Shown piece by piece: positions 1 to 64,000 of a stretch of 64,000 nt of DNA. The notes beneath the pieces were generated by a model. That model saw only the letters and a list, made by a program, of their open reading frames with translations, had not been told where the DNA came from and did no database searches. The translations under genes and the position numbers were made by a program. This stretch comes from a virus. The stretch covers positions 1 through 64,000 of IMG/VR virus record IMGVR_UViG_3300044633_003049; one strand, given 5' to 3'. Within the stretch, counting starts at the first letter, position 1. Each line of letters starts with the position of its first letter.

Positions 1-348
1 TTATTTTACCAATAATTGTACCAAAATTATACAAAATCCAAGAAATAAACATATACCATTTTTCATGTCTAATGGTTCTTTAAAAAGATATATACTCATA
101 ATTGTAAATATGATTACCCCAACACCAAATCCAACAAGACGGCTGGGCCATATTTGACCTCCAAACCCTTCAATAAAGTAATTAACGGATTTAATATATA
201 ACCATCCTAACGGTACACTGGCAAATATGACAACCCAATAGTATTTTTCATACCAACCATATTTGTAAGATCCTTGTAATTGCATAAACGTACCTAATTG
301 ACCTAAAGCTCCAAATATTATTCCCAACATTATTTTACTATAATCCAT
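1..348 (-). CDS. small multi-pass membrane protein
   Basis: A complete 115-residue protein with four hydrophobic segments (about residues 5-22, 36-53, 71-90 and 95-113) separated by short loops, the size and layout of a small DMT/EmrE-like protein. No EmrE-type essential glutamate is recognisable in the first segment, so transport is not claimed. It ends at the window edge with its own stop. The next gene upstream on the same strand ends in a strong terminator, so this gene may have its own promoter in the roughly 30-nt AT-rich gap. The function is unknown. Confidence 0.75.
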   Translation of the reverse strand: MDYSKIMLGIIFGALGQLGTFMQLQGSYKYGWYEKYYWVVIFASVPLGWLYIKSVNYFIEGFGGQIWPSRLVGFGVGVIIFTIMSIYLFKEPLDMKNGICLFLGFCIILVQLLVK

Positions 349-375
349 ATTGAAATATAACTAAAATTGTCCAAT

Positions 376-399
376 AAAAAAACCCCTATTCAGGGGTTT
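376..399 (-). terminator. rho-independent terminator, leftward
   Basis: A perfect 8-bp stem (AAACCCCT / AGGGGTTT) with a 4-nt loop is followed, in the leftward direction, by seven T residues. It overlaps the stop codon of the gene at 386-613 and should separate it from the membrane-protein gene downstream. Confidence 0.88.
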
Positions 400-613
400 C
401 AATATTTTCTTCAATTGATTCAATTATAAATTTATCGGTTGGGTATTGTCCGACAATTTGAAAACCTGTTTCAGGTGTTCCATAAAGACCTATGACCTTT
501 ACTTTTTTATGAAATCTTGTTGCACATGTTGAATCGAGATGAACCGTATCGGCATCAACTGTGATGGGTTTTAATTCACTTCCAACAATTAAAAAACAAT
601 GGTATCTATTCAT
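386..613 (-). CDS. hypothetical phage protein, 75 aa
   Basis: A short soluble protein beginning MNRYHCFLIVG, with alternating hydrophobic strands and an acidic C-terminus. No family is recognised. The start at 613 is preferred over a longer in-frame start at 673, because the longer version would overlap the upstream gene and add an unnatural isoleucine-rich N-terminus. The stop codon lies inside the terminator hairpin, so it is the last gene of its transcript. Confidence 0.6.
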   Translation of the reverse strand: MNRYHCFLIVGSELKPITVDADTVHLDSTCATRFHKKVKVIGLYGTPETGFQIVGQYPTDKFIIESIEENIETPE

Positions 614-617
614 ATTA

Positions 618-1163
618 TTAAGATTTATATAGTCGATTATTATTATAAAATGCCACGGGATTGTTTTCGGCAATCATTCCATATTCTTTCTTAACATTTT
701 CATGTATCAAATTTTTGTCTTGATTGATATACTTCGCAATAATGTTACAAAATCCATAATTTGATTCATCCACTTGGTCTTGTTCAGTGCCAGGTAATCC
801 ACAATAATATGCCTCACCAACTTCGCTGATGAACATTCCAGAATAAAAACCCTTCAAACCAAATACATCAACGAACTTATCAGCGTTACACCAAATGAAT
901 ACATTATCAGTTTTTTCTTTTAATAATGGTACCATTTGTTGGTCGATAACATATGCCCCACAATTTGTGAACTTACCAACATTGAAGAGTCCACCCGGAC
1001 TGCCGTGACCCATCATCATAACTCTATCGTGTTCACGAATTAATTGTTGGACTTCGGATTTACTTATTCCACCTGTAACAATTGTTTTGTCTTTAATCGG
1101 TGTATAGACAATATCCAAAAAAGTTGTGCTTGGGTCTGCTGGATGTATTATTAATGTTTTCAT
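618..1163 (-). CDS. possible clan CD (caspase/gingipain-fold) cysteine peptidase-like protein
   Basis: The 181-residue protein has two blocks typical of the clan CD cysteine peptidase fold. A hydrophobic strand runs into His-Gly (VMMMGHGSPGG, His53), and a second hydrophobic strand ends in Cys (NVFIWCNADKF, Cys92). The 39-residue spacing suits a caspase-like His/Cys dyad. The rest is not recognised, and no cleavage target is known. It lies 2 nt downstream of the DnaA-like gene and probably shares its promoter. The motif reading is an inference from pattern. A catalytically inactive or unrelated Rossmann-like fold remains possible. Confidence 0.5.
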   Translation of the reverse strand: MKTLIIHPADPSTTFLDIVYTPIKDKTIVTGGISKSEVQQLIREHDRVMMMGHGSPGGLFNVGKFTNCGAYVIDQQMVPLLKEKTDNVFIWCNADKFVDVFGLKGFYSGMFISEVGEAYYCGLPGTEQDQVDESNYGFCNIIAKYINQDKNLIHENVKKEYGMIAENNPVAFYNNNRLYKS

Positions 1164-1165
1164 AA

Positions 1166-1540
1166 TTATATTCCTATTTTATTATAAACTCCGTTAACTA
1201 AATCTCTAAAATCATCTTCGTTACGAATTCTATCTTTAAATTTTCTAACTGCGTGAATGACAGTTGTATGGTCTCTACCCACAACATTGCCAATTCTTTT
1301 CAATGTGTAACTAAAATAGTCATTCATAACACCACAAAAAATAAAACGGCCATTTATGACCTCTTTTTTTCTTGTTTTATCCAAAATTTGACTGACAGTT
1401 ATTCCACATTCATCTGCAATAATTTCTAAAATCTCTTCTTTAGTTATTTTATATTTTAATAACTTGGTGTTGTTTTTAATTTGTTGTTTGTCTTTTTGGT
1501 CAAGTTTAAGACCAGGGAACGAATAAGGACTGATACTCAT
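1166..1540 (-). CDS. DnaA domain IV-like DNA-binding protein
   Basis: A 124-residue protein whose C-terminal half matches the DNA-binding domain IV of the replication initiator DnaA. It has an arginine-rich helix (KTRKKEVINGRFIFCGVM), then the signature GRDHTTVIHAVRKF at about residues 88-101, which in DnaA reads the DnaA box. The AAA+ ATPase domain is absent, so it cannot be an initiator on its own. It could mark a phage origin, compete with host DnaA or regulate transcription. It has a near-perfect Bacteroidota-type promoter 19 nt upstream, which suggests early expression by host RNA polymerase. Confidence 0.85.
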   Translation of the reverse strand: MSISPYSFPGLKLDQKDKQQIKNNTKLLKYKITKEEILEIIADECGITVSQILDKTRKKEVINGRFIFCGVMNDYFSYTLKRIGNVVGRDHTTVIHAVRKFKDRIRNEDDFRDLVNGVYNKIGI

Positions 1541-1559
1541 ATTTTTTAATTTTAGAGTT

Positions 1560-1591
1560 CAAAGATAAGAATACATTTGGGATATTCCAAA
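1560..1591 (-). promoter_or_regulatory. Bacteroidota-type promoter for the DnaA-like gene
   Basis: Read leftward: TTTG (1591-1588), 20 nt, then TATCTTTG (1567-1560), matching the Bacteroidota primary sigma consensus TTTG / TAnnTTTG at the expected spacing. The ATG of the DnaA-like gene follows after 19 nt. Confidence 0.8.
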
Positions 1592-1596
1592 TATAT

Positions 1597-1830
1597 TTAA
1601 AAATTTCCGTGGAGATATTGGTAAAGAACTTCGGGTATTTTAGTTAAAACCTTCTTATTACCTTGGTCATCAGTCACATCTATATGTGGTAATTTTTTAA
1701 TATATTGTTTAATATATTTTGGTGCAGATTTTAAACTATTCACAATACGTTCTCTACTATATAGTTTATCTCTATCGTAAAATTCCAAGATGAGTTTGTT
1801 ATATTGACCTTCGGTTAAAATTACCTTCAT
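1597..1830 (-). CDS. hypothetical phage protein, 77 aa
   Basis: A charged 77-residue protein starting MKVILTEGQYNKLIL, an opening seen in many small phage proteins, followed by a lysine-rich helical centre. No domain is recognised. A TATTTATA motif lies only 4 nt before the ATG, so a short leader or an upstream start of transcription is likely. It is the last gene before the DnaA-like promoter region. Confidence 0.65.
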   Translation of the reverse strand: MKVILTEGQYNKLILEFYDRDKLYSRERIVNSLKSAPKYIKQYIKKLPHIDVTDDQGNKKVLTKIPEVLYQYLHGNF

Positions 1831-1834
1831 AACC

Positions 1835-1842
1835 TATAAATA
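1835..1842 (-). promoter_or_regulatory. TATTTATA motif (candidate phage promoter)
   Basis: TATTTATA in the direction of transcription, 4 nt upstream of the start at 1830. It is one of a recurring set of pre-start motifs in this window. This copy is unusually close to the start, so it is the weakest of the set. Confidence 0.35.
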
Positions 1843-1843
1843 T

Positions 1844-2041
1844 CTACATATATCCCTTTTTTAATTCTTCCCTTATCTTATCCTCAACATTCTTTATTTT
1901 TTGACTTAAAGTGGTTATTCTAACACTTCTACCCCATTTACCCATATTACCCGAAGGTTGGAATTCAACATTCCAATAGTGGAAATCCTCCTTGAGTTTT
2001 TTTAATTTCTGTTGTAATCTGTCTATTTTAACCGCATCCAT
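1844..2041 (-). CDS. hypothetical coiled-coil protein, 65 aa
   Basis: A 65-residue, lysine/glutamate-rich protein with heptad-like leucine and isoleucine spacing at both ends (about residues 3-22 and 43-62), predicting a helical hairpin or coiled coil. It sits 1 nt downstream of the 349-aa gene and is probably co-transcribed with it. No function can be assigned. Confidence 0.6.
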   Translation of the reverse strand: MDAVKIDRLQQKLKKLKEDFHYWNVEFQPSGNMGKWGRSVRITTLSQKIKNVEDKIREELKKGYM

Positions 2042-2042
2042 A

Positions 2043-3092
2043 TTATTCAGTTTCTGAACTTCTGTTTGTTGATGACCACATCATTCTATCAATTGGAGTT
2101 TCGGGTTGTTCAGGAATTCGGTAACTTGTTACCTCTTCATCTACCTCCGTTTCATCACCTCTCTCATCGTAAAATGGTAATTCAGGTTGTTCCATTACAG
2201 ATTCTTCCATTGGTTCACTTACTTCAATCTCTTCTTGTGCTCTTCTTACCGCCGATGCAACTCTTTCACTAATTGCTGCCTTTCTTCCATTTCCCAATTC
2301 TTTCTTTTTTTGATCTCCACTCAACATTGCGGTGTTTGATTTAACCTTTGGATCTTTAACATAATCACGAATAAAACCAATTAGTTCTAATGGTAAATTA
2401 GAATCAGTTGAATCAATACGAGTATCTTTTTGATTCCAATATGAAAACTCAGGTTCGTTTTTATCTAACGAATAAAATGCCGCAACTTTATAACCGGTCT
2501 TCTTGTTGATACAATAAACTAACACACCTCTCTTCGCATATTTGTTATAGTATTCTTGATTGTGTTCTGTAGTTGTGCACCATTTAGTATTCGCACCATA
2601 CTTACAAGATGATTTAAATGTTAAAGGTCTAATCAATAACCACTCACCATCTTCATGTATTTTTATAACTTGTGTTTCTAATTCTTTCTCTTCTGATTTC
2701 ATTTCTGCAACACCCATCGCGGCAATCATTTGGTCAAATGATTTATATTTTGTTAAATCATTCTCTTCAATTAAATTTCTTTCATTGTATTCGCAAAACT
2801 TTCTATACTTCTGCAAATCTTCTAAATTAAAGAATCCATCAATGAATTTATACATCAACATTAATTGGACATCGCTCATTAAATCTAACTTACTCTTTTC
2901 CATGAATGGAAACTTATCAATCAATACCAATTTAATTTCTTTGGAGTGGTCTTTTAAATTTGGTGTGTTCTTCATCATACGAAGTAATGTCTCCGTGTAC
3001 TTTGATTTACCTTCAGGACTAAACATTTCCAATATTGAAACGATGTTTAGGTTGTAATCTTCATTTGTTCTTAAATCTTTAATTCTCGACAT
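2043..3092 (-). CDS. phage protein with PcfJ-related KYGxNTKWC module
   Basis: A 349-residue protein. A helical N-terminal half is followed by a conserved module at about residues 160-225 with the core KYGANTKWCTT, then a strand pattern (GVLVYCINKKTGYKVAAFY). The Trp-Cys core followed by beta strands resembles the C-terminal Cys/His module of PcfJ-like proteins, two of which occur at 15.3-18.7 kb. The last 90 residues are glutamate/proline-rich and probably disordered. The biochemical role of this module is unknown. A TATTTATA motif lies 22 nt upstream. Confidence 0.7.
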   Translation of the reverse strand: MSRIKDLRTNEDYNLNIVSILEMFSPEGKSKYTETLLRMMKNTPNLKDHSKEIKLVLIDKFPFMEKSKLDLMSDVQLMLMYKFIDGFFNLEDLQKYRKFCEYNERNLIEENDLTKYKSFDQMIAAMGVAEMKSEEKELETQVIKIHEDGEWLLIRPLTFKSSCKYGANTKWCTTTEHNQEYYNKYAKRGVLVYCINKKTGYKVAAFYSLDKNEPEFSYWNQKDTRIDSTDSNLPLELIGFIRDYVKDPKVKSNTAMLSGDQKKKELGNGRKAAISERVASAVRRAQEEIEVSEPMEESVMEQPELPFYDERGDETEVDEEVTSYRIPEQPETPIDRMMWSSTNRSSETE

Positions 3093-3114
3093 GGTGTATT
3101 GTTTTATTCTAAAA

Positions 3115-3122
3115 TATAAATA
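3115..3122 (-). promoter_or_regulatory. TATTTATA motif (candidate phage promoter)
   Basis: ATATTTATA in transcription direction, 22 nt before the start of the 349-aa gene. It belongs to the recurring pre-start motif set. Confidence 0.5.
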
Positions 3123-3143
3123 TTTTTATTTGTAATTCCAAAT

Positions 3144-3389
3144 TTAATCCATTAATTCGTCCACAGAAACATTATGTTCTTTTAATATTTCATAAATCTT
3201 ATCAAATACTAATTCTAAAGCATCATACTTATCTAACTCTTTACCCTCCATAGACCACTCCAATCCTTTCTTTGTGTTGTGTGTAATTTCCCACAACGCA
3301 ATTGCCATATCAAGAGATTTAACCGCTCGTTTATGTGCCATTATATCATCTGGTTCATTTAAATCAAACTCTAACGTTGCTTTTGCCAT
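3144..3389 (-). CDS. conserved hypothetical phage protein, 81 aa
   Basis: An acidic 81-residue helical protein opening MAKATLEFDLNEPDD and containing DMAIALWEI. I recall this composition as a common small phage protein type without a known function. Its first 19 nt overlap the end of the gene at 3371-3571 in another frame, so the two are translationally coupled. Confidence 0.75.
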   Translation of the reverse strand: MAKATLEFDLNEPDDIMAHKRAVKSLDMAIALWEITHNTKKGLEWSMEGKELDKYDALELVFDKIYEILKEHNVSVDELMD

Positions 3390-3571
3390 TTGTTTCTTTT
3401 TTCTCGTTTTAAAAACTCTATTCGGTAACCAAATAGATTTAAGGTTTTTCGGTATCCATATCTAATTGAAAATGGTACGAATCCATGTTTGAGGGATCTA
3501 AAGGATAATCCATATCCAAAGATTCTGAACCAGAATATCTCTGGTCCTTTGTAGTAAGTTAGTAGTTTCAT
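3371..3571 (-). CDS. conserved hypothetical phage protein (IFWFRIFGYG type), 66 aa
   Basis: A small basic, aromatic-rich protein with the motif PEIFWFRIFGYGLSF near residues 10-24 and a basic tail. Proteins with this aromatic motif recur in tailed phages but have no known role. It abuts the ferredoxin gene (1-nt overlap at 3571) and overlaps the following gene by 19 nt, so it belongs to the ferredoxin transcript. Confidence 0.75.
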   Translation of the reverse strand: MKLLTYYKGPEIFWFRIFGYGLSFRSLKHGFVPFSIRYGYRKTLNLFGYRIEFLKREKRNKWQKQR

Positions 3572-3888
3572 TATTTTCTATGTTTGTATGTTTGTCCGTA
3601 AAATTCATAGTTCTTATGTACATACTCTAACTCACCATCCTTAATCGCCCATTCTTCAGTTGAATGAATGGCACCCACAGGACATTCAGGAACACATGCA
3701 CCACAATCAATACACACATCAGGGTTAATATATAATTGTTTACCAACTTTTTCTTCTTCAGTCATACCAATAGATTCCTTACCCATACCTTTTACATCGA
3801 TAGGTCCGTTAATGCAATCAACAGGGCAAACCTTTAAACAAGACCCATCAATACAACTAACACACTTACTACCTATAATATAACTCAT
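3571..3888 (-). CDS. ferredoxin with two iron-sulfur cluster motifs
   Basis: A 105-residue bacterial-type ferredoxin. The first motif is CVSCIDGSCLKVCPVDC (residues 10-26), close to the FdxA-type arrangement. The second is a canonical CIDCGACVPECP in the middle of the protein. It carries electrons to an unidentified partner. A paralogue with the same plan lies in the iron-sulfur assembly cluster at 11.7-12.0 kb, and both end in a YVHKNYEF(F/Y)G block. It has its own Bacteroidota-type promoter 4 nt upstream, giving a very short leader, and is insulated by a terminator from the genes before it. Confidence 0.9.
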   Translation of the reverse strand: MSYIIGSKCVSCIDGSCLKVCPVDCINGPIDVKGMGKESIGMTEEEKVGKQLYINPDVCIDCGACVPECPVGAIHSTEEWAIKDGELEYVHKNYEFYGQTYKHRK

Positions 3889-3892
3889 ATCA

Positions 3893-3924
3893 CAAAGATA
3901 TAAAAATTAATTCGGATATCCAAA
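3893..3924 (-). promoter_or_regulatory. Bacteroidota-type promoter for the ferredoxin gene
   Basis: Read leftward: TTTG (3924-3921), 20 nt, TATCTTTG (3900-3893), 4 nt before the ATG. It matches the Bacteroidota TTTG / TAnnTTTG consensus and implies a nearly leaderless mRNA. Confidence 0.8.
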
Positions 3925-3935
3925 AAAATAGCAAT

Positions 3936-3961
3936 AAAAAACCCCAAATTTCTTTGGGGTT
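3936..3961 (-). terminator. rho-independent terminator, leftward
   Basis: A 9-bp perfect stem (AACCCCAAA / TTTGGGGTT) with a TTTC loop, followed leftward by a T tract. It sits between the 71-aa gene and the ferredoxin promoter and closes the transcript carrying RmlC. Confidence 0.88.
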
Positions 3962-3981
3962 AATATAAAACTCTATATTCT

Positions 3982-4197
3982 TTATTTCATCCCTAAAACT
4001 TCACCTGTTTTTATGTTAATCACTGCGAACTTACCATCTTCACTTTTAGCCACCATAAATTGTTCACTACCTTGATTATCAACATCTTCTGTTGTTTCTT
4101 CCTTCGCAATTGAATTTTCTTGATCCATTTCATTTGAAACTATATTCTCAACAATACGTTCAATATCCGATTGTTTAATTTTTACCACTTTTGACAT
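3982..4197 (-). CDS. hypothetical protein, 71 aa
   Basis: A small acidic protein. The N-terminal helix (SKVVKIKQSDIERIVENIV) resembles the N-terminal tags found on several phage virion-associated proteins. A glutamate-rich linker and a short beta hairpin (FMVAKSEDGKFAVINIKTGEVLG) follow. No function is recognised. A TATTTATA motif lies 13 nt upstream, and a terminator follows. Confidence 0.6.
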   Translation of the reverse strand: MSKVVKIKQSDIERIVENIVSNEMDQENSIAKEETTEDVDNQGSEQFMVAKSEDGKFAVINIKTGEVLGMK

Positions 4198-4210
4198 AAC
4201 ATTCTTTTTA

Positions 4211-4218
4211 TATAAATA
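4211..4218 (-). promoter_or_regulatory. TATTTATA motif (candidate phage promoter)
   Basis: GTATTTATATA in transcription direction, 13 nt before the start of the 71-aa gene, in the gap after rmlC. Confidence 0.5.
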
Positions 4219-4220
4219 CC

Positions 4221-4760
4221 TTATAATGATAAAAAGGTGGGTAGTTCCAAGTCCTTTTCAGATATTCTTTCTAAGTAACCACTCACTCTCCATTTGATAT
4301 TCAAAGTTGGGTCGTTGTATATAATCCCACCTTCACTTTCTTTGTTGTATGGGTTATCAACTTTATATTGGAATATTGTATTATCACTTAATGCTGAGAA
4401 TCCGTGAGCACATCCTCTTGGTACGAACACTTGTTTGTTTTTCCCCCAACCAAGTTCAACCTCAACAACCTTACCATAACTTTGGGAACCCTTTCTAATA
4501 TCAACGATAACGTCCAATACTCGTCCGGTGATACACGTAACAAGTTTAGCCTGTTCATACTTACCAGTTTGAAAATGAAGTCCTCTAATGGTCCCTAAAT
4601 GAGAATATGACATATTATCCTGAATGAACTCCACTTCATACCCCACATTTTGATTGAATATATCTTTATTGTACGGTACCCCGAAGTAACCACGTTCATC
4701 AACATATGTGTCGTAGGTTATTACATAACAACCTTCTACATCTGTCTTATTAAATTTCAT
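4221..4760 (-). CDS. rmlC: dTDP-4-dehydrorhamnose 3,5-epimerase (RmlC-like)
   Basis: At 179 residues it has the normal length for RmlC, a cupin that epimerises C3 and C5 of dTDP-4-keto-6-deoxyglucose on the way to dTDP-L-rhamnose. Visible family blocks are TIRGLHFQ with the catalytic-base His62, the RGCAHGFSALSD strand at about residues 115-126, and the terminal YNDPTLNIKW. RmlA, RmlB and RmlD are not in the window, so it would have to use a host or distant phage precursor. The sugar C-methyltransferase at 33.1 kb acts on related dTDP-4-keto sugars in its family. It overlaps the upstream gene by 1 nt. Confidence 0.9.
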   Translation of the reverse strand: MKFNKTDVEGCYVITYDTYVDERGYFGVPYNKDIFNQNVGYEVEFIQDNMSYSHLGTIRGLHFQTGKYEQAKLVTCITGRVLDVIVDIRKGSQSYGKVVEVELGWGKNKQVFVPRGCAHGFSALSDNTIFQYKVDNPYNKESEGGIIYNDPTLNIKWRVSGYLERISEKDLELPTFLSL

Positions 4761-5044
4761 TATTGGTTCCCTCCTATATCAAATTCATCCTCCCAATCTT
4801 TTACTGATTTGGGTTTACGTTTTGTTCTGGTTTTAACAAATGGTTCTTCACTTTTAATTTCAGGAAATTGTTTTGGATTTGGTTTACCTGTGAATGTAAT
4901 CTTAACAGCATCCTTTTCTAATTTAGTTAGCCTTTCCTCTAACCATTGTAGTCTATCGTTTGTTATGTCTATCTCCATCTTAAAAAAAATGACACCTGGT
5001 ACTACAACAAAAATCACTAATAAAATAACCACAAATAACATCAT
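4760..5044 (-). CDS. membrane-anchored coiled-coil protein, 94 aa
   Basis: A very hydrophobic N-terminal segment (residues 1-22) without a cleavage site is followed by a heptad-patterned helix (about residues 24-45) and a basic then acidic tail. This predicts a single-pass protein with a cytoplasmic or periplasmic coiled coil. Function unknown. Its stop/start overlaps rmlC by 1 nt. The sequence TTATATTATA immediately precedes and overlaps the start, and a TATTTATA motif lies 27 nt upstream. Confidence 0.65.
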   Translation of the reverse strand: MMLFVVILLVIFVVVPGVIFFKMEIDITNDRLQWLEERLTKLEKDAVKITFTGKPNPKQFPEIKSEEPFVKTRTKRKPKSVKDWEDEFDIGGNQ

Positions 5045-5053
5045 ATAATATAA
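5044..5053 (-). promoter_or_regulatory. TTATATTATA motif
   Basis: Exact TTATATTATA ending at the first base of the start codon at 5044. It is shared with sites at 11321, 19305, 36557 and 50476, and is a candidate second phage promoter class. Here its closeness to the ATG makes promoter use uncertain. Confidence 0.35.
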
Positions 5054-5071
5054 TTTTAAATTTCAATACAA

Positions 5072-5079
5072 TATAAATA
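5072..5079 (-). promoter_or_regulatory. TATTTATA motif (candidate phage promoter)
   Basis: TATTTATA in transcription direction, 27 nt before the start at 5044, in the gap downstream of the phosphoesterase gene. Confidence 0.45.
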
Positions 5080-5099
5080 AAAATTGTGATATAAAAAAA

Positions 5100-5753
5100 T
5101 TATCCCACAACATTTTTCAATTTATCAATATGATGTTCGTCATCTCCAAGTTCAGAACCTATTGGTTGTTTCTTCATTGGATTCATTATCTCCCTGTGTA
5201 AATCATAAGGTCTAAATTCAGGGTGTCCATCCATACCAACATCCATTCTCCGAAATGATATTTTTTTTTCATTACTGAGGTGAGAATGTCCGTGAAGGTG
5301 TATACGACCCTTACCCAGTCCATTCCATGACAGGATAGGAAAGTGCATACATTCAATTGTCTCACCCATATAATTCAATTGTAGGAACCACTGTGTTGAT
5401 GCGAATAGTCTTTGGCAGTTCTCTCTATTGTTTACCAAGTGGTGATCATGATTCCCATAAATTAAATGAATTTCTTTACACCATATTCTATTACGAAGTT
5501 CTTCAATAGTTTCAAATCCACCGAATGACCAATCACCAAAATGTATCAACACATCATCCTGACCAACGACCTCATTGATGTTATTTACAATTGCAACATT
5601 CATCTTATCCAATGTTTCAAATGGGCGTGTTTGTTTCTCAGGCACATCACCATTAGGCAATCTCCAATTAGTTATTCCACGACATATGTTGGTGTGTGAA
5701 TAATGTGTGTCCGAAGTCACCCATACTTTTCTATCGTTATCAATCTTTAACAT
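5100..5753 (-). CDS. calcineurin-like metallophosphoesterase
   Basis: A 217-residue metallophosphoesterase with the full set of metal-binding blocks in order: TSDTHYSHTNI (Asp and His), IHFGDWSFGG (Asp), IYGNHDHH (Asn-His), CMHFPI (His) and HLHGHSHLS. The family hydrolyses phosphodiesters or phosphomonoesters with two metal ions. Many phages and their hosts carry this short UDP-LpxH/YfcE-like version, and the substrate cannot be read from sequence. It overlaps the end of the upstream membrane-protein gene by 14 nt. Confidence 0.88.
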   Translation of the reverse strand: MLKIDNDRKVWVTSDTHYSHTNICRGITNWRLPNGDVPEKQTRPFETLDKMNVAIVNNINEVVGQDDVLIHFGDWSFGGFETIEELRNRIWCKEIHLIYGNHDHHLVNNRENCQRLFASTQWFLQLNYMGETIECMHFPILSWNGLGKGRIHLHGHSHLSNEKKISFRRMDVGMDGHPEFRPYDLHREIMNPMKKQPIGSELGDDEHHIDKLKNVVG

Positions 5754-6153
5754 TACTCCTCAAAAATTTGAAGTCTTTTAATTTATTTTTATCTACTCTT
5801 TCTCTTGCTGACCTAATTGCTTCATCTCTTTCTAATTGTGCTCGTTCAATTCGTGATATAGGTGGTGGAGGTGGAATGGATCTACCAAAACTTGTCATTC
5901 GTTGTCTATTAATTTCTGACATTGTTCTAAACCATCCTCTATGTCTATTATTACTCTCCTGTTCCATTACCCCATAATATTTCTTCTTCTCTTCAACATC
6001 CTTTCCTACTATTAAAGCCAATATTGGTCCTAACAATATTGCACCTATTACCATATCCAAACCTAATGTGTAATGTTTATTATGATAATACATCACATAT
6101 ACTGATGAGGTTGCCCAAACCAATATTAGAAAAATTATTAGTAATATATTCAT
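5740..6153 (-). CDS. two-TM membrane protein with basic tail, 137 aa
   Basis: Starting at MNILLIIFLILV (6153), the protein has two membrane segments (about residues 2-20 and 33-49) and then a soluble, charged tail with a run of six prolines near residue 97 and an Arg/Glu-rich coiled coil. The start at 6153 is chosen over one 20 codons upstream because a perfect host-type promoter ends 5 nt before it. The function is unknown. A role in the envelope during infection is possible but not shown. Confidence 0.6.
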   Translation of the reverse strand: MNILLIIFLILVWATSSVYVMYYHNKHYTLGLDMVIGAILLGPILALIVGKDVEEKKKYYGVMEQESNNRHRGWFRTMSEINRQRMTSFGRSIPPPPPISRIERAQLERDEAIRSARERVDKNKLKDFKFLRSNVKD

Positions 6154-6158
6154 ACCAA

Positions 6159-6189
6159 CAAAGATATGAAATGTTTTTGAATATACAAA
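6159..6189 (-). promoter_or_regulatory. Bacteroidota-type promoter
   Basis: Read leftward: TTTG (6189-6186), 19 nt, TATCTTTG (6166-6159), 5 nt before the ATG at 6153. It has the same -7 box as the ferredoxin and DnaA-like promoters and decides the start of the downstream gene. Confidence 0.78.
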
Positions 6190-6196
6190 ATAATAC

Positions 6197-6225
6197 AAAA
6201 AAAATCCCCACATTTCTGTGAGGAT
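6197..6225 (-). terminator. rho-independent terminator, leftward
   Basis: A 9-bp stem with one mismatch (ATCCCCACA / TGTGAGGAT) and a TTTC loop, followed leftward by a run of eight T. It ends the transcript of the 410-aa gene, and its T tract lies within a few bases of the next promoter. Confidence 0.8.
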
Positions 6226-6234
6226 TATAGCGAA

Positions 6235-6246
6235 ACACGTACGTGT
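6235..6246. repeat. 12-bp perfect palindrome ACACGTACGTGT
   Basis: A perfect palindrome, GC-richer than its surroundings, in the intergenic space between the 410-aa gene and the terminator. A near-palindromic CAGTCCATGGATACTG follows within 10 nt. Either could be a protein-binding site or RNA hairpin. Nothing in the sequence says which. Confidence 0.6.
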
Positions 6247-6280
6247 GTCAGTCCATGGATACTGTCCAAGGAGGGGCTCT

Positions 6281-7513
6281 TTATTTTTTTAACTTTTTAA
6301 GTTTGTCTATTCTTTTAATAACTTCTTTAGCAATCTCAACTCCTTCGTTTACAGTAGGTTTTTTGGTGATGTCATATTGTTTAACGTTAGCAAGTTTCAA
6401 TGTCTCAATTGGTTTATATTTAGTCATTATAGTATCTCTTAATTCATCTAACGCTTCAATCAATGAGGTTTTAATTGGTAAACTATCCATAACCGTCATT
6501 TTATCATCAAATTGAGTTCCTGGTTCTAATTCTGCTGTCTTTCTGATTGTAAGTTCTTTGTCCAATGTTAAACCATTAACCCATCTATCTTCTTTAAGTT
6601 TTCTACCGAATTTAGTTTGGAACTTAACGGTCCATCGATATTGATTATCAAGCATCGTTCCTTTAATTGATAAGTCCATTCTAACTGTTACATCCAAGTT
6701 CTCCTCATCAAAACCATATGCGTCCAACATATATGATGCGGTTTTACCCACGTATCTCTTACTGTTCTTCTTCGTCTCCTCCCAATTCATATAGTTTTGG
6801 TTGAACTGACGAGCCAAGTGATATGATTTAAATTCATCTTCTAATTTCTTACCACTAATTCTTGCCGTTACAAACTTTAAGAACTGAGTTGATGATAAAT
6901 AAGAATTGAATGTGTGTGTTTGATAATTGATTTGATCATTATCAACTCTACCATATCTATTTAAGTGTTTTCTATCTCTTGATTTAACCTCAGGAATACT
7001 CAATCTTTCTAAACGAGCCGATACTTCAGGATTACCTAAGTATTCTTCAACCAAACGATTTAATTCAATCTTAATCTTTGTTGTTGCTGGTTTATTAACT
7101 CCAGAATGTTGATAAGATGTTCCAACCTGAGCATTTCTTGGTGGGTATTTAAGTTTCTTTCCTGAAACCAATTCAGGTTCTTTACCAAATTTGTCAGTTA
7201 AAGAATCTAACCATTCTTGATTAGCTTCCTTAAATGCCTCTAACTCGACCCCATCTAAAGGAACCCAAATACGTTCTTCACCTGCCACAAGTTCTTTTTT
7301 CTTCTTACCTGTGTTAGGATCTTCAGTAGTGTTTATTTTATTAAGTTGAAACCCGTCAGGTATTTCAGATGTATTTCCGTCTTTAAAAATTGGTCTGAAC
7401 GCAACAACTTTATCAGATGTGTCTTGAGTCCCTTTTGGATTATAGGCCATTTCATCTACATCAGATTGTTCTTGTAATTGAACTAATAAATCTTTCTTTG
7501 ATATTTCTTTCAT
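6281..7513 (-). CDS. large hypothetical phage protein, 410 aa
   Basis: A soluble 410-residue protein without signal or membrane segment. The N-terminus (MKEISKKDLLVQLQEQ) is helical, and a Thr/Lys-rich middle and an alternating beta-rich region (about residues 255-345) follow. The C-terminus is a lysine-rich amphipathic helix. No domain is recognised. Its size, the TATTTATA motif 21 nt upstream and the strong terminator behind it suggest a virion-associated product, which is inference. Confidence 0.65.
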   Translation of the reverse strand: MKEISKKDLLVQLQEQSDVDEMAYNPKGTQDTSDKVVAFRPIFKDGNTSEIPDGFQLNKINTTEDPNTGKKKKELVAGEERIWVPLDGVELEAFKEANQEWLDSLTDKFGKEPELVSGKKLKYPPRNAQVGTSYQHSGVNKPATTKIKIELNRLVEEYLGNPEVSARLERLSIPEVKSRDRKHLNRYGRVDNDQINYQTHTFNSYLSSTQFLKFVTARISGKKLEDEFKSYHLARQFNQNYMNWEETKKNSKRYVGKTASYMLDAYGFDEENLDVTVRMDLSIKGTMLDNQYRWTVKFQTKFGRKLKEDRWVNGLTLDKELTIRKTAELEPGTQFDDKMTVMDSLPIKTSLIEALDELRDTIMTKYKPIETLKLANVKQYDITKKPTVNEGVEIAKEVIKRIDKLKKLKK

Positions 7514-7534
7514 TTGAGTATACTTCTATGTGTA

Positions 7535-7542
7535 TATAAATA
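7535..7542 (-). promoter_or_regulatory. TATTTATA motif (candidate phage promoter)
   Basis: AGTATTTATATA in transcription direction, 21 nt before the start of the 410-aa gene. Confidence 0.55.
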
Positions 7543-7557
7543 CTCCAATTATTTAAT

Positions 7558-7977
7558 TTAGTTCACGTTCCAAGACGGGTCATTCTTCATTTCTTCCTTT
7601 AAATGGCATTCGATATGGTCCACACCCATTAAGTAATCATAATCAACGTTAGATGTGTCTTTACCACATAAACCACATACCCATGGGTTAGGTACCTTTT
7701 CAGGTTTACCATAGGTATCCCAATATTGTTGTCTAACTTTTGCGCCCAATTGCATATCATTAGGTGTTCCTAAAATATCTTCAGCTGAAATTGTAAGTAA
7801 GGTTGTACGATTTCTCATTGTACTGGTTACATAATCCTCTTCTATGTTTGAGGTTTTATTATAACATTCTTTACAACATTGACCAGCACCTTCTACATAA
7901 CCATATCTATGGTCTATGTGTGTGTTAATGTCTACATTAGTTTCTTTTCCACAAAGGATACAAATTTCGTTTGGCAT
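7558..7977 (-). CDS. zinc-ribbon/HNH-like cysteine-rich protein, 139 aa
   Basis: Two Cys-x2-Cys-Gly knuckles, CILCGKETNVD at residues 6-16 and CGLCGKDTSNVDYD near residue 101, are each followed by a His/Cys cluster (HIDHRYGYVEGAGQCCKECY; VDHIECHL). The arrangement predicts two zinc sites. The DHR...G and DHIECH pieces recall treble-clef HNH-like folds, but a complete HNH catalytic triad is not evident. It is probably a nucleic-acid-binding protein of unknown role. Confidence 0.65.
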   Translation of the reverse strand: MPNEICILCGKETNVDINTHIDHRYGYVEGAGQCCKECYNKTSNIEEDYVTSTMRNRTTLLTISAEDILGTPNDMQLGAKVRQQYWDTYGKPEKVPNPWVCGLCGKDTSNVDYDYLMGVDHIECHLKEEMKNDPSWNVN

Positions 7978-8042
7978 AAATTAAGTTTTAGAATACTAAT
8001 TTACATAATATATTTGATAAATCAAAAGAAAATTAAGAAATG

Positions 8043-9509
8043 TTACGATACTGTTTTGGCTATTTTGTTAGCTTGTAAAGCTATCGAATTTACTGATTTC
8101 TCGTAATCAGGTCCGGCATACCTTAAACCGGAATGGTTTACAAAGTTACTAACTAAATCATTGGCCGTTTTACCCTTACCTAAGTAACTTTTTGCAATTA
8201 AATTATAATACGTGTTAATCCCCGATTGGACATCGTTATGAAAAACATTACCACCATTGTCAGTATTTCCCACATTAAATGGATTACGTGTCTTAATTGG
8301 TCTACTATTTGGGTTATTGTTACCAATACCACCTTCTGTTGCTAATTGTGCTAACGCCAATTCCGCAGGTACAAATTTTTGATACCTATCAAATGCTTGT
8401 TTTGCTGCTGTGGCCATCATTGTACCTGTGATGTTTAGTAAGTTAGGTTTTCTCGTATCTATAAATCTTTGACAAATTTTACCATATTTTTCAACACCTT
8501 CTGATTTAGTTAAATCCAAATCAGTAAATTGATTACCTCCACCTGTTACTACTTTATCAATATATTGTTTTAATTGTTCGGATGTAATGTTTTTTTCTTT
8601 CAATAACTCCAATAATTTTGTTAACATTTCAGGACTAGCATTAACATTTCTAACTGTCGAACCACCCGATGTTGCTTTGATACCATTATTATCAATATAA
8701 TCAATTGGGTCAACTAGTTGACCATCTTTATAAAGTTCAAAATGTAAATGAGCACCATTTGAACGTCCTCTACCTTCTTCTGCAGTTTGGTCACCTCCAC
8801 TCCTTGCAACAAGTTGACCTTGGGTTATGCTATCTCCGTTTTGAACTAACAATTCTTTTAAATGACAAAATCTACTCTTAAAACCATTTCCGTGGTCAAT
8901 AAATAACGTTCCTCCACATGCATCATTCCTTATGGCTGCATCAATAACCTTACCACTTGCGGGTGATTTAACATCACTGTTTGATGTGGCGGCTAAATCA
9001 ACACCTGGATGGTTACGAGCACCTCTTTGACCAAAACTAGAATTGATTGAGGTTGAACTTAATGGTGAGTCTAATAAAGCCTCCATTAAACTTTTTATCG
9101 TAATTTTTGATTCATTAGTTGATTGAATTTGATTATCGTCAATGAATTTTGACACCGCACTTGAAGTTTCGGGTCCAAATAACCCGTCCACACCATGTTT
9201 TGGTAAATCGTAACTAAGTAACATTAAACCTATTTGCATCGATTCAACTTCCTTTTGATAAGTCATTGAACCTAAACTTTGTTGTTTTAATCCTCCATTT
9301 TCTATCGATTTTTGGATGGTATTATAAAAATCTTGAACGTCATTAGAAACTAAATCCGCTTTGGTAGGGTCGTCTATTTTAGATACTGGATTGGGTGAAG
9401 AGTCACCTTGTAAAAGTTTATCTAATAACTCATCTTCAAATAAAACCTTTTTACCATACGTTATGGTATGTATTCTATCAATTTCTTCCTGTAAGGTTCT
9501 TTTCTTCAT
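8043..9509 (-). CDS. modular peptidoglycan hydrolase (PG-binding + M23 + glucosaminidase-like)
   Basis: A 488-residue protein. Residues 1-32 form a short helical tag (MKKRTLQEEIDRIHTITYGK). Residues 85-130 form a PG_binding_1-like repeat (HGVDGLFGPETSSAVSKF). Residues 155-275 are an M23 zinc endopeptidase with ligands His167 and Asp171 (NHPGVDLA) and His256 in HLHF. Residues 340-488 are a lysozyme/glucosaminidase-like domain with a candidate acid Glu392 (LATEGGIGN) and NPFNVGNT. Together they would cut both peptide cross-links and glycan strands. No signal peptide is seen, so it is either a virion-borne or tail-associated lysin or a holin-dependent endolysin. Confidence 0.9.
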   Translation of the reverse strand: MKKRTLQEEIDRIHTITYGKKVLFEDELLDKLLQGDSSPNPVSKIDDPTKADLVSNDVQDFYNTIQKSIENGGLKQQSLGSMTYQKEVESMQIGLMLLSYDLPKHGVDGLFGPETSSAVSKFIDDNQIQSTNESKITIKSLMEALLDSPLSSTSINSSFGQRGARNHPGVDLAATSNSDVKSPASGKVIDAAIRNDACGGTLFIDHGNGFKSRFCHLKELLVQNGDSITQGQLVARSGGDQTAEEGRGRSNGAHLHFELYKDGQLVDPIDYIDNNGIKATSGGSTVRNVNASPEMLTKLLELLKEKNITSEQLKQYIDKVVTGGGNQFTDLDLTKSEGVEKYGKICQRFIDTRKPNLLNITGTMMATAAKQAFDRYQKFVPAELALAQLATEGGIGNNNPNSRPIKTRNPFNVGNTDNGGNVFHNDVQSGINTYYNLIAKSYLGKGKTANDLVSNFVNHSGLRYAGPDYEKSVNSIALQANKIAKTVS

Positions 9510-9514
9510 ACGAA

Positions 9515-9522
9515 TATAAATA
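9515..9522 (-). promoter_or_regulatory. TATTTATA motif (candidate phage promoter)
   Basis: ATATTTATA in transcription direction, 5 nt before the start of the peptidoglycan hydrolase gene, within a 28-nt intergenic gap. Confidence 0.45.
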
Positions 9523-9537
9523 TCCTAAATAGTCGTT

Positions 9538-9699
9538 TTATCCTATGTTTTTCTTATCGTCCTCGTCAAATTTACCAAATAGGTCGTCTCCCTTGTAATC
9601 AGGATGATTCTCTTTCATATAATCAATACCTCTAACCCAAAAGAAAGAGACTATTGCCGCTAAAACAAAACTACATCCAATACCAATTACGTATCCCAT
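9538..9699 (-). CDS. small single-pass membrane protein, 53 aa
   Basis: MGYVIGIGCSFVLAAIVSFF forms one transmembrane segment (residues 2-22), followed by a charged, Asp/Lys-rich tail of about 30 residues. Proteins of this type are frequent in phage accessory regions. It lies just upstream of the peptidoglycan hydrolase in transcript order. That makes a holin or spanin-like role conceivable, but one TM segment with a short acidic tail is not diagnostic. Confidence 0.65.
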   Translation of the reverse strand: MGYVIGIGCSFVLAAIVSFFWVRGIDYMKENHPDYKGDDLFGKFDEDDKKNIG

Positions 9700-9702
9700 A
9701 AC

Positions 9703-10386
9703 TTATTTAATTAATTTTTTAAAATTACTTTTAAATTCCTTTTCGTACACTTTTAGTTCCTTTGTGTTCAATCCATTATATAATCCTGTTGACATGAACG
9801 CTTGAATCTCATCGTCGATAATTTTCTTATCATTAACATAACCCATCTTAATGAGTTTCTTCTTCAACTTATCGTAATGAGTTGGTTTAATATTACCAAT
9901 CAGTTCATTTACCTTTTTCTTATAATCTTTGTTGGTAAAATATAGTCCATGAGCAATTTCGTGATTCATAGTTCCTTTATCTTTAGAACTTGCACCAATC
10001 AAATACCAATCACATCTTGTTCCATTATTTTTATTTTGTGAATCAATTGCACAATAATAATAAATGTCATTCATTATTACATCATACTCGGTTTCTTTAT
10101 AAAACGCATCAACTCCTCCGTCCAATATATTTGATGGGATATTATAACCAGCCCAATCATCGGGATATGTAAATGTTCTTTTCTTCCACATATCTTTATA
10201 ATGTCTCATATATTCCATCCAAGTAAAACGTTTACCTCTAAACTTTTTATATGGTGATTCATAATATTCTTGATAACGACAGAATAACATTGCACGATCA
10301 TAATCATCATCAATTTGGGCACAATATATTTGTGGAACAATCTCTTTAACCACACCTTTAACTAAAGGATGTTTAATTTTTTTCAT
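9703..10386 (-). CDS. HExxH-type zinc metallopeptidase-like phage protein
   Basis: A 227-residue protein from MKKIKHPLVKG. The central motif MNHEIAHGLYFTN gives HEIAH, the zinc-binding helix of gluzincin-type peptidases, and an acidic DDEIQAF about 45 residues later may supply the third ligand. The family is common in large phages, where it is often misnamed. Its substrate is unknown. The start at 10386 is preferred over one six codons upstream because homologue-like sequence begins at MKKI. It overlaps the preceding gene by 14 nt. Confidence 0.75.
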   Translation of the reverse strand: MKKIKHPLVKGVVKEIVPQIYCAQIDDDYDRAMLFCRYQEYYESPYKKFRGKRFTWMEYMRHYKDMWKKRTFTYPDDWAGYNIPSNILDGGVDAFYKETEYDVIMNDIYYYCAIDSQNKNNGTRCDWYLIGASSKDKGTMNHEIAHGLYFTNKDYKKKVNELIGNIKPTHYDKLKKKLIKMGYVNDKKIIDDEIQAFMSTGLYNGLNTKELKVYEKEFKSNFKKLIK

Positions 10387-10591
10387 ACCTTTTATTTTTA
10401 ACAAACCAAATTATATGTGTTATTAATATAGCTAAATTAACAAACATCGTTGGGTTATTTGATATAAAATAACCATAACATATCCACATAACACAAGCAA
10501 CACTATTCATCAATCTTAATTTCCACATTGTTTTAAATGTCATAGACACTAACACAACTACTGACGACATCCAACCCAATAGTTCAATCAT
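10373..10591 (-). CDS. small YgjV/SemiSWEET-like membrane protein, 72 aa
   Basis: Three hydrophobic segments (about residues 4-19, 26-43 and 48-64) with the pattern GWMSSVVVLVSMTFKTMWKLR and VACVMWICYGY resemble half-SWEET/YgjV-type three-helix membrane proteins. The role in phages is unknown. Its start overlaps the 33-aa gene by 8 nt, and its end overlaps the metallopeptidase-like gene. Confidence 0.7.
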   Translation of the reverse strand: MIELLGWMSSVVVLVSMTFKTMWKLRLMNSVACVMWICYGYFISNNPTMFVNLAILITHIIWFVKNKRYEKN

Positions 10592-10685
10592 CTTTAATTT
10601 TATTAATTTGTCTAAGCATATTTACTAACGAAAAAACGGATAATGTTGCAAATGCAACGTAACCGATTATAATTAACATTTCCAT
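10584..10685 (-). CDS. tiny membrane protein, 33 aa
   Basis: MEMLIIIGYVAFATLSVFSL forms one transmembrane helix followed by a short basic tail. It is supported by its tight fit: the stop overlaps the next start by 8 nt, and it fills the only gap between two genes. Function unknown. Confidence 0.5.
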   Translation of the reverse strand: MEMLIIIGYVAFATLSVFSLVNMLRQINKIKDD

Positions 10686-10702
10686 ATTATTTAATTTTTA
10701 AT

Positions 10703-11317
10703 TTATAAACAACTTTTTAATATCTCATAACATAGGTCTTCTGGTATCTTACTTCTTTCATAAGCATTAGCTCTACCTTGTGTGCCAGTTCTTGATCCTC
10801 TTGGTGCCGCAACGTGACAAGGGTCACCATTCTTACACATCTTACGAGGAACCCACACATCACTGTTAGTCCATATGTCTGTTGGTTTCATACGTTCATC
10901 ACCATATTGACAATAGGTAACCGTTTGGCGTTTCAAATTTTGAACCAAATCCATTTTACGAAGTAATCCTCGTGGATTTTCCATAAACCAATGTTGGGGT
11001 TTATAGTGGTCAATAATCTCTAACGTTTTCTTTACGAGTTCTATACCTAATCGAGCGGTATCTGTATTAGGGATATAAGCCCCTTTACCACCTGTCCAAT
11101 GGTGACCAATTGCGGCAACGCTAAACCCAGTACAGGGTGGTGATGCCCATATTACATCTGGTTTAAATGGAACTTTCTTATAATCAAAATCTAATATACT
11201 AACCGCGTAGTTAATACCTTCAAAGTCAATAAGGTCGGAAGAAAAAACTTCCATACCAAGTTTTTCGGCAATTTTACCTACTGAACGACTTCCCGCAAAT
11301 AATTCTAATACCTTCAT
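10703..11317 (-). CDS. short C5 cytosine-methyltransferase-like protein
   Basis: A 204-residue protein with the C5 cytosine methyltransferase core: motif I LELFAGSRSVG (residues 4-14), motif IV SPPCTGFS with the catalytic Cys62, and the ENPRG block (motif VI). It lacks the target-recognition domain of full-length enzymes (usually over 300 residues), so its specificity or even DNA activity is uncertain. Such short forms are common in phages. It is the last gene after the IscU-ferredoxin-IscA set and has the TTATATTATA motif 3 nt upstream. Confidence 0.75.
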   Translation of the reverse strand: MKVLELFAGSRSVGKIAEKLGMEVFSSDLIDFEGINYAVSILDFDYKKVPFKPDVIWASPPCTGFSVAAIGHHWTGGKGAYIPNTDTARLGIELVKKTLEIIDHYKPQHWFMENPRGLLRKMDLVQNLKRQTVTYCQYGDERMKPTDIWTNSDVWVPRKMCKNGDPCHVAAPRGSRTGTQGRANAYERSKIPEDLCYEILKSCL

Positions 11318-11320
11318 AGG

Positions 11321-11330
11321 TATAATATAA
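11321..11330 (-). promoter_or_regulatory. TTATATTATA motif (candidate second promoter class)
   Basis: Exact TTATATTATA in transcription direction, 3 nt before the start of the short C5 methyltransferase gene. Confidence 0.45.
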
Positions 11331-11353
11331 TAAAAATAAATGAAAAATAAAAA

Positions 11354-11683
11354 TTAGAGAGCAAAACTTTCTCCACATCCGCAAGTGCGGCTCGCCGACG
11401 GATTAATCCAATTAAAACCCCTTCCGTTTAATCCATCAGAATAATCTAATTCAGTGCCATATAGATATAAAAGTGATTTTTTATCTATAATCACCCTCAA
11501 TACGTTTAAATCAACGACTTCATCCATATCTGTTACATTATCGTCAAAATCCATAGCGTAAGATAAACCACTACATCCACCTCCTTTAACTCCAACACGA
11601 AGAAAATGGGTGTCAGGTGTTATTCCTTTTTCCGTCATCAACTCAACAACGTGTTCAAGTGCTTTGTCCGAAACTGTAACCAT
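11354..11683 (-). CDS. iscA: A-type iron-sulfur carrier (IscA/ErpA family)
   Basis: 109 residues, the usual size. The three conserved cysteines are present: Cys37 in GGGCSGLSY and Cys101/Cys103 in the terminal CGCGESF. A-type carriers hold an iron or Fe-S cluster and pass it to apo-proteins. It follows the ferredoxin gene by 1 nt and IscU by one gene, so the three form an assembly-and-delivery module. Start MVTVSDKALEHV fits the family. Confidence 0.93.
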   Translation of the reverse strand: MVTVSDKALEHVVELMTEKGITPDTHFLRVGVKGGGCSGLSYAMDFDDNVTDMDEVVDLNVLRVIIDKKSLLYLYGTELDYSDGLNGRGFNWINPSASRTCGCGESFAL

Positions 11684-11684
11684 T

Positions 11685-11993
11685 TTAATTGTATTTTAAA
11701 CCAAAGAACTCGTAATTTTTATGAACGTATTCTTCTTCGCCAGCCTTAATTGCTAAATCTTCATCTTCATAGATAGCGCTAACAGGACACTCAGGAACAC
11801 ATGCACCACAATTGATACAAGTGTCAGGGTTTATATAAAGTTGTCCACCAGGGAACGCATCTTTACCTTGTTCACCCACTTCTGAACCTGAACCTTCAAC
11901 ATTTATTGGTCCGTGAATACAATCAACCGGACATGCATTTGCACATGCGGTATCCATACAATCAACACAACTACTTCCAATAATAAAACTCAT
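11685..11993 (-). CDS. ferredoxin in the iron-sulfur module
   Basis: A 102-residue two-cluster ferredoxin: CVDCMDTACANACPVDC (residues 9-25) and CINCGACVPECP. It is clearly paralogous to the ferredoxin at 3.6-3.9 kb but with alanine-rich spacing between its first cysteines. Standing between IscU and IscA, it most likely supplies electrons for cluster formation, the job of Fdx in bacterial isc operons, although those are usually [2Fe-2S] proteins. The gap to IscU is 13 nt. Confidence 0.92.
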   Translation of the reverse strand: MSFIIGSSCVDCMDTACANACPVDCIHGPINVEGSGSEVGEQGKDAFPGGQLYINPDTCINCGACVPECPVSAIYEDEDLAIKAGEEEYVHKNYEFFGLKYN

Positions 11994-12006
11994 AATTTAT
12001 TTTTTT

Positions 12007-12417
12007 TTATACATGTGAAGCGTCAAAGATTATTTCCTCTAATCCTTGTTTCTTCCTATAATCGTTTATTGCAGATTTAATAGCGTCCTCAGCTAAAACT
12101 GAACAGTGAATCTTAACCGGTGGTAGATTTAATTCTTCCACTAAATCCATATTATCAATTGTCAATGCCACATCGACGCTCTTTCCTTTTAACCATTCAG
12201 TTGCTACAGATGAAGATGCAATTGCTGAACCACATCCAAATGTTTTGAATTTTGCATCAACAATAATATTATCAATTACTTCTATTTGTAATCTCATCAC
12301 ATCACCACACTCGGGAGCCCCAACCAATCCGGTACCTACGTTTGATTTGGACTTATCTAATGTCCCCACATTTTGTGGATTGGAATAATGATCTAAAACT
12401 TTTTCTGAATACGCCAT
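12007..12417 (-). CDS. iscU: iron-sulfur cluster scaffold IscU
   Basis: A 136-residue IscU scaffold with all three cluster cysteines: Cys37 in APECGD (with Asp39), Cys62 in FGCGSA and Cys105 in HCSV. LPPVK (residues 98-102) is the peptide the HscA chaperone recognises in bacterial IscU. It assembles clusters from sulfur delivered by a cysteine desulfurase. No desulfurase, HscA or HscB is in the window, so it presumably plugs into host machinery. It is first in the IscU-ferredoxin-IscA order. Confidence 0.95.
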   Translation of the reverse strand: MAYSEKVLDHYSNPQNVGTLDKSKSNVGTGLVGAPECGDVMRLQIEVIDNIIVDAKFKTFGCGSAIASSSVATEWLKGKSVDVALTIDNMDLVEELNLPPVKIHCSVLAEDAIKSAINDYRKKQGLEEIIFDASHV

Positions 12418-12440
12418 ATTAGTTGTTTATATGATAAATA

Positions 12441-12581
12441 TCATCTTTTCTTTTTAAATAAATCTGATAATTTATTACCTGGTTTAGTTATTCTACCGTT
12501 GTCATCCATAAATGGTGCTCTCCACATTTCAAATGCCATCCAAAGTATTGTTCCGACAATACCAATTATAAAATAAATCAT
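12441..12581 (-). CDS. small single-pass membrane protein, 46 aa
   Basis: MIYFIIGIVGTILWMAFEMW forms one transmembrane helix, followed by a short basic tail ending KKKR. Its ATG overlaps the stop of the gene upstream in the ATGA arrangement (12578-12581), good evidence that it is translated. Function unknown. Confidence 0.6.
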   Translation of the reverse strand: MIYFIIGIVGTILWMAFEMWRAPFMDDNGRITKPGNKLSDLFKKKR

Positions 12582-12889
12582 ATTTCAATAGTTTTAGATT
12601 TCCATATTTGCCACCATCGTCTTTTAGGTGCTGGTAAACATTGGGAGAATGGGTTATCACCAAATGAAACTCTATCCAAGTATTTTACAGATATCATATT
12701 CATGAACACCTCTTGGTATTCTTCAGGAATCGTATCAAAATCGGCTTCAATTTTAACTGTCATAGGTATGGTACCATCTTCGGGTGTTGTTAAATAAAGT
12801 ACTTGATAAGTTGTTACCATTCTAGACGACTTCATTTCCATATTATTACCACTACCTAAGTTAATTTCTGTGTCTTTATTCTGTTTCAT
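12578..12889 (-). CDS. hypothetical protein, 103 aa
   Basis: A soluble protein with an alpha/beta middle (TTYQVLYLTTPEDGTIPMTVKI) and a Trp-rich basic C-terminus (KRRWWQIWKSK). No family is recognised. It overlaps both neighbours (14 nt upstream, 4 nt downstream), so it is translationally coupled in a short operon of small genes. Confidence 0.6.
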   Translation of the reverse strand: MKQNKDTEINLGSGNNMEMKSSRMVTTYQVLYLTTPEDGTIPMTVKIEADFDTIPEEYQEVFMNMISVKYLDRVSFGDNPFSQCLPAPKRRWWQIWKSKTIEI

Positions 12890-13187
12890 GTGATTTATAT
12901 TTCATTGCATTATTATAAACATTAAGAAAATTTTCTTTTAGGTATTCCCACGTCAACTTGTCTCTACCTAATTCAACATTTAAAATAAAATGTTCATCTC
13001 TTAAACTATCGTATTTAATTTTAATTGAATCATTTTGTAATTTAAAGTATGATACGCTATCAATTAATATTTGTCTTTCCGAAGTTACACTTCTATTAAT
13101 AACTGACGCCGATGCTAATGTGATTAACGCAAATAAAACTAATGATAATCTTAACCACCAATTTTCTGATTTATTTATTATTCCCAT
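12876..13187 (-). CDS. membrane-anchored coiled-coil protein, 103 aa
   Basis: A basic N-terminus, one transmembrane helix (about residues 12-28) and then a long heptad-patterned helix to the C-terminus. It resembles signal-anchor proteins such as o-spanin or i-spanin partners in topology only. No spanin pair could be identified. It sits between two small hypothetical genes. Confidence 0.55.
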   Translation of the reverse strand: MGIINKSENWWLRLSLVLFALITLASASVINRSVTSERQILIDSVSYFKLQNDSIKIKYDSLRDEHFILNVELGRDKLTWEYLKENFLNVYNNAMKYKSHETE

Positions 13188-13190
13188 ATT

Positions 13191-13481
13191 TTATTGTTCT
13201 TGTAACTCAATCATTTTATTAGTAATCTCTTCTTCAGTAACTTCCATAATATTAGTTGATGTAACAACTTCATTATTAAAAATTTCCGCCATATCATATA
13301 AATTACTTTCATTTAAAAATATATGTCCTTGAACAACACTAATTCCATGTCCATTTTTAAATTCCATTCTTGCTATTTTTCCAGTACCTGAAGGATGTTC
13401 TTCAAATACTAAATCTTTAAATGTTTTCATATTATCGTAATATAATTTGTTTGCAAATGCTATTGTTTGGTAATGATTCAT
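13191..13481 (-). CDS. hypothetical phage protein, 96 aa
   Basis: A small alpha/beta protein: the block MKTFKDLVFEEHPSGTGKIARMEFKNGHGISVV gives a helix then a beta meander. The start at 13481 forms an ATGA overlap with the methyltransferase stop. An internal ATG at codon 18 would give a 79-residue product and also fits. No function is recognised. Confidence 0.6.
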   Translation of the reverse strand: MNHYQTIAFANKLYYDNMKTFKDLVFEEHPSGTGKIARMEFKNGHGISVVQGHIFLNESNLYDMAEIFNNEVVTSTNIMEVTEEEITNKMIELQEQ

Positions 13482-14095
13482 GATAGAACAATTGTATAAA
13501 ATTTTGATTTACCTGTCCACCCATAATCATCGTATTCCACATATTCAACTTTAAAATCATCTTTTGTTAATTCTCTAATATCATCTTCGGTTACACCATC
13601 GCAATTTTCAACAAGAATTATGATACCATCTTTTGATAAATGTTTTTTAACATCTTTAAAAAATTCTCTATGGAAGTTCATATCTTTGTCTAACGATAAT
13701 AATTTCTCATTGTCAAATCTATAACCTTCAGGTCTTAATGTTTTAAAATGAGGTGGATTACTAATGATAACATCGATATTTGGTTCACCGACTAATTCAT
13801 TAAATCCATTTGATTCAATAAATTTAACATTATCTAAATTATTTAAACTTATTGTTTCATTTATATGTTTAAGATTTTCTCGATTGATGTCGACCAAATA
13901 TAACTCATCACAATAACCCTGTCCAAGTAAATGAAATCCCATAAAACCAGGTCCTGAACACATTTCCATAACTCTACCTTTCTTAATGAATTTTTTTACT
14001 TTTTCACTATCTAAGGCGTTTATACCAAATGTAGTGCCACCACCATCTAAATGTGGTTCGTAAGAAATCTTAATATTGTTTGTTTCAAATACCAT
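13478..14095 (-). CDS. class I SAM-dependent methyltransferase (NPPH type)
   Basis: A 205-residue Rossmann methyltransferase with a glycine-rich SAM loop (EMCSGPGFMGFHLLGQG, about residues 44-60), an acidic strand end (LYLVDINRENL) and ISNPPHF, the (N/D)PP(Y/H) motif of enzymes that methylate amino groups. Close shapes are the RlmG/RsmC/PrmC group (rRNA guanine or protein glutamine), so an RNA or protein nitrogen target is more likely than DNA. The substrate is not determined. The tight overlap with the downstream gene suggests coupling. Confidence 0.78.
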   Translation of the reverse strand: MVFETNNIKISYEPHLDGGGTTFGINALDSEKVKKFIKKGRVMEMCSGPGFMGFHLLGQGYCDELYLVDINRENLKHINETISLNNLDNVKFIESNGFNELVGEPNIDVIISNPPHFKTLRPEGYRFDNEKLLSLDKDMNFHREFFKDVKKHLSKDGIIILVENCDGVTEDDIRELTKDDFKVEYVEYDDYGWTGKSKFYTIVLS

Positions 14096-14097
14096 AA

Positions 14098-14262
14098 TTA
14101 AAATATTTCTTCGGCGATTCCAAGTGCTTCGGCTATGATTAATAAACCACCAGCATCCGTTAAAGACCCGTCAACTAAAGCAACACCCGCACAAATTCTA
14201 AAAAAAGATTTAACTAAACTAATCCAAAAATGTGTCGATGTCTTTGATTCTTTTTCTTGCAT
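14098..14262 (-). CDS. small two-segment membrane protein, 54 aa
   Basis: MQEKESKTSTHFWISLVKSFFRICAG with two short hydrophobic stretches (about residues 18-28 and 38-50) matches a common small phage membrane protein type. It fills the gap between two methyltransferase genes exactly, with 2 nt to the downstream gene. Function unknown. Confidence 0.6.
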   Translation of the reverse strand: MQEKESKTSTHFWISLVKSFFRICAGVALVDGSLTDAGGLLIIAEALGIAEEIF

Positions 14263-14274
14263 AATGTAATATAA

Positions 14275-15249
14275 TTAAATTTTCTTGAATTTCAAAATCT
14301 TTTTGGATTCAATATAATTGTCAATAAAATTAATTCTCTGTCCAATCCAATACATAACGTTTACAGTCATTGAATTACCGAGAGCACCCTTTACAGCGGA
14401 ATAACCAGGTTTCTTACCATCAACTTCAAAATCTAAATAACCATCAGGGAACCCCTGTAATCTTTCTAATTCTCTTTCAGTGAAACATCTTATACCATTA
14501 TCATCAACCCAAAAATTAGATGTTGACACACGACCCATTCCATCTGTTTGGGTTTGTCCGTATGATTTTGTTATCGTACCAGCGAGTTTAATTTCTCCGA
14601 GAATATTTTTGGTGTACTCATCCCTCTTGCTTTTATTCTTTTCTTTAACGCTTTCAAAACATCCTTGCTCAAATAATACTGAGAATGGGATTTTCCAGTT
14701 TTTTCCACGATATCCGACAATATAGATTCTTTTGCGTCGTTGGGGAACTCCGAAGTATTGGCTGTCGAGAACCCTATAAGCGATTGAGTACTCTTCTCCT
14801 TGGACAATACCTTGTTTGTCGAGACCTTCTGGTTTGAAGTCAACACCAGTGAAAGAGGAGATGATTTCACATAAGGATTTTTTGTGTTTGTTTTTAAAAA
14901 CCCCTTCGACATTTTCCCAAATGAACCATCTTGGTCGTTTTTCTTTAAGAATTCTTGCATATTCAAGGGAGATTCTACCACGGATGTCATCCATTCCTTT
15001 GTTGAGTCCTGCATCGGAAAAAGATTGACAAGGCGTTCCGCCGACCAATAAGTCAAATTTAATTTTTTTGTACTTTTCATGTTGAGTTAGTTTAGTAATG
15101 TCAGTAAATAATGTTGTGTTTGGATAATGATGGGATAATACTTTTTGTGGAAATGATGCGAAGTCACATAGACCAACACATTCCCAACCAAGTGGTTCCC
15201 ACGCAACTGTAGCGGATTCAATACCACTACAAACTGATAGATATTTCAT
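14275..15249 (-). CDS. DNA (cytosine-5) methyltransferase
   Basis: A 324-residue Dcm/HhaI-type enzyme with motif I LSVCSGIESATVAW, motif IV GGTPCQSFS (catalytic Cys74), motif VI FIWENVEGV, motif VIII YFGVPQRRKRIYIVG and motifs IX/X near the end (ERLQGFPDGY; GNSMTVNVMYWIG). The variable region between VIII and IX is short (about 75 residues) and should set specificity. There is no restriction endonuclease nearby, so the likely job is protection against host restriction or epigenetic marking of phage DNA. A perfect host-type promoter lies 21 nt upstream. Confidence 0.93.
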   Translation of the reverse strand: MKYLSVCSGIESATVAWEPLGWECVGLCDFASFPQKVLSHHYPNTTLFTDITKLTQHEKYKKIKFDLLVGGTPCQSFSDAGLNKGMDDIRGRISLEYARILKEKRPRWFIWENVEGVFKNKHKKSLCEIISSFTGVDFKPEGLDKQGIVQGEEYSIAYRVLDSQYFGVPQRRKRIYIVGYRGKNWKIPFSVLFEQGCFESVKEKNKSKRDEYTKNILGEIKLAGTITKSYGQTQTDGMGRVSTSNFWVDDNGIRCFTERELERLQGFPDGYLDFEVDGKKPGYSAVKGALGNSMTVNVMYWIGQRINFIDNYIESKKILKFKKI

Positions 15250-15270
15250 TTGATTTAGTTTAGTTCACAT

Positions 15271-15301
15271 CAAAGATAGGTATTAATTAGAATATACCAA
15301 A
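15271..15301 (-). promoter_or_regulatory. Bacteroidota-type promoter for the C5 methyltransferase
   Basis: Read leftward: TTTG (15301-15298), 19 nt, TATCTTTG (15278-15271), then 21 nt to the ATG. It has the same -7 box as three other sites in the left third of the window. Confidence 0.8.
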
Positions 15302-15331
15302 AAAAATTTTATTAAAAAAATACATTGATTA

Positions 15332-16732
15332 TCAATAAGTTATGAAATCATATTTGTCTTTCTTCCACTCTATCGTTGGGTACTTCTTAAACCTTGATGT
15401 TAAAATATTGGTAGCCTCTTCAAATATCTCAATAACCGGTGTGTTGGCCTTACCATAGGACTGTATTAAATTACCCTTTCTGTATTGTAAATTAATTCTT
15501 TTCCTTTTATGTTGCAATGATGCGAATATGTAAACGACTCCGTGTGCAAATTGTTTAGACATACAATTTTTCATATTAAATCCTTCAATTCTAAAATCAT
15601 CTTCTGTTAATAATAATTTGGGTTTAAATACTAATTCATCAATCACAATATCTTCTTCCATTTCTTTCACAAAATCTTCAGGTATAAGATATCTTACTTT
15701 ATATCCACGTGCGAAATGTAATTTTAATCCTGACCATGTCTCCATAATATTATCAAATTCAACATCGTTTTTTGCCTTAAATTTAAGATTAACTCCTCTT
15801 TGTTCTAACAAATCTCTAATTGAAAATAACTTATTTAATGTATAAATTAACGAATCTGTTTTAATTGTGTCTATTTCCCAATCATTAATTACTTTAACTA
15901 AAAAATCTTTTTCAGATTCATTCTTTAAATAATGTATTTTTTTGTTGGGTGGGGTATCATAACAATGTATTTCCCAAATAAATTTCTTTAAGTATTCAAC
16001 GTGATTGTCACCGAATAACTTACAGAAATAATTTAATGTACTGATTTGAATTTGTCTAACGTTCTGACTCAATTCTTTTATTAGATATTTTGATTTAATA
16101 CCATAATAATCTAAAACTGCCGGTAGAAATTTATTATCGTTTTTGTCCAACCATTTCTTTTTTGGGTAATCATTTTGGATATCATAATATACCGCGTTGT
16201 GTCCTTTAATACCTTTTATGTCTAAATGATAATCAACTAACATATCATAGATAGTATTGTAAAAAGGTTTTAATTTATAGTTCTTATCTTTAAGAAATTG
16301 TGATTTAAATTTTGGTTGTATTTGTTGGATAAAAATGTCACATATTTTATCAACTGATCTCTCATATTTGACCCCCCAATAACCTCTACGTTTTTCTCCT
16401 CGAGCAATTCCATTTTCAATTAAATCAAACAACAGTTTAAAATCATTCTTTTTGTTTTGATCTGTACTTCTAAATATTTTTTCATCGATATTAACATTAT
16501 TTTTAATCTCATACTTTACCGAAACATCACCAGTGATTAAATTAACAATTAAATTGTGTTCGAACGTTACATGTCTTGGTGTACCATATCTATCGTAGTC
16601 AAAATCAAAAATACCTTCATATGTAAGTTCATCATTGTGTTTGTGTAATCTAATTAAACATTCACTAATTGATTCATCTCTCTTTCTATTCTTATCCTTC
16701 TTTTGTTGGGAGTACGAAAATAATAAATCCAT
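15332..16732 (-). CDS. PcfJ-like protein, 466 aa
   Basis: The C-terminal part has the PcfJ-like pattern: FRIEGFNMKNCMSKQFAHG, then strands (VVYIFASLQHKRKRINLQYR), then a Gln-Ser-Tyr-Gly segment and a helical end. The middle (KFLPAVLDYYGIKSKYLIKEL) is shared with the next gene, so the two are paralogues. PcfJ was named from an enterococcal conjugative plasmid, and its biochemical role is unclear. The conserved Cys/His centre suggests an enzyme or zinc-binding site. This copy replaces the usual HCV by NCM. Confidence 0.7.
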   Translation of the reverse strand: MDLLFSYSQQKKDKNRKRDESISECLIRLHKHNDELTYEGIFDFDYDRYGTPRHVTFEHNLIVNLITGDVSVKYEIKNNVNIDEKIFRSTDQNKKNDFKLLFDLIENGIARGEKRRGYWGVKYERSVDKICDIFIQQIQPKFKSQFLKDKNYKLKPFYNTIYDMLVDYHLDIKGIKGHNAVYYDIQNDYPKKKWLDKNDNKFLPAVLDYYGIKSKYLIKELSQNVRQIQISTLNYFCKLFGDNHVEYLKKFIWEIHCYDTPPNKKIHYLKNESEKDFLVKVINDWEIDTIKTDSLIYTLNKLFSIRDLLEQRGVNLKFKAKNDVEFDNIMETWSGLKLHFARGYKVRYLIPEDFVKEMEEDIVIDELVFKPKLLLTEDDFRIEGFNMKNCMSKQFAHGVVYIFASLQHKRKRINLQYRKGNLIQSYGKANTPVIEIFEEATNILTSRFKKYPTIEWKKDKYDFITY

Positions 16733-16767
16733 ATAGAAATATATATGGATTAAATGAAAATGTGTAG

Positions 16768-18696
16768 TTAAAATGGTAGTGGTTCGGCGTCATCTAAATT
16801 TAAAATATCTATTAATCTTCTCGGTTCTCTCATTTCGGGAGCAATTTCAACTCCATTTATCATAACAGGTACTCTATCCTTCTTTAACCAGTTGAGTGTT
16901 CCAAATCTCGCGTGCATTCTAATCAAATCACTTACATCATCTATCACATTTTGATAATGTTTTGGTGGTTGTGAGTTTGAGAAATATTTTGATTGCACCA
17001 TTCTTCCATCTGATATTTTAAACTCACACGTAACTCTATCTTGTTTATCTTCAGTCCTCAACGATACAATAATTGATGTGTCTGTCTCCGCGTATGATGC
17101 AACACAGTGATGCATAAACCTACCTTCTTCAACGTATTCCTCTTCTCTTGTTAGAACATATGGGTGTATCATTATCTCACCGTCACTTATTGTAGTGATA
17201 AGTTCTTTATTACCATTACTACTGTGTTTCCACAACTCACTTTTTTTCTCACAACTAATTGGTTGTTGAATTTGTCTCACCGTTTCTTCAGGATAGAAAT
17301 ATTGAATGACCCAACCTTTTTTAATTGCAGATATCATTCTAGATAATTCATTGTGTTCACTATGAAACTTAACTCTAGTATTTGCTCTCATTCTAATATT
17401 AGGATCATACTCTCTTATTTTACTCAACATCCTAAAATGATCCATCACTAACCCCATAAAATTTTCATCTACCGATATTCCTTTTTCTGTTTCACTTGTT
17501 AACACCGATAATAAATTTTCTTTTTCAATATCAGATATGTCATATCCGTGATTTTTAATTCTGTCACGTATATTTTCCATCATTTTTAATGATGATGCAC
17601 CAATTAAATGTCCCTTATCGTTATCGGATGTTGTTCCAAATAAATCTTTATTTATGGAACCGATATATTTTTGGTAGTTATTACCAAACAAATAACATAA
17701 CATATATAAAGAACCTAAATCAATGTTAGGTTTCTCATGTAATAGTTTTATTGTCACTTTAGATTTTATTTGATAAACATCTAATACTGACGCAATTAAT
17801 TTTCTATCGTTTTTCTTTAAGTATTTTTCTGTTGGGTAATAATGAACCAATAGTTTTTTGTAGTCGTTTGGTATCTTTATTTTCTTGGTATTAATAAACC
17901 ATCTCATTACCTCTTCATAAAAAAAAGTTTTAAAAAATGAACCATCTGTTGTAAAATTAATGTTAAACACTTTACTAAGTACGTCGTTAAATTCTTTATC
18001 TTTAAAATTATTTTTTAATTCTTTGTACAATGGATTATTTTTACCCATATGATTTCTTAAAAACTTCAATGGTCCATCGCTACTATCTAAAAAATTGTCA
18101 AGTTGTTGAAACCCGTTCTTTCTAAATCGAGGTGTGGTTTTGGTTTTTCCATGTTTACCACTATCAACAAATAAAAAATCCCCTTTAACCATATCAAAAG
18201 TAACTGATGTGGTGTATTTGTTTGTTTTAAAATACTTACAGTTAAATCCTCTGAATTTTGTGAATTTGTTTGTTTTAATTGTAATCTTATCTCCTTTTTT
18301 TATTATTGACCTTTCTAATATGTGAACTGATATTTCACTAAGGGGTTCATTATAGTATTTCTTGATGTGTCTATCCTTTGTAGTATAAAACTCCCCCGGT
18401 GTTCCATTTAGTTTATGAGTGGAAGCGTACATAATAATCGGAACATTTTTATATTCATCGTCCCAATAAAAAAATCTTGTTTTTTTCTTTTTGATTTCAT
18501 CTGTTAGTGGTGATATTGGAACCCCACTACCCCCATCATAATATTCAGTGGTCGTACTACCACCATACTTGTCTTCATATGACACTTGTTTATGTATACC
18601 ACTATGTGATGTGTCTACTCTTGGGAACTTAGAATAGTTCTTAAATGGGGTAATTCTCGCGTAAGTATATGTTTGGTAAAGTAATATTTCCTCCAT
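16768..18696 (-). CDS. PcfJ-like protein, 642 aa
   Basis: The larger paralogue. The C-terminal domain (about residues 515-600) has the classic PcfJ-like core EEGRFMHHCVASYAE, a strand-rich stretch (TSIIVSLRTEDKQDRVTCEFKI) and then Gln-Ser-Lys and a terminal helix. The middle repeats the block KLIASVLDVYQIKSKVTIKLL seen in the 466-aa neighbour. The N-terminal 120 residues are beta-rich and unique. The gene starts opposite the plus-strand gene at 18762, so its promoter lies in the 65-nt divergent gap, where TATATTTG resembles a -7 box. Confidence 0.75.
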   Translation of the reverse strand: MEEILLYQTYTYARITPFKNYSKFPRVDTSHSGIHKQVSYEDKYGGSTTTEYYDGGSGVPISPLTDEIKKKKTRFFYWDDEYKNVPIIMYASTHKLNGTPGEFYTTKDRHIKKYYNEPLSEISVHILERSIIKKGDKITIKTNKFTKFRGFNCKYFKTNKYTTSVTFDMVKGDFLFVDSGKHGKTKTTPRFRKNGFQQLDNFLDSSDGPLKFLRNHMGKNNPLYKELKNNFKDKEFNDVLSKVFNINFTTDGSFFKTFFYEEVMRWFINTKKIKIPNDYKKLLVHYYPTEKYLKKNDRKLIASVLDVYQIKSKVTIKLLHEKPNIDLGSLYMLCYLFGNNYQKYIGSINKDLFGTTSDNDKGHLIGASSLKMMENIRDRIKNHGYDISDIEKENLLSVLTSETEKGISVDENFMGLVMDHFRMLSKIREYDPNIRMRANTRVKFHSEHNELSRMISAIKKGWVIQYFYPEETVRQIQQPISCEKKSELWKHSSNGNKELITTISDGEIMIHPYVLTREEEYVEEGRFMHHCVASYAETDTSIIVSLRTEDKQDRVTCEFKISDGRMVQSKYFSNSQPPKHYQNVIDDVSDLIRMHARFGTLNWLKKDRVPVMINGVEIAPEMREPRRLIDILNLDDAEPLPF

Positions 18697-18761
18697 AAAG
18701 TAAGTTTAGGTATCAAATATACAAAACTATTTTCAGATATACTTATTAATAAATAAATTTT

Positions 18762-18887
18762 ATGGCTAAAGGAAAAAGTGCTAGTAACAATAAGGTCTCT
18801 TTTGGTAAGAGAAAAAAAGGTTCGGCAACAAAAACTCGCAACAAACACGATAGAACTGAAAACAACTATCGTGGACAAGGTCGATAG
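18762..18887 (+). CDS. tiny basic protein, 41 aa
   Basis: MAKGKSASNNKVSFGKRKKG, then a Lys/Arg-rich body ending NNYRGQGR. The composition and the YRGQG ending match a small basic protein I know from several phages. It may bind nucleic acid. It has its own strong terminator and is the first rightward gene, opposite the large PcfJ-like gene. Confidence 0.7.
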   Translation: MAKGKSASNNKVSFGKRKKGSATKTRNKHDRTENNYRGQGR

Positions 18888-18901
18888 TTCTCTCCCTTGT
18901 T

Positions 18902-18936
18902 AACCCTGGTAATTTATTGATTATCAGGGTTTTTTT
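18902..18936 (+). terminator. rho-independent terminator, rightward
   Basis: A 12-bp stem with one G-T wobble (AACCCTGGTAAT / ATTATCAGGGTT), a 6-nt loop and a run of T. It ends the 41-aa gene. The same DNA encodes the C-terminus of the opposing 65-aa gene. Confidence 0.9.
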
Positions 18937-19111
18937 GTATTTGGAACCCCACCATATATGTCAACCACCTAATAGTTAACCCCCAAGATGGTGATGTTTT
19001 ACCATCCTCATAATATTCATCCTTATCGTAATAGAAAATAATTGCAGGTAAAATATACCAATGATGTTTCTTTTTATAAACAAAGAAATCTTTATAATAA
19101 TTCTTAAACAT
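18914..19111 (-). CDS. conserved hypothetical phage protein, 65 aa
   Basis: Starting at MFKNYYKDFFVYKK (19111), this is an aromatic-rich protein with a hydrophobic stretch (WYILPAIIFYYD) and SWGLTIRWLTYMVGFQIQ, probably membrane-associated. The family recurs in large phages without a known role. The start is chosen because the upstream small gene ends 2 nt before it. Its last codons overlap the opposing terminator. Confidence 0.65.
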   Translation of the reverse strand: MFKNYYKDFFVYKKKHHWYILPAIIFYYDKDEYYEDGKTSPSWGLTIRWLTYMVGFQIQKNPDNQ

Positions 19112-19112
19112 A

Positions 19113-19292
19113 TTACTTCTTTTTAGGTTTCTTAATATAATCAATGACCATATTGATTGGTCCTAAACTAATCATACCCCAACCAAACATCTTTTCCAAT
19201 TCAGGGTTACCCGTATTCAACCCGTATTTTTCAATAAGGATACCAGTTATCATCATCATTATATAGATTATTTCTCTAATTTTTATTTGCAT
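19113..19292 (-). CDS. small hypothetical protein, 59 aa
   Basis: MQIKIREIIYIMMMITGILI forms one hydrophobic helix. A loop (EKYGLNTGNPELEKMFGWG), a second weakly hydrophobic helix and a basic end (KKPKKK) follow. It is supported by tight packing with the next gene and an exact TTATATTATA motif 12 nt upstream. Function unknown. Confidence 0.6.
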   Translation of the reverse strand: MQIKIREIIYIMMMITGILIEKYGLNTGNPELEKMFGWGMISLGPINMVIDYIKKPKKK

Positions 19293-19304
19293 AACTTTGT
19301 TTTT

Positions 19305-19314
19305 TATAATATAA
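19305..19314 (-). promoter_or_regulatory. TTATATTATA motif (candidate second promoter class)
   Basis: Exact TTATATTATA in transcription direction, 12 nt before the ATG at 19292. The gap also has to hold the rightward start signals of the DUF192 gene. Confidence 0.5.
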
Positions 19315-19348
19315 CCTTTTAATTTGAAATTTCCAAATAATTATAGAT

Positions 19349-19726
19349 ATGTCAGTTCACATCAATAACAAAACATTTCCCGCCGAATACCTTTCATCAC
19401 CAGATGATATTCAAAAAGGTATGATGGGTAGAACAGAACTAAACGGTTGTATGGTATTCAAGATGGGTAAAGGTCACCACTCATTTTGGATGAAGAACTG
19501 TTTAATACCATTAGATATTTTATTTGTTCTTAACAACCGTATTAATCGTATACATTCTAACTGTGAGGCTCCTGACCCACATAGGATGACTTTACCTCGT
19601 TACACAGGTATTGGTGATCATATTATTGAATTTCCCGCAGGTACCTGTGATGGGTGGAAAGTGGGTGATAAAGTTGCTATGTATTTGGGGACTCCTCAGA
19701 ATCCTGTATCCCAACTCGGTGTTTAG
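19349..19726 (+). CDS. DUF192 family protein
   Basis: 125 residues. Family blocks GMMGRTELNGCMVFKM, HHSFWMKNCLIPLDILFV and the closing GDKVAMYLG are clear. DUF192 proteins are small beta barrels of unknown function, usually exported or membrane-anchored in bacteria. Here there is no signal peptide. It is a solitary rightward gene whose 3' end overlaps the converging DNA methyltransferase gene by 50 nt. Confidence 0.88.
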   Translation: MSVHINNKTFPAEYLSSPDDIQKGMMGRTELNGCMVFKMGKGHHSFWMKNCLIPLDILFVLNNRINRIHSNCEAPDPHRMTLPRYTGIGDHIIEFPAGTCDGWKVGDKVAMYLGTPQNPVSQLGV

Positions 19727-20513
19727 AAATGTTAGCATATTTTTCCGATAACTCAAATCCTATATAATTTCTTTCTAACCTCTTAGCTGCCAATGCTGTC
19801 GTTCCTGAACCAGAAAACGGATCTAATATGATATCTCCTTTATAACTTAAAATCTTTATCGCTTTCATTGGGATGTCCAATGAAAAGGTTGCTTTTGTTA
19901 ATGACTTAGTATCTGCAAAATACTTCCATTGACCGAATACAAGTTCCATAAATTCGATTTTATCTTGGTCATCGTACATTCTCTTCATTTTCTTTGTACC
20001 GTCCTCATTTTCAATCTCTACGTCATTATACGCCCATTCCGGAACACCTTTAACCTTTTTAATATAATCTTTCTTATATGCTAAAATAACCGCCTCTTTA
20101 GGATTATAAATGTATGGTGCCGATGGTGACATCCAAGAACCCCATGCTGTTGTTTTATGTCTATGTGGTGACGATTCTTCTAAGTCCACAACACCAAAGA
20201 ATCCAAATCCAATTTCCTTCATAATTTGCCAATACTCAGACACCATAAAAACACGTCCACCTCTGTCTCTAACATTTACTTCATATGGTATATTAATTGC
20301 AATTCTACCATCGTCTTTTAATGTACGATAAACTTCGGTTAACCAAGTTTTTACCCACACAAAGTACTCATCCATCGGTAAATTATCAACGTGAACATCA
20401 TATTCAATACCAACATTATAGGGTGGTGATGTTACCACTAAATCTATCATATTATTTTCTAATTCTTTAAATAATTCTAAGCAATCTCCGTTGTAAATTT
20501 TGTTGGTTTCCAT
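19677..20513 (-). CDS. DNA N4-cytosine/N6-adenine methyltransferase (beta class)
   Basis: A 278-residue enzyme with motif IV TSPPYNVG near the N-terminus (about residues 29-36) and motif I DPFSGSGTTALAAK near the C-terminus (about residue 230). This motif order (IV before I) defines beta-class amino-methyltransferases. The SPPY core fits either N4-cytosine or N6-adenine. There is no cognate nuclease nearby. It starts divergently from the 44-aa rightward gene, and a TTTG-N20-TATATTTT element in the gap approximates a host promoter. Confidence 0.92.
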   Translation of the reverse strand: METNKIYNGDCLELFKELENNMIDLVVTSPPYNVGIEYDVHVDNLPMDEYFVWVKTWLTEVYRTLKDDGRIAINIPYEVNVRDRGGRVFMVSEYWQIMKEIGFGFFGVVDLEESSPHRHKTTAWGSWMSPSAPYIYNPKEAVILAYKKDYIKKVKGVPEWAYNDVEIENEDGTKKMKRMYDDQDKIEFMELVFGQWKYFADTKSLTKATFSLDIPMKAIKILSYKGDIILDPFSGSGTTALAAKRLERNYIGFELSEKYANISKHRVGIQDSEESPNT

Positions 20514-20576
20514 TTGACTTTTTAATTTTCTTTGTTTATAATTAAAATATAAGAAATTAATTTCAATAAACCAAAA

Positions 20577-20584
20577 TATTTATA
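20577..20584 (+). promoter_or_regulatory. TATTTATA motif (candidate phage promoter), rightward
   Basis: ATATTTATAAAA in the plus direction, 13 nt before the ATG at 20598. It is the one rightward member of the set, so the motif keeps the same polarity relative to the gene on both strands. Confidence 0.5.
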
Positions 20585-20597
20585 AAAAACAACAACT

Positions 20598-20732
20598 ATG
20601 GGATGTGGATGTAAAGGTAAAAAACAAGAACCACCGGTTCAACCACCGGTAAACATTAGATTAAGTGAAGTTCAAACACCAGAGGTTACTGAACCAGTAA
20701 CACAAGAAGAGACACCAAACACTAATCAATAA
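20598..20732 (+). CDS. tiny cysteine-containing protein, 44 aa
   Basis: MGCGCKGKKQEPPVQPPV, then an acidic Thr/Pro/Glu-rich tail. The MGCGC opening recurs in small proteins of Bacteroidota phages. The two cysteines could bind metal or be lipid-modified. There is no signal peptide for a standard lipobox. A rightward terminator follows. Confidence 0.6.
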   Translation: MGCGCKGKKQEPPVQPPVNIRLSEVQTPEVTEPVTQEETPNTNQ

Positions 20733-20750
20733 TATAGACGATAATTTAAG

Positions 20751-20778
20751 ATATCGTTATTATTGACGATATTTTTTT
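20751..20778 (+). terminator. rho-independent terminator, rightward
   Basis: A 7-bp perfect stem (ATATCGT / ACGATAT) with an 8-nt loop and seven T. It separates the 44-aa gene from the glycan operon. Confidence 0.75.
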
Positions 20779-20813
20779 GATTATGGTATATATCAATAAA
20801 TATATATTTGAAT

Positions 20814-21011
20814 ATGAAAGTAGAAAAAAAATTAACGAGTGTCCATATATTGGAAGACGTTTACAGAAAATTTAAGATAAATGCGATTGATGGTAATATT
20901 AACTTACAAAAATTAGTTAATCGTACATTAGACCTTTACGTCAAAGACGAATCATTTAGAAATAAAATAAATAATTACACAGATTTATCTGTGAGTGGAT
21001 CAAAATATTAA
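20814..21011 (+). CDS. ribbon-helix-helix-like DNA-binding protein, 65 aa
   Basis: MKVEKKLTSVHILEDVYRKF is a basic strand followed by two helices (NLQKLVNRTLDLYVKD), the layout of Arc/MetJ-type regulators. The ATG at 20814 is used because the reading frame before it offers only TTG. As first gene of the rightward glycan operon, ending 1 nt before the first glycosyltransferase, it could regulate that operon. This is an inference. Confidence 0.6.
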   Translation: MKVEKKLTSVHILEDVYRKFKINAIDGNINLQKLVNRTLDLYVKDESFRNKINNYTDLSVSGSKY

Positions 21012-21012
21012 T

Positions 21013-22371
21013 ATGGGTAAAAAAAGAATATTATTATTATCGGACGATTTACGAATGACTTCAGGTATTTCAACAATGTCTAAAGAATTCGTAATGGGTA
21101 CCGTTGATAGGTTTAATTGGATACAATTAGGCGCAGGTATTAATCACCCCGAAACCGGTAAATTTGTTGATTGTAATGATGATGTGAGAAAAAGAACTGG
21201 TGTTAAAGATGCCGAATTAAAAATCATACCATATAATGGTTATGGGGATATTAATGTTTTAAGGACAATTCTTAAAGAAGAAAAGATAGACGCCATATTA
21301 CATTTCACCGACCCTCATTATTGGCAATGGTTGTATGATAATGAACACGAGATTAGACAACAAGTTCCAATTCTTTATTATCATATTTGGGATAATCTTC
21401 CTGATCCATCATATAATAAAGATTACTACGAAAGTTGTGATTGGTTAGGATGTATTTCTAAATTAACTTATGGTATTGTTAATCGTGTGGGTAAAATGGA
21501 CGATGGTATTCGTAAACCATTAGAAGATTGGCAAGTTAGTTATGTTCCACATGGAATTAATCCAAACGTTTTCAAACCATTAGATATTGATTTAACAGAA
21601 ACCAAGAAACAATTGTTTGGTGATAAAGAATATAGTTTCGTGTTATTTTATAACAGTAGAAACATTAGAAGAAAACAAACATCAGATTTAATTTATTCTT
21701 ATAGATTATTTTGTGATAAATTGTCAAAAGAAGATTCGGATAAATGTGTCTTGTTATTACATACAACACCAATAGATAATAATGGTACTGATTTATATGC
21801 TGTTAAAGATAAATTGTGTCCTGATTACAATGTTGTATTCTCAACTAATAAAATTGAAGCCGAAAAGTTAAATGAATTATATAACATTGCCGATTGTACT
21901 GTTAACATTGCAAGTAATGAAGGATTTGGTTTGGGTACTGCGGAAAGTATAATGGCGGGTACACCTATTATTGTTAATATTACTGGTGGATTACAAGACC
22001 AATGTGGATTTGATTATACTGCAGATGATTATATTGATATTGAAACATTAAGTAATAAAAAGAAACATAACCATACCCGACACGGTGAATGGGTTTTACC
22101 AGTTTGGCCATCAGCAATTAACATAAATGGTTCACCTATTACTCCTTACATATTTGACGATAGAGTTAACGATGAAGAAGTTGCGAGTAAAATAATGGAA
22201 ATATATACGACAGATAAAGAATTAAGAAAACATAACGGTTTGAAAGGAAGGGAATTTGCAATTAAAAACCTGTCATCAAAAGTAATGTGTGATGCTATGA
22301 GTGAAGGTATTGAGACAACAATAAAAAAATTCACACCACGTGAAAGATTTAATTTATATAAAATAGTTTAA
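21013..22371 (+). CDS. GT-B glycosyltransferase, 452 aa
   Basis: A two-domain glycosyltransferase of the GT4/GT1 superfamily. The N-terminal domain starts KRILLLSDDLRMTSGISTM. The C-terminal domain has VLFYNSRNIRRKQTSDLI and the sugar-nucleotide-binding end NIASNEGFGLGTAESIMAGTPIIVNITGGLQDQ, with the EGFGLGTAE acidic motif. It transfers a sugar from an activated donor, and donor and acceptor are unknown. It shares 1 nt with the next glycosyltransferase gene. The start 21013 (ATG) is preferred to an upstream GTG. Confidence 0.88.
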   Translation: MGKKRILLLSDDLRMTSGISTMSKEFVMGTVDRFNWIQLGAGINHPETGKFVDCNDDVRKRTGVKDAELKIIPYNGYGDINVLRTILKEEKIDAILHFTDPHYWQWLYDNEHEIRQQVPILYYHIWDNLPDPSYNKDYYESCDWLGCISKLTYGIVNRVGKMDDGIRKPLEDWQVSYVPHGINPNVFKPLDIDLTETKKQLFGDKEYSFVLFYNSRNIRRKQTSDLIYSYRLFCDKLSKEDSDKCVLLLHTTPIDNNGTDLYAVKDKLCPDYNVVFSTNKIEAEKLNELYNIADCTVNIASNEGFGLGTAESIMAGTPIIVNITGGLQDQCGFDYTADDYIDIETLSNKKKHNHTRHGEWVLPVWPSAININGSPITPYIFDDRVNDEEVASKIMEIYTTDKELRKHNGLKGREFAIKNLSSKVMCDAMSEGIETTIKKFTPRERFNLYKIV

Positions 22372-23621
22372 TGAAACCAACGTTATTATTTAGAGGACCA
22401 ATTAAAACAAGAAGTGGATATGGTTCACATTCAAGAGATTTATTAGAATCGTTATATCAAATGAATATGTTTGATATTAAAATTGATAGTTGTGTGTGGG
22501 GTTCAACACCAATGACCGCATTAGAAAAAGACAATTTATTTCATCAGTGGATTGAAAGTAATATTGTTAATTCTTTTGAGGGTTTGCCCGAAATTTACGT
22601 TCAAGTTACAGTACCAAATGAATTTAGAAGATTTGGTAAATTTAACATTGGTATAACTGCCGGTATTGAAACAACCATTGCACCTAAAGATTGGGTTGAT
22701 GGTTGTAATAGAATGGATTTAATCATTGCAACATCTAATTTTTCTAAAGAAGTTCTTTTATCAACAGTATATGATGAAAAAGAAAAAGATAGTGATAAAC
22801 TATTAAAACAACATAAAATAGAAAAACCTATTGAGGTTTTATTTGAAGGTGCGGACATATCAATTTATAATGATGTAATTAATAAAGATTTTAAATTAGA
22901 TATCAAAGAAAATTTTGCTTATCTTTTTGTTGGTCATTGGTTAAAGGGTAACCTTGGTCAAGATAGAAAAGATGTTGGTATGTTAATTAGATGTTTTGTG
23001 GAATCATTTAAAGATGAAAAAGATAAACCCGCGTTAGTTCTTAAAACATCTTCCGCTAATTTTTCAGTAAAAGAGAGAGAATCATTTAGGAAAAAAATAA
23101 AAGAAATTGTTGGTGATATAAAAAATCCACCTTCTATTTATTTATTATTTGGTGATTTAACTAATAAAGAAATGAACGATTTATATAATCATCCTAAAAT
23201 TAAATCAATGGTATCAATTACTAAAGGTGAGGGATTCGGTAGACCTCTATTAGAGTTCACTATGACTGGTAAACCTGTAATCGCATCTAACTGGTCAGGT
23301 CATAAAGATTTTTTGTCTATCAATAATTCAATCATGGTTGGTGGTAAATTAACTGAAGTTGATGATAGTGCGGTTGATACTTTTATAATTAAAGGTTCTA
23401 AATGGTTTACCGCTAATTACAATGAGGTGGTTGAGGTTTTAAAATTAGTTAAAAAAGATTATAATAAATTTTTAACTAAATCTAAAATATTAAAAGAAGA
23501 AAATAAAAATAATTTTTCATTAAGTAAAATGATAGAAAAATTTAAAAGTATATTAACACCATTCATTACTATACCACAACAAACTAAACTGATACTACCT
23601 AAATTAAATAGAGTTAAATAA
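22371..23621 (+). CDS. GT-B glycosyltransferase, 416 aa
   Basis: N-terminal GPIKTRSGYGSHSRDLLESL, then ITAGIETTIAPKDWVDGCN and the C-terminal donor-binding block ITKGEGFGRPLLEFTMTGKPVIASNWSGHKDF, a standard GT4 layout. The EGFGRP...E element is the nucleotide-sugar ribose/phosphate contact in this superfamily. It is coupled to the preceding glycosyltransferase by an ATGA-type overlap, so the two probably act in the same glycan. Confidence 0.88.
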   Translation: MKPTLLFRGPIKTRSGYGSHSRDLLESLYQMNMFDIKIDSCVWGSTPMTALEKDNLFHQWIESNIVNSFEGLPEIYVQVTVPNEFRRFGKFNIGITAGIETTIAPKDWVDGCNRMDLIIATSNFSKEVLLSTVYDEKEKDSDKLLKQHKIEKPIEVLFEGADISIYNDVINKDFKLDIKENFAYLFVGHWLKGNLGQDRKDVGMLIRCFVESFKDEKDKPALVLKTSSANFSVKERESFRKKIKEIVGDIKNPPSIYLLFGDLTNKEMNDLYNHPKIKSMVSITKGEGFGRPLLEFTMTGKPVIASNWSGHKDFLSINNSIMVGGKLTEVDDSAVDTFIIKGSKWFTANYNEVVEVLKLVKKDYNKFLTKSKILKEENKNNFSLSKMIEKFKSILTPFITIPQQTKLILPKLNRVK

Positions 23622-23867
23622 ATGGCGAAGTCAACAAAAAAGAAAAAAGAGGAAGTTCAAATTGAAAACACTATTATCAAGTACATGCCATGTGAATGGG
23701 TTGTTCAATTTGATAATGATGAACCTCAGATTTTTGCAACCGCAGATGAAACGGTAGAAAGACCTGAAGTTGTTATTACAATACCTAACACAAACCAATC
23801 AATAATGACTTTTACCGACAGCACCACTGGTAAAACATTTAAGTTTTATGCTAGACCAAAACAATAA
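23622..23867 (+). CDS. hypothetical small protein, 81 aa (possible virion protein)
   Basis: A Lys-rich start (MAKSTKKKKEEVQ), then a beta-rich body (KYMPCEWVVQFDNDEPQIF) ending KTFKFYARPKQ. No family is recognised. Its beta composition and its pairing with the capsid-like gene that follows suggest a structural or decoration protein placed inside the glycan operon. This is inference. Confidence 0.6.
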   Translation: MAKSTKKKKEEVQIENTIIKYMPCEWVVQFDNDEPQIFATADETVERPEVVITIPNTNQSIMTFTDSTTGKTFKFYARPKQ

Positions 23868-23868
23868 T

Positions 23869-24111
23869 ATGGGAGTTAGAGAGTTTAGATTTTTTCATGG
23901 GATAACAATTCAATCGGAAGGTATTCAGAATATTGTTAGAACACTACGTGCTCAATGGAGACCTGAATTGGTTGATGATTTAAATACCGTTTACTCAATT
24001 GATGCTGAGGCTGAATTAACGAGATTAATGTCGGAACAAATTGTGGAAGAAATAGACAACGAAGTAGTAAATATATTAACGGGTAGAATAAACGGAGGAC
24101 AAAGAGCATAA
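23869..24111 (+). CDS. 80-aa protein resembling part of T4-type major capsid protein
   Basis: From MGVREFRFFHGITIQ the protein runs into RTLRAQWRPELVDDLNTVYSI, then DAEAELTRLMSEQIVEEIDNEVV. That succession (an Arg/Lys-x2-Arg-Ala helix with a Trp, a D-L-x3-x-x-I/L turn, then AE-x-EL-x3-L/M-x2-E-I-x2-EI) closely follows the helix pair in gp23-type capsid proteins of T4-like phages. It is far too short to be a whole capsid protein. The ATG at 23869 is used because the 7 codons before it overlap the previous gene. It could be a detached capsid segment or a family in its own right. Confidence 0.6.
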   Translation: MGVREFRFFHGITIQSEGIQNIVRTLRAQWRPELVDDLNTVYSIDAEAELTRLMSEQIVEEIDNEVVNILTGRINGGQRA

Positions 24112-24112
24112 T

Positions 24113-24733
24113 ATGAAAATAAGTTTTGCAATTACAGTTTGTAATGAACTAGAAGAAATAAAAAGATTGGTTTCATTTTTATTTGAACATAAAAGAAAGG
24201 AAGATGAGATTGTTATTTTATATGATGAAAAGAATGGTAACCCTGAAATATTGGATTTCTTACTACCATATAATAAATTCCCTCACGTTCAAACGTGGAG
24301 AGGGTTTGATTTTGAAGGTAACTTTGCCAATTGGAAAAACAAATTAAATGATTATTGTACGGGTGATTACATCTATCAAATAGATGCCGATGAAATGATT
24401 AGTGAATATATGGTTAAAAATATAAATCAAATGTTGGAAATGAATCCTGATGTGGATTTAATATTTGTTCCTCGTATTAACACTGTAGATGGTTTAACCC
24501 AAGAACACATAAACAAATGGGGATGGAGAGTTAACGATAAGGGATGGGTTAACTTCCCTGATGCACAAGGACGTATATTTCGTAAAGGTATGAGTTGGTA
24601 TGGTAAGGTCCACGAAAGAGTAATAGGTGGTCAAAAATTCTCATCTTTACCTTTAGACGAGGAATATTGTATCCAACATCATAAAACAATATCAAGACAA
24701 GAAAAACAAAACAATTATTATAGTACATTATGA
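24113..24733 (+). CDS. GT-A (GT2-like) glycosyltransferase, 206 aa
   Basis: The opening ISFAITVCNELEEIKRLVSF is the nucleotide-binding strand of GT2 enzymes. GDYIYQIDADEMIS carries the DxD metal motif (Asp-Ala-Asp), about residues 84-97. The C-terminal part (GMSWYGKVHERVIGG) is typical of SPBc2-like GT2 proteins that act on glycoconjugates. It overlaps the following methyltransferase by 4 nt. Confidence 0.85.
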   Translation: MKISFAITVCNELEEIKRLVSFLFEHKRKEDEIVILYDEKNGNPEILDFLLPYNKFPHVQTWRGFDFEGNFANWKNKLNDYCTGDYIYQIDADEMISEYMVKNINQMLEMNPDVDLIFVPRINTVDGLTQEHINKWGWRVNDKGWVNFPDAQGRIFRKGMSWYGKVHERVIGGQKFSSLPLDEEYCIQHHKTISRQEKQNNYYSTL

Positions 24734-25341
24734 GTTATCAATATCCAAAACATTTCAAATATCCTGAAGAAAGAATGTTCTTTACCGACCACATTACTAT
24801 ATGGGAAGAAATACTTAGTTCATTAAAAGATAAACCCAACATTACTTTAGAAATTGGTGCATTATATGGTGGATCTTCTGTATACATATTAGAAGAATTT
24901 TGTAAAAAAGAAGGTTCACATCACTATATTATGGATATTAATACTAACGAATTTATTGAAAATAATATTAATCCATATAAAGATAAATTAACATATCTAT
25001 TAGGTGAGTCCTCGGATAGTTTTAAACAATTCAAACATAATGGTAAATCAAAGGAATTTTTAGATTTGATATATGTTGATGGTAATCACATGTCCAATTA
25101 TGTTTTGGAAGATTCTGTTAATTCATTTTATTGTCTGAAAGAAAATGGTTATATTATATTCGATGACTATGGTGGTGGATGGGAACAAGAAAAATATCTA
25201 CAGGTTAGGACCGCAGTGGATTCTTTCAACCATTCTTACTACAAATACATTGAAATATTACACGTTGGTTATCAAGTAATTATGAAGAAAATAAAATACA
25301 TTAATGAAAACGATTTAAAAGAAAATTATTATAAGATATGA
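24730..25341 (+). CDS. class I SAM methyltransferase (O-methyltransferase-like), 203 aa
   Basis: SAM-binding strand TLEIGALYGGSSVYIL (about residues 37-52), an acidic second strand (HYIMDIN) and DLIYVDGNHMSNYVLEDSVN, followed by GYIIFDDYGGGW. The D-G-N/D-H and F-D-D metal-site pattern is that of the Methyltransf_24/CmcI/macrocin group, which methylates sugar or small-molecule hydroxyls. The likely role here is methylation of a glycan residue made by the surrounding glycosyltransferases. Confidence 0.8.
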   Translation: MSYQYPKHFKYPEERMFFTDHITIWEEILSSLKDKPNITLEIGALYGGSSVYILEEFCKKEGSHHYIMDINTNEFIENNINPYKDKLTYLLGESSDSFKQFKHNGKSKEFLDLIYVDGNHMSNYVLEDSVNSFYCLKENGYIIFDDYGGGWEQEKYLQVRTAVDSFNHSYYKYIEILHVGYQVIMKKIKYINENDLKENYYKI

Positions 25342-25901
25342 AATCATTAAATGAAATATACATAAATTATCAATTTCCAGAAGGTCATGGAGATAAGGGT
25401 ACTGCTCACACATACATTGACGAATACGAAAAATTATTAAGTGGTCGTAGAGATAGTATATCCATTTTAGAAATTGGTGTTAGATATGGTCATTCAATTA
25501 GAATGTGGAATGAATATTTTATAAATTCTAACATTGTTGGTATTGAAGTAAGTGTTGATTCAATTAATACATTGAAAAATGATGTACCATTTAATGAAAA
25601 TACAAACTTATTACATATAATACATGGTGATGCTACCGATGAGAATATTTTAGAAGAATTAAAAAATTATGAATTTGATATAATAATTGATGATGGTAGT
25701 CATTTATTTAATGACCAAGTTAAATCTTTTGGGATTTTAAAGAACAAAATGAAATCAGATGGAATTTATATCATTGAAGATGTGAATGACATCGATTCAA
25801 AAAAACAAAATTTTATTAATTTACATCCCAACAGTGAAATAATTGATAATCGACATATAAAAAATAGAAGTGACGATGTTTTAATCTTATATAAATTTTA
25901 A
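25338..25901 (+). CDS. class I SAM methyltransferase, 187 aa
   Basis: SILEIGVRYGHSIRMW is the SAM loop, and FDIIIDDGSHLFNDQVKSF with DGIYIIEDV gives the metal-binding DDGSH / ED pair of glycan O-methyltransferases such as demethylmacrocin-type enzymes. It overlaps the preceding methyltransferase by 4 nt and looks like a diverged relative of it. It probably methylates another position of the same glycan. Confidence 0.8.
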   Translation: MKSLNEIYINYQFPEGHGDKGTAHTYIDEYEKLLSGRRDSISILEIGVRYGHSIRMWNEYFINSNIVGIEVSVDSINTLKNDVPFNENTNLLHIIHGDATDENILEELKNYEFDIIIDDGSHLFNDQVKSFGILKNKMKSDGIYIIEDVNDIDSKKQNFINLHPNSEIIDNRHIKNRSDDVLILYKF

Positions 25902-25904
25902 AAT

Positions 25905-26606
25905 ATGAAAAAATTCTTAGTATTAACTGCAATCACTAACGGAAAAGATAAGTTGATTGATCCTCCAATGGTTTTTGAAAATTGTGATTATATTGCATAT
26001 GTAGATAAAAAAGAAAACGATGTTAAGGTTTGGGAACAAAGAGACGTGTTAAAATTCTCAACTATAGATAATTATAAAAATAGAAGGGATGCTAAAACTT
26101 ATAAGATTTTATCGTCGTTAATTTTTTCTCAATATGAATACATTATATGGGAAGATGGTAATCACCAATTAAAAAAAGACCCTCAATTAATTATAGATGA
26201 GTATGGTGATGGTGTGGATATATTCTTATTTAAACATCCTGATAGGAAATGTTTATATCAAGAGATGACGGCATGCGCTCAATGGAATTTAGATATTCAT
26301 GAAAATATTCAAAACCAATTCAGTTTATATAAATCATTAGGTATGCCAGATGGATATGGTCTTTATGAAATGTGTACATTTATTGTTAAAACAACGCACT
26401 CAGTTAAAGAACTTCAATTAATGTGGTGGGAACAAATCACTAAATTTAGTTCTAGAGACCAAATTAGTTTTCCATTTTGTTTATGGAGAATGGAAAAAAA
26501 CATCAAAATAAAAAAATTAAGAGGTTATGCAAATAAATTTACATTACAAGGGGAACAAAAAGACAATGAATATTTTGTGGACCAAGGAAGACATTTAAAG
26601 TATTAA
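25905..26606 (+). CDS. DUF616/TOD1-like glycosyltransferase, 233 aa
   Basis: KFLVLTAITNGKDKLIDPP, ..RRDAKTYKILSSLIFSQYEYIIWEDGNHQL and HPDRKCLYQEMTAC are hallmarks of the DUF616 family, a GT-A-like group that includes plant TOD1/MUCI70-type proteins. The WEDGN segment stands where DxD lies in related enzymes. The acceptor is unknown. It fits as one more transferase of the operon. Confidence 0.75.
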   Translation: MKKFLVLTAITNGKDKLIDPPMVFENCDYIAYVDKKENDVKVWEQRDVLKFSTIDNYKNRRDAKTYKILSSLIFSQYEYIIWEDGNHQLKKDPQLIIDEYGDGVDIFLFKHPDRKCLYQEMTACAQWNLDIHENIQNQFSLYKSLGMPDGYGLYEMCTFIVKTTHSVKELQLMWWEQITKFSSRDQISFPFCLWRMEKNIKIKKLRGYANKFTLQGEQKDNEYFVDQGRHLKY

Positions 26607-26607
26607 T

Positions 26608-27204
26608 ATGATAACAGTTCTATATACCTATTTTGGTCAAAGAGAAAGAATACAAGGTATTATTAATCAAGGGTTAAAGACGGTTATAATAGATGATTGT
26701 TCAAAAGAACCTTTGGGTCCTGTAGATGGTATTAGAGTGGCAAGAATAACTGATGATATTAAATGGAATCAGCCGGGTGCGAGAAATTTAGGATTTCATA
26801 TATGTGAGGGATGGATTCTTTGTGCTGATATTGATCATCTTGTCACTAAAGAAAATATGGAACAATTAGTTAATACTAATTTAAGAAAGGGATGTGTATA
26901 TTATTTAGGTAGGGAAGATACCAATAGTGTAAATATATATCTCATTCATAAAGATGATTTTGAAAAGATAGGTGGGTATGATGAAGATTTTTGTGGTAAC
27001 TATGGTTATGATGACATTCATTTTTATAATAAATGTATTAAATTACTTGAGGTACACGAACTAAGACATATCAAAGCTAAAGTATATGCCGAAGAAAGTT
27101 CAAGTGAAGGTGTAAGAGATAGTAACCACAATTTAGAACTAATAAGAAAGAAAGGTAATGAACCTACTAAACGTTTAAGATTCAATTGGGAATATGTCAA
27201 TTAA
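26608..27204 (+). CDS. GT2-like galactosyltransferase-type protein, 198 aa
   Basis: Short GT-A enzyme: the opening ITVLYTYFGQRERIQGII, then CADIDHLVTKENM (DxD-like Asp-Ile-Asp), and IGGYDEDFCGNYGYDDIHFYNKC, the GGxDE..GYG.D..F acceptor loop of galactosyltransferase-like GT2 proteins. It is compact (198 aa) compared with typical members. It overlaps the next gene by 11 nt. Confidence 0.8.
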   Translation: MITVLYTYFGQRERIQGIINQGLKTVIIDDCSKEPLGPVDGIRVARITDDIKWNQPGARNLGFHICEGWILCADIDHLVTKENMEQLVNTNLRKGCVYYLGREDTNSVNIYLIHKDDFEKIGGYDEDFCGNYGYDDIHFYNKCIKLLEVHELRHIKAKVYAEESSSEGVRDSNHNLELIRKKGNEPTKRLRFNWEYVN

Positions 27205-28105
27205 AAAAATATCGTGGGTACCAATGTACTCTGATGTAACATCATTTGCATCAACAAGAATAAGATTATTTTATCCTAATAACTCAATCAATACTTATCA
27301 TTCAGATAAATATGAAAGTAACATTGGATTTGATATCAATTCAAATATTTTGATTATTCAAAAAAGAATTGATAATCAAACACTTACATATGTTAAAGCA
27401 TTTGAGGGTTTTAAAGTATTTGATTTTGATGATCCAGTGCATAACAATCCACATTTCAAGGAAATGATGGATTATGTTGATATTGTTACGACTGATACGT
27501 TAGGTAGAAAAGAACATTTTAATTCATTAGGTACCGGTAAAGAATGTATTGTTATAGAGGATTGTTTAGATTATGGTATTGTAGATTTATTGGATACCCC
27601 TACAGTTTCAAATAAAATATCGTGGTTTGGTAATTATCCTAATGTGCAATCTATTCAATGGATGATTCCACATATTATTGATAAGAAGTTTGAATTAAAT
27701 TTAATTACCGACACTAAAAATATAAATGTTCAACTACCAATTAGAAAAACCGAATGGGGATTAGATACGTTTGTTAGTGATTTAAGACAATCCAATGTGT
27801 GTGCACTATCTCATTTAGGTTCGGATGCCGGTATAAAAAGTAATAATAAGATGATTGCTTCCATTGCTTGTGGAGTTCCATGTATAGTTAATGCATCTAG
27901 AAGTTATGAAGAACTTGCTAAAGAATTTAATTTAGATTATTCAATCACAAATGACCCATTATCTTTAAAAAACGCATTGAACATTTTAAACGATATTGAA
28001 AATAGAAAAAAATATTTAAGAGACATTCAACCTTTTATATTGAACAGTTTGAGTACCAAGGTTTTAACTAAAAAATTAATTAAATTAATAGAACAATATG
28101 CATGA
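27194..28105 (+). CDS. GT-B glycosyltransferase-like protein, 303 aa
   Basis: The N-terminus has NTYHSDKYESNIGFDI and IIQKRIDNQTLTYVKAF. The C-terminus carries NNKMIASIACGVPCIVNASRSYEELA, matching the donor site of GT-B transferases (K-x-x-E/A-x-x-A-x-G-x-P-x-I/V). The usual acidic residue of the E-x7-E motif is not evident, so catalytic competence is less sure. It is coupled to both neighbours by overlaps. Confidence 0.7.
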   Translation: MSIKKISWVPMYSDVTSFASTRIRLFYPNNSINTYHSDKYESNIGFDINSNILIIQKRIDNQTLTYVKAFEGFKVFDFDDPVHNNPHFKEMMDYVDIVTTDTLGRKEHFNSLGTGKECIVIEDCLDYGIVDLLDTPTVSNKISWFGNYPNVQSIQWMIPHIIDKKFELNLITDTKNINVQLPIRKTEWGLDTFVSDLRQSNVCALSHLGSDAGIKSNNKMIASIACGVPCIVNASRSYEELAKEFNLDYSITNDPLSLKNALNILNDIENRKKYLRDIQPFILNSLSTKVLTKKLIKLIEQYA

Positions 28106-28613
28106 TAGTGTTAAAAATCATCTAACAAGATGGTATCAAAAAAATAAAGAATATATTAATTCCGTAAAGTTAGCCGACTTAGGTTCTTTTAATATTAACG
28201 GGAGTACTAGAGATATTATCAATAATTTAACAGGATTTGATATTTTAGAAGGTAAGGGTGTTGATGTTGTAATAAATCCAGGTGTAATTCCACCAAACCA
28301 TATTGGAATATATGGTGCAGTTACATCTATAAGTTCATTTCAATTTTGTCCAGATTCAAATTTATATAAAAAACAAATTATTGATTTACTATATGATGAA
28401 GGTTTATTATTTTTAACTATGTGTAATGATAGATGTAAAAATAATCATTCAACATCACCAAGTAACTATAAAGATTTTGTTGATCAAAAAAGATATTCTA
28501 AAATGGATTTAGAAAATATTTTTAAAGATGATTTTGAAATATTAGAAATCTATGAAACTGGTGAACACAATAACGAACATAGTGATTTAATAATGAAAGC
28601 AAAAAAGAAATGA
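28098..28613 (+). CDS. Methyltransf_11-like protein, 171 aa
   Basis: It opens MHDSVKNHLTRWYQKNKEYI and keeps parts of a class I methyltransferase fold: VKLADLGSFNINGSTRDI in place of the usual SAM-binding Gly-rich loop, GVDVVINPGVIPPNHIG, and SSFQFCPDSNLYKKQI. The SAM loop is poor in glycine, so it may be a degraded or non-canonical methyltransferase. Its tight packing suggests it is still selected. Confidence 0.6.
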   Translation: MHDSVKNHLTRWYQKNKEYINSVKLADLGSFNINGSTRDIINNLTGFDILEGKGVDVVINPGVIPPNHIGIYGAVTSISSFQFCPDSNLYKKQIIDLLYDEGLLFLTMCNDRCKNNHSTSPSNYKDFVDQKRYSKMDLENIFKDDFEILEIYETGEHNNEHSDLIMKAKKK

Positions 28614-29185
28614 AAAGAACTGACATTATAAATCATCTAATCAAAAAGAATAACTATAAACGTTACCTTGAGATTGGTGTTAGAAATCCAGATGAGAATT
28701 TAAATAAAATTACCGTAGAACATAAAGACGGGGTAGATCCTGCCGGTAATTGTAATTACCCAATACCATCTGATGATTTTTTTAATCAATTAGATATTGA
28801 TGTGAAATATGATATTATTTTCATAGATGGTTTACATTTAGACTATCAAGTAGAACAAGACATAACAAACTCATTAAAACATTTAAATCAGGGTGGAACT
28901 ATTGTTATGCACGATTGTAGTCCAATTAAAGAAGAACATCAAGTTGAGGAATATGTTGTTGGAAAAACATGGAATGGTACAACATGGAAAGCATATGTTA
29001 AATTTAGAATGACAGATGAAAATTTATCTATGTGTGTTGTTGATACTGATCATGGTGTTGGTATCATTAAAAAAGGTAAACAAACATTATATCCTAAATC
29101 GGATGTATTAAATTTTAAATTATTAGATGAAAACAGAAAAGAAATATTAAACCTTATAACACCTGAAAAATTTTTAAATTTATGA
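28610..29185 (+). CDS. class I SAM methyltransferase, 191 aa
   Basis: YLEIGVRNPDENLNKI, then YDIIFIDGLHLDYQVEQDI and GGTIVMHDCSPIKEEHQ make up the acidic-strand and D-G-x-H / H-D pattern of sugar/macrolide O-methyltransferases. The first Gly loop is E-I-G-V-R, as in the 187-aa enzyme upstream. It is the fourth methyltransferase-like gene in about 4.5 kb. It overlaps the aminotransferase by 4 nt. Confidence 0.78.
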   Translation: MKRTDIINHLIKKNNYKRYLEIGVRNPDENLNKITVEHKDGVDPAGNCNYPIPSDDFFNQLDIDVKYDIIFIDGLHLDYQVEQDITNSLKHLNQGGTIVMHDCSPIKEEHQVEEYVVGKTWNGTTWKAYVKFRMTDENLSMCVVDTDHGVGIIKKGKQTLYPKSDVLNFKLLDENRKEILNLITPEKFLNL

Positions 29186-30303
29186 TACAAGTATTCAAAC
29201 CACAAATAGACACTGAAAGAATATTAAACGAACTAAGACCAATTCTTAACTCTGGTTGGATTGGGTTAGGTCCTAAAACAAAAGAATTTGAAACCAAGTT
29301 ATCCGAATATATTGGTTCAAAATATTTTGTTGCGTTAAACAGCGCAACTGCTGGTTTACACTTGGCGGTTAAAGTTTTAAACTTGCCACCTAACTCTAAA
29401 ATTATTACAACATCAAATACATTTGTTAGTACCAATCATGCAATTTTGTATGAAGGTCATATTCCTGTGTTTTGTGATAATGAAAAGATGACAGGTAACA
29501 TATCTGCCGATTCAATAGAACAAGCACTCCAAGAGGATAATGAAATAAAAGCAATCATGGTAGTTCACATTGGTGGATATAGTTGTGATATGATTCGTAT
29601 TAATGAAATTGCAAATCGTTATGGTGTTCCCGTTATCGAGGATTGTGCACATTCCTTTGGTGGGATGTACAATGGTAAGATGATTGGTGATACAGATAAT
29701 ATTTGTGTGTGGAGTTTTCAAGCGGTTAAGAACTTACCAGTTGGTGATGGTGGTGCAATCTCAACAAACAATGAAGAGTTGTATACACGATTAAACAAAT
29801 TAAGATGGTTGGGTATTAATAAAGATACAGTATCTAGAAGTAATTTGAACACAGAGAAACCAACATACAATTGGGATTATGAAGTAGAGGAAGTTGGTTA
29901 CAAATATCATTTAACGGATATCGCGTCAACTATGGGTATTATTGGGTTAGAAACAATTAATCAAAATAATTTACGTCGTAGATTAATATCGTCATATTAT
30001 TTAAATAATGTTAAAGGTGCGATGTTACCTGAATATAATACAGATAGAGTCTCTTCATCACACTTCTTACCTTTATTCTTTGAGGATAGGGATGAGGTGT
30101 ATGATTTATTAAAAAACAATGGTGTTTACTGTGGTATGCATTATAAAAGAAATGATAAGTACGAACCATTCAAGGACTTTAAAAAGGTTGGTGGTTTAGT
30201 AAACGCGGAATGGTATGATAAACATGAATTAACATTACCATTACATTTAGGATTAACTGATGAAGATTTGGAAACAATAATTAATGTTATAAATAACAGA
30301 TAA
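29182..30303 (+). CDS. DegT/DnrJ/EryC1 PLP-dependent sugar aminotransferase
   Basis: A 373-residue enzyme. ALNSATAGLHLAVKVL begins the PLP phosphate pocket. VIEDCAHSFGGMY holds the PLP-ring Asp. VWSFQAVKNLPVGDGGAIST carries the Schiff-base lysine in the family position. It would convert a nucleotide-linked keto-sugar to an amino sugar. Lys is present here, in contrast to the paralogue at 57.6 kb. The next gene is an SDR epimerase, so they probably act in sequence. Confidence 0.92.
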   Translation: MIQVFKPQIDTERILNELRPILNSGWIGLGPKTKEFETKLSEYIGSKYFVALNSATAGLHLAVKVLNLPPNSKIITTSNTFVSTNHAILYEGHIPVFCDNEKMTGNISADSIEQALQEDNEIKAIMVVHIGGYSCDMIRINEIANRYGVPVIEDCAHSFGGMYNGKMIGDTDNICVWSFQAVKNLPVGDGGAISTNNEELYTRLNKLRWLGINKDTVSRSNLNTEKPTYNWDYEVEEVGYKYHLTDIASTMGIIGLETINQNNLRRRLISSYYLNNVKGAMLPEYNTDRVSSSHFLPLFFEDRDEVYDLLKNNGVYCGMHYKRNDKYEPFKDFKKVGGLVNAEWYDKHELTLPLHLGLTDEDLETIINVINNR

Positions 30304-31148
30304 TGAATGTACTAGTAACAGGTGGTGCAGGGTTTGTTGGTACAAATCTAATTAAAAGATTAATTAGTGAAGGACATAATGTAACCTCAATTGACAATTA
30401 CAATACAGGATTTGAAAGTAATCACCAAGAAGGTGCGAAATACATTACAGGTGATGTTAGAGAAATTAAACACTACAATGTTTATGGTACTTTTGATATG
30501 GTTTATCATCTTGCGGCAATTGCGAGAATACAACCATCATTTAAACAACCGGTAGAATACTTTGAAACTAATGCGAATGGTACGTTAAATGTTGTTAACT
30601 ATTGCTATAAGAATAATATACCTTTGGTTTACGCTGGTAGTAGTTCACATCATAGTGGTAAATTAAAAAATCCATATACTTTCAGTAAAGATGTGGGAGA
30701 AGAAATTGTTACATTATATCAAGAACATTTTGGATTAAATGCATCCATTGCTCGTTTTTATAATGTCTATGGCCCATATCATTTAAAAAGTGGTGGCTAT
30801 TGTACTTTAATTGGTGCGTGGGAGAAATCAATTGAAAATAACCAACCATTGACAATTTATGGTGATGGTACAAAAAGAAGAGATTTTACACATATAGACG
30901 ATATTGTTGATGGATTAGTAAAAATATTTGAAAAAAATGCTTGGGGTCATATTTTTGAATTGGGTAGAGGAATAAACTTTTCAATAAAGGACATTGCTTT
31001 AATGTTTAATCGTGAGTTTATCTTCTGCAAAGATAAACCAGGGGAGGCTCAAGTAACTTTATGTGAAAATTATTTAGCAAAATTAATATTGGGATGGCAA
31101 CCAACTAAAAATATAAGTGATTATATTAAAAACTATTTAAATAAATAA
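30303..31148 (+). CDS. NAD-dependent sugar epimerase/dehydratase (SDR), 281 aa
   Basis: N-terminal NVLVTGGAGFVGTNLIKRL is the NAD-binding TGxxGxxG. AGSSSHHSGKLKNPYTFSKD contains the Ser and the catalytic YTFSK (YxxxK). RRDFTHIDDIVDGLV is the conserved nucleotide-sugar contact. The usual SS(x)VYG is replaced by SSSHHSG. It overlaps the aminotransferase stop by 1 nt. The product sugar is unknown. Confidence 0.88.
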   Translation: MNVLVTGGAGFVGTNLIKRLISEGHNVTSIDNYNTGFESNHQEGAKYITGDVREIKHYNVYGTFDMVYHLAAIARIQPSFKQPVEYFETNANGTLNVVNYCYKNNIPLVYAGSSSHHSGKLKNPYTFSKDVGEEIVTLYQEHFGLNASIARFYNVYGPYHLKSGGYCTLIGAWEKSIENNQPLTIYGDGTKRRDFTHIDDIVDGLVKIFEKNAWGHIFELGRGINFSIKDIALMFNREFIFCKDKPGEAQVTLCENYLAKLILGWQPTKNISDYIKNYLNK

Positions 31149-31151
31149 AAT

Positions 31152-31727
31152 ATGAAGATAGAATTCGTAATACCAACATACAATAGACCACATCAATTAA
31201 TGAGTGTAATATGTTCTATATTTTCCCAAACATCATCCAATTGGAAAATACATGTTGTTGCAGACGCATTTTACGATGGATATCAAAAAGTAAAAGATTA
31301 TTTTGAAAATGATGAAAGAATTAAATTTACAGAATTAAATGGTCCACATATGGATTGGGGACATACCGCTAGAAATTATGGATTACAAAATACAACTGAA
31401 GAATGGGTAGTGATGACAGGTGATGATAATTATTATGTACCAATTTTTGTTCAAGATTTTTTAAACGAAGTTGATGACAATACTCATTTTGTTTATTGTA
31501 ATATGGTACATAATTGGACACAACAACAATATTTAGTTATTAATTCAAGACCAATAGCAGGTGCAATAGATATTGGTAATTTTATGACAAGAACTCAACT
31601 TTCAAATAAATTAAAAATAAACATTACTAAAGGGGATGCTGATGGTCTATTTGTTGAAGAATACTTATTAAAATACCCTCATGGAACTATAAAAAAAATA
31701 AATAAAGTTCTTTATGTACATAATTAA
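31152..31727 (+). CDS. GT2 glycosyltransferase, 191 aa
   Basis: IEFVIPTYNRPHQLMSVICS is the classic GT2 opening, and WVVMTGDDNYYVP holds the Asp-Asp metal motif at about residues 88-100. At 191 residues it is close to the minimal GT-A domain. The N-terminal half is the strongest match, and the C-terminal acceptor region is short. Confidence 0.85.
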   Translation: MKIEFVIPTYNRPHQLMSVICSIFSQTSSNWKIHVVADAFYDGYQKVKDYFENDERIKFTELNGPHMDWGHTARNYGLQNTTEEWVVMTGDDNYYVPIFVQDFLNEVDDNTHFVYCNMVHNWTQQQYLVINSRPIAGAIDIGNFMTRTQLSNKLKINITKGDADGLFVEEYLLKYPHGTIKKINKVLYVHN

Positions 31728-31733
31728 AATAAT

Positions 31734-32726
31734 ATGAAAATACTAATTACCGGTGTTGCCGGTTTACTCGGATCGAGGTTATCTGATTGGATAATTGAAA
31801 ATAAACCAGAAGTTCAAATTGTTGGTATTGATGATTTAAGTGGTGGATACATTGAAAATGTTAATCCAAAAGTCGAATTGTGGCAAATGAATTTGGTTAA
31901 TGGTAACATTTCAGAATGTTTTGAAAGACATCAATTTGATTACGTTTATCATATGGCAGCTTACGCAGCCGAAGGATTGTCACCGTTCATTAGAAGTTAC
32001 AATTACCAAAACAATTTAGTTGCCACATCACGTATCATAAATGAATGTATTAAACATGATGTTAAAAGATTAGTCTTCACGTCGACACTTGCAATTTACG
32101 GTCATGGTAATGGTAATATATTTGATGAGGCCCAAGTACCAAAGCCAATTGACCCATATGGAGTTGCAAAATATGGTTGTGAAATGGATATACAGATTGC
32201 TGGTGAACAGCATGGACTTGATTGGTGTATCATTAGACCTCACAATGTATATGGTCGTAATCAGAATATATGGGACAAATATAGAAATGTATTGGGTATT
32301 TGGATGTATCAACATTTAAACGGTGAACCAATGACAATTTTTGGTGATGGTTTGCAAACAAGAGCATTTAGTTATATTGACGATATTGTTGAACCATTAT
32401 GGAATTCCTCTGTTAGACCTGAAGCGTCTAAGGAGATTATTAATTTAGGTGGTATTCAAAGTTATAACATTAGAGAAGCAAATACCGTACTGAGAAATGT
32501 AATTGGGGCTGGTGAAGTTGTTTTAAAAGAAGGAAGACACGAAGTTAAACATTCAATTCCCACATATCAAAAATCAATTGATATATTGGGGTTTGAACAT
32601 AAAACAACATTACATGATGGTTTATCTCAAATGTGGGAATGGGTTCAAAAACAACCGAATCGTAAAAGATTTGTTTGGGATAACTATGAGGTGGATAAGG
32701 GAATTTATAGTTTTTGGAAAAAATAA
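31734..32726 (+). CDS. NAD-dependent sugar epimerase/dehydratase (SDR), 330 aa
   Basis: ILITGVAGLLGSRLSDWI is the NAD-binding loop. RLVFTSTLAIYGHGN and DPYGVAKYGCEM hold the Ser/Thr and YGVAK catalytic residues. CIIRPHNVYGRNQN and RAFSYIDDIVEPL are typical of UDP-glucose 4-epimerase-like enzymes. It ends in the TAATG overlap that starts the cytidylyltransferase gene. Confidence 0.9.
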   Translation: MKILITGVAGLLGSRLSDWIIENKPEVQIVGIDDLSGGYIENVNPKVELWQMNLVNGNISECFERHQFDYVYHMAAYAAEGLSPFIRSYNYQNNLVATSRIINECIKHDVKRLVFTSTLAIYGHGNGNIFDEAQVPKPIDPYGVAKYGCEMDIQIAGEQHGLDWCIIRPHNVYGRNQNIWDKYRNVLGIWMYQHLNGEPMTIFGDGLQTRAFSYIDDIVEPLWNSSVRPEASKEIINLGGIQSYNIREANTVLRNVIGAGEVVLKEGRHEVKHSIPTYQKSIDILGFEHKTTLHDGLSQMWEWVQKQPNRKRFVWDNYEVDKGIYSFWKK

Positions 32727-33142
32727 TGAAGAAAGTATACACTGGCGGAACATTTGATTTATTCCATAGAGGACATGTGAATTTTTTGAAACAATGTAAA
32801 GAAATTGGTGATTATATCGTTGTGTCATTAAATACTGACGATTTCATCTATAGATATAAAGGAAAATACCCAATAATGAATTACGAAGAAAGACGTGATG
32901 TTTTATTAGGTTGTCGATACGTTGATGAGGTTATACCAAATACTGATGGTGAAGATTCTAAACCGGCAATATTGACTATTAAACCAAAATTCGTTATAAT
33001 AGGTAGTGATTGGGCAAAGAAAGATTACTATGGACAAATGAATTTTACCCAACAATGGTTAGATGATAATGGAATCATTTTAGTTTATTTACCATACACT
33101 GAAAACATATCCACAACATTAATTAAAGAAAAATTGAAATGA
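32726..33142 (+). CDS. nucleotidyltransferase, glycerol-3-phosphate/sugar-phosphate cytidylyltransferase type
   Basis: 138 residues: MKKVYTGGTFDLFHRGHVNFL with the HxGH-type nucleotide-binding motif (HRGH), YEERRDVLLGCRYVDEV and ENISTTLIKEK (S-T-T-x-I-K/R) closing the active site, all typical of TagD/HldE-like cytidylyltransferases. It activates a phosphorylated polyol or sugar as a CDP (or ADP) derivative. The start codon forms TAATG with the preceding stop. Confidence 0.9.
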   Translation: MKKVYTGGTFDLFHRGHVNFLKQCKEIGDYIVVSLNTDDFIYRYKGKYPIMNYEERRDVLLGCRYVDEVIPNTDGEDSKPAILTIKPKFVIIGSDWAKKDYYGQMNFTQQWLDDNGIILVYLPYTENISTTLIKEKLK

Positions 33143-34359
33143 AAAAATTATTTAGTTTAGGTGAATTATATGTATCTGACTTCATTAAACAAGATGAAGA
33201 TGCGAGAGCGGGTAAACATGATTTATCATTAGTAATCGATGAAAGATATGGTGCGGCGAGATTAGAAAAATGTACACCGATTCATTCTATGTTTGGTAAA
33301 TATTGGTATCGTAGTGGTGTTAATACGACTATGAAGAAAGAATTATCTGATATTGTTGATAGTATAGTTAAAGTACAGAAACTTGAAAAAGATGACCTGT
33401 GGTTAGATATAGCATGTAATGATGGTACATTATTAAGTTATGTACCTAAACACATATCTAAATTAGGTATTGATCCAGCCGACGAGACGTTTGCAATAGA
33501 ATCTAGAAGAGTTTCAGATGAAATTATTCAAGATTACTTCACGTTAGAAACATTCAATCGTTCTAAATTTTCATCAAAGAAAGCTAAAGTTATAACTTGT
33601 ATTGCGATGTTTTATGATTTAGATGAACCGATTGATTTCTTAAAAGATATTATTGAAGTATTAGATGATGATGGAATATTTGTACTTCAAATGAGTTATA
33701 CACCACTGATGATTAAACAATTGGCATTTGATAATATATGTCATGAACACGTATATTATTGGTCATTAACATCTTTACAAAAATTAATGGTTGATGCTGG
33801 ATTAAAAATTGTTGATTGTCAACTAAATGATTTGAACGGTGGTAGTTTTAGAGTATACATTAAAAAAGAAAATTCCGACATAACTAAATTTGCAACAAGA
33901 CCATATAGAGATGTTTGCGATGTTAGAATTGAATCTGTACTTAAATGGGAAGAGACTCAATATTTAGATTCATTAGATACGTGGTTAGATTTTTTTCAAG
34001 GTATTGAAGATTTAAAAAAACAAACTGTGGATTTTATTAAAGAAGAAAAATTAAAAGGTAAAAGGATTTGTGGTTATGGTGCATCAACTAAAGGAAACAC
34101 ATTATTACAATACTTTGGTTTAGATAATACATTAATTGATGCTATCGCCGAACGTAGTCCATACAAATATGGTTATAAAACAATTGGAACAAACATACCA
34201 GTGATATCCGAAGATGATGTTAGGTCGATGAATCCTGACTATCTATTAATATTACCTTGGCATTTTATATCCGAGTTTACAAAAAGAGAAGAAGAATACT
34301 TAAATAAAGGTGGAAAATTAATTGTACCTTGTCCTAAATTTGAAATAATTAAAAAATAA
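33139..34359 (+). CDS. SAM-dependent sugar C-methyltransferase, 406 aa
   Basis: Layout of the TylC3/NovU-like C-methyltransferases: an N-terminal metal-binding-like segment, a central SAM domain (DLWLDIACNDGTLLSYV, about residues 88-104; ICHEHVYYWSLTSLQKLM) and a C-terminal Rossmann-like domain (RICGYGASTKGNTLLQYFG, then DYLLILPWHFISEF). Family members methylate C3 of dTDP-4-keto sugars. The N-terminal zinc ribbon usually has four cysteines, and only one is evident here, so the metal site looks lost. Confidence 0.85.
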   Translation: MKKLFSLGELYVSDFIKQDEDARAGKHDLSLVIDERYGAARLEKCTPIHSMFGKYWYRSGVNTTMKKELSDIVDSIVKVQKLEKDDLWLDIACNDGTLLSYVPKHISKLGIDPADETFAIESRRVSDEIIQDYFTLETFNRSKFSSKKAKVITCIAMFYDLDEPIDFLKDIIEVLDDDGIFVLQMSYTPLMIKQLAFDNICHEHVYYWSLTSLQKLMVDAGLKIVDCQLNDLNGGSFRVYIKKENSDITKFATRPYRDVCDVRIESVLKWEETQYLDSLDTWLDFFQGIEDLKKQTVDFIKEEKLKGKRICGYGASTKGNTLLQYFGLDNTLIDAIAERSPYKYGYKTIGTNIPVISEDDVRSMNPDYLLILPWHFISEFTKREEEYLNKGGKLIVPCPKFEIIKK

Positions 34360-34362
34360 AAA

Positions 34363-35463
34363 ATGAATATTAGTTTTGTATTAGCAGTTTATAATAAATT
34401 AGAATTAACAAAAGAATGTTATAAACATCTACGTAAGATTTATCCTAAATCACCATTAGTAATTAGTAGTGGTGGTTCAAGTGATGGTACTAAAGAATGG
34501 TTAGAATCTTTAAAAGATGAAAACTTATCTTTCTTTCATGATGATGACAGATTAACATTTTCTGAAACATATAACGCTGGTATTGATTTAGTTGATACAG
34601 AAAAATTAGTTCTAATTCATAATGATATGGTTATCGGTAAACATTTTTTAGAGAACTTAGATAAATTAATTGATGAGAATCCTAATACATTGTTATCATA
34701 TACAACAATTGAACCTCCAATATTTGCTGGTCATCAAAGACCTGGTAAAGTAATATTAGATATGGGTACTGGTTTTGATAATTTTAATAAAAAAATGTTT
34801 GATAAGTACGTTAAACAAAACAAAGATAAATGTGAACTTTACGATGGTGCTGTTTTCTTTATGAGTGGTCGTAAAGATATGTTTGTTGATTTGGGTGGGT
34901 TTGATGGATTTAGTTTTGTTCCATGTTTTTGTGAGGATGACGATTTTTTAATTAGAGCAAAATTAAAAGGGTATAAACTAAAAACAACAGAATGTGCAAT
35001 CACATATCACTTTGTTTCACAAACATCAAGATTCAGTGATGAAATGAAAGATAAGAGACAAAATATTGAGATATTTTCAAACAGAAATTTCGTAAGAAAA
35101 TGGGGTACTGTAATTTCAACATTTAATCAAGTGAAATACCAACAGAAAGAAGATTTTACATATAAGAATTTAAATATGGGTTTAACAATAAATGATGATA
35201 GTAATTTAATTTTGTTAGAACCATTTTTTAATAAAATTAATTTAGGTATAATTCCTCAAGATTATATTGATGCTGAACAACCAACGACTCGATATAGTTT
35301 AAAAACTAAATTTGAAAATTATGATGATGTTGATGTTATGGTAAAATTAACATCTGTTTTAACACAAGAAGATTTTAACAATATAACAGTATTGAAGATG
35401 ATTATTCAGGAATACGAACCTGGTATGTATTCTATTGGTAATTTATCTGTGGAAATTAAATAA
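34363..35463 (+). CDS. GT2 glycosyltransferase with C-terminal extension, 366 aa
   Basis: ISFVLAVYNKLELTKECYKHL opens a GT2 domain. KLVLIHNDMVIG has the metal-binding His-Asn-Asp. LGGFDGFSFVPCFCEDDDFLIRAKLKG is the acceptor/ED motif (about residues 178-204). About 100 residues follow the core and are of unknown role. It is the last rightward gene and meets the leftward block tail to tail with 1 nt between stops. Confidence 0.85.
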   Translation: MNISFVLAVYNKLELTKECYKHLRKIYPKSPLVISSGGSSDGTKEWLESLKDENLSFFHDDDRLTFSETYNAGIDLVDTEKLVLIHNDMVIGKHFLENLDKLIDENPNTLLSYTTIEPPIFAGHQRPGKVILDMGTGFDNFNKKMFDKYVKQNKDKCELYDGAVFFMSGRKDMFVDLGGFDGFSFVPCFCEDDDFLIRAKLKGYKLKTTECAITYHFVSQTSRFSDEMKDKRQNIEIFSNRNFVRKWGTVISTFNQVKYQQKEDFTYKNLNMGLTINDDSNLILLEPFFNKINLGIIPQDYIDAEQPTTRYSLKTKFENYDDVDVMVKLTSVLTQEDFNNITVLKMIIQEYEPGMYSIGNLSVEIK

Positions 35464-35464
35464 C

Positions 35465-36112
35465 TTAATCGTTATTTCCGAAGGCATATATTCCTAAATG
35501 TTTTATATCCATACTTAAAATTGTATCAATATAAACATTAAATTCATTTAATCTTAATTTGGTTAATAACATAAAATCTTCACCATACCAATCTTGAGTG
35601 TCTCCTTTGTATGTGAATTCAAAATATGGTTTTTGTAATGAATTGAAGATTTCAGTTTTCATTAACATACATCCCATTCCAACACCTTCAACTTTTATTA
35701 AATCATCTTTAGGTTCTAATGGTAACCAACTATCCCAATTTCTTAAATCGGTATATGCGACAGTTTTTAAAGGTTTAGACCTTTTCATGTAATTACATGC
35801 AACAATATCTTTATTGTGTGCTAATAGTCTTAATGCGGTTGTGGATGGGAACATCATATCACTATCTAACCACAAAACATAATCACATTTAATGTCTTTA
35901 GCATTTTCTATTAACTTTTCTCTTTGATTTAAAAGAATAGTACTGGAATCAAAAAACAAATATGTGTCGATACCAGCTTCAGATGTTGTTTTAATTAATT
36001 GTGCTAAACAATAAGCAAATTGTGAATGAACAGTATCTCTAGTTGGTACTAAAATCGCAAGTTTAGTTGATTTACTATCCCATAGTGAACTATTTTGTAT
36101 TGATTTACTCAT
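35465..36112 (-). CDS. GT-A glycosyltransferase-like protein, 215 aa
   Basis: LAILVPTRDTVHSQFAYCLAQLI and YVLWLDSDMMFP with Asp-Ser-Asp (DxD) at about residues 80-91 identify a GT-A fold. GEDFMLLTKLRL gives the E-D motif downstream. Proteins of this kind are frequent in phage structural regions and may glycosylate virion proteins. The start overlaps the preceding stop (ATGA). Confidence 0.8.
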   Translation of the reverse strand: MSKSIQNSSLWDSKSTKLAILVPTRDTVHSQFAYCLAQLIKTTSEAGIDTYLFFDSSTILLNQREKLIENAKDIKCDYVLWLDSDMMFPSTTALRLLAHNKDIVACNYMKRSKPLKTVAYTDLRNWDSWLPLEPKDDLIKVEGVGMGCMLMKTEIFNSLQKPYFEFTYKGDTQDWYGEDFMLLTKLRLNEFNVYIDTILSMDIKHLGIYAFGNND

Positions 36113-36552
36113 GTGCCGGGTATGTTATCGGTAATTTTATCTTTTTGTGTTGTGAAATTTTGTGCTAATGAAATTAATTCCTCAACTCTTTTTGTTAACA
36201 ATTGATAATCACTCACAGGTAAATTACTAATTGTTGTAAATGTTAATCTTGAATAAACATTAGTAAGGAGGATATCAACGGATGCAATCCTTGCCCATTT
36301 TTCAATAAAACATATCCTTGATATGTTTTCATCATTTTCCAATAAACCTTTTATAATTTTATCGTCATAAGATGTAAGTATCTCATTAAGTATGGTATGT
36401 TCTTCTTTGAAAGATGGGATAAATGATAGGAAACGGGTCAATTTAAGACGTTTAATGAACTTGATGAGTCTTTCTCTATCAAAGTTAATTCCATTCCATT
36501 TAACGTATTGTAATTCGTATTTTGAGGGGTAGTTTTTATAACGTAAATCCAT
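36109..36552 (-). CDS. hypothetical helical protein, 147 aa
   Basis: A basic N-terminal third (YPSKYELQYVKWNGINFDRER), then mostly amphipathic helices. No family is recognised. It lies between the small virion-type gene and the GT-A gene, coupled to the latter by overlap, and has an exact TTATATTATA motif 4 nt upstream. Confidence 0.6.
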   Translation of the reverse strand: MDLRYKNYPSKYELQYVKWNGINFDRERLIKFIKRLKLTRFLSFIPSFKEEHTILNEILTSYDDKIIKGLLENDENISRICFIEKWARIASVDILLTNVYSRLTFTTISNLPVSDYQLLTKRVEELISLAQNFTTQKDKITDNIPGT

Positions 36553-36556
36553 ACAT

Positions 36557-36566
36557 TATAATATAA
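36557..36566 (-). promoter_or_regulatory. TTATATTATA motif (candidate second promoter class)
   Basis: Exact TTATATTATA in transcription direction, 4 nt before the start of the 147-aa gene. Confidence 0.45.
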
Positions 36567-36589
36567 GAAAAAAAGGTGAAAATGTAAAA

Positions 36590-36808
36590 TTAATATGTGC
36601 CCGATCCTGATAAACCACCGAAATCTGAACTTTCTTGTGATGCTGAACCTGAAGGTATACTTGCAACTGCTGAATATGATCTATTACGTCCAACACCTAA
36701 AGTTGAGTTTAACCCCACTTGTACTTGACCCGGAGTAGCTGCCAGTCCTAAAACTACACTAATTCTTCCCATACTTACTTCGGTTCCCGTTGCTGGTACT
36801 GTACCCAT
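36590..36808 (-). CDS. small Gly/Ser-rich virion-type protein, 72 aa
   Basis: MGTVPATGTEVSMGRISVVLG followed by a low-complexity Gly/Ser/Thr stretch ending GGLSGSGTY. The pattern (short, S-M-G-R-I near residue 12, N-R-S-Y-S in the middle) matches small proteins I associate with virion regions of Bacteroidota phages. It sits directly downstream of the fibre gene, across a stem-loop, and has a TATTTATA motif 29 nt upstream. It is probably a minor structural protein. Confidence 0.6.
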   Translation of the reverse strand: MGTVPATGTEVSMGRISVVLGLAATPGQVQVGLNSTLGVGRNRSYSAVASIPSGSASQESSDFGGLSGSGTY

Positions 36809-36837
36809 GATATATTTCTTTTAACTAAGTTCTTTGT

Positions 36838-36845
36838 TATAAATA
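36838..36845 (-). promoter_or_regulatory. TATTTATA motif (candidate phage promoter)
   Basis: AGTATTTATAAC in transcription direction, 29 nt before the 72-aa virion-type gene. It partly overlaps the stem-loop at 36843-36877. Confidence 0.5.
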
Positions 36846-36877
36846 CTCACCACATTTTTTTAGGACGCGGTGAGTAT
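36843..36877. other. stem-loop between fibre gene and small virion gene
   Basis: A perfect 9-bp stem (ATACTCACC / GGTGAGTAT) around a 17-nt loop. There is no T tract on the leftward side, so this is not a standard terminator. It may be a processing site or reduce read-through between the fibre gene and the next gene. Confidence 0.55.
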
Positions 36878-36889
36878 TGTTTAATGTAA

Positions 36890-38701
36890 TTATTTTATTT
36901 TTGCTTCTAAAGCTTCAACACGATTTAATAATTCTTTGTTTGTTTGAATTAACAATGCAACTAATTTTTCGTATTTAACCGCCATATAACCGTTCTCTCT
37001 TGTTGTTACGATTTCAGGTAAAACTGCACCAATTTCTTGTGCAACCACCCCTATATCATGACCTTCATTCTCATGTATACCTGGCATTTCCTTCCAATCG
37101 AAGTAATAACCATTTATTTGTTTTAAGATATCTAAAGAATTTTCAATTGGTGTGATGTTTTCTTTTAGTCTTTCGTCAGAACCGTAGTACGCAATAACAT
37201 CATTTGTTGCTCTAATTAAACCTGCGGTTGTTGGTGGAGTACCAGCACCAACAAGTAATGCGTTAAATTGAACGTTTGATGATGTTGCAACCGCTTGACC
37301 GATTGATATTGTAACCGCTCCCGTTCCTGCACTTACACCAACACCTGTACCTGCAACTGCCGAAGTTACACCCGCATTTGTTAATGTTACAGTACCACCT
37401 AATGATACCGCACCACCACCACTCATACCTGTTCCTGCTGAAACCGTTACTGATGAGTTAGTTAACTTACCATTTGCAACGGATGTATCAACTAATTGTG
37501 AACCATTTATTGTTTTGTTTGTAAGTGTTTGTGTACCACTAATAGTTGCAATTTCAAGTTCAGATCCTAAAGGACCTGCTATCCACTTATCAGTTGTTGT
37601 ATTCCATAATAACGAACCTGATACTAATGATGCTGCGGTTGCGTCTCTAACAACCAAACCCGCATTTGCCGCTCCTGAACCATTTAATGATATAATATTA
37701 TCTCCAATTTCAACGGTTGTTGAGTTGACTGTTGTAGATGTACCAGAAACGACCAAATTACCGCCAATAGTTACAGTTGTACCATCATCAGTTATTGATG
37801 AGTCACCCACAGTTGATGCAGAAGTAAATTTAACTACTTTATTGTTAGTACCTGATGTTGTGATTGAAGTTCCTGAAGAACCATTAGTTCCATTAGAACC
37901 TGAAGAACCATTTGTACCATTGGAACCAGAAGTACCATTTGTACCATTGGAACCTGATGAACCTGAACTACCATTCGTTCCATTAGAACCTGATGAACCG
38001 TTCGTACCATTACTACCACTTGTTCCTGAAGAACCATTTGTTCCGTTACTTCCTGAAGAACCGTTTGTACCTGAAGTACCGTCAGTTCCATTAGAACCGC
38101 TAGTACCTGATGAACCGTTAGTTCCGTTAGAACCTGATGTTCCTGAAGAAGCTGCTGTATATGATGTTCCGTTAATGAATAATGAACCAGTCACAACCAT
38201 ACTACCACTAACCGACATACTACCTGTGATAGATTGACTACCTGTAATATTTTGACTACCTACTAATGTACTTTGACTTGATCCTGCTGAACCTGTTGGA
38301 GGAACTGGAAGACCCACTGAAGCCAAACTCGCTGAAGTTTGTACAACTTGAGCACCTACTTGTATTGTACCATCAGAGTTTGTACTGATAGCTTTAATTC
38401 CACCAATAAAGATAGATCCTGTTGATACGTAGATGTCCTTCCACCAATGTGTTGCGTCACCTAAATCGTAAGCATTATTAACAGAAGGAATTATTGATCC
38501 ACTAATTGTCTGATTTGCGGTGAATAGGTTACTACCTGTGGTTGCAAAACGAGCGGAACCTGTTGTGTTTAGGGCCGAAGCGTTTGATGTGGTACCACTT
38601 ATGGTGGCATTTATTGTTCCGTCTACCTGAAGATCTCCAAAAAAACGAGCTGCGCCCGATACATTAAGTGATCCCGAGATGTTTGCGTCAAATATTTTCA
38701 T
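36890..38701 (-). CDS. collagen-like tail fibre with S74 intramolecular chaperone
   Basis: A 603-residue fibre. Residues 1-186 are Ser/Gly/Thr-rich beta repeats (TGSIFIGG-like). Residues 187-279 are about 31 Gly-X-Y triplets without proline. Residues 280-505 are beta-helix-like with a recurrent SGTQTLTNKTING pattern. From residue 508, SDERLKENI starts a Peptidase_S74 intramolecular chaperone that ends in a coiled coil (LLNRVEALEAKIK). In S74 fibres the chaperone helps trimerisation and cleaves itself off before this serine. It is the receptor-facing candidate of this phage. The 998-aa glycosyltransferase gene is directly upstream. Confidence 0.92.
   Translation of the reverse strand: MKIFDANISGSLNVSGAARFFGDLQVDGTINATISGTTSNASALNTTGSARFATTGSNLFTANQTISGSIIPSVNNAYDLGDATHWWKDIYVSTGSIFIGGIKAISTNSDGTIQVGAQVVQTSASLASVGLPVPPTGSAGSSQSTLVGSQNITGSQSITGSMSVSGSMVVTGSLFINGTSYTAASSGTSGSNGTNGSSGTSGSNGTDGTSGTNGSSGSNGTNGSSGTSGSNGTNGSSGSNGTNGSSGSSGSNGTNGTSGSNGTNGSSGSNGTNGSSGTSITTSGTNNKVVKFTSASTVGDSSITDDGTTVTIGGNLVVSGTSTTVNSTTVEIGDNIISLNGSGAANAGLVVRDATAASLVSGSLLWNTTTDKWIAGPLGSELEIATISGTQTLTNKTINGSQLVDTSVANGKLTNSSVTVSAGTGMSGGGAVSLGGTVTLTNAGVTSAVAGTGVGVSAGTGAVTISIGQAVATSSNVQFNALLVGAGTPPTTAGLIRATNDVIAYYGSDERLKENITPIENSLDILKQINGYYFDWKEMPGIHENEGHDIGVVAQEIGAVLPEIVTTRENGYMAVKYEKLVALLIQTNKELLNRVEALEAKIK
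37865..38143. repeat. collagen-like coding repeat (about 31 Gly-X-Y triplets)
   Basis: Imperfect tandem units of 9 and 15 nt encoding GSN, GTN, GSS and GTS triplets. X and Y are almost only Ser, Thr and Asn (one Asp), never Pro. Slippage or recombination in the repeat could change fibre length. The opposite strand carries a long spurious Pro/Glu/Val-rich reading frame. Confidence 0.9.
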
Positions 38702-38767
38702 AGGTTATATTGTTATACCCTAATAAATACTTTATAAATCACATTTGTGAAATAAATCTATAAATTT

Positions 38768-41764
38768 TTATATTAATTTATCAATTTCTTTTATGACATC
38801 TTGACCTGTGATTGATTTGGAACATTCAAATTGTTGTTTTGTACCTTTATTTACAGGGCACCAGTTCCAATCTCCAGGGTTAAAATCGTAAACATTCCAA
38901 CATCCATGACAAACATCTTTATTAATAATTCTTGAAACTCCGATTGTTGGTTCACTATATTCCTCACTAAAACCTGAAATGATGACACAAGGAATACCCA
39001 CAGACCACGCCAACCAACTTAATCCACTACCAATACCTATAAAAAGTTCCGACTCTTCTAAAACTTGAATTACCTTCTCGATTGGTCCTGATTTTTGTTG
39101 TACGACCCCTTGTGGGTTCTTATTACCCATATATCCATCCTCTTCTCTAGATAATAATCTTACCTCATAACCTTTCCTTTTAAGATGATTAACCACTTGT
39201 TGCCATCCTGTTGCGTTGTTCCAATACTTACATTGTGATGTTGAATGGACAGCAATACACACTCTTTTCTTTTTCTTATTACTAAAAGTTGGTAATTTAG
39301 GTCTAATCTCTTTATATTCTAAACCCAATATATCCGTTGCCATTTTACCCAATGGTTCTACTTTAGGATTGGACGGATGATTATCATATCTAATTGTTCT
39401 TTTATCATCATAAAATAAACCTAATCTATATAGACCATAAATGTTATTCACCCCAACACCAGGTTCCACAAATTCAATTTCAGGATATTGCCCTTTAAAT
39501 AAATCATTTTTAAATGTTGAACATATAATATGACACTTATTTTTAATTCTAAACTCTTCTACATATGGTATCCACGCTAAACTATCCCCCAAAGATTTAG
39601 ATTCGAAACATATCATAATTCTTTGACCTTCAGGATTAAATTTCTCCTCTCTATAAAAATTATTATCAATACCTTTAATCTTAACAATCCAATTAACATA
39701 ATATTTTTTAGATGCTCTTGTCCAATGATTACTCTTGATGTTGGTTTCATAGACAATGTCACCCGTATCCCCATCAATAAATTGAACATTGTACTGGTGT
39801 TCATTATCCTCATTAATTTCAACAAATGGACCATCTACGAAATGTACATTTGTTCTTCTATTTGATGCGACCTTTCTTTCAAAATATAACATTTGTAAGT
39901 TGTCGTTACCTCCACAAAATAAAGTAAAATGACCAAATCCTAATCCTGCCATTCTTTTGATAAGGTTTTCTCTTAGTTCAACATTATACCCTAATAAATT
40001 ATGGTGATATTCCATTGCTATGTTTCTAACCTTTAATAGATTTTCATCCGATATACCTAAAAATGCGTGATGTTCAGCACCTTCAATATCCATCTTTAAA
40101 AAATCTATTTTATTTACAACACCTGTTTCAAACAAATGATTTAATGTATATGTTTTAACAGCATAAGTGTTAGTTACTTCATTTGTTTCCAATAATGTAG
40201 ATCCACCTAAATGTCCAGTTTCGGATAAAACCAATTCACCCATCTCATCCGCAATTGCACCATTATATAATATTGAACGTGGGTCGGCATTTTTTGAAAG
40301 TAATTGGAAATACCTTCTATCTGGTTCAAATGAAATTACTTTAGACGCACCTTGACTATAAGCCCATCTATTAAAGATACCTAAGTTTCCTCCTAAATCA
40401 ACTACCACATCTCCATCAAATATTCGTTTGTCTTGATTGGGGAATTTATAATAATCTTTTAAATTAAAAATTTCATGATAAATTGCTCTCGGCCAACCAA
40501 ACTTATCCGCAACTTCAAGAGTCCCTCCTTGGTAATCTTTAATGTCCCCTAAATTTTCTAATACGTCTACATCTGTGTAGAATTTTCCTGATTTATAAAA
40601 ATCATCTTCTCTAATTGTTTTCTTTTCCATTAATATTTCTGATGCTGTTTTTGCTATTTTATCCCAATTGAAATCTATATGAATTTCCTTTGATTCTTCT
40701 ATTGCGAATGATTTAAACTTTTTATAATCATTCATTACATTTAACATTTGTTCTCCCAAATCTTTCCAATCTGGTTCACAATATTCACCAGGGAAATCTT
40801 TATGTTCCACATTTGCAGGTCTTAAACCATCTATCTTAACGGGAACACCATTACCTTCCGCAAATTCTAATTGACCTCCCCAATTAGAGTAAATTGATGG
40901 TGTTCCACAAGCCATAGCCTCAATCAACGGTAAGTTCCATCCCTCACTACGAGCACAAGTAACGAACACGTCACCTTCTTGTAGATACTTCACATAATCC
41001 TCTCTTGGGGTGAACTTAATAAAGTTAATATTCTCATCATTAATATTATGATACTTAACCCTTTCATCTGTGGTCTTCATTCCGTCGTATGCGTATGGGT
41101 TTTCAACTGACGCAATCAACTCCACATCGGTTCTACCTTTAAAAACCTCACCAAATGTCCTTAAAACCTCTGTAGTTCCTTTTCTATAATCCCATCTACC
41201 AAAGTGTAAGAATCTAAATTTATCTTTCTTTGGTGTCTTATTTAACGGTTTAAATGTCTCCACATCAACTCCTTCAGGTACAATTGATATTTTTGATGAT
41301 GGATATCCTTGTTCAACCAAACAATCAAACTGCCATTGGGTCGGTACCCATACCTCATCAAAATACATTAATCTTTTAAAGAAATCTTGTGGGTAACGTG
41401 TTGATTCCCAAACGTTATATGCTATCTTATATCCATCGTAATTCTCGTGAAAATAATAGTTGTTCATATCCACCAATACAATATGAACGTCAGGTTTATA
41501 ATCATTCTTATAACCATACATAGGTAAATGAGATCTACTACCATCACCATTGATTAGGGTTTGTAGAATTAACATATCCTTCATCTCATCGGTGATATAT
41601 GGTTCATCATCATGAGGTGTATCGTTCATTCCCTTCCAACCCCCACCTATGGTAGAGTTTCTAACCTTAACTGTGTGGTATTTGTTCAGAGCACAAAAAA
41701 AGGACTTTGCGTGATTAGCATATCCTGTTACTCCGATAAAACATGTATGTGCAAGTATTTTCAT
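38768..41764 (-). CDS. GT4 + FkbM methyltransferase + BAHT-like heptosyltransferase fusion, 998 aa
   Basis: Three modules. Residues 1-375: GT4 transferase (FLHFGRWDYRKGTTEVLRTF; ARSEGWNLPLIEAMACGTPSIY). About 440-640: FkbM-type methyltransferase (VVVDLGGNLGIFNRWAYSQG; IDFLKMDIEGAEHHAFLG). About 700-998: GT9-like domain (RIMICFESKSLGDSLAWIPY; GPIEKVIQVLEESELFIGIG) ending in CHGCWN...WCP...FECSKS (Cys952, 955, 969, 981). That end matches the iron finger of autotransporter O-heptosyltransferases, which glycosylate serines of surface proteins. It stands immediately upstream of the collagen-like fibre, its obvious candidate substrate. Confidence 0.88.
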   Translation of the reverse strand: MKILAHTCFIGVTGYANHAKSFFCALNKYHTVKVRNSTIGGGWKGMNDTPHDDEPYITDEMKDMLILQTLINGDGSRSHLPMYGYKNDYKPDVHIVLVDMNNYYFHENYDGYKIAYNVWESTRYPQDFFKRLMYFDEVWVPTQWQFDCLVEQGYPSSKISIVPEGVDVETFKPLNKTPKKDKFRFLHFGRWDYRKGTTEVLRTFGEVFKGRTDVELIASVENPYAYDGMKTTDERVKYHNINDENINFIKFTPREDYVKYLQEGDVFVTCARSEGWNLPLIEAMACGTPSIYSNWGGQLEFAEGNGVPVKIDGLRPANVEHKDFPGEYCEPDWKDLGEQMLNVMNDYKKFKSFAIEESKEIHIDFNWDKIAKTASEILMEKKTIREDDFYKSGKFYTDVDVLENLGDIKDYQGGTLEVADKFGWPRAIYHEIFNLKDYYKFPNQDKRIFDGDVVVDLGGNLGIFNRWAYSQGASKVISFEPDRRYFQLLSKNADPRSILYNGAIADEMGELVLSETGHLGGSTLLETNEVTNTYAVKTYTLNHLFETGVVNKIDFLKMDIEGAEHHAFLGISDENLLKVRNIAMEYHHNLLGYNVELRENLIKRMAGLGFGHFTLFCGGNDNLQMLYFERKVASNRRTNVHFVDGPFVEINEDNEHQYNVQFIDGDTGDIVYETNIKSNHWTRASKKYYVNWIVKIKGIDNNFYREEKFNPEGQRIMICFESKSLGDSLAWIPYVEEFRIKNKCHIICSTFKNDLFKGQYPEIEFVEPGVGVNNIYGLYRLGLFYDDKRTIRYDNHPSNPKVEPLGKMATDILGLEYKEIRPKLPTFSNKKKKRVCIAVHSTSQCKYWNNATGWQQVVNHLKRKGYEVRLLSREEDGYMGNKNPQGVVQQKSGPIEKVIQVLEESELFIGIGSGLSWLAWSVGIPCVIISGFSEEYSEPTIGVSRIINKDVCHGCWNVYDFNPGDWNWCPVNKGTKQQFECSKSITGQDVIKEIDKLI

Positions 41765-41768
41765 TAAT

Positions 41769-41778
41769 GATAATATAA
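41769..41778 (-). promoter_or_regulatory. TTATATTATC (variant of the TTATATTATA motif)
   Basis: TTATATTATC in transcription direction, 4 nt before the start of the 998-aa gene, differing from the exact motif only in the last base. Confidence 0.35.
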
Positions 41779-41795
41779 TGAAAATAAATGAAAAA

Positions 41796-42599
41796 TCAAA
41801 TCAAATTTTCTATATTTTTTGGTAAATTATTTATGTACTGTGGGAAATTTTTTGATATAAAATCATGTAAATTATGAGCATATGTTTTATTATGGTTTGG
41901 ACCTGGATGATGATTATCCACACCTAAATCTAAATATTTCCCGTAATCTCCATCAAACCTATTGGGGTCATCATATTCAAGTGATTTTAATTCTCCACCA
42001 TTCCAAATCCAATTACATTTTTTTGATTCTAAAAAATATTTTATTAATAAATGATTTTTATACCAATTTATTATGTCCTCATTATTATTTTGTAAATAAG
42101 TTAAATATTCTTGTGTTTTAATACCGTCATCCGTCTCCTTTAAATAACCCCAAGAAGTTGTTGGAATAAATGGTTCAATTCCACCATCTTCGGTATAAAT
42201 TTCTCTTCTATGTGGGAATGTATACATTATTAAAACCAAATCTGGTTTAATCAAATCATAATAACTCATTAAACATCTACATATAAAATCATTACTTCTT
42301 CCACCTGTTCCGAAATTAAAATTTACCGCATTTTCCATATGACTACAAAATTGTGCAGGCCAAGTTTCATTATCATTTACACCAACTCCTTCCGTAATTG
42401 AACAACCCAAAGACATTACTTTAAATCCTTCTTTTTTTATACTATCCCCCCTAAATCCTAATTCATTATAGGTGTAGGTACATAAACCTGTATTATCTGA
42501 TCCCGATGTTTTAAATATTTTGTTTTTTCGTTCATCTAATTTAAACTTAAATGATGAGATTTCAAAAGTCTCAGGTTTCCAATATTCTAATGGACTCAT
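41796..42599 (-). CDS. SGNH/GDSL-like hydrolase, 267 aa
   Basis: VMSLGCSITEGVGVNDNETWP (block I, with GCS in place of GDS), FGTGGRSNDFICR (block II/III, Gly and Asn) and DNHHPGPNHNKTYAHNL (block V, Asp-x-x-His) give the Ser-Gly-Asn-His layout. Such enzymes add or remove acyl groups on glycans. The Ser of GCS keeps the nucleophile position. Three more SGNH-like genes lie at 59.5-61.6 kb. It overlaps the next gene by 4 nt. Confidence 0.78.
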   Translation of the reverse strand: MSPLEYWKPETFEISSFKFKLDERKNKIFKTSGSDNTGLCTYTYNELGFRGDSIKKEGFKVMSLGCSITEGVGVNDNETWPAQFCSHMENAVNFNFGTGGRSNDFICRCLMSYYDLIKPDLVLIMYTFPHRREIYTEDGGIEPFIPTTSWGYLKETDDGIKTQEYLTYLQNNNEDIINWYKNHLLIKYFLESKKCNWIWNGGELKSLEYDDPNRFDGDYGKYLDLGVDNHHPGPNHNKTYAHNLHDFISKNFPQYINNLPKNIENLI

Positions 42600-43246
42600 A
42601 TTAAGGTATTTGTTTTTTTAATCATTTCAAATCCAACATTACCCGCTATAACTATTCTATCTTTGGTAGATTTTCTAGCAGAGGCAGGTACGTGTGGAAC
42701 TCTTCCTTCCATTATTATTATATCATTTTCTTTTGGAAGAATATTATAAATAATTCCATCTTTACCCTCTATGTATAACACACCATCGTTACCTTCTAAA
42801 TTATCAGGCATCTGAACATAGTGAACATATGTGTAATCAGGTCTAAAAACTTTACTCATATGATTTAAATCAGTATGATTGTGCATTACTATTTCGTTTT
42901 CCTTAGAAATATCTTTTTGCTTTGGATTTTTAGCTCTCACAACATTTATCCACGCCTCTGTATTTATTTTATTGTATGGTAATTTTATATTTTCATTAAA
43001 CAATTCAATACACACATTTATTCCTTCTTTAACTATTTCATGTATTTTTGCAGTTGATTCAAAATTACCATTAAAATCTATATTTTCTTTCCATTCACTA
43101 AAGAATCCAAAAGCATCCGTCGGCTTTAAATCTTCCATATCTTTAATAATAATAAGGCATTCTTCTAATACACTATCTTTCATATGTGATATATCAAATT
43201 TAGTTTTCCATATGTATGTCTCATCATCAAAGTATATTTTTTCCAT
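42596..43246 (-). CDS. 2-oxoglutarate/Fe(II) oxygenase-like protein, 216 aa
   Basis: VMHNHTDLNHM supplies His124-x-Asp126. A jelly-roll C-terminus contains GRVPHVPASARKSTKDRIV, with the distal His and a 2OG-binding Arg. Such enzymes hydroxylate proteins or small molecules using iron, oxygen and 2-oxoglutarate. It is more diverged from the other four oxygenases here than they are from one another. It ends TNTLI, close to the KTLI tail of neighbouring genes. Confidence 0.78.
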   Translation of the reverse strand: MEKIYFDDETYIWKTKFDISHMKDSVLEECLIIIKDMEDLKPTDAFGFFSEWKENIDFNGNFESTAKIHEIVKEGINVCIELFNENIKLPYNKINTEAWINVVRAKNPKQKDISKENEIVMHNHTDLNHMSKVFRPDYTYVHYVQMPDNLEGNDGVLYIEGKDGIIYNILPKENDIIIMEGRVPHVPASARKSTKDRIVIAGNVGFEMIKKTNTLI

Positions 43247-43247
43247 A

Positions 43248-43745
43248 TTATATTAATTTATTTGTTTCTATTTTTACATGTTCGTTTTGTAAAAACCACA
43301 ATAAAGAATATCGTTCTCCATCTAAAATTGGTGTTATTTCGTGGTCTATTCTTACATCAAATAAATATGTATTTCCAATAACTTTATCTAATATAATTTC
43401 ATTTGGGTTGTATAATTTAAAATCACCACCTTCAAAATCATCGTTCAATAAAACTCCCACGGCGTATAATCTTCTATCTCTAACATCGTTATGTTTTCCA
43501 AACCAATCACCTTTTGTAAATTTATGAAAATGTATCGTTTTTTTTATTGTTCTAATCCTAATTGTTGTTTCTCTTTCAACAAAATCCTTTAACTTATCAA
43601 ATAACCATTTAGTATCTAATGAATAATTAATTGGTTGTGAGTGGTATTTTCTATCGTTATAATCCCAATCGGTAATATTATTACTTCCATAAAAAATAAT
43701 GGACTGACACTCCTCTTTACTAAATAGTTTATTTTGTTTTATCAT
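43248..43745 (-). CDS. prolyl-4-hydroxylase-type 2OG-Fe(II) oxygenase, 165 aa
   Basis: WFGKHNDVRDRRLYAVGVLL gives His85-x-Asp87. IDHEITPILDGERYSLLWF gives distal His135 and Arg144, the P4H arrangement HxD...H...R. At 165 residues it is just the catalytic core. The first residues LFSKEECQSI are encoded by a 29-bp DNA identical to the start of the next oxygenase gene upstream. It overlaps that gene by 4 nt. The substrate is unknown, and the fibre has no Pro in its collagen-like part. Confidence 0.85.
   Translation of the reverse strand: MIKQNKLFSKEECQSIIFYGSNNITDWDYNDRKYHSQPINYSLDTKWLFDKLKDFVERETTIRIRTIKKTIHFHKFTKGDWFGKHNDVRDRRLYAVGVLLNDDFEGGDFKLYNPNEIILDKVIGNTYLFDVRIDHEITPILDGERYSLLWFLQNEHVKIETNKLI
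43698..43726. repeat. 29-bp direct repeat, copy 1
   Basis: Identical to 44246-44274. It encodes LFSKEECQSI near the start of the 165-aa oxygenase. The rest of the two genes is far less alike. Confidence 0.92.
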
Positions 43746-44296
43746 ATAATATGTTTTATATTTTTAATAGTATCAGATTGAACTATAAAAAACATAAGTG
43801 TAATTCTTTCTCCCAATTCAATTAAATCAACTGAATGTGGTGTATTTGAATCAAATATATATACATTACCTAAATTAAAATCAATATTAACTACATCATT
43901 ATTAATATACATTTTTAAATCTCCACCAATTAAATCTTCCGATTTATGAATCATCACACCAATAGTATACAATCTCCTATCCCCATTGTAAATATGATCA
44001 TCATGTTTTATAAAATAATCACCTTTGATATATTTTCTATAACCCGCATTTAAGTTTTTATTATGATTTATTTTATACAAAACCTCATCCAAAGAATTAA
44101 CCCAATTTATAACTCTATTTTTAATCCAACTATTATTATCGTCCCAATTTATTTTAAACGATTTCATAATACCTCCTTTGTTGGTTAATTGTCCACCCAA
44201 TCGTACGCTTATAATAGTATCATCCCATTTTTCAATATTTTTCAAAATGGACTGACACTCCTCTTTACTAAATAATATTTTTTCTTTTAAAATCAT
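43742..44296 (-). CDS. prolyl-4-hydroxylase-type 2OG-Fe(II) oxygenase, 184 aa
   Basis: YFIKHDDHIYNGDRRLYTIG provides His98-x-Asp100. SNTPHSVDLIELGERITLMF provides His154 and Arg164. It shares order and spacing with the 165-aa oxygenase and the identical N-terminal DNA, but only moderate similarity elsewhere. The truncated sulfotransferase-like frame overlaps its 5' end by 29 nt. It lacks the KTLI-type ending. Confidence 0.85.
   Translation of the reverse strand: MILKEKILFSKEECQSILKNIEKWDDTIISVRLGGQLTNKGGIMKSFKINWDDNNSWIKNRVINWVNSLDEVLYKINHNKNLNAGYRKYIKGDYFIKHDDHIYNGDRRLYTIGVMIHKSEDLIGGDLKMYINNDVVNIDFNLGNVYIFDSNTPHSVDLIELGERITLMFFIVQSDTIKNIKHII
44246..44274. repeat. 29-bp direct repeat, copy 2
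   Basis: Identical to 43698-43726. It lies at the start of the 184-aa oxygenase gene, and the stop codon of the truncated sulfotransferase-like frame (44268-44270) falls inside it. Confidence 0.92.
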
Positions 44297-44432
44297 ACGT
44301 TAAAGTATATGTGTCTTTTCTATATTTTTTATCATATGGGGTTTCATCTAATTCAATATCTAATTCTTTTGATATCCATTTACATAATGTAGTAGATCCA
44401 CATCTTGTACGTGATAAAATCAGGACTATCAC
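44268..44432 (-). pseudogene. truncated sulfotransferase-like N-terminus, 54 codons
   Basis: From a GTG at 44432 (overlapping the TAG of the oxygenase gene upstream) the frame reads IVLILSRTRCGSTTLCKWI, the PAPS 5'-phosphosulfate loop of sulfotransferases, then KELDIELDETPYDKK. It stops after 54 codons, well short of the usual 200 or more. The intact relative is the 199-aa gene at 46.5-47.1 kb. It appears to be a remnant cut off where the next oxygenase gene begins. Translation is possible but unproven. Confidence 0.6.
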
Positions 44433-44947
44433 TATGTTAAAGTTTTTTTATTTTTTTGCGATGGTAAAATCCATATCGCTAATACTTCTCTATTGCCAGA
44501 TATTATGGGAGTAACCTTATGTAATAAATTGGCATCAAATTCAATTATTTCGCCCAATTTTAGAGGGATATGGATATTATCCAGATAAAATTCACCACCA
44601 TTAAAATTATCATTTAATAATATTATATATGTTCTTATTGAGGCACCGGTATCAATATGCTCTTTTGCTTCCTCACCTATTTTATAATTAATATAATGCA
44701 TATTAACAATATATTCCGTTGTTTCATTTATGTTAATATATTTTTTAACAATATCGACTAATTCTTTATTACGTGTATCACAAAAAAACGTTTCACTTTT
44801 AACTAATTCAGTACTATAAGTATTTTTATCCCTTCTTTTATTGTATGGATTTGTTTCTACATTATGACCATTTTCTTCACCATTTTTATAAACTTGTTTT
44901 ATTAAATTTATGTCATTTATGTCAATTTTTATTATGTTATGTTTCAT
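44432..44947 (-). CDS. prolyl-4-hydroxylase-type 2OG-Fe(II) oxygenase, 171 aa
   Basis: GEEAKEHIDTGASIRTYIIL holds His97-x-Asp99. FDANLLHKVTPIISGNREVL holds His143 and Arg153, with GGEFYL between, as in the neighbouring oxygenases. It ends KNKKTLT, one of the KTL-type tails. The target is unknown. Confidence 0.87.
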   Translation of the reverse strand: MKHNIIKIDINDINLIKQVYKNGEENGHNVETNPYNKRRDKNTYSTELVKSETFFCDTRNKELVDIVKKYININETTEYIVNMHYINYKIGEEAKEHIDTGASIRTYIILLNDNFNGGEFYLDNIHIPLKLGEIIEFDANLLHKVTPIISGNREVLAIWILPSQKNKKTLT

Positions 44948-44953
44948 ATTTAA

Positions 44954-46015
44954 TTATATTAAAGTTTTATTAGTGTTATCAATAAACTCATATAAATTAT
45001 GGAATAGATTTTGATTTTTCCATATTTTATTAAATTCTTTTTTAAATAATTCATGTTCTGGATGTTCGGCATCCCATACTTGTTTTAATTTAAATTCACC
45101 TTCGGAAAATGTTCCCCAATTTGTTATCTTTCCAAAAAACACATCTACTTTTTTTCTAAATATAGAATACATTAAATTATAAAATGTTTCCATTTCCATA
45201 TAATTACTATCTTGAACAACAAACGATGTTTTAACACGTATTGGTAATGTATTGATAAATTTAAGATTATTCATTAAATTTTCCCAATTGCCACCTATTC
45301 TTGTTTTATTTTCGTAAGTATCTTTAGTGCCAGCGTCTATACTGATTTCACAAGTGTTTACATAATTATGAATATTTGGCATACTATCCCACATTTTTTT
45401 ATCCCACATACTTGCATTTGTATGTAAATGAATTGATATTAATTTTGGATATTTTTTAGGATTAAAATTTCTTAAATAATTTCTAAACCCCACCGATACA
45501 AATGGGTCACCTGAACCAGTTATGTATAGTGTTTTTACATTTGCAGAATAATAATTATCTATATCTTCAATTGTTTTTTCAACACGTTGTATACCTTCTC
45601 CATTTTCAACAATTAAATCAATTCTACATGAAGGGCATTTATAATTGCATGTCCTGTCAAAATTCATTATAAGATAATCCGGTGTATTATTTTTTATAAT
45701 AGGATTATAAAAACTTGGGTTTAATTTTGTTTTTAAAGTAACGGGTCCAGATGTTACCCCGTAATTTACCAATTTACTTAAATATGGGCAAAGTTCTTTA
45801 TTACAATATTTAAATGAACCATCTAAAATAGAATTTCTAATATCAATAACAGGTTCACTATTATATACATCTTTTAAAGGAATCTCATTAAGTTCTATTT
45901 TATTTGGTAACCAAGATGGACAACATACAAAGCAAACATTATTATGTATTTCTAATGAATTAAATGGAACACTACAAACATAATTTTTTAAATCTATATT
46001 TTTAAATGTATTCAT
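44954..46015 (-). CDS. radical SAM enzyme with N-terminal SPASM-like domain, 353 aa
   Basis: MNFDRTCNYKCPSC gives the CX3CX2C cluster motif (Cys123, 127, 130). LYITGSGDPFVS and SIDAGTKDTYE are later core strands. Before the core, residues 14-76 contain VCSVPFN...VCFVCCP...CNKELCP with an R-N-S-I-L-D-G-S-F block. This looks like the auxiliary-cluster SPASM/twitch domain normally found at the C-terminus. Auxiliary clusters suit peptide-modifying rSAM enzymes. It ends NKTLI. The iron-sulfur module at 11.4-12.4 kb could supply its clusters. Confidence 0.88.
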   Translation of the reverse strand: MNTFKNIDLKNYVCSVPFNSLEIHNNVCFVCCPSWLPNKIELNEIPLKDVYNSEPVIDIRNSILDGSFKYCNKELCPYLSKLVNYGVTSGPVTLKTKLNPSFYNPIIKNNTPDYLIMNFDRTCNYKCPSCRIDLIVENGEGIQRVEKTIEDIDNYYSANVKTLYITGSGDPFVSVGFRNYLRNFNPKKYPKLISIHLHTNASMWDKKMWDSMPNIHNYVNTCEISIDAGTKDTYENKTRIGGNWENLMNNLKFINTLPIRVKTSFVVQDSNYMEMETFYNLMYSIFRKKVDVFFGKITNWGTFSEGEFKLKQVWDAEHPEHELFKKEFNKIWKNQNLFHNLYEFIDNTNKTLI

Positions 46016-46492
46016 TTAAATTAATGTTTTTTGTTTTTTTTGTATTTTTTTATAAAAAGAAATTAAACTAAATCTTTCTCCATTAGTTACATTAAGAACT
46101 CTATGTTCTATTTCTTTATTTATAATTAAGCTATGGTTTATAATTGGTTTTACTTTTATTTCTTCATTTTTAAAAATATACTGAAATTCTCCACCCTCAA
46201 AATTTTCATTAATGTAGGTGATGATACTTAAATCCGCAACATCAATATGATAATTGTCATCAATATTTGTTTTATTGGTTACCTTGTTAATCCATAAATC
46301 ATATAATTGATACCCATCTGGTAAATATTTTGAGCATCTTTTTTGATATTCTAACAACTCTTCTTTTATATTTAAGTTTTTTCTAACGTAGTTATTACGA
46401 TTGTGTGGTAATTGTGTCTCAACAAAATTTGAACATATTGAATTTAAAAAAAATAACTCTTTGTCTGATAATAAATTTTTACATATATTCAT
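46016..46492 (-). CDS. 2OG-Fe(II) oxygenase, 158 aa
   Basis: DDNYHIDVADLSIITYINENF has His82-x-Asp84. KEIEHRVLNVTNGERFSLISF has His130 and Arg140, with GGEFQY between. It is the shortest of the five oxygenases but has every ligand. The tail is QKKQKTLI. The TTTAATTTAAATG junction before the next gene is the same as at 46.5 kb. Confidence 0.85.
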   Translation of the reverse strand: MNICKNLLSDKELFFLNSICSNFVETQLPHNRNNYVRKNLNIKEELLEYQKRCSKYLPDGYQLYDLWINKVTNKTNIDDNYHIDVADLSIITYINENFEGGEFQYIFKNEEIKVKPIINHSLIINKEIEHRVLNVTNGERFSLISFYKKIQKKQKTLI

Positions 46493-47092
46493 TTAAATTA
46501 AAGTTTTATGGTTTTTAATGTCCATATTACCAATTCTATATTTGTTAGAAATATTTAAATATTCATCATAATATTCTTTATTATATACAATTCCCAATTC
46601 ATCAAATATCGGTTGAAAATCACCATAATATAAATCTTCATAATAAAATAGAGGTACATTATATGTATTAGATGTGGTTTTTATTTTTTGTATGTGATTA
46701 TTTGTAATCTCACTATAATGTTCAATTTCACTTTCAGTTATATTGTGTATGTTATATTTTCTTTTTGTGGTGTTTAAATATGACATTTCTTTATTCACTA
46801 AAATATGACTTTCTATTTGGGATTTAAGGTCTTTTCTTATTAAAAAAATAACAGTATCAAAATCAGAAATTAATGTTTCTAATGAACATGGTAGATGGGT
46901 TAATGTAGATTTTATAAATAAATTATCGTTTTTAATTAATTCATTGTACTCCGTATTTTCGGTATGTATATTTTTCTTTGCCCATGGAAACCATGGTTCA
47001 TTATAACAAACATAATTAGGTTTTAATTTTGCAAAATACTTCAATAAGGAAGTTGATCCTGTTCTAGCGATATATATTAATGCGATTTTCAT
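46493..47092 (-). CDS. sulfotransferase-like protein, 199 aa
   Basis: From MKIALIYIARTGSTSLLKYF the protein carries the sulfotransferase PAPS loop (RTGSTSL, about residues 10-16). It then has FDTVIFLIRKDLKSQIESHI with the 3'-phosphate-binding Arg and Ser, and LFYYEDLYYG late in the fold. It should transfer sulfate from PAPS to a glycan or protein hydroxyl. The start at 47092 forms TAATG with the SET gene and is preferred over one 7 codons upstream. The APS kinase at 50.0-50.5 kb could make its donor. It ends NHKTLI. Confidence 0.82.
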   Translation of the reverse strand: MKIALIYIARTGSTSLLKYFAKLKPNYVCYNEPWFPWAKKNIHTENTEYNELIKNDNLFIKSTLTHLPCSLETLISDFDTVIFLIRKDLKSQIESHILVNKEMSYLNTTKRKYNIHNITESEIEHYSEITNNHIQKIKTTSNTYNVPLFYYEDLYYGDFQPIFDELGIVYNKEYYDEYLNISNKYRIGNMDIKNHKTLI

Positions 47093-47472
47093 TATATAAA
47101 TCGGTGGGCCCATTTTTCTAAATATCCTTCTCCATAATTATGACAAATTTCTTCACCAATTTCAATATCTTGAGTGGCTATAAATTCTACTATTTTACCT
47201 ATATTTTGCCAAGTTATGTTTGGTGTATCACTATGATTATATATTGCACCATACCCCACTGGCATTATTGCGTCGTGGTTCTGATGATTTTTTGTGTTTA
47301 ATACAAAACAATAATCTTTTAACGGTGTAGTTTTATAATTATCAATTATTCCGTAACATTGTTCTACAATTTCATCTTTTAATATTTTTTCTTTACAAAA
47401 GACACCCCAACCTTTTTTAGTATCAATAAATTTTATATAAATTTTATTTGATGTATGGATTTCTGTTATCAT
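47092..47472 (-). CDS. SET-domain protein methyltransferase-like, 126 aa
   Basis: KKGWGVFCKEKILKDEIVE (SET-N, residues 19-37), GYGAIYNHSDTPNITWQNI (the NHS block, Asn79-His80-Ser81) and IEIGEEICHNYGEGY (GEE...NYG, about residues 104-117) are in the right order and spacing. SET enzymes methylate lysines, and the terminal Tyr of the catalytic NYG is present. At 126 residues it is a minimal SET core without pre- or post-SET zinc clusters. The target is unknown. Phage SET proteins are rare. Confidence 0.82.
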   Translation of the reverse strand: MITEIHTSNKIYIKFIDTKKGWGVFCKEKILKDEIVEQCYGIIDNYKTTPLKDYCFVLNTKNHQNHDAIMPVGYGAIYNHSDTPNITWQNIGKIVEFIATQDIEIGEEICHNYGEGYLEKWAHRFI

Positions 47473-47477
47473 ACAAT

Positions 47478-47762
47478 TTAATATAAAGTTTTATTAGTTT
47501 TTCTTGATGGAAAATATTCTAAATCAACTGATTCCCATTTTTTTAATGGACAATCGTTGAAAACGTCTGAAAATATTTTTTTCTTGATTGGGCACCCGCA
47601 TTCACCACATACTGTTAATAAATCAATCCCTTTAACTTTTACGTCACGGGATGGGCACACTTCACATATTGATGAACGTTTTACCGCCATCTCTTTTTGT
47701 TTATCCGAACCAAAATACGAATCAAACCAAGCCTTAGTGATTTTTTTGAAATCAAAATCCAT
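47478..47762 (-). CDS. zinc-binding CxxC protein (DUF6171-like), 94 aa
   Basis: SSICEVCPSRDVKVKG and LTVCGECGCPIKKKIFSD, then NDCPLKKW, give two CxxC pairs plus CGC and a late Cys, the pattern of a zinc-ribbon type I recall from phages and bacteria. It is followed by an acidic stretch and the tail TNKTLY. Probably a structural zinc protein. Function unknown. Confidence 0.7.
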   Translation of the reverse strand: MDFDFKKITKAWFDSYFGSDKQKEMAVKRSSICEVCPSRDVKVKGIDLLTVCGECGCPIKKKIFSDVFNDCPLKKWESVDLEYFPSRKTNKTLY

Positions 47763-47783
47763 ATAACTTATTTTATTTCTTTA

Positions 47784-47861
47784 TTAAGAATTTGCGGTAA
47801 TAATTAGTGAACCAATTTGACCCATTACATTATTAATTGTTTGTTTTTCTGTTATTGTCAT
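47784..47861 (-). CDS. possible 25-aa peptide
   Basis: A short frame, MTITEKQTINNVMGQIGSLI then ITANS, fills the only gap between the zinc-binding gene and the Hint-like gene. Base composition and position fit a translated peptide, but length alone gives little support. Confidence 0.35.
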   Translation of the reverse strand: MTITEKQTINNVMGQIGSLIITANS

Positions 47862-47880
47862 TTTATATTATTTTATTTTA

Positions 47881-49410
47881 TTATTTTTGGTTACATGCGA
47901 GACATTGAATCGTTTTTAGACATTGTCTATCGTTCCATGATAGTGGACAACACTGCTGGTTTTTTCCACATATACCACCGAACTCACAATTATTTAAACT
48001 TTCATATGTACAATCCACTCCATTATGTTCAATTGAAACATATGATTTATCTGAGTCCACATCTGATTTTGTTAAGAATATATGAGCGTTTTCTACGGTT
48101 ATTTCATACCCACCAAAAAATTCAGAAACCATTTCAATATTTGATACTTCTTTTATTATAAATAAAGGTGTTTCAAAATTTAATGTATCTAATAATAATA
48201 TATTGTCACCAATAACCATTGAATCATCGTTATCCCCACCATTTAGTTTTAAAAATCTTACTTCATTATTTCTAATTGAAAGGTAATTTGAATGTCGGTT
48301 ATCAAACCAATCACTACCATCGGTAAATGTTATTTTAACAATTTTAGAATATGTATTCACTCGTCTTATGTTAGTAATAGCATTTGTTGAGTATGTTGTA
48401 CCACTCTCTAATTCGGATTGTGATATTCTATAATTTGCAACTGCGCTCATATCTACAACATCAAATGGATTAGGAATATCGATTGTTTTTAATACATCCC
48501 CTACCACCAATTCGGTTGCAACCTTGTATGTACCATCACTCATCAATACCAAGTCTGTATCTGATAATTTTGGTAGTAATAATTGATAATTACCTGCAAT
48601 ATATTTTTCACGACCATTTGTTAATTCAAATGTAGTAGGATTAAATGATGAGTTTATTGTAATCTTATCATCGCATGCTCTTGTATAACCACCTAATGAT
48701 ATAGATTCTAAATTTGGTGGGAATAATAAATTTAATCCTCTAAAAACTTTTATATGGTCTTGTATTAATTCAGATTGATTTAAATGAAACTCCATTAAAA
48801 AATAATCAGAAGTAACTACATTTGAAATAAGACTATCTAATTCTTCTTGTGTAGATACTTTATAAAATTTAGGATAAACTTCTTTATCATAATCAGGTAA
48901 TCTTGCTTTTAAAATAAAATTTGGATGTTCCCCATTATCGTTAATTGTTGTTATATTACTAACGATTGAATTGTTTTCATCTAAATAAGCAAATTGAGAC
49001 CCAAAAGAAGAATCTTTTATTAAATTTAAAAAATTAACTTTATCTCTACAATATGTGTCATCTACCAATGCAGTGGTGTCGTAAGCACTTCTAATAATTA
49101 GAGTTTGATTGTTATCCTCAACAAATGGGATGGTGATTGAGTTTGTATATACCAAATGTTTTTCATATTCAATTCCTAATGTGGTACATGAACCTGATAA
49201 TTCTACATCTAAATTAGAAATATTTCCGATATATACGACTTTGGTAAAAGAATTATCGGTTATAAATGTAGTCAATGTTGTTAAATCCAACAGTGAGTCG
49301 GTTTCTTCAATTGTATTATTATGCCAACCAACTGCGGTATTGATTTCAATTGGTTTTAAATTACCATCTTTGTCGTACATAAAGTCCGAACCTATTAATA
49401 CTGTCCTCAT
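47881..49410 (-). CDS. virion-type protein with degenerate Hint-like domain and Cys-rich tail, 509 aa
   Basis: The N-terminal part begins MRTVLIGSDFMYDKDGNLKP and IEINTAVGW, recalling the metal-binding IEIN end of ATP-grasp folds. Residues about 290-460 look like a Hint (hedgehog/intein) fold: DLVLMSDGTYKVATELVVGD, RHSNYLSIRNNEVRFLKL, SMVIGDNILLLD and ITVENAHIFLTKS. The splicing nucleophile and the terminal His-Asn are not where inteins need them. The last 45 residues contain eight cysteines (CTYE...CEFGGICG..QCCP...QCLKTIQCLAC). A TATTTATA motif lies 18 nt upstream, and a late structural or effector protein is likely. Confidence 0.7.
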   Translation of the reverse strand: MRTVLIGSDFMYDKDGNLKPIEINTAVGWHNNTIEETDSLLDLTTLTTFITDNSFTKVVYIGNISNLDVELSGSCTTLGIEYEKHLVYTNSITIPFVEDNNQTLIIRSAYDTTALVDDTYCRDKVNFLNLIKDSSFGSQFAYLDENNSIVSNITTINDNGEHPNFILKARLPDYDKEVYPKFYKVSTQEELDSLISNVVTSDYFLMEFHLNQSELIQDHIKVFRGLNLLFPPNLESISLGGYTRACDDKITINSSFNPTTFELTNGREKYIAGNYQLLLPKLSDTDLVLMSDGTYKVATELVVGDVLKTIDIPNPFDVVDMSAVANYRISQSELESGTTYSTNAITNIRRVNTYSKIVKITFTDGSDWFDNRHSNYLSIRNNEVRFLKLNGGDNDDSMVIGDNILLLDTLNFETPLFIIKEVSNIEMVSEFFGGYEITVENAHIFLTKSDVDSDKSYVSIEHNGVDCTYESLNNCEFGGICGKNQQCCPLSWNDRQCLKTIQCLACNQK

Positions 49411-49428
49411 ATTGTTTTGTTATTTGTA

Positions 49429-49436
49429 TATAAATA
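49429..49436 (-). promoter_or_regulatory. TATTTATA motif (candidate phage promoter)
   Basis: AGTATTTATATA in transcription direction, 18 nt before the start of the 509-aa gene. With flanking AGTATTTATA it equals the copies at 7535 and 36838. Confidence 0.55.
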
Positions 49437-49437
49437 C

Positions 49438-49653
49438 TTATTTTTTATCTTTTAATCCAAATTTTATCCATTTATACCAAATTCTTTCATGAAGATAATA
49501 TTGGATGGGTTTATATATCAGTTCTACCACTCCGAAAGCCGTACCGACCTTAATTGATCCACTTACCCACCATATTATTAGAAACCCAATAAGGGTACTT
49601 ACAATACGATATGAGATGGTTTTAGCTATATGTCGTTTACGTTCTACTATCAT
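49438..49653 (-). CDS. DUF2061 membrane protein, 71 aa
   Basis: HIAKTISYRIVSTLIGFLIIWW, then FGVVELIYKPIQYYLHERIWY, is the DUF2061 signature (two hydrophobic helices with K-x-x-x-Y-R and E-x-x-x-K-x-x-x-Y-Y-x-H-E-R-x-W). DUF2061 genes often sit next to APS kinase genes, as here. The function is unproven, and a role in sulfur metabolism at the membrane has been suggested by context. It overlaps the nucleotidyltransferase gene by 4 nt. Confidence 0.88.
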   Translation of the reverse strand: MIVERKRHIAKTISYRIVSTLIGFLIIWWVSGSIKVGTAFGVVELIYKPIQYYLHERIWYKWIKFGLKDKK

Positions 49654-50036
49654 TTGTCATTCATATCTGGATATTCTATAATATCTCCGTTTGAGTCAAT
49701 ATACCCGTTTCTTATACTTGTACCACTAATTTTTGCCACGTCTTCAGGTGGTTCATGGTAAATGACATCATACCCAACTCCTCTACCATAATTGATACTC
49801 TCAATATCAGGGATGATGGATATGTTAATTCTATGTGAATTTTCCTTAAAGAAGGATTCTTCAGCTAAATCCATCATAACTTGTTGTGCCGTTTTTGGGT
49901 TGTTTTCATCTGTCTCCACATTTCTAATTGCCACCCACACATTCTTTCCCTTTTCTAATTGTTGGTTAAGTAACCATTCGTGACCCTTGTGCCAATTTTG
50001 CCATCTGCCCACATACATTGCATATTTCTTACTCAT
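49650..50036 (-). CDS. HxGH nucleotidyltransferase, 128 aa
   Basis: MYVGRWQNWHKGHEWLLNQQ has the HKGH nucleotide-binding motif, and AKISGTSIRNG the closing IS-G-T-x-I-R. It is a small adenylyl/cytidylyltransferase. NadM- and PPAT-type enzymes share both motifs, and so does the wider superfamily that includes ATP sulfurylase. Its place between DUF2061 and APS kinase raises the possibility of sulfate activation, but NMN or other nucleotidyl transfer is equally allowed. Confidence 0.8.
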   Translation of the reverse strand: MSKKYAMYVGRWQNWHKGHEWLLNQQLEKGKNVWVAIRNVETDENNPKTAQQVMMDLAEESFFKENSHRINISIIPDIESINYGRGVGYDVIYHEPPEDVAKISGTSIRNGYIDSNGDIIEYPDMNDK

Positions 50037-50470
50037 AGTGTTAATTTTTTTAATATTTCATAATAAGAATCTACTTCGGTTTTATCCGTTGTATCCAAAT
50101 CTATAAAGTTTTCGGTAGGTGGTTCATAGTTCTCTACGTGAAACTGATTTCTACCCCTATCTTCCGTCGTGTGAACATAAACCTCAACAACGTCTTCTCT
50201 ATTCTTAAAGTCCTCTCTTTGGTCTTTATATGGTGAAACTAAGGATACCAAGACCGTAAACCCCTTTTTATTCAAAAATTGAGCAATGTCTTGTGCTCTT
50301 TCAATATTTTTTCTCCTTCCCACCTCAGAATAGTCCTTATTTTGGAAAATGTCCCTCAAATCGTCACCATCTATAATGATAGTATTCTCCTTACCAAAAT
50401 GAGTTAGGAGATTGTTTACTAACGTAGTTTTACCTGATGCGGGTTGTCCGGTGAACCAATATATTGACAT
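50033..50470 (-). CDS. cysC: adenylylsulfate (APS) kinase
   Basis: A 145-residue P-loop kinase: FTGQPASGKTTLVNNL (Walker A), IIDGDDLRD (substrate Asp-Gly-Asp-x-x-R), VGRRKNIERAQDIAQFLN and VSLVSPYKDQR. This set marks APS kinase, which phosphorylates APS to PAPS, the universal sulfate donor. It would supply the sulfotransferase-like protein at 46.5 kb. An exact TTATATTATA motif lies 5 nt upstream. Confidence 0.9.
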   Translation of the reverse strand: MSIYWFTGQPASGKTTLVNNLLTHFGKENTIIIDGDDLRDIFQNKDYSEVGRRKNIERAQDIAQFLNKKGFTVLVSLVSPYKDQREDFKNREDVVEVYVHTTEDRGRNQFHVENYEPPTENFIDLDTTDKTEVDSYYEILKKLTL

Positions 50471-50475
50471 AATAC

Positions 50476-50485
50476 TATAATATAA
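50476..50485 (-). promoter_or_regulatory. TTATATTATA motif (candidate second promoter class)
   Basis: Exact TTATATTATA in transcription direction, 5 nt before the APS kinase start. Confidence 0.5.
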
Positions 50486-50508
50486 AGAAACTTTTTTAAA
50501 AAACCAAA

Positions 50509-50625
50509 TTAATGGTTATAAATAAATGGGTCTCTTTTACGTAATTCTTCTAATTTCTTTTTAAATTCTTTTTTTCTTTTCTTGTCAGCAAAGTATTTCT
50601 TTACCCAATTGATTAGTTTTTTCAT
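50509..50625 (-). CDS. tiny basic protein, 38 aa
   Basis: MKKLINWVKKYFADKKRKKE, then a Lys-rich helix ending RKRDPFIYNH. An amphipathic basic peptide of the sort found between phage genes (MKKLIN...RKRDPF). It fills the gap between the carbamoyltransferase and APS kinase genes. Function unknown. Confidence 0.55.
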   Translation of the reverse strand: MKKLINWVKKYFADKKRKKEFKKKLEELRKRDPFIYNH

Positions 50626-50628
50626 ATT

Positions 50629-52296
50629 TTAATTTTTATACATAACATAATTACCCATTACTAATATATCCATATCAGTATCAAAGAAAGTGTCAACCGC
50701 ATCTTTCGGTGTCAACACCATTGTCTTATCTTTAACATTGAATGAGGTATTCAGTAAAATTGGATAACCACTTAATTTTTCAAATTCCCTTAATAAATCA
50801 TGAATTACGGTGTGTTTGTAGACTGTTTGGACTCTAGCACTTCCGTCCACATGAGTAACTGCAAGTAACTTATCTCGATATTCTTCCTTTACCTTAACAA
50901 CTTGATTCATATATGGAACATCGTCTGTCATCTCAAAGAATTGATCCTGTTTCTCTTTGGTTACCATTGGAGCAAACGGTCTAAAACCTTCTCTTTTCTT
51001 AATGACCTTATTAATTCTGTCTTTCATATTAGGTAATGTTGGATTTGCCAATATTGATCTATTACCCAATGCTCTTGATCCGAATTCTATATGACCATTA
51101 AACCATCCCACAACTTTACCTTCAAATAATTTTTGTGCTATATGTGTTCTTAATTTATTTTCAGATTCAAACTTTTTAAAGTTGTTGGTACCAATTGCTC
51201 GTCTAATATCATCCATATAATATTCGGGACCTAAAAATGGATTTCTTGTGATTTTACTTCTTATTTTACGTTCTTTAACCAAATAATGAACGACCGCCCC
51301 GATTGCTGATCCTGCGTCAGATGGTGCCGGTGGAATCCAAAGATGGGTGAAGTGCGTCTTATCGATAATTTTACCATTTGCCGTTCCGTTATATGCACAA
51401 CCACCACTTAATGTTAAGTTTGGACTTTTACTTACGTGTCTAATTGATTTGATAATCTCAAACAATACCTCTTCGTATCTTAATTGAACAGCCGCCGCCA
51501 AATCTTTGTGTGTTTGTTCTAATGTTTCTTCAGGTAATCTTTGTGGAACACTTAATAGTTCCGCAAGTTTCTCATTGAACATAGATTTATCGGTCTTATT
51601 CCAACAAAATACATCCATATTACACACCAACTTACCACTTTTAAATGAAATCAAATCACGTACCTCTTTAATGTACTTTTGAGGGTCACCATAAGATGCC
51701 AATCCCATTACCTTATACTCACCTTCATTCGGTCTAAACCCTAAATAAGAGGTCAATGCAGAGTAATAAAGACCCATAGAATGTGGATACTTTGCAAGTG
51801 AACTGTATTTGATACCGTTGTAATCTGCAACTCCTAAAGATACCGTATCAACCTCACCTACACCGTCTACCGATAAACATGTGGATTCCTCAAAGTGAGA
51901 TGTATAATGTGCATAATATTGATGCGCTTCGTGGTGAGTTGAATAGAACACAGTTGGACAAATTTCTTTCAATCTCTTATCAATTTCTTTTATGTTACTA
52001 CGTATTTTTAAATAGGACTTCAACGAATATAATGGATTCTTAAACCATTGAGGTTTGATGTTTTCTATTACTCTTTGGTATTTTAATTGTGGGTCTTCAT
52101 AATAACAAATCACTTGTAAATTCTTGGGTGTAATCTTATATTGTTTATAGATATATTCCAACGCCCTGACCGGAAACGAATCATCATGTTTAATACCTGT
52201 GAACTTTTCTTCTTCACATGCGAATATTAGTTGATTATCTCTGAATAAACATACAGAGGAGTCGTGGTAAAATGCGGATATTCCTATTATATACAT
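50629..52296 (-). CDS. NodU/CmcH-type carbamoyltransferase, 555 aa
   Basis: MYIIGISAFYHDSSVCLFRD and STHHEAHQYYAHYTSHFEES (metal-binding His cluster) form the Kae1-like half. WFNGHIEFGSRALGNRSILA and EGFRPFAPMVTKEK with LLNTSFNVKDKTMV form the YrdC-like half. Family members carbamoylate O- or N-groups of Nod factors and antibiotics, so a carbamoylated glycan is likely here. Length is normal (about 550). It follows the TEK-type gene by 1 nt. Confidence 0.92.
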   Translation of the reverse strand: MYIIGISAFYHDSSVCLFRDNQLIFACEEEKFTGIKHDDSFPVRALEYIYKQYKITPKNLQVICYYEDPQLKYQRVIENIKPQWFKNPLYSLKSYLKIRSNIKEIDKRLKEICPTVFYSTHHEAHQYYAHYTSHFEESTCLSVDGVGEVDTVSLGVADYNGIKYSSLAKYPHSMGLYYSALTSYLGFRPNEGEYKVMGLASYGDPQKYIKEVRDLISFKSGKLVCNMDVFCWNKTDKSMFNEKLAELLSVPQRLPEETLEQTHKDLAAAVQLRYEEVLFEIIKSIRHVSKSPNLTLSGGCAYNGTANGKIIDKTHFTHLWIPPAPSDAGSAIGAVVHYLVKERKIRSKITRNPFLGPEYYMDDIRRAIGTNNFKKFESENKLRTHIAQKLFEGKVVGWFNGHIEFGSRALGNRSILANPTLPNMKDRINKVIKKREGFRPFAPMVTKEKQDQFFEMTDDVPYMNQVVKVKEEYRDKLLAVTHVDGSARVQTVYKHTVIHDLLREFEKLSGYPILLNTSFNVKDKTMVLTPKDAVDTFFDTDMDILVMGNYVMYKN

Positions 52297-52297
52297 A

Positions 52298-53506
52298 TTA
52301 AATTAAACTTTGGAAAAAATTATAGTCTCTTTTATCATTAAGAATTTCAAAAATTATATTTCTATTTTTTATGAATCTTTCTTCATTATTTTTATAAAAA
52401 TCTTTTATTAATTGTGGATTTTCATTTAATCTTTTTATTTCATCTGCAACCATAAATAACCTTTTACCATTATCAATTTCATTATCATAACTATGGTTTA
52501 CCAAATCATCAAACATATCAAAACCATACATATCTCTTAAATATTTAACATGTTGGTATGTGACCACAAAAACAGGTATTTGGTAAAAATTAAATGGTGT
52601 AAACGTTTTTTCAGTTATATGTATTATATTATTAGACTCAAAATTAGTTTCAGTGGTAATGTTAATATATGAATTTGAATATGTTTTTACTTTATATGAA
52701 TCATCATGATCATATCTATGTCCTCCACCATCAAAATCATAATCATGTTCATATTTACTTTTTCTATTCCCCAAATCCGCAAAATATTTTATTTCGTTTT
52801 TTAAACTGATTGTAATTTCATCACTAAAAACATTACTAAAAAACCATTCAGCAAATATGTCATCATCATTAAACATATTTTTTAACACACTCCCTCTAAG
52901 TAAACTCCAATCAACATTATCTAAAATATCATATTTTTTTAATAAACACAATAAACCCAACCTATGGGATTTCATTGATCTATTATGTGTCATAAATAAA
53001 AATTCTTTTTCTAATATAAATTCAGGATTTGTTAAAGATAATCTGAAACAATTAACATATTGTCCGTGATTTATTGTGTAAACATTAATATCACTATTGT
53101 TTTTATTTTTTAAATTTCCAATTTTATGATTGGCATTTATGTAATAAACTCTTTTTGGGTTTAAGTTTTCTTTTTTTAATCTATAATCAACCATTTCAAT
53201 TGTCTCATCAAAATCTGATTCGTTTAATTCTAAAAAAATTATTTTAAAATTTTCATTATTAATAAAACAATTTTTAATTTCATTTGGTATAGTTTTTACG
53301 ATGTCAATTTCATTTGTGAAATTTAAATACTCACCAATTTTTGTTATGATATAATAAAAATTTTCGTTTGGTGTTTCAGAAACGTCATCAATGTTACATA
53401 TTTTTAAATTATGTACATTTCTTGATGGGGAAGATTCTAATTCATTTCTGATTTCAAATTCAGTAAAATACACACCATCACATACAACATTAAAACGTTT
53501 CTCCAT
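52298..53506 (-). CDS. TEK-motif putative glycosyltransferase, 402 aa
   Basis: The C-terminal third contains ITTETNFESNNIIHITEKTF, then PFNFYQIPVFVVTYQHVKYL and DFYKNNEERFIKNRNIIFEI. The I-T-E-K-T/S-F/Y-x-P/A-I/F stretch followed by a P-x-(I/V/L) strand recalls the donor site of fucosyltransferase-like GT-B enzymes (T/S-E-K). The N-terminal half has LFMTHNRSMKSHRLGLLCLL. Three related copies occur: 54.6 kb and two fused copies from 61.6 kb. Substrate unknown. Confidence 0.6.
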   Translation of the reverse strand: MEKRFNVVCDGVYFTEFEIRNELESSPSRNVHNLKICNIDDVSETPNENFYYIITKIGEYLNFTNEIDIVKTIPNEIKNCFINNENFKIIFLELNESDFDETIEMVDYRLKKENLNPKRVYYINANHKIGNLKNKNNSDINVYTINHGQYVNCFRLSLTNPEFILEKEFLFMTHNRSMKSHRLGLLCLLKKYDILDNVDWSLLRGSVLKNMFNDDDIFAEWFFSNVFSDEITISLKNEIKYFADLGNRKSKYEHDYDFDGGGHRYDHDDSYKVKTYSNSYINITTETNFESNNIIHITEKTFTPFNFYQIPVFVVTYQHVKYLRDMYGFDMFDDLVNHSYDNEIDNGKRLFMVADEIKRLNENPQLIKDFYKNNEERFIKNRNIIFEILNDKRDYNFFQSLI

Positions 53507-53508
53507 TA

Positions 53509-54519
53509 TTATCTATTTAAAAAGGTACGACCGTTTTTTACTTTATTTCTCCAATATTCCAATAAATCACCCATTGTTTGTTCAAATGAAATTGATGGTT
53601 CCCATCCGGTATGGTTTTTAAATTTATCAGTGTTTGGTACCTGTAAATCTGCATCAATTGGTCTTAATCTTTCCGGATCAACAATTACTTCAATATTTTT
53701 AACTGTGGACCTTTCTAAGAAAAAATTAAGTACGTCCGAAATTTTACACGTATAAGTTCCTCCAATATTATAATATTCACCTCCTATTGGGTTTACTGTA
53801 AGTAAAGTGTAATAAGCATTTACCGCATCTCTAACGTCCGCATAAGTTCTAAGTGATTCTAAATTACCCACGTAAATCTTAGGTTCTTGTAAACCAACTT
53901 CAATCATTGCCACTTGTTTAGCAAATGTGGATTCTGAAAATACATCACCTCTTCTTGGTCCTGTATGTGTAAACATACGTGTTGTCATCACTGTCATCCC
54001 AAACGCCTCACCATAATACCTACCAATCAAATCAGTACCTATTTTAGATATTGCATATGGGGATGCTGGATGAAAACTACATTCTTCATCAATTGGTAGT
54101 TTTTCTTTGGGTACCCTACCAAATACTTCACTTGACGCACAAACATGTATTTTAGCATTTTTATAATCTGAGTTTTTCAATGCCTCCAATAGGTTTGTTG
54201 TACCTATAATATTTGTTTGTAGAGTTTCAACTGGTGCGATAAAACTTGTCTGTGGGTAAGATTGTCCACCTAAATGGAACACATAGTCAGGTTTAGATAT
54301 GTTAACCGCATTAATTAAAGATGATAAATCATTTAAATCACCATAAATCAACTCAACTCTATCTTTCTTATTAATTCTTTCCGTTAAATGTTCCAAATTA
54401 TCCATTGAATCAATCCATCTTGCAAATCCATAAATTTTCCAATCTGTTTTTTCTAATAGAAAATCGGCTAAGTGTGATCCAACCATTCCACAAATCCCAG
54501 TTATTAATACGTTCTTCAT
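53509..54519 (-). CDS. GDP-mannose 4,6-dehydratase-like SDR, 336 aa
   Basis: VLITGICGMVGSHLADFLLE is the NAD(P) loop. CASSEVFGRVPKEKLPIDEE with HPASPYAISKIGTDL (YAISK) is the active site. TRMFTHTGPRRGDVFSESTF and VGNLESLRTYADVRD are close to Gmd-type enzymes. These make a GDP-4-keto-6-deoxy sugar. The ColD-like gene four genes upstream would use exactly that product. A dTDP or UDP sugar substrate cannot be excluded. Confidence 0.8.
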   Translation of the reverse strand: MKNVLITGICGMVGSHLADFLLEKTDWKIYGFARWIDSMDNLEHLTERINKKDRVELIYGDLNDLSSLINAVNISKPDYVFHLGGQSYPQTSFIAPVETLQTNIIGTTNLLEALKNSDYKNAKIHVCASSEVFGRVPKEKLPIDEECSFHPASPYAISKIGTDLIGRYYGEAFGMTVMTTRMFTHTGPRRGDVFSESTFAKQVAMIEVGLQEPKIYVGNLESLRTYADVRDAVNAYYTLLTVNPIGGEYYNIGGTYTCKISDVLNFFLERSTVKNIEVIVDPERLRPIDADLQVPNTDKFKNHTGWEPSISFEQTMGDLLEYWRNKVKNGRTFLNR

Positions 54520-54580
54520 ATTTTAATTCTAATTTATTTCATATTATAATCATTATTCCTCACATTTTAAACAATCAAAT

Positions 54581-55702
54581 TTAGATTTTATGTTTAAAAA
54601 TTTCATCAATTATATCTAATTTAACGTTATTTTCAAAAACATATTGATTATTATACACTAGATTGAATGTTTTTAATCCGTCTTTAAATTCTTCATTATA
54701 TGTTTTAAACATATCTACGATTTCTTTTGGTATATATGGGTCATTTTTAATGATACTTAATGCATTATTTTTATTAAAAAATACCTTTTCTTTGGTTATT
54801 TCATACAAATCTTTTAAATTTTTATGTCTCAATTTGGACACGTTGTAAACAATACCGTCTATTCTACTATCAAAATTATTTTGAACATCAAAATCATATT
54901 CAAAAATTTCATCATATAATTTAAAATTATATTTTTCCAATATTTTATTTTGATACATGGAACCTACACATAGAAAAGGTTGTTCATATAATATTGGTTT
55001 ATACGTTTTTTCTGTAATCATGAGACAATCATTCCATTCAGTAGTTTCGGTAACTAAATTGAAATATGTCGTATTGTTGAGAACTAATTCAGAGTATTCC
55101 GTTTGTTTATATTCAAAATCAAAGTCATCAATTTTAAGTATTTTACCATCCCAATGTTTAAATTCATGTTTATTTAAACATTCATTTTCATAAATCGCAT
55201 TCCAAGAAATTAATCCCTCATCAATTAAATTGTTTTCACTTAACTTATCCATTAATACTGCTCTATGATACCTATATTTACCATTTAGACACAAAAATAA
55301 TTTATCAATTTTATCTTCTTGTCTTTTTTTGTTTCTAATATCTTTTAAACCATAATATGTGTAGTGTAAATAATATGTTGGCCAAAATATAAATTTAACA
55401 TTTTCAATTGGTCTATAAAAAACATTTCTGTTGATTTCACTTCTATCGTCCGCACATGTAAGGACGTATAATATTATATTATGTTCTAATAGTGTTTTTT
55501 CTAATGTTTTAACATTTTCACAATGATTGTCATTAATGAAATAGTTCCATTGTAAATATTCATCAAAACTCGGTTCAATTCCCTCATCTAACGACCATAG
55601 AATGTAATGTTTAGACTTTTTTTCTATTATTTTATTTACTAGTGATAATAAATTTTTTTGATTTAAATCATTTGGAAATATAATACTTAAATTATTATTC
55701 AT
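54581..55702 (-). CDS. TEK-motif putative glycosyltransferase, 373 aa
   Basis: NLVTETTEWNDCLMITEKTY, then KPILYEQPFLCVGSMYQNKI matches the first half of the large gene at 61.6 kb (TEKTFKAILLEQPFICLGY) more closely than the 402-aa gene. KLFLCLNGKYRYHRAVLMDK is its N-terminal counterpart of the R-x-H-R block. The start at 55702 gives an ATGA overlap with the SDR stop, which is why it is used instead of one 5 codons upstream. Confidence 0.6.
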   Translation of the reverse strand: MNNNLSIIFPNDLNQKNLLSLVNKIIEKKSKHYILWSLDEGIEPSFDEYLQWNYFINDNHCENVKTLEKTLLEHNIILYVLTCADDRSEINRNVFYRPIENVKFIFWPTYYLHYTYYGLKDIRNKKRQEDKIDKLFLCLNGKYRYHRAVLMDKLSENNLIDEGLISWNAIYENECLNKHEFKHWDGKILKIDDFDFEYKQTEYSELVLNNTTYFNLVTETTEWNDCLMITEKTYKPILYEQPFLCVGSMYQNKILEKYNFKLYDEIFEYDFDVQNNFDSRIDGIVYNVSKLRHKNLKDLYEITKEKVFFNKNNALSIIKNDPYIPKEIVDMFKTYNEEFKDGLKTFNLVYNNQYVFENNVKLDIIDEIFKHKI

Positions 55703-56649
55703 TTTTTTATGTACCAATCAATGGTTTCTTTTATTCCTTGTTCAAAAGTATAATTAGGTTCAAATCCTAATTCATTTTTTATTCTATCTATACTCACCGC
55801 TCTAAATGGGATTGTGGTGGGTTTTGTGACATCGTATTCAACTTTTGGTCTTTCACCTGTAACTTTCAAAATAGTGTCTACAATCTCACCTATTGTGATT
55901 CCACCACCATATCCTAAATTATATGGTCTCATTGATTCACCTTTCTCCAATATTAATAGTGCTCCGTTTACGACGTCTTTAACATATAAGAAATCTCTTA
56001 CAACATCAGGTGTTCCCCATATCACAAACGGGTCTTCTCCACTTAAATGTCTTTTAATTAAAGCGGGAACAACATGACAAGTTTTTAAATCAAAATTATC
56101 ATATGGTCCAAATATTGCGGTACATCTCGCCAAAGCAATTTCTAATCCTGAAAATCTTGATACGTGTTCCATTAACTTCTCTCTATACCTTCTCATCCAA
56201 CCATAACCATAATATGATTTATATGGTTCATCTACCCAAAACTCATCTTCGGTTAATGGTCTACGAATATCAGGATAACCAGTGGAACTATTTAAATCTA
56301 AAAATCTTTTAACTTTATTTTTCGCACATGCTTCCAATACATTACCAATAATTGTTAATTGATTTAATGATATTTGAACATCCGTTGGTACGGTTGATGG
56401 GTGAGCGATACTTCCCCCACAATGAATTACATAGTCCGCCCCTTGTGTTAATATTAAACAATCATTCAAGTTTGTTAAATCAATGTTTTTAATCACTTTA
56501 ATTTTATCATCACTAACTTGAAGTGGTTTATTATGTGTGTGTGTTCTTACATCGGCACCCCTTTCTATTAACTCCAATAAAAAATGTGATCCAATAAAAC
56601 CTGAACCACCGGTTACTACTACTGTTTTTCCTTCTAAAAAATTACTCAT
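55699..56649 (-). CDS. SDR sugar epimerase/reductase with altered active site, 316 aa
   Basis: TVVVTGGSGFIGSHFLLELI binds NAD(P). LDLNSSTGYPDIRRPLTEDE and YYGYGWMRRYREKLME take the place of the catalytic region. The YxxxK motif reads Y-G-W-M-R here, with Arg for Lys. VVRDFLYVKDVVNGALLI is the sugar contact. The neighbour at 56.7 kb is a related enzyme. The Arg swap may preserve a positive charge or signal a changed reaction. Confidence 0.8.
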   Translation of the reverse strand: MSNFLEGKTVVVTGGSGFIGSHFLLELIERGADVRTHTHNKPLQVSDDKIKVIKNIDLTNLNDCLILTQGADYVIHCGGSIAHPSTVPTDVQISLNQLTIIGNVLEACAKNKVKRFLDLNSSTGYPDIRRPLTEDEFWVDEPYKSYYGYGWMRRYREKLMEHVSRFSGLEIALARCTAIFGPYDNFDLKTCHVVPALIKRHLSGEDPFVIWGTPDVVRDFLYVKDVVNGALLILEKGESMRPYNLGYGGGITIGEIVDTILKVTGERPKVEYDVTKPTTIPFRAVSIDRIKNELGFEPNYTFEQGIKETIDWYIKK

Positions 56650-56650
56650 A

Positions 56651-57622
56651 TTAATGATTTACAAATGGGTTATACCTTTTATCTAAAATATCTTTATTAT
56701 TTAAATACCATTCCGTTGTTAACTTAATACCTTCCTCTAAACTTGTTTGTGGTTCAAATCCATATGAATTTGCTCTTGTCATATCAAACAATCTAATATC
56801 ATCGCCTTTAATTCCACTTGGGTTATATTTTACCGTATTATCTCTACTTGAATGTTTTGTAACTAAATCAACGACATCCCCTATTGTATGTTTTTTACCT
56901 GAACCTAAATTTAAAGGTTGTGTTATTTTATTTTCTACCGCAAATACCATACCTCTTGCGACATCATCTGCAAAGATAAAATCTCTAACCGCTGTTCCGT
57001 CTCCAAATACATCTAATATATCATTTTCATTTGCCTTTCTAATTAATGATGGTACAACCATGGCATTTGTTGGGTTGAAGTTATCGTAAGGTCCGTATAC
57101 ATTGGCCGGTCTCACAATTGAGAATCTATCAAAGCCATATTGTATTTTATACGATTCGGTTTGTAATTCACCCATTCTTTTAGTCCATCCCGCAAATCTA
57201 TCATTTGGTGATGGAAATGTTGACCAAACACTATCTTCTTGAAATACTTCCGCGGGTGAATAAACACCGACTGAACTGGTATATAAAAACCAATCTACAT
57301 TTGCCTCGTATGCCGCTTGAATCATATTTGTATTAAACTGTAACATTGGAACCATGAAATCCACGGGTTGTTCCATACACATTTTAGGTGACCCTTTAAC
57401 TCCCGCTAAATGAAAAACATAGTTCATTCCTTTACAAATATCCAAACAATTGTCAAAGAATCTTAAATCAACTTGTAAATGTTCAACACCTTCGGGTAAA
57501 TCTGTTGGGGTTGTTAAATCTGCAATATATATTTTACATTCCTTATCAATTAATTGGTTTATCAATGATCTACCAATCATTCCTCCACCTCCAGTAATTA
57601 AAACTTTTTTATCTTTAAACAT
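56651..57622 (-). CDS. SDR of the GDP-fucose synthase-like group, 323 aa
   Basis: VLITGGGGMIGRSLINQLID is the NADP loop. FHLAGVKGSPKMCMEQPVDF and VRPANVYGPYDNFNPTNAMV resemble GDP-L-fucose synthase and GDP-colitose synthase, which epimerise and reduce GDP-4-keto-deoxy sugars. The expected YxxxK is AGWTK (FAGWTKRMGELQ), so the catalytic Tyr position holds Ala. The flanking Phe or another residue would need to replace it. It overlaps the ColD-like gene by 8 nt. Confidence 0.8.
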   Translation of the reverse strand: MFKDKKVLITGGGGMIGRSLINQLIDKECKIYIADLTTPTDLPEGVEHLQVDLRFFDNCLDICKGMNYVFHLAGVKGSPKMCMEQPVDFMVPMLQFNTNMIQAAYEANVDWFLYTSSVGVYSPAEVFQEDSVWSTFPSPNDRFAGWTKRMGELQTESYKIQYGFDRFSIVRPANVYGPYDNFNPTNAMVVPSLIRKANENDILDVFGDGTAVRDFIFADDVARGMVFAVENKITQPLNLGSGKKHTIGDVVDLVTKHSSRDNTVKYNPSGIKGDDIRLFDMTRANSYGFEPQTSLEEGIKLTTEWYLNNKDILDKRYNPFVNH

Positions 57623-58796
57623 TGTTTAACATTTTACATAAATTTATTATTTGGTCGTCATTTAAATCAGTATGATTACCAATATAAAGTGAATTACTAT
57701 GTACATAATTTACATTGGTTAATTCACCTTCAATACGATGTTCGTATTTTTTTAGATATGGTTGTAATGCTTGATTACCACCACCCGCAGTGCCCAATCT
57801 ATATTCCACACCTGATAAATCTAAAATATCTCTAACGCCACTAAAATCATCATTAATATTAAACCTATCCTCATATCCCTTTTTCATTATGAGAGGTAAC
57901 GCAAAATTGCTATTACCTTCCACATCAAATTCGGTATAAAATTTATGATTATCTAAATTATCTAACCATACCTTAAAATTATGTCTACGTTTATCCACAT
58001 TTGAATCAATTCTATTCATTTGTTCAATACCTAATACGGCATTTATTTCAGTACTTCTCACATTGAATCCGGCAACGGCAAAAGTAAAAAGAGGATTTAA
58101 TTCAGGATAATTACGAACAAAGTTATCTTGGAGTTCTTGTGACCCTTCTCTTGTCATTCCGTGTGACCTAAATAAACGAACTATGTCATTCGCATTATCA
58201 TCATTAACACATACCATACCACCTTCAATGGTTGTGATGTGATGTCCAAAATAAAAAGAGAATATTGATATATCACCAAATGAACCCACTTTCTGACCCT
58301 TAAATGTTGCTCCGTGTGCTTCACAACAATCTTCAATTAATACTAAATTATATTTCTTGGAAATTTCTAAAATCTTTTCATTAATGGCGTTGAAACCTAA
58401 ACAATGTACAAGAACTATCGCCTTTGTTTGTGGTGTAATTGCTTTTTCAATATTTTCGGCGGTGATTGATAAATTATCCATTGAGATGTCAACAAACACG
58501 GGTGTCATTCCTAATTGAACAACAGATGATATATCGGAAACCCAACCTAATGGTGGTACAATAACTTCACCGATACCGTAAAGTTCTTTAACTAATGCAA
58601 TTGATAGGAAATTACCTGATGCCCCTGAGTTAACCATTACAGAGTGTTTGGTACCCAACCACTTAGACCATATATCCTCGAACTCACGGACTTTTAATCC
58701 ATTTGTGAGTCTTTGATTTGATAGTATAAAATCAGATAAAACTTCTCTATCTTTTTGACTTACGTTGTCATTAATAAGAGGCCATTTGTAATTCAT
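57615..58796 (-). CDS. ColD-like PLP sugar 3-dehydratase (His in place of Lys), 393 aa
   Basis: A DegT-fold protein: MVNSGASGNFLSIALVKEL, VLIEDCCEAHGATFKGQKVG, then IFSFYFGHHITTIEGGMVCV. At the position of the Schiff-base Lys stands His185. In ColD (GDP-4-keto-6-deoxymannose 3-dehydratase) the same swap turns a transaminase into a 3-dehydratase. The length, about 390, also fits ColD. With the Gmd-like and fucose-synthase-like genes it could make a 3,6-dideoxyhexose such as colitose. The TTATATTATG motif lies 19 nt upstream. Confidence 0.85.
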   Translation of the reverse strand: MNYKWPLINDNVSQKDREVLSDFILSNQRLTNGLKVREFEDIWSKWLGTKHSVMVNSGASGNFLSIALVKELYGIGEVIVPPLGWVSDISSVVQLGMTPVFVDISMDNLSITAENIEKAITPQTKAIVLVHCLGFNAINEKILEISKKYNLVLIEDCCEAHGATFKGQKVGSFGDISIFSFYFGHHITTIEGGMVCVNDDNANDIVRLFRSHGMTREGSQELQDNFVRNYPELNPLFTFAVAGFNVRSTEINAVLGIEQMNRIDSNVDKRRHNFKVWLDNLDNHKFYTEFDVEGNSNFALPLIMKKGYEDRFNINDDFSGVRDILDLSGVEYRLGTAGGGNQALQPYLKKYEHRIEGELTNVNYVHSNSLYIGNHTDLNDDQIINLCKMLNNV

Positions 58797-58815
58797 AATT
58801 ATGTTTTATATATAA

Positions 58816-58825
58816 CATAATATAA
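58816..58825 (-). promoter_or_regulatory. TTATATTATG (variant of the TTATATTATA motif)
   Basis: Read leftward, 19 nt before the ColD-like start. It differs from the exact motif in the last base. Confidence 0.35.
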
Positions 58826-58835
58826 CTAAAAAATA

Positions 58836-59546
58836 TTAAAATAACAACACCTTTTCTAATAAATTGGGGTCAATTTTAATTGGGTTATGTAATCCCATTG
58901 CATGTTCTGAAAAAATGTCCTCCATACTAAAATTATATGCGGTTTCAATATCGGCAACCCCTTCTCCTTTTAAATTTTTAACAAAAAATATGTCTTCTAG
59001 TGGTATATTTGATTTGTCATCATTTAATGTACATATTTCAATCATCTTATCCTTATTTCTTAATGAGAGTCCACCATTACCCACAAAATATCCCTCCTTT
59101 GGTTTTATCCATGGAGCACCAATGTAATCGTATTTTAAAAACTTATCGATACCTCCTCTTATTAATATCGAATCGTTTTGAAATGATAATATTTTTTTAC
59201 CTTTAACTTTTTTCCAAAAATCGGTAGTCATCATCATATCGTTATATTCTCTTTTTGTTAAATTGTCCGTACCTAAATTCATTAAAGAAACGTTATCCCA
59301 ATTTTTTGTAATGTTTAATATTTGTTCAATATTTTTAGTTCCATGAAAAATCTGTAATCCCCACTTTTTACTTGAGTCTTCTAAATAATACATAACGGTC
59401 TTTATTATTGTCTCAATATTTTCATCTATTCTTGGTTCAACAATAACGGCAAAGTAATCAGAATCAACTGGTAATGATGGTACATAATCTACCAATTTTT
59501 TCTTCATGTTCTCAAGATGCTTATTCCAAATTTCTAAATAGGTCAT
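58836..59546 (-). CDS. DUF5672-like GT-A glycosyltransferase, 236 aa
   Basis: YFAVIVEPRIDENIETIIKT, then KKILSFQNDSILIRGGIDKF (a D-S/T-x-I element at the DxD position) and KYDYIGAPWIKPKEGYFVGN, then GGLSLRNKDKMIEI and PLEDIFFVKN are the hallmarks of DUF5672, a GT-A-fold family found in glycan clusters. It likely adds one sugar of the decoration glycan. It overlaps the SGNH gene by 4 nt. Confidence 0.85.
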   Translation of the reverse strand: MTYLEIWNKHLENMKKKLVDYVPSLPVDSDYFAVIVEPRIDENIETIIKTVMYYLEDSSKKWGLQIFHGTKNIEQILNITKNWDNVSLMNLGTDNLTKREYNDMMMTTDFWKKVKGKKILSFQNDSILIRGGIDKFLKYDYIGAPWIKPKEGYFVGNGGLSLRNKDKMIEICTLNDDKSNIPLEDIFFVKNLKGEGVADIETAYNFSMEDIFSEHAMGLHNPIKIDPNLLEKVLLF

Positions 59547-60166
59547 AAAAATTTTTTAATTTCTTGATAAATGTATTTACCTATTAGTTTATAACCTAAT
59601 GAATTTGGATGATAGTCTCCCTCCCAAAAATTATTTTCATCATTCCAAACACTTCTACTCCCATACTCCCAAACGCCAATATCATTTTTTATTTCGTACT
59701 TTCTTAATGTATCGGATACACATCCGTCGGGGTTTATAAAATATTTTGGTAATTTTTTAGTGTCAACATCTTCTTCTCTAAATGATGGATAAAATGAATT
59801 AAAATAAAAATGTTTATATCCCTCTAATAATTCTTCCATCAATAGGTATATTTCAACCACATTGTGAATGTCTTTTGATTTATAACGATATGGGTAGGAT
59901 AACATTACTAAAACGATATCATCTTTATTAATGAATCCGTTCTCAACTGTTTCTTTTAAATCTTTTAAAATGTATTCATTACCATAACCACAAACACCTA
60001 AATTAACATATTCACATTTTAATTTATCTGAAACCCATCTTGGCCATGAGTTCATATCTCTTAATTTTTGAATGAACATGTGGGGAAATGGTTCTTCTTT
60101 ATATTTTACATCAGTTTCAATTCCATGTCCTGCCGTCCAACTATCTCCAAATGTTATCAATCTCAT
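59543..60166 (-). CDS. SGNH hydrolase, 207 aa
   Basis: LITFGDSWTAGHGIETDV is block I with the standard GDS serine. LGVCGYGNEYIL is block II/III (Gly, Asn), VMLSYPYRYKSKDI follows, and EGDYHPNSLGYKLIG is block V (Asp-x-x-His). It is the most canonical of the four SGNH-like proteins here. It is an acyl or acetyl esterase/transferase candidate for a glycan. It overlaps both neighbours by 4 nt. Confidence 0.85.
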   Translation of the reverse strand: MRLITFGDSWTAGHGIETDVKYKEEPFPHMFIQKLRDMNSWPRWVSDKLKCEYVNLGVCGYGNEYILKDLKETVENGFINKDDIVLVMLSYPYRYKSKDIHNVVEIYLLMEELLEGYKHFYFNSFYPSFREEDVDTKKLPKYFINPDGCVSDTLRKYEIKNDIGVWEYGSRSVWNDENNFWEGDYHPNSLGYKLIGKYIYQEIKKFL

Positions 60167-60897
60167 ATTATGTTATATTTTTTTATAAAATCATTTATAT
60201 TTGATTTTATAAATTCATTATAGATTATTTTATGTGATTCAGTGTCATAATGAGTTGAGTCGCAAGGGGTTAATTTTTTTTCTTTGGTAAAATTTACCAC
60301 ACAGCCGTCAATAATATCAAATTCTTTTATTATATCACCATACCCATTTTCTTTTGCCAATTGTTTAATATCTACATTCCAACTAAAAAATAAAACTTTT
60401 TTACCAAAATAATCAAATAAACTTTTATATGTCATTAAAGTATGGAAAATTTTAATTTTCATATTATAATCCGATATTAACACATGTTCTTGAAGAAAAT
60501 CTAAAATATCTGTTGAAAAGTTAGTATCTAATATTTTATTTAGATCTCCTCCTCCATTTATTAATAAATTGTAATAACTAATCCCATTTGTTTGTCTATG
60601 ACAATTAATGTTTGACGGTCTGTACACCACGTTATTGTATTTTTTATATTCTTCTTGTGGGTCGTTACCATATAAACCCATCATCATTCTACTTGGATCT
60701 GTTAATTGAATTATAAAAAAATCAATGTTATTTTCACTCTCCAATATTTTTTTTACTTTCTCAATAAACATTTCATTACTGGCACCAGGACTAGATCCAT
60801 CAATGGTTTCACACAATAAATCTTTTTTCATATGTGTTGACCAACACAAACCATATGAATTAGTGGAATGTGAACATCCAGCAAATCCTATTTTCAT
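60163..60897 (-). CDS. SGNH-like protein with GCS motif, 244 aa
   Basis: IGFAGCSHSTNSYGLCWSTH puts GCSHS where GDSxS is expected. IDGSSPGASNEMFIEKV is the block II/III equivalent (Gly, Asn), and CDSTHYDTESHKIIY the Asp-x-x-His pair. The fold is probably SGNH with Cys replacing Asp after Gly. Activity is uncertain. It lies directly upstream of the canonical SGNH gene in the same reading direction. Confidence 0.7.
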   Translation of the reverse strand: MKIGFAGCSHSTNSYGLCWSTHMKKDLLCETIDGSSPGASNEMFIEKVKKILESENNIDFFIIQLTDPSRMMMGLYGNDPQEEYKKYNNVVYRPSNINCHRQTNGISYYNLLINGGGDLNKILDTNFSTDILDFLQEHVLISDYNMKIKIFHTLMTYKSLFDYFGKKVLFFSWNVDIKQLAKENGYGDIIKEFDIIDGCVVNFTKEKKLTPCDSTHYDTESHKIIYNEFIKSNINDFIKKYNII

Positions 60898-60898
60898 A

Positions 60899-61645
60899 TT
60901 AAATTATATTTTTAATAATGTGTTTATAAAAGTATTCAGATTGTACCCTATGGCCATGTTCACCAAAATGACAATCAGATATTAACCCGTCAGTCTCATC
61001 TATTATTTTACCAATCATTTTTCCACTATATTGCAATGGTAAAGATAAATAACCAAGCATCATATGATGGTGTTCCCATGGATTTTCACAAGGTGGTGTT
61101 ATAAATTTTTTATCATTTATAAATTCACTATTACAATTAAATATATCTATATCACTTGTCCAATGAAATACGTTTATATTTGATTTTTCACAAAATAAAT
61201 TTATAAAATTTATCCATAATTGAACTTCTTTTAACCAAATTGGGTTTGATCTATTAACTAAAATTTCTTCTATGGCCCTACTTGATAATCCGGTTTCGGG
61301 ATAATTAGTTATACTCGGTAAAATTTGATTAAAACCATTTCGTGAACCTGGATTAGCAGCTTGGAATCTTACAACATGTGTCCACCCAAATATTACAATA
61401 TCTCCTTGTTTAATTAAATCAACCACTTCTAAAAATTGATTCAAAATTGCATAGTTTGAATCTCCACCAAATGCCATATTTTTAACTTCTAAATTTAACT
61501 TTTTTCCCAATAATGTTGGCCAAACATCCGGTAAAGTTCCACCTCTCCAATGTTTATAATCATCATAATTACTTCTAACAAATTTATCACCGACCGGATT
61601 ATATTCCGCTGTAAAGCTACATCCAAATGTCCATAATGTTCCCAT
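60899..61645 (-). CDS. SGNH-like protein with GCS motif, 248 aa
   Basis: LWTFGCSFTAEYNPVGDKFV is block I with GCSFT. MAFGGDSNYAILNQF supplies the Gly and Asn of blocks II/III. ISDCHFGEHGHRVQSEYFY holds the C-terminal Asp-x-His. It is closely similar in layout to the 244-aa neighbour. Proteins of this GCSFT type are common in phage glycan regions, with unknown substrates. Confidence 0.72.
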   Translation of the reverse strand: MGTLWTFGCSFTAEYNPVGDKFVRSNYDDYKHWRGGTLPDVWPTLLGKKLNLEVKNMAFGGDSNYAILNQFLEVVDLIKQGDIVIFGWTHVVRFQAANPGSRNGFNQILPSITNYPETGLSSRAIEEILVNRSNPIWLKEVQLWINFINLFCEKSNINVFHWTSDIDIFNCNSEFINDKKFITPPCENPWEHHHMMLGYLSLPLQYSGKMIGKIIDETDGLISDCHFGEHGHRVQSEYFYKHIIKNII

Positions 61646-61646
61646 A

Positions 61647-64000
61647 TTATATTAAATTTTTAAAAAATGTAAAATCTGAAGTATCCGACAACATCTTTAA
61701 AACTTTGTTTTTATTATCAATAAAACGTTGTTGGTTATTTCTATAAAATTCTTTTATTTGTTCTTTATTTTGATTCAATCTTTTTATTTCTTCTACAAAC
61801 ATGTATAATCTTTTTTTGAAATTTGGTTCACTATCATATTCATGATTAATTATATCATCAAAAAAATCATAATCATATAATTCTTTCATCTTTTTTATGT
61901 GATTATGAGTTGCTAATATTAAAGGAAACTGAAAATAATAAAATGGTTTAAATGATTTTTCGGTTATGTGGATAACTTTATTTTCGTCTAAATATTGTGA
62001 TTCCGTAGTTATGTTAATATAAGAATTTTCATGATTCACACATAATGTCGGGACTAACATCCATTCAGGTAAAATATTTTTAACAAAATTACCCTCACCA
62101 TCTATCCAATTTGCATCTATTTCATAATCATTTTTTTTAATTCCAATATTTAAAAAATATTTTATTTCTTCTTTTATCGATTCAATTTCTTGTGAATTAA
62201 ATATGTGACTATAAAATTCATTTTCAGCATTTGGATTATAGTCAGGTATTAACGACCAATTTATATCCTCTAATAAATTATTTTTTTTCAATAAACATAA
62301 CAACGCATACCTATGTCTTTTAGGTCCTTTATTAAAACACATAAAAAATTTACCTTTTTTTTCTGTTATTAAAGAACACTCTCCCTCCATTTCTAATACT
62401 CTAGTTGATGAGAATGGTAAAAAATTAATTTTATATACGTTAATATCACTATTATGTTCTTTTTTAATATCATCAATTAATGAGTTATTATTAATAAAAT
62501 AAAATTGTTTTGGATTTAAATTATTTTTAATTACAAAATTATTAAGTTCTAAAAACCCGTTTTCGTCATCTGATTCGTGTTCTGTAACAAATCCCACGTA
62601 AAAATTTTCACATTTTAACAAAACATTTTTTAAATTTTCATTAAAAAATTGTTCAAATTTTGCTTGTTTAAAAATTTGTTCATAATTAAATCCATGTAAT
62701 GTTATGAAATAATAAAAATTTTCATCGGGTCTCTCATATACTTCATTAAATCTACATTTTTTTAATTCAAATTTATCATTACTCGATAATGTATTTTGTA
62801 GATATCCAAAAAAAAGTCCTTTATCTAAATATGACCACATTAAATGATGCATATCTCCAAAATGTAAATTAGGAAAATGTTTTTTACCGTTATAATTTGT
62901 ATTGTCAATGTCTAACCAATCATCATACACTAAATTTATTGTATTTTTTTTAATCATATTTTTAATCGTATTTAAAAAGTAACTTGGGATTACATCCTGA
63001 TTAATTGCATCATGTACCTCATATGTATATTCTTTAAATAATTCAATTAATTCTTTTGGTAAAAAAGGATCTTTTTCTATGATTTCTAACGCTCTTTTTT
63101 TATTTCTTTTAATCTTATCTTTAATAATATTGTTTAAATCATTTAAATTTTTATTTTTAAGATTTAATAAATTATTAACTACACCATCAGTTCTTTCCTT
63201 TAAATTTGGTTTTTTATCAAATGTATAATCAATTATTTCGTGATATAATTCAAATCCATATTCTTCTAATATATAATTTTGGTTCATATAACCTAAACAT
63301 ATAAATGGTTGTTCTAATAAAATCGCCTTAAAGGTTTTTTCTGTTACAAAAAGAAAATCATCACTAGATTCTGTTACAATTGTTAAAAATGTATTGGGTA
63401 TCAATATTTGTTTTGTCCATTCATTTAATATTTGTTTTCCGTCGTCTTCTAAATCAATATTTAACAATGTTTCGTTCCAATATTTAAATTCGTAATTAAT
63501 TTGGTAATCATCGTATTTAATCATTCTCCAAGATACTAAACCATCGTTTAATAGTTCATGTTTTGATAGGTTATCAATTAATTCACATCTATGATATCTT
63601 GACTTATTATTGTAGCATAGATAAAGATAATTAAAATTATTTCTATCTATTATATTTTCAAAATTAGATATTTGTGATTTTAAATGGTACATTGTATAGT
63701 GTAACAATGAAGTTCCCCAGGGTAATATATTTATATAATCAACTATACGTTTATTACCAAATATTGATTCCGATTTATGTATGTGATGTTGGTATTCGGC
63801 ACCACAAATAATATATAATTTAATATTCCTATCAATCAATAAATTTTTAAAAATTTTAAAGTTTTCTTCGTTATCTAACGCACGAAAAGATGCCTCAGTG
63901 ATATTAAAAAAAAATATTTTGTTAAAATTATATCTTTTAATTTCATCAATAATGTAAGATAAACCTTGTCCTACTCTTCCATCAACATGTGATATATTAT
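61647..64000 (-). CDS. tandem TEK-motif putative glycosyltransferase, partial (5' end beyond window)
   Basis: The frame is open from 61647 to the right edge with no stop, and the coding continues past the TTG at 63839 (IKRYNFNKIFFFNITEASFR...KNLLIDRN), so the true start lies outside. It has at least 780 residues. It holds two copies of the TEK domain: the first has LFVTEKTFKAILLEQPFICL, the second IHITEKSFKPFYYFQFPLIL. Each has its own R-Y/H-R-x-x-L block. The second copy matches the 402-aa gene, and the first matches the 373-aa gene. It ends FFKNLI. Confidence 0.65.
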   Translation of the reverse strand, partial: NISHVDGRVGQGLSYIIDEIKRYNFNKIFFFNITEASFRALDNEENFKIFKNLLIDRNIKLYIICGAEYQHHIHKSESIFGNKRIVDYINILPWGTSLLHYTMYHLKSQISNFENIIDRNNFNYLYLCYNNKSRYHRCELIDNLSKHELLNDGLVSWRMIKYDDYQINYEFKYWNETLLNIDLEDDGKQILNEWTKQILIPNTFLTIVTESSDDFLFVTEKTFKAILLEQPFICLGYMNQNYILEEYGFELYHEIIDYTFDKKPNLKERTDGVVNNLLNLKNKNLNDLNNIIKDKIKRNKKRALEIIEKDPFLPKELIELFKEYTYEVHDAINQDVIPSYFLNTIKNMIKKNTINLVYDDWLDIDNTNYNGKKHFPNLHFGDMHHLMWSYLDKGLFFGYLQNTLSSNDKFELKKCRFNEVYERPDENFYYFITLHGFNYEQIFKQAKFEQFFNENLKNVLLKCENFYVGFVTEHESDDENGFLELNNFVIKNNLNPKQFYFINNNSLIDDIKKEHNSDINVYKINFLPFSSTRVLEMEGECSLITEKKGKFFMCFNKGPKRHRYALLCLLKKNNLLEDINWSLIPDYNPNAENEFYSHIFNSQEIESIKEEIKYFLNIGIKKNDYEIDANWIDGEGNFVKNILPEWMLVPTLCVNHENSYINITTESQYLDENKVIHITEKSFKPFYYFQFPLILATHNHIKKMKELYDYDFFDDIINHEYDSEPNFKKRLYMFVEEIKRLNQNKEQIKEFYRNNQQRFIDNKNKVLKMLSDTSDFTFFKNLI

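What the first reader, a model, noticed from the sequence alone, without database searches (positions are those of the whole stretch)
36890..41764. Possible fibre glycosylation pair: BAHT-like iron-finger transferase next to a collagen-like fibre
Seen: the last ~300 residues of the 998-aa fusion contain a GT9-like domain ending with Cys952, 955, 969 and 981 in the spacing C-x2-C-x13-C-x11-C. Known: bacterial autotransporter O-heptosyltransferases (TibC/Aah family) glycosylate serines of surface proteins and bind iron through a four-cysteine finger. The gene lies directly upstream of a fibre whose Gly-X-Y region is full of Ser/Thr. Inferred: the phage glycosylates its own fibre with a self-encoded three-domain enzyme (GT4, FkbM methyltransferase, BAHT-like).
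Basis: partly seen in the sequence, partly recalled or inferred. Interest (0 to 1): 0.86.

Follow-up and report, generated by a model that had tools for sequence, protein, structure and literature searches.

The report
Phage enzyme that sugar-coats collagen-like fibres
A large uncultured tailed phage carries a three-part enzyme whose last part is a true relative of the bacterial enzymes that attach heptose sugars to surface adhesins, and comparison of phages and bacteria indicates that this branch of the family has moved to a new target: collagen-like fibres made of glycine plus serine/threonine.

Summary
The 998-aa ORF is GT4–FkbM–BAHT. Its C-terminus passes the TIGR04414 equivalog cut-off (287 vs 200 bits), folds like TibC (TM 0.88), and its four cysteines align with TibC's iron finger. 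The next gene is a collagen-like, S74-capped fibre.

New evidence. (1) In dereplicated viral relatives, the gene directly downstream is a collagen/S74 fibre in 26 of 47 clusters, versus 3 of 610 control genes. (2) Viral contigs with Gly-Ser/Thr collagens carry TIGR04414 in 17 of 32 cases, versus 0/31 with proline-type collagens and 0/33 general controls. (3) The closest bacterial relatives (Methylococcaceae, Polaromonas) are stand-alone enzymes beside small secreted Gly-Thr/Ser-X proteins. With the viral enzymes they form a clade separate from autotransporter BAHTs. (4) That clade has lost the arginine reading ADP's adenine (R286 in TibC; kept in 92/92 autotransporter types), so the donor may not be ADP-heptose. 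(5) The fusion is a collapsed multi-gene operon still separate in relatives.

Best reading: it O-glycosylates Ser/Thr in Gly-X-Y repeats of the phage's own fibres; GT4 extends and FkbM methylates the glycan. Donor, site and activity are untested.

The parts
38768..41764 (-). 998-aa fusion GT4-FkbM-BAHT
   Evidence: identical in L002 and L003.
40622..41764 (-). GT4 domain (residues 1-381), carrying the E-x7-E-type motif SEGWNLPLIE
   Evidence: PF00534 E=4.4e-14; 84% identical to residues 1-381 of the separate upstream protein in L015.
39875..40600 (-). FkbM methyltransferase domain (residues about 389-630), SAM motif VVDLGGNLG
   Evidence: TIGR01444 77.5 bits, cut-off 37.7; 55-60% identical to the C-terminus of the upstream protein of relatives.
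38771..39847 (-). BAHT glycosyltransferase domain (residues 640-998): D727, T842, K846, W917 = TibC D110, T226, K230, W305; V898 at the place of R286
   Evidence: TIGR04414 287 bits; TibC 4rap E=2.5e-59; AF2 pLDDT 92.1, pTM 0.90; Foldseek TM 0.88 to 4rap; residues.
38822..38911 (-). Iron-finger segment, Cys952-Cys981
   Evidence: Aligned with TibC C339/342/358/370; invariant in viral relatives.
38702..38767 (.). Intergenic spacer with conserved promoter-like element AGTATTTAT...GTATAA (38713-38731, - strand) before the fibre start
   Evidence: Conserved in 13 aligned loci; AGTATTTAT lies 17-34 nt before an ORF start at 6 of 10 sites in the genome.
36890..38701 (-). 603-aa tail-fibre-like protein, proposed acceptor
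   Evidence: PHROGs long-tail-fibre and baseplate families; same partner family in relatives.
37865..38143 (-). 31 Gly-[Ser/Thr]-[Asn/Ser] triplets (residues 187-279), proposed glycosylated region
   Evidence: PF01391 E=3e-13.
37007..37180 (-). Peptidase_S74 intramolecular chaperone (residues 508-565)
   Evidence: PF13884 E=2e-17.

Best explanation
The ORF is a bifunctional glycosyltransferase/methyltransferase made by the phage to decorate its own collagen-like fibres. The C-terminal BAHT domain (GT-B fold, catalytic base D727) moves the first sugar from a nucleotide-sugar to Ser, possibly Thr, hydroxyls that fill the X position (and partly Y) of the Gly-X-Y repeat in the neighbouring fibre and probably in the six other Gly-Ser/Thr-X proteins of the genome. 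The GT4 domain then adds a second sugar and the FkbM domain O-methylates the glycan. Shown: domain identity, fold, conserved catalytic and iron-finger residues, conserved linkage and co-occurrence with Gly-Ser/Thr-X proteins in viruses and bacteria, and origin of the fusion by collapse of an operon. Inferred: catalysis, acceptor residues, sugar, order of steps, timing and benefit (fibre stability or solubility, shielding, or changed receptor binding).
For: BAHT: TIGR04414 287 bits vs cut-off 200; TibC E=1.8e-58; AF2 and Foldseek TM 0.88 to TibC, next best WaaF/WaaC about 0.5; D110, K230, W305 and 4 Cys invariant in 50 viral + 6 near bacterial rows. Linkage: downstream gene is a collagen/S74 fibre in 26/47 clusters vs 3/610 control genes (Fisher 1.5e-30). 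Reciprocal: TIGR04414 over cut-off in 17/32 viral contigs >=40 kb with Gly-Ser/Thr collagen, 0/31 with GPKGDTGP collagen, 0/33 with a P-loop pattern; p=8e-7 and 3e-7. Cellular: 5 of the 6 nearest bacterial loci have a Gly-X-Y ORF (>=8 triplets) within 3 kb, and the sixth (L094) has shorter Gly-Ser/Thr runs in the gene just upstream. In a wider sample of that bacterial order, 7 of 8 genes of this clade have a Gly-[ST]-x ORF within about 1.5 kb, against 0 of 4 autotransporter-type genes. Tree: viral + these bacteria vs 92 autotransporter-type BAHTs, support 100. X is Ser/Thr in 2707/2800 triplets of the partner collagens. Operon: 27 relatives carry a separate GT4...FkbM protein shortly upstream of the BAHT gene, with segments matching the fusion. 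Precedent: C. difficile SgtA, gene immediately upstream of bclA3, glycosylates its collagen repeats (PMC7157674).
Against: No biochemistry. 21 of 47 clusters have no fibre directly downstream, though some have one nearby or end at a contig edge. The L024 partner is S74-capped but has no Gly-X-Y run. 15/32 Gly-Ser/Thr contigs show no BAHT, though contigs are incomplete. Loss of R286 leaves donor and activity open: R286A cripples TibC (PMC4358343). TibC modifies Ser but not Thr, whereas the partner repeats hold many Thr. The acceptor of known BAHTs is a beta-helix, not a triple helix.
Confidence: 0.74

Rival explanations
1. The BAHT domain glycosylates a beta-structured part of the fibre (for example the VSGS/VTGS repeats before the collagen region) as TibC does with autotransporter beta-helices; the Gly-X-Y tract is a bystander.
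For: Known BAHT acceptors are beta-helix serines (PMC4358343). The fibre has I/V-S/T-G-S repeats (residues about 150-178). The L024 partner lacks Gly-X-Y but keeps similar repeats.
Against: The bacterial partners share only the Gly-Ser/Thr-X tract with phage fibres: no BLAST link after masking it; L091's partner is a 102-aa protein that is mostly this tract. No TIGR04415 acceptor repeat in the genome.
Confidence: 0.15
2. The gene belongs to the large sugar island (about 21-64 kb) and acts on host or phage surface polysaccharide or lipid; its place by the fibre reflects general clustering.
For: The flanking region is rich in sugar-nucleotide enzymes, glycosyltransferases, methyltransferases and a carbamoyltransferase.
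Against: 26/47 vs 3/610 downstream association, 0/31 with other collagens, and the association in bacteria without phage islands. The catalytic domain is of the protein-modifying BAHT family, not the LPS heptosyltransferase family.
Confidence: 0.08
3. The BAHT domain has lost catalysis and serves as an iron-finger oligomerising scaffold for the GT4 and FkbM domains.
For: R286, needed in TibC, is Val here; hydrophobic or other residues in 49/50 viral rows. The beta-hairpin thumb is 3 residues shorter and the finger 2 residues shorter than in autotransporter BAHTs.
Against: D110, K230, W305 invariant and T226 nearly so: purifying selection on the active site.
Confidence: 0.04

Closest known systems
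TibC / AAH bacterial autotransporter heptosyltransferases (TIGR04414; PDB 4rap, 4rb4; PMC4358343)
   Same: Fold, N-terminal beta-barrel segment, catalytic Asp, phosphate-binding Thr/Lys, sugar-contacting Trp, four-Cys iron finger.
   Different: C-terminal domain of a fusion; R286 to Val; thumb shorter by 3; finger C-x13-C instead of C-x15-C; Gly at P300; neighbour is a collagen-like fibre, not a beta-helix autotransporter.
C. difficile SgtA / BclA3 (PMC7157674)
   Same: Glycosyltransferase gene immediately upstream of a collagen-like surface protein whose Gly-X-Y repeats it O-glycosylates.
   Different: As I recall a GT-A type enzyme, with UDP-GlcNAc donor (PMC7157674), GPT repeats, spore protein, no BAHT, no fusion, no phage.
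Phage virion protein glycosylation (mycobacteriophages, Freeman et al. 2023, cited in PMC12619734; not read directly)
   Same: Phage glycosylates its own capsid and tail-tube subunits.
   Different: Other proteins; no collagen-like fibre or BAHT known to me.
Mimivirus collagen glycosyltransferases (PMC9546862, abstract)
   Same: Virus-encoded enzymes acting on viral collagen.
   Different: Hydroxylysine-linked, unrelated enzymes, eukaryotic virus.

Membership tests
BAHT (TIGR04414, TibC/AAH) | Profile match above curated equivalog cut-off | tested here: met
   287.1 bits, cut-off 200, residues 642-996
BAHT (TIGR04414, TibC/AAH) | TibC-type three-dimensional fold | tested here: met
   AF2 pLDDT 92.1; Foldseek TM 0.88, E 1.6e-36 to 4rap
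BAHT (TIGR04414, TibC/AAH) | Four-cysteine iron finger | tested here: met
   Cys952/955/969/981 align with C339/342/358/370; iron binding itself not testable
BAHT (TIGR04414, TibC/AAH) | Catalytic base D110 and donor residues T226, K230, W305 | tested here: met
   D727, T842, K846, W917
BAHT (TIGR04414, TibC/AAH) | Arg286 contacting adenine N1 (ADP-sugar specificity) | tested here: not met
   V898; Arg in 92/92 autotransporter-type rows, in 1/50 viral and 0/6 near-bacterial rows; some farther viral members may keep Arg
BAHT (TIGR04414, TibC/AAH) | Strand-loop-strand (TIGR04415) acceptor in the genome | tested here: not met
   No match in the 211,784-bp record
BAHT (TIGR04414, TibC/AAH) | Dodecamer ring; transfer of heptose to Ser | not testable with these tools
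   Thumb is 3 residues shorter, so assembly may differ
FkbM methyltransferase (TIGR01444) | Profile above cut-off | tested here: met
   77.5 bits vs 37.7
GT4 (PF00534) | Profile above cut-off | tested here: met
   52.8 bits vs 26.4
Collagen-like phage tail fibre | Gly-X-Y tract and S74 chaperone | tested here: met
   31 triplets; PF13884

The most novel reading that the evidence does not exclude
A distinct branch of the BAHT family, shared by large phages and some methane-oxidising bacteria, has switched from beta-helix adhesins and ADP-heptose to Gly-Ser/Thr-X collagen-like proteins and another donor. In phages it anchors a modular operon (GT4, FkbM and other methyltransferases, further domains) that builds a methylated oligosaccharide on virion fibres; here that operon has collapsed into one polypeptide.
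Probability: 0.55. Interest if true: 0.82.

Novelty: new variant of a known kind. Interest (0 to 1): 0.73.

Why it matters
Collagen-like fibres without proline are common in environmental phages, and how such Ser/Thr/Asn triplets are stabilised or used is, as far as I know, open. A dedicated O-glycosylation system would offer a testable answer, link protein glycosylation to phage host recognition, give a new acceptor class for a structurally understood enzyme family, and provide an enzyme for making glycosylated collagen-like materials. The same enzyme-substrate pair exists in methanotrophs.

Tried and rejected
Full-length fold of the 998-aa protein from a single sequence was useless (pLDDT 33). 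My first residue table labelled K897 as R286; counting back from W305 shows R286 corresponds to V898 (corrected). Large terminase search with PF17289 found nothing. TIGR04415 acceptor repeats absent. Assembly artefact rejected: the same fusion occurs in L002 and L003. Plain GT9/LPS heptosyltransferase rejected: TM only about 0.5 to WaaC/WaaF, best NCBIfam hit is TIGR04414. A search for papers on a heptosyltransferase with bacteriophage and collagen-like returned none; TibC plus phage gave only unrelated papers by title and abstract. The Asn-Gly-Ser/Thr sequons in the fibre follow automatically from Gly-[S/T]-Asn repeats and are not evidence for N-glycosylation.

Full report
OBSERVATION. The window is the first 64 kb of a 211,784-bp IMG/VR virus record. 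Cysteines 952, 955, 969 and 981 have exactly the stated spacing. Pfam and NCBIfam give GT4, FkbM and, for residues 642-996, TIGR04414 (autotransporter strand-loop-strand O-heptosyltransferase) with 287 bits against a cut-off of 200. The fibre has 31 perfect Gly-X-Y triplets, all with Ser or Thr at X, and an S74 chaperone domain. Identical proteins sit in two other assemblies (L002, L003).

IS IT A TibC-TYPE ENZYME? Sequence search of the PDB gives TibC at E=1.8e-58, and the alignment superposes all four iron-finger cysteines and the catalytic Asp (residue numbers from PMC4358343). An AlphaFold2 model of residues 640-998 made from 47 viral relatives has pLDDT 92 and pTM 0.90. Foldseek ranks the TibC chains 1-21 (TM 0.84-0.89), with LPS heptosyltransferases far behind at about 0.5. 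Across 50 viral and 6 near bacterial sequences, D110, K230, W305 and the four cysteines of TibC are invariant and T226 nearly so. The domain is therefore a BAHT by family, fold and active site.

WHAT IS DIFFERENT. TibC Arg286 bonds the adenine N1 of ADP-heptose and is essential. It is Arg in 92/92 autotransporter-type sequences but Val here and Val/Ile/Leu/Thr/Ala in 49 of 50 viral rows and Ile/Val/Met in all six near bacterial rows. A few more distant viral members appear to keep Arg. The thumb hairpin is three residues shorter and the finger two shorter than in the autotransporter group. Donor nucleotide and oligomer form may thus differ, so the name heptosyltransferase is not established. 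(In one search I mislabelled K897 as this position; V898 is correct.)

LINKAGE TO COLLAGEN-LIKE PROTEINS. A scan of viral contigs found 126 relatives, of which 79 loci were fetched. At 90% identity these fall into 48 clusters. The next gene downstream is a collagen-like or S74 fibre in 26 of the 47 with a downstream gene; among 610 other genes of the same loci it is so in 3. The gap is usually 45-100 nt. The test was then turned round. Among viral contigs of at least 40 kb containing a GTSGSSG-type tract, 17 of 32 carry TIGR04414 above cut-off. Of contigs with a proline-type GPKGDTGP tract, 0 of 31 do. Of contigs with a general P-loop motif, many larger, 0 of 33 do. Fisher p-values are 8e-7 and 3e-7. 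These contigs are not phylogenetically independent and the proline-type ones are smaller on average, so the p-values are only indicative.

CELLULAR RELATIVES. The nearest genes in bacterial genomes are stand-alone enzymes of Methylobacter, other Methylococcaceae and a Polaromonas (43-47% identity). Five of these six lie beside a small protein, most with a signal-peptide-like N-terminus, with 12-37 Gly-Thr/Ser-X triplets; the sixth, L094, lies beside a protein with shorter interrupted Gly-Ser/Thr runs. In 201 genomes of the same order, seven of eight genes of this clade have such a neighbour within about 1.5 kb, while four scorable autotransporter-type BAHTs (Arg286, longer finger) have none. 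With the repeat masked, bacterial and phage partners share no BLAST similarity. The repeat is thus the only shared element I could find, which argues that it is the acceptor. In the tree, viral and these six bacterial sequences form one side of a fully supported branch and 92 autotransporter-type sequences the other.

ORIGIN OF THE FUSION. Most viral BAHTs are C-terminal parts of larger proteins: after an unassigned ~350-aa domain, after a GT4-like domain, or after methyltransferase plus that domain. In 27 relatives a separate ~906-aa protein with GT4 at its start and FkbM at its end lies shortly upstream, often followed by a ~220-aa Methyltransf_24 gene, then the BAHT gene, then the fibre. 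The window protein aligns in three pieces: 1-381 (84% in L015) and 333-628 (60%, with a gap) to that upstream protein, and 635-998 (66%) to the downstream BAHT protein. It is a condensed version of the operon that dropped the middle domain, the small methyltransferase and the ~350-aa domain. This supports a shared pathway for GT4, FkbM and BAHT.

MECHANISM. Inferred sequence: BAHT sets the first sugar on Ser (perhaps Thr) of Gly-X-Y, GT4 adds a second sugar, FkbM methylates a sugar hydroxyl. Partner tracts have Ser/Thr at X in 97% of 2800 triplets and Ser at Y in 84%. The genome holds six more such ORF segments, so one enzyme may serve several fibres. A conserved promoter-like element (AGTATTTAT...GTATAA) separates enzyme and fibre genes in relatives, so the fibre is probably transcribed on its own.

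LIMITS. No activity data; L024's partner lacks a Gly-X-Y tract; 21 of 47 clusters lack a directly downstream fibre; donor unknown. The full-length single-sequence model was uninformative.

KNOWN WORK. C. difficile SgtA is encoded immediately upstream of the collagen-like BclA3 and glycosylates its repeats (PMC7157674): same logic, different enzyme. Virion glycosylation is known from mycobacteriophages (cited in PMC12619734). A phage protein named 'Glycosyltransferase Aah/TibC' already exists in UniProt by automatic annotation, so the family's presence in phages is on record. I found no paper on its acceptor or its link to collagen-like fibres.

VERDICT. New variant of a known kind: a collagen-directed branch of the BAHT family.

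Noticed in passing
window 43248-43745, 43742-44296, 44432-44947, 46016-46492 (-): Four small 2OG-Fe(II) oxygenases close together upstream of the fusion (PF13640), near a radical-SAM protein (44954-46015) and a SET-domain protein (47092-47472); possible further modification enzymes.
   Followed up: partly
window 38731, 49438, 7544 (-) and record positions 111946, 120898, 99390: AGTATTTAT element 17-34 nt before start codons on the same strand, a candidate late-promoter motif of this phage.
   Followed up: partly
window 36590-36808 (-): 72-aa ORF (MGTVPATGTEVSMGRIS...) conserved after the fibre in many relatives; unknown function.
   Followed up: no
window 47881-49410 (-): 509-aa ORF that by eye has a Hint/intein-like middle part (LVLMSDGTYKVATELVVGDVL) and a Cys-rich C-terminus.
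   Followed up: no
window 20995-36112 and 50629-63839: Very large sugar island: aminotransferases, GMD- and epimerase-like enzymes, a cytidylyl/adenylyltransferase, a carbamoyltransferase, many glycosyltransferases and SGNH-like proteins by eye.
   Followed up: partly
L089 (Microcystis phage Mel-JY01) 2-3052 and 4747-8430: Isolated phage with a 149-triplet collagen-like protein and a 1227-aa GT4...BAHT fusion annotated only as FkbM methyltransferase; its tail sheath is also the best phage match to this genome.
   Followed up: partly
L093 (Bacteroidetes MAG contig CAIWBA010000291.1): Contig binned as Bacteroidetes groups with viral loci L048/L050/L053 and carries separate GT4-FkbM and BAHT genes; probably a phage or prophage.
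   Followed up: no

What the first reader, a model, noticed from the sequence alone, without database searches (positions are those of the whole stretch)
41796..47762. Dense cluster of protein/glycan-modifying enzymes in a phage: five 2OG oxygenases, radical SAM, SET, sulfotransferase
Within 6 kb there are five 2OG-Fe(II) oxygenases with full HxD...H...R ligands, a radical SAM enzyme, a SET-domain protein, a sulfotransferase-like protein, a zinc-ribbon protein and an SGNH protein, with no recognisable structural gene among them. Individual families are known in phages. This combination in one tight run looks like a dedicated post-translational modification cassette with several chemistries, and I know of no described system that matches it. 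Targets could be the fibre or the Hint-like protein at either end.
Basis: partly seen in the sequence, partly recalled or inferred. Interest (0 to 1): 0.82.

Follow-up and report, generated by a model that had tools for sequence, protein, structure and literature searches.

The report
Tag-bearing phage protein-modifying enzyme cassette
A group of uncultured, mostly freshwater phages carries a swappable set of protein-modifying enzymes that share a short tag at their very end and sit beside a protein predicted to release its own disulfide-rich mini-protein, which looks like a previously undescribed viral system for making decorated peptides.

Summary
In detail: 41796-47762 encodes five 2OG oxygenases (HxD...H...R), a radical SAM enzyme, a SET protein, a sulfotransferase-like protein, a Zn-binding protein and an SGNH-like protein, plus a broken second sulfotransferase. 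It is one version of a modular cassette found in 155 non-redundant phage loci, where the content varies and also includes Trp halogenases, AspH-type hydroxylases, glycosyltransferases and methyltransferases.

(1) Cassette enzymes of unrelated folds share a C-terminal tag, K-x-x-[K/N]-[T/S]-[L/I]-[I/L]-COOH, conserved as peptide, not DNA, and absent from bacterial homologues (0/23). (2) The Hint-like neighbour is a permuted ATP-grasp ligase, a Hint domain that lost its N-cleavage residues but kept the invariant terminal His-Asn, and a hypervariable Cys-rich tail with an even Cys count in 147/150 loci; it is present in all 41 radical-SAM-selected loci that extend far enough. (3) A 24-49 aa microprotein follows it (68/68 in the first set).

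Best reading: a peptide maturation machine in which tagged tailoring enzymes modify the Cys-rich mini-protein that Hint releases. Substrate, tag receptor and chemistry are inferred. Virion adhesin or fibre remains a rival target.

The parts
47881..49410 (-). Hub protein: GSS-like (permuted) ATP-grasp (48571-49410), Hint domain (48022-48570), Cys-rich hypervariable tail (47884-48021)
   Evidence: AF2 models; fold matches; invariant H462-N463 and metal-type residues D9/E22/N24, K168
47884..48021 (-). Cys-rich tail after the invariant His-Asn; proposed released mini-protein and enzyme substrate
   Evidence: even Cys count in 147/150 loci, hypervariable, 150 distinct tails
47784..47861 (-). Unannotated 25-aa microprotein MTITEKQTINNVMGQIGSLIITANS directly after the hub gene
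   Evidence: a small ORF of this kind follows the hub in 68/68 loci; pN/pS 0.31 (29-aa form) and 0.58 (25-aa form); heptad-like hydrophobic spacing
47478..47762 (-). Zn-ribbon-type protein, tag ...KTNKTLY
   Evidence: invariant Cys and invariant Lys at -7 in 15 relatives
47092..47472 (-). SET-domain protein (putative lysine methyltransferase)
   Evidence: Pfam SET 3.8e-13
46493..47113 (-). Sulfotransferase-like protein, tag HKTLI
   Evidence: conserved P-loop-like R-x-GS and R...S motifs; family members hit Sulfotransfer_3/Stf0 weakly
46016..46492 (-). 2OG-Fe(II) oxygenase, tag QKTLI
   Evidence: Pfam 6.1e-6; HxD...H...R
44954..46015 (-). Radical SAM enzyme with N-terminal twitch-type region, tag NKTLI
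   Evidence: Pfam 2.3e-8, N_Twi_rSAM 2.6e-15; cluster-binding Cys invariant
44432..44947 (-). 2OG-Fe(II) oxygenase, tag KKTLT
   Evidence: Pfam 1.2e-6
44268..44432 (-). Sulfotransferase-like gene with internal deletion (N-terminal ~35 aa joined to C-terminal ~39 aa, keeps RKNII end)
   Evidence: blastp to 186-aa relatives
43742..44296 (-). 2OG-Fe(II) oxygenase, end IKHII
   Evidence: Pfam 2e-6
43248..43745 (-). 2OG-Fe(II) oxygenase, tag TNKLI
   Evidence: Pfam 2.8e-6
42596..43246 (-). 2OG-Fe(II) oxygenase-like protein, tag TNTLI
   Evidence: HTD...H...R; phrog_274 1.8e-7
41796..42599 (-). SGNH-like protein, end IENLI
   Evidence: weak GDSL/DUF6071 matches; invariant G-x-S-x-T motif
50033..50470 (-). 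APS kinase-like protein, possible PAPS supply for the sulfotransferase
   Evidence: Pfam APS_kinase 2.1e-17

Best explanation
The run is the variable part of a modular peptide-maturation cassette. SHOWN: its enzymes belong to many unrelated families, are shuffled between related phages, and carry a common C-terminal peptide tag K-x-x-[K/N]-[T/S]-[L/I]-[I/L]. SHOWN: they sit beside a hub protein made of a GSS-like ATP-grasp domain, a Hint domain that keeps only its C-terminal cleavage residues (folds by prediction), and a hypervariable Cys-rich tail, followed by a conserved microprotein. INFERRED: the Hint domain cleaves after its terminal Asn and frees the Cys-rich mini-protein. INFERRED: before or after that, the tagged enzymes (hydroxylases, radical SAM enzyme, sulfotransferase, SET methyltransferase, elsewhere halogenase and glycosyltransferases) decorate the mini-protein, while the ATP-grasp domain activates a peptide carboxylate. 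INFERRED: the tag docks all the enzymes on one partner, most likely the hub or the microprotein. The product would be a disulfide-rich, chemically decorated peptide used by the phage, either as part of a tail adhesin or as a secreted or intracellular effector.
For: Gene co-occurrence: all 41 radical-SAM-selected loci that reach far enough hold the hub; the 13 without it end within 4.4 kb upstream. Tag: 2.8 bits at each of the last two positions over 1077 cassette C-termini, with synonymous Leu, Ser and Thr codons and all three stop codons in use, and variable distance to the next start. Tag in 751 of 1176 distinct C-termini versus 6.4 in shuffles. In the window's own 212-kb genome, 5 of 10 cassette genes versus 4 of 208 others. 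Absent in 23 of 23 bacterial radical SAM homologues and in 193 genes in their neighbourhoods, and in the checked cyanophage and pelagiphage 2OG/halogenase neighbours. Hub: Hint fold Z 15.7 ending at N463; ATP-grasp of the glutathione synthetase type, Z 9.3; His-Asn invariant while the intein Cys1 and block-B His are lost. Tail: even Cys number in 147/150. Trp halogenase only with Trp-containing tails (47/47 versus 63/102; phylogenetically matched pairs 8 up, 1 down, p 0.03). SET loci have more Lys in the tail (2.47 versus 1.33; matched pairs 4 up, 0 down, p 0.12). APS kinase nearby could supply PAPS.
Against: No chemistry, cleavage or binding was measured. The halogenase-Trp link comes largely from one Trp-rich clade. 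The 2OGc-Pro link vanished after phylogenetic matching. In about a dozen loci the Cys-rich tail runs into an S74-type intramolecular chaperone, which points to a virion fibre or adhesin rather than a free peptide. The microprotein could be the precursor or a coiled-coil partner instead. Which cassette families counted as 'tagged' was partly chosen after seeing the tag rate.
Confidence: 0.5

Rival explanations
1. The cassette modifies a virion adhesin or fibre: either the hub protein as part of a tail tip or the adjacent collagen-like S74 fibre. The enzymes set host range or shield receptor-binding tips.
For: Collagen-like S74 fibre at 36890-38701 and a GT4-FkbM-TibC/Aah O-heptosyltransferase at 38768-41764 (TIGR04414 1.9e-85) adjoin the run; some hub variants end in an S74 chaperone; some loci lie beside sheath- and tube-like genes.
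Against: The fibre and the TibC-like gene are absent next to many cassettes, while the hub and microprotein are always there; the fibre region varies independently.
Confidence: 0.25
2. The tag is a delivery signal: tagged enzymes are packaged into the virion or a phage compartment and act on host targets after injection or in a phage-made body.
For: A short shared terminal peptide on unrelated enzymes is how encapsulin and microcompartment cargo is sorted (established knowledge); the tag is compact and terminal.
Against: No shell or scaffold protein was identified; tagged genes are tightly grouped with the hub, which fits a local partner better.
Confidence: 0.15
3. The repeated gene ends are a DNA or RNA signal (promoter, start-site context or recombination joint), not a peptide tag.
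For: In the window several junctions look alike at DNA level (AAAACTTTAATTTAA) and a 45-nt junction repeat is 87% identical.
Against: Across loci the codons vary synonymously including CTN/TTR Leu and TCN/AGY Ser, stop codons vary, spacing to the next start varies widely, and the motif is always flush with the stop; the hub gene lacks it although genes follow it.
Confidence: 0.03
4. A loose pile of auxiliary genes acquired one by one with no common purpose.
For: 2OG and halogenase genes are common and scattered in cyanophages and pelagiphages (PMC3037559).
Against: Constant hub, constant partners, shared tag and shuffled order across about 150 loci.
Confidence: 0.05

Closest known systems
RiPP biosynthetic gene clusters (proteusins, microviridins with ATP-grasp ligases, enzyme-precursor fusions such as borosins; from general knowledge)
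   Same: Short hypervariable peptide beside radical SAM, 2OG, methyltransferase, halogenase and ATP-grasp tailoring enzymes
   Different: No leader peptide or RRE identified; the proposed core is the tail of an ATP-grasp-Hint protein; enzymes share a C-terminal tag; found in phages and not confirmed in the 84,980-species genome collection searched with the hub
Bacterial intein-like (BIL) / Hint domains
   Same: Fold (Z 15.7 to BIL2) and terminal His-Asn
   Different: Intein Cys1 and block-B His lost, so splicing is not expected; fused to an ATP-grasp domain and a Cys-rich tail
Encapsulin or bacterial microcompartment cargo peptides; class I PDZ ligands (from general knowledge)
   Same: Short shared terminal peptide on unrelated enzymes; the [T/S]-x-hydrophobic end resembles a class I PDZ ligand
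   Different: No shell protein or PDZ domain found; sequence is different; partner unknown
Cyanophage/pelagiphage 2OG-oxygenase and Trp-halogenase genes (e.g. HTVC008M, P-SSM2, S-H38)
   Same: Same enzyme superfamilies, sometimes in runs next to structural genes
   Different: No tag at their C-termini; the hub protein has no match in the phage collection
TibC/Aah autotransporter heptosyltransferase
   Same: Neighbouring 998-aa protein contains this domain
   Different: Lies next to the cassette, in a fusion with GT4 and FkbM methyltransferase; not part of the tagged set in most loci

Membership tests
RiPP biosynthetic cluster | genetically encoded precursor with a variable core | tested here: inconclusive
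   Hypervariable Cys-rich tail and a conserved microprotein both found; neither shown to be modified
RiPP biosynthetic cluster | tailoring enzymes encoded beside the precursor | tested here: met
   radical SAM, 2OG, sulfotransferase-like, SET, halogenase, methyltransferase-like families around the hub
RiPP biosynthetic cluster | leader peptide or RRE-type recognition | not tested
   no Pfam hit suggested an RRE; no dedicated search was run
RiPP biosynthetic cluster | modified peptide product | not testable with these tools
   needs mass spectrometry
Hint / intein | Hint fold | tested here: met
   VIA Z 15.7, 145 aligned residues, rmsd 2.7, to 6y75, on a predicted model
Hint / intein | C-terminal His-Asn for Asn cyclisation | tested here: met
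   invariant in 30 aligned proteins and found by motif in 150 of 151 hub ORFs examined
Hint / intein | N-terminal Cys/Ser nucleophile and block-B His for splicing | tested here: not met
   positions replaced in the 30 aligned proteins; so not filed as a splicing intein
ATP-grasp ligase (glutathione synthetase type) | ATP-grasp fold | tested here: met
   model pLDDT 90.5; the top 25 VIA rows are GSS/GspS/YgiC-type ATP-grasp enzymes, Z up to 9.3, rmsd 4-6
ATP-grasp ligase (glutathione synthetase type) | conserved acidic/Asn metal ligands and ATP-binding Lys | tested here: met
   D9, E22, N24, K168 invariant in 38 sequences; roles inferred from the family, not mapped onto a ligand-bound structure
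2OG-Fe(II) oxygenase | HxD...H...R | tested here: met
   all five proteins by sequence; Pfam for four
Radical SAM enzyme | CxxxCxxC cluster motif | tested here: met
   C123, C127, C130 invariant; Pfam 2.3e-8
Sulfotransferase | PAPS-binding P-loop and 3' phosphate motif with fold | tested here: inconclusive
   motif-like conservation but only marginal Pfam matches; the other family SULTc3 matches heparan sulfate 2-O-sulfotransferase at 4e-4
Encapsulin/microcompartment cargo | shell protein encoded nearby | tested here: inconclusive
   none recognised among neighbours; no dedicated shell search was run

The most novel reading that the evidence does not exclude
Phages encode an assembly line for decorated disulfide-rich peptides. 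An ATP-grasp-Hint protein carries and releases a hypervariable Cys-rich core, and an exchangeable set of hydroxylase, radical SAM, sulfotransferase, methyltransferase, halogenase and glycosyltransferase modules is plugged in by one universal C-terminal docking tag.
Probability: 0.4. Interest if true: 0.95.

Novelty: categorically new. Interest (0 to 1): 0.85.

Why it matters
No system in the papers searched matches it. A shared terminal tag on a dozen or more unrelated modifying enzymes would be a plug-in code for building modification pathways. A self-releasing, hypervariable Cys-rich peptide with halogenase, sulfotransferase and radical SAM partners would be a viral source of new modified peptides and may explain how these phages diversify host contact. 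The tag, the cleavage and the modifications are each directly testable in E. coli.

Tried and rejected
T4-type late promoter (TATAAATA) as the cause of the shared gene ends: no enrichment, rejected. DNA-level junction signal: rejected on synonymous variation. Prolyl hydroxylation (2OGc with Pro in the tail) and Tyr sulfation (SULT with Tyr in the tail): no support after phylogenetic matching. Locus-specific tag code: weak and confounded by relatedness. Hub in bacterial genomes: none confirmed. Hub in cultured phages: none. Microprotein in the 37- and 49-aa groups: ratio of pN to pS near 1 on ungapped mixed alignments, uninformative. Foldseek of the full hub against viral models returned mainly Hint proteins, no convincing full-length match. 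Literature: no paper with ATP-grasp, Hint domain and phage together; the other searches gave nothing that describes this system.
Full report
OBSERVATION. Five proteins carry HxD...H...R; four reach the Pfam 2OG-FeII_Oxy_3 cut-off. The radical SAM protein has CNYKCPSC and matches N_Twi_rSAM. The SET match is clear. The sulfotransferase-like and SGNH assignments are weak by family search. The ORF at 44268-44432 matches residues 1-35 and about 148-186 of 186-aa sulfotransferase-like relatives, so it is a gene with a large internal deletion. The two neighbouring 2OG genes at 43248 and 43742 share a 44-nt, 91% identical start, a sign of recent duplication or recombination.

SETTING. The window is part of a 211,784-base virus record. 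The genome outside the window encodes a T4-like sheath protein and other structural genes (assignment from sequence, not searched). The radical SAM protein has 57 relatives in IMG/VR and none in the cultured-phage collection. The hub has about 230 IMG/VR relatives, none in cultured phages, and none confirmed in genomes of 84,980 prokaryote species. That many of the source samples are freshwater is my impression, not a tested statement.

MODULAR CASSETTE. In 57 radical-SAM-selected loci and later 155 non-redundant loci, the same families appear in changing number and order around one hub gene. Further families found elsewhere include FAD-dependent Trp halogenase (PF04820, 1.2e-86), SPASM radical SAM, AspH-type hydroxylase, glycosyltransferases and a methyltransferase-like family. 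The hub is present in all 41 radical-SAM-selected loci whose contig extends far enough; the 13 lacking it end within 4.4 kb upstream.

SHARED C-TERMINAL TAG. The proteins in the window end KTLI (three), KTLT, KTLY, NTLI, NKLI, KNII, KHII and ENLI; the SET protein ends HRFI. Across loci the consensus is K(-7)xx[K/N](-4)[T/S](-3)[L/I](-2)[I/L](-1), with 2.8 bits at each of the last two positions. A strict pattern matches 751 of 1176 distinct C-termini of cassette families, against 6.4 expected from shuffling each protein's own last 30 residues, and 4 of 766 in hub, housekeeping and structural families. The list of cassette families was partly drawn up after seeing tag rates, so the fairer controls are the position profile around the radical SAM gene, the shuffles, the window's own genome (5 of 10 cassette genes, 4 of 208 others), the bacterial radical SAM homologues (0 of 23, and 0 of 193 genes in their neighbourhoods) and the cultured cyano- and pelagiphage neighbours (none). 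The signal is peptide, not DNA: Leu uses TTA, TTG, CTA, CTT, CTC and CTG, Ser and Thr use several codons, all three stops occur, and spacing to the next start runs from overlap to more than 50 bases.

THE HUB. AlphaFold2 gave good models (mean pLDDT 81 full length, 90.5 for residues 1-280). Residues 281-463 have the Hint fold, best to a BIL domain (Z 15.7), ending at the intein terminal Asn. Intein Cys1 and block-B His are replaced; the terminal His-Asn is invariant. Residues 1-280 match glutathione synthetase, glutathionylspermidine synthetase and YgiC-type ATP-grasp ligases (Z up to 9.3, rmsd 4 to 6), with D9, E22, N24 and K168 invariant. The order of elements, metal-type motif first, resembles the permuted eukaryotic glutathione synthetase (established knowledge). 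After His-Asn comes a hypervariable tail, 23-109 aa in the first 68 loci, rich in Cys, Gly, Tyr, Ser and Pro, with an even number of Cys in 147 of 150 loci. In about a dozen loci the tail continues into an S74-type chaperone. In L286 the Cys-rich peptide lies between this Hint domain and a second Hint with canonical Cys1 and His-Asn.

MICROPROTEIN. A 24-49 aa ORF follows the hub in 68 of 68 loci, in the window at 47784-47861. The 29-aa form shows pN/pS 0.31 and the 25-aa form 0.58, with hydrophobic residues spaced 3 and 4 apart, suggesting an amphipathic or coiled-coil helix (inference).

MECHANISM. I infer that Hint cleavage after Asn463 frees the Cys-rich mini-protein, that tagged enzymes decorate it, and that the tag docks them on the hub or microprotein. 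Support for the tail as substrate: Trp halogenase occurs only with Trp-containing tails (47/47 versus 63/102), with a modest effect in phylogenetically matched pairs (8 up, 1 down, p 0.03), and SET loci have more Lys (matched pairs 4 up, 0 down, p 0.12). Pro and Tyr predictions did not hold. An APS kinase-like gene nearby could supply sulfate donor. Against a free peptide: the S74 variants suggest a virion adhesin. The two readings are compatible if the decorated mini-protein is an adhesin tip.

COMPARISON AND NOVELTY. It works like a RiPP cluster in part, but membership is not shown: no leader or RRE was tested and no product is known. The Hint domain fails the splicing criteria. I found no described system with a common terminal tag on many unrelated modifying enzymes around an ATP-grasp-Hint-Cys-rich protein; the paper library is incomplete. 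The individual enzyme families are known in phages (PMC3037559, PMC10452541).

LIMITS. Loci are metagenomic, ORF calls were simple, related loci are not independent, the tag pattern was defined after looking at the window, several family assignments are weak, and no biochemical step was measured.

Noticed in passing
window 38768-41764: 998-aa fusion of a GT4 glycosyltransferase, an FkbM methyltransferase and a TibC/Aah-type O-heptosyltransferase (TIGR04414 1.9e-85), next to the fibre gene; a likely fibre glycosylation enzyme.
   Followed up: partly
window 36890-38701: Collagen-like (Gly-X-Y with Ser/Thr/Asn) fibre ending in an S74 intramolecular chaperone.
   Followed up: partly
L286, hub gene from 10001: Cys-rich peptide PCWGCSGYNCNTYGCSNYCAQCSAG flanked by two Hint domains, the second with canonical Cys1 and HN; both ends of the peptide could be cut.
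   Followed up: no
L126/L266, L128/L277, L130 and relatives: Hub variants whose Cys-rich tail continues into an S74-type chaperone domain.
   Followed up: partly
L061 and L110 (one 211-kb contig): Two hub genes, each with its own cassette genes, in the same phage contig.
   Followed up: no
window 43248-44296 and 44268-44432: 44-nt 91% identical start shared by two neighbouring 2OG genes, and an internally deleted sulfotransferase-like gene upstream of them: recent shuffling.
   Followed up: yes
PHROG matches of window 2OG proteins; phage records L302-L304: 2OG oxygenase relatives are labelled 'DNA endonuclease V' or 'ferrochelatase' in PHROGs and phage records; these look like annotation errors.
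   Followed up: no
window 50629-58796: Carbamoyltransferase, GDP-mannose dehydratase-type SDRs and a DegT aminotransferase: a sugar-nucleotide or surface-glycan block.
   Followed up: no
tails of the L158-type clade: Many Cys-rich tails themselves end in ...KL/KI/KV, a possible faint echo of the enzyme tag.
   Followed up: no
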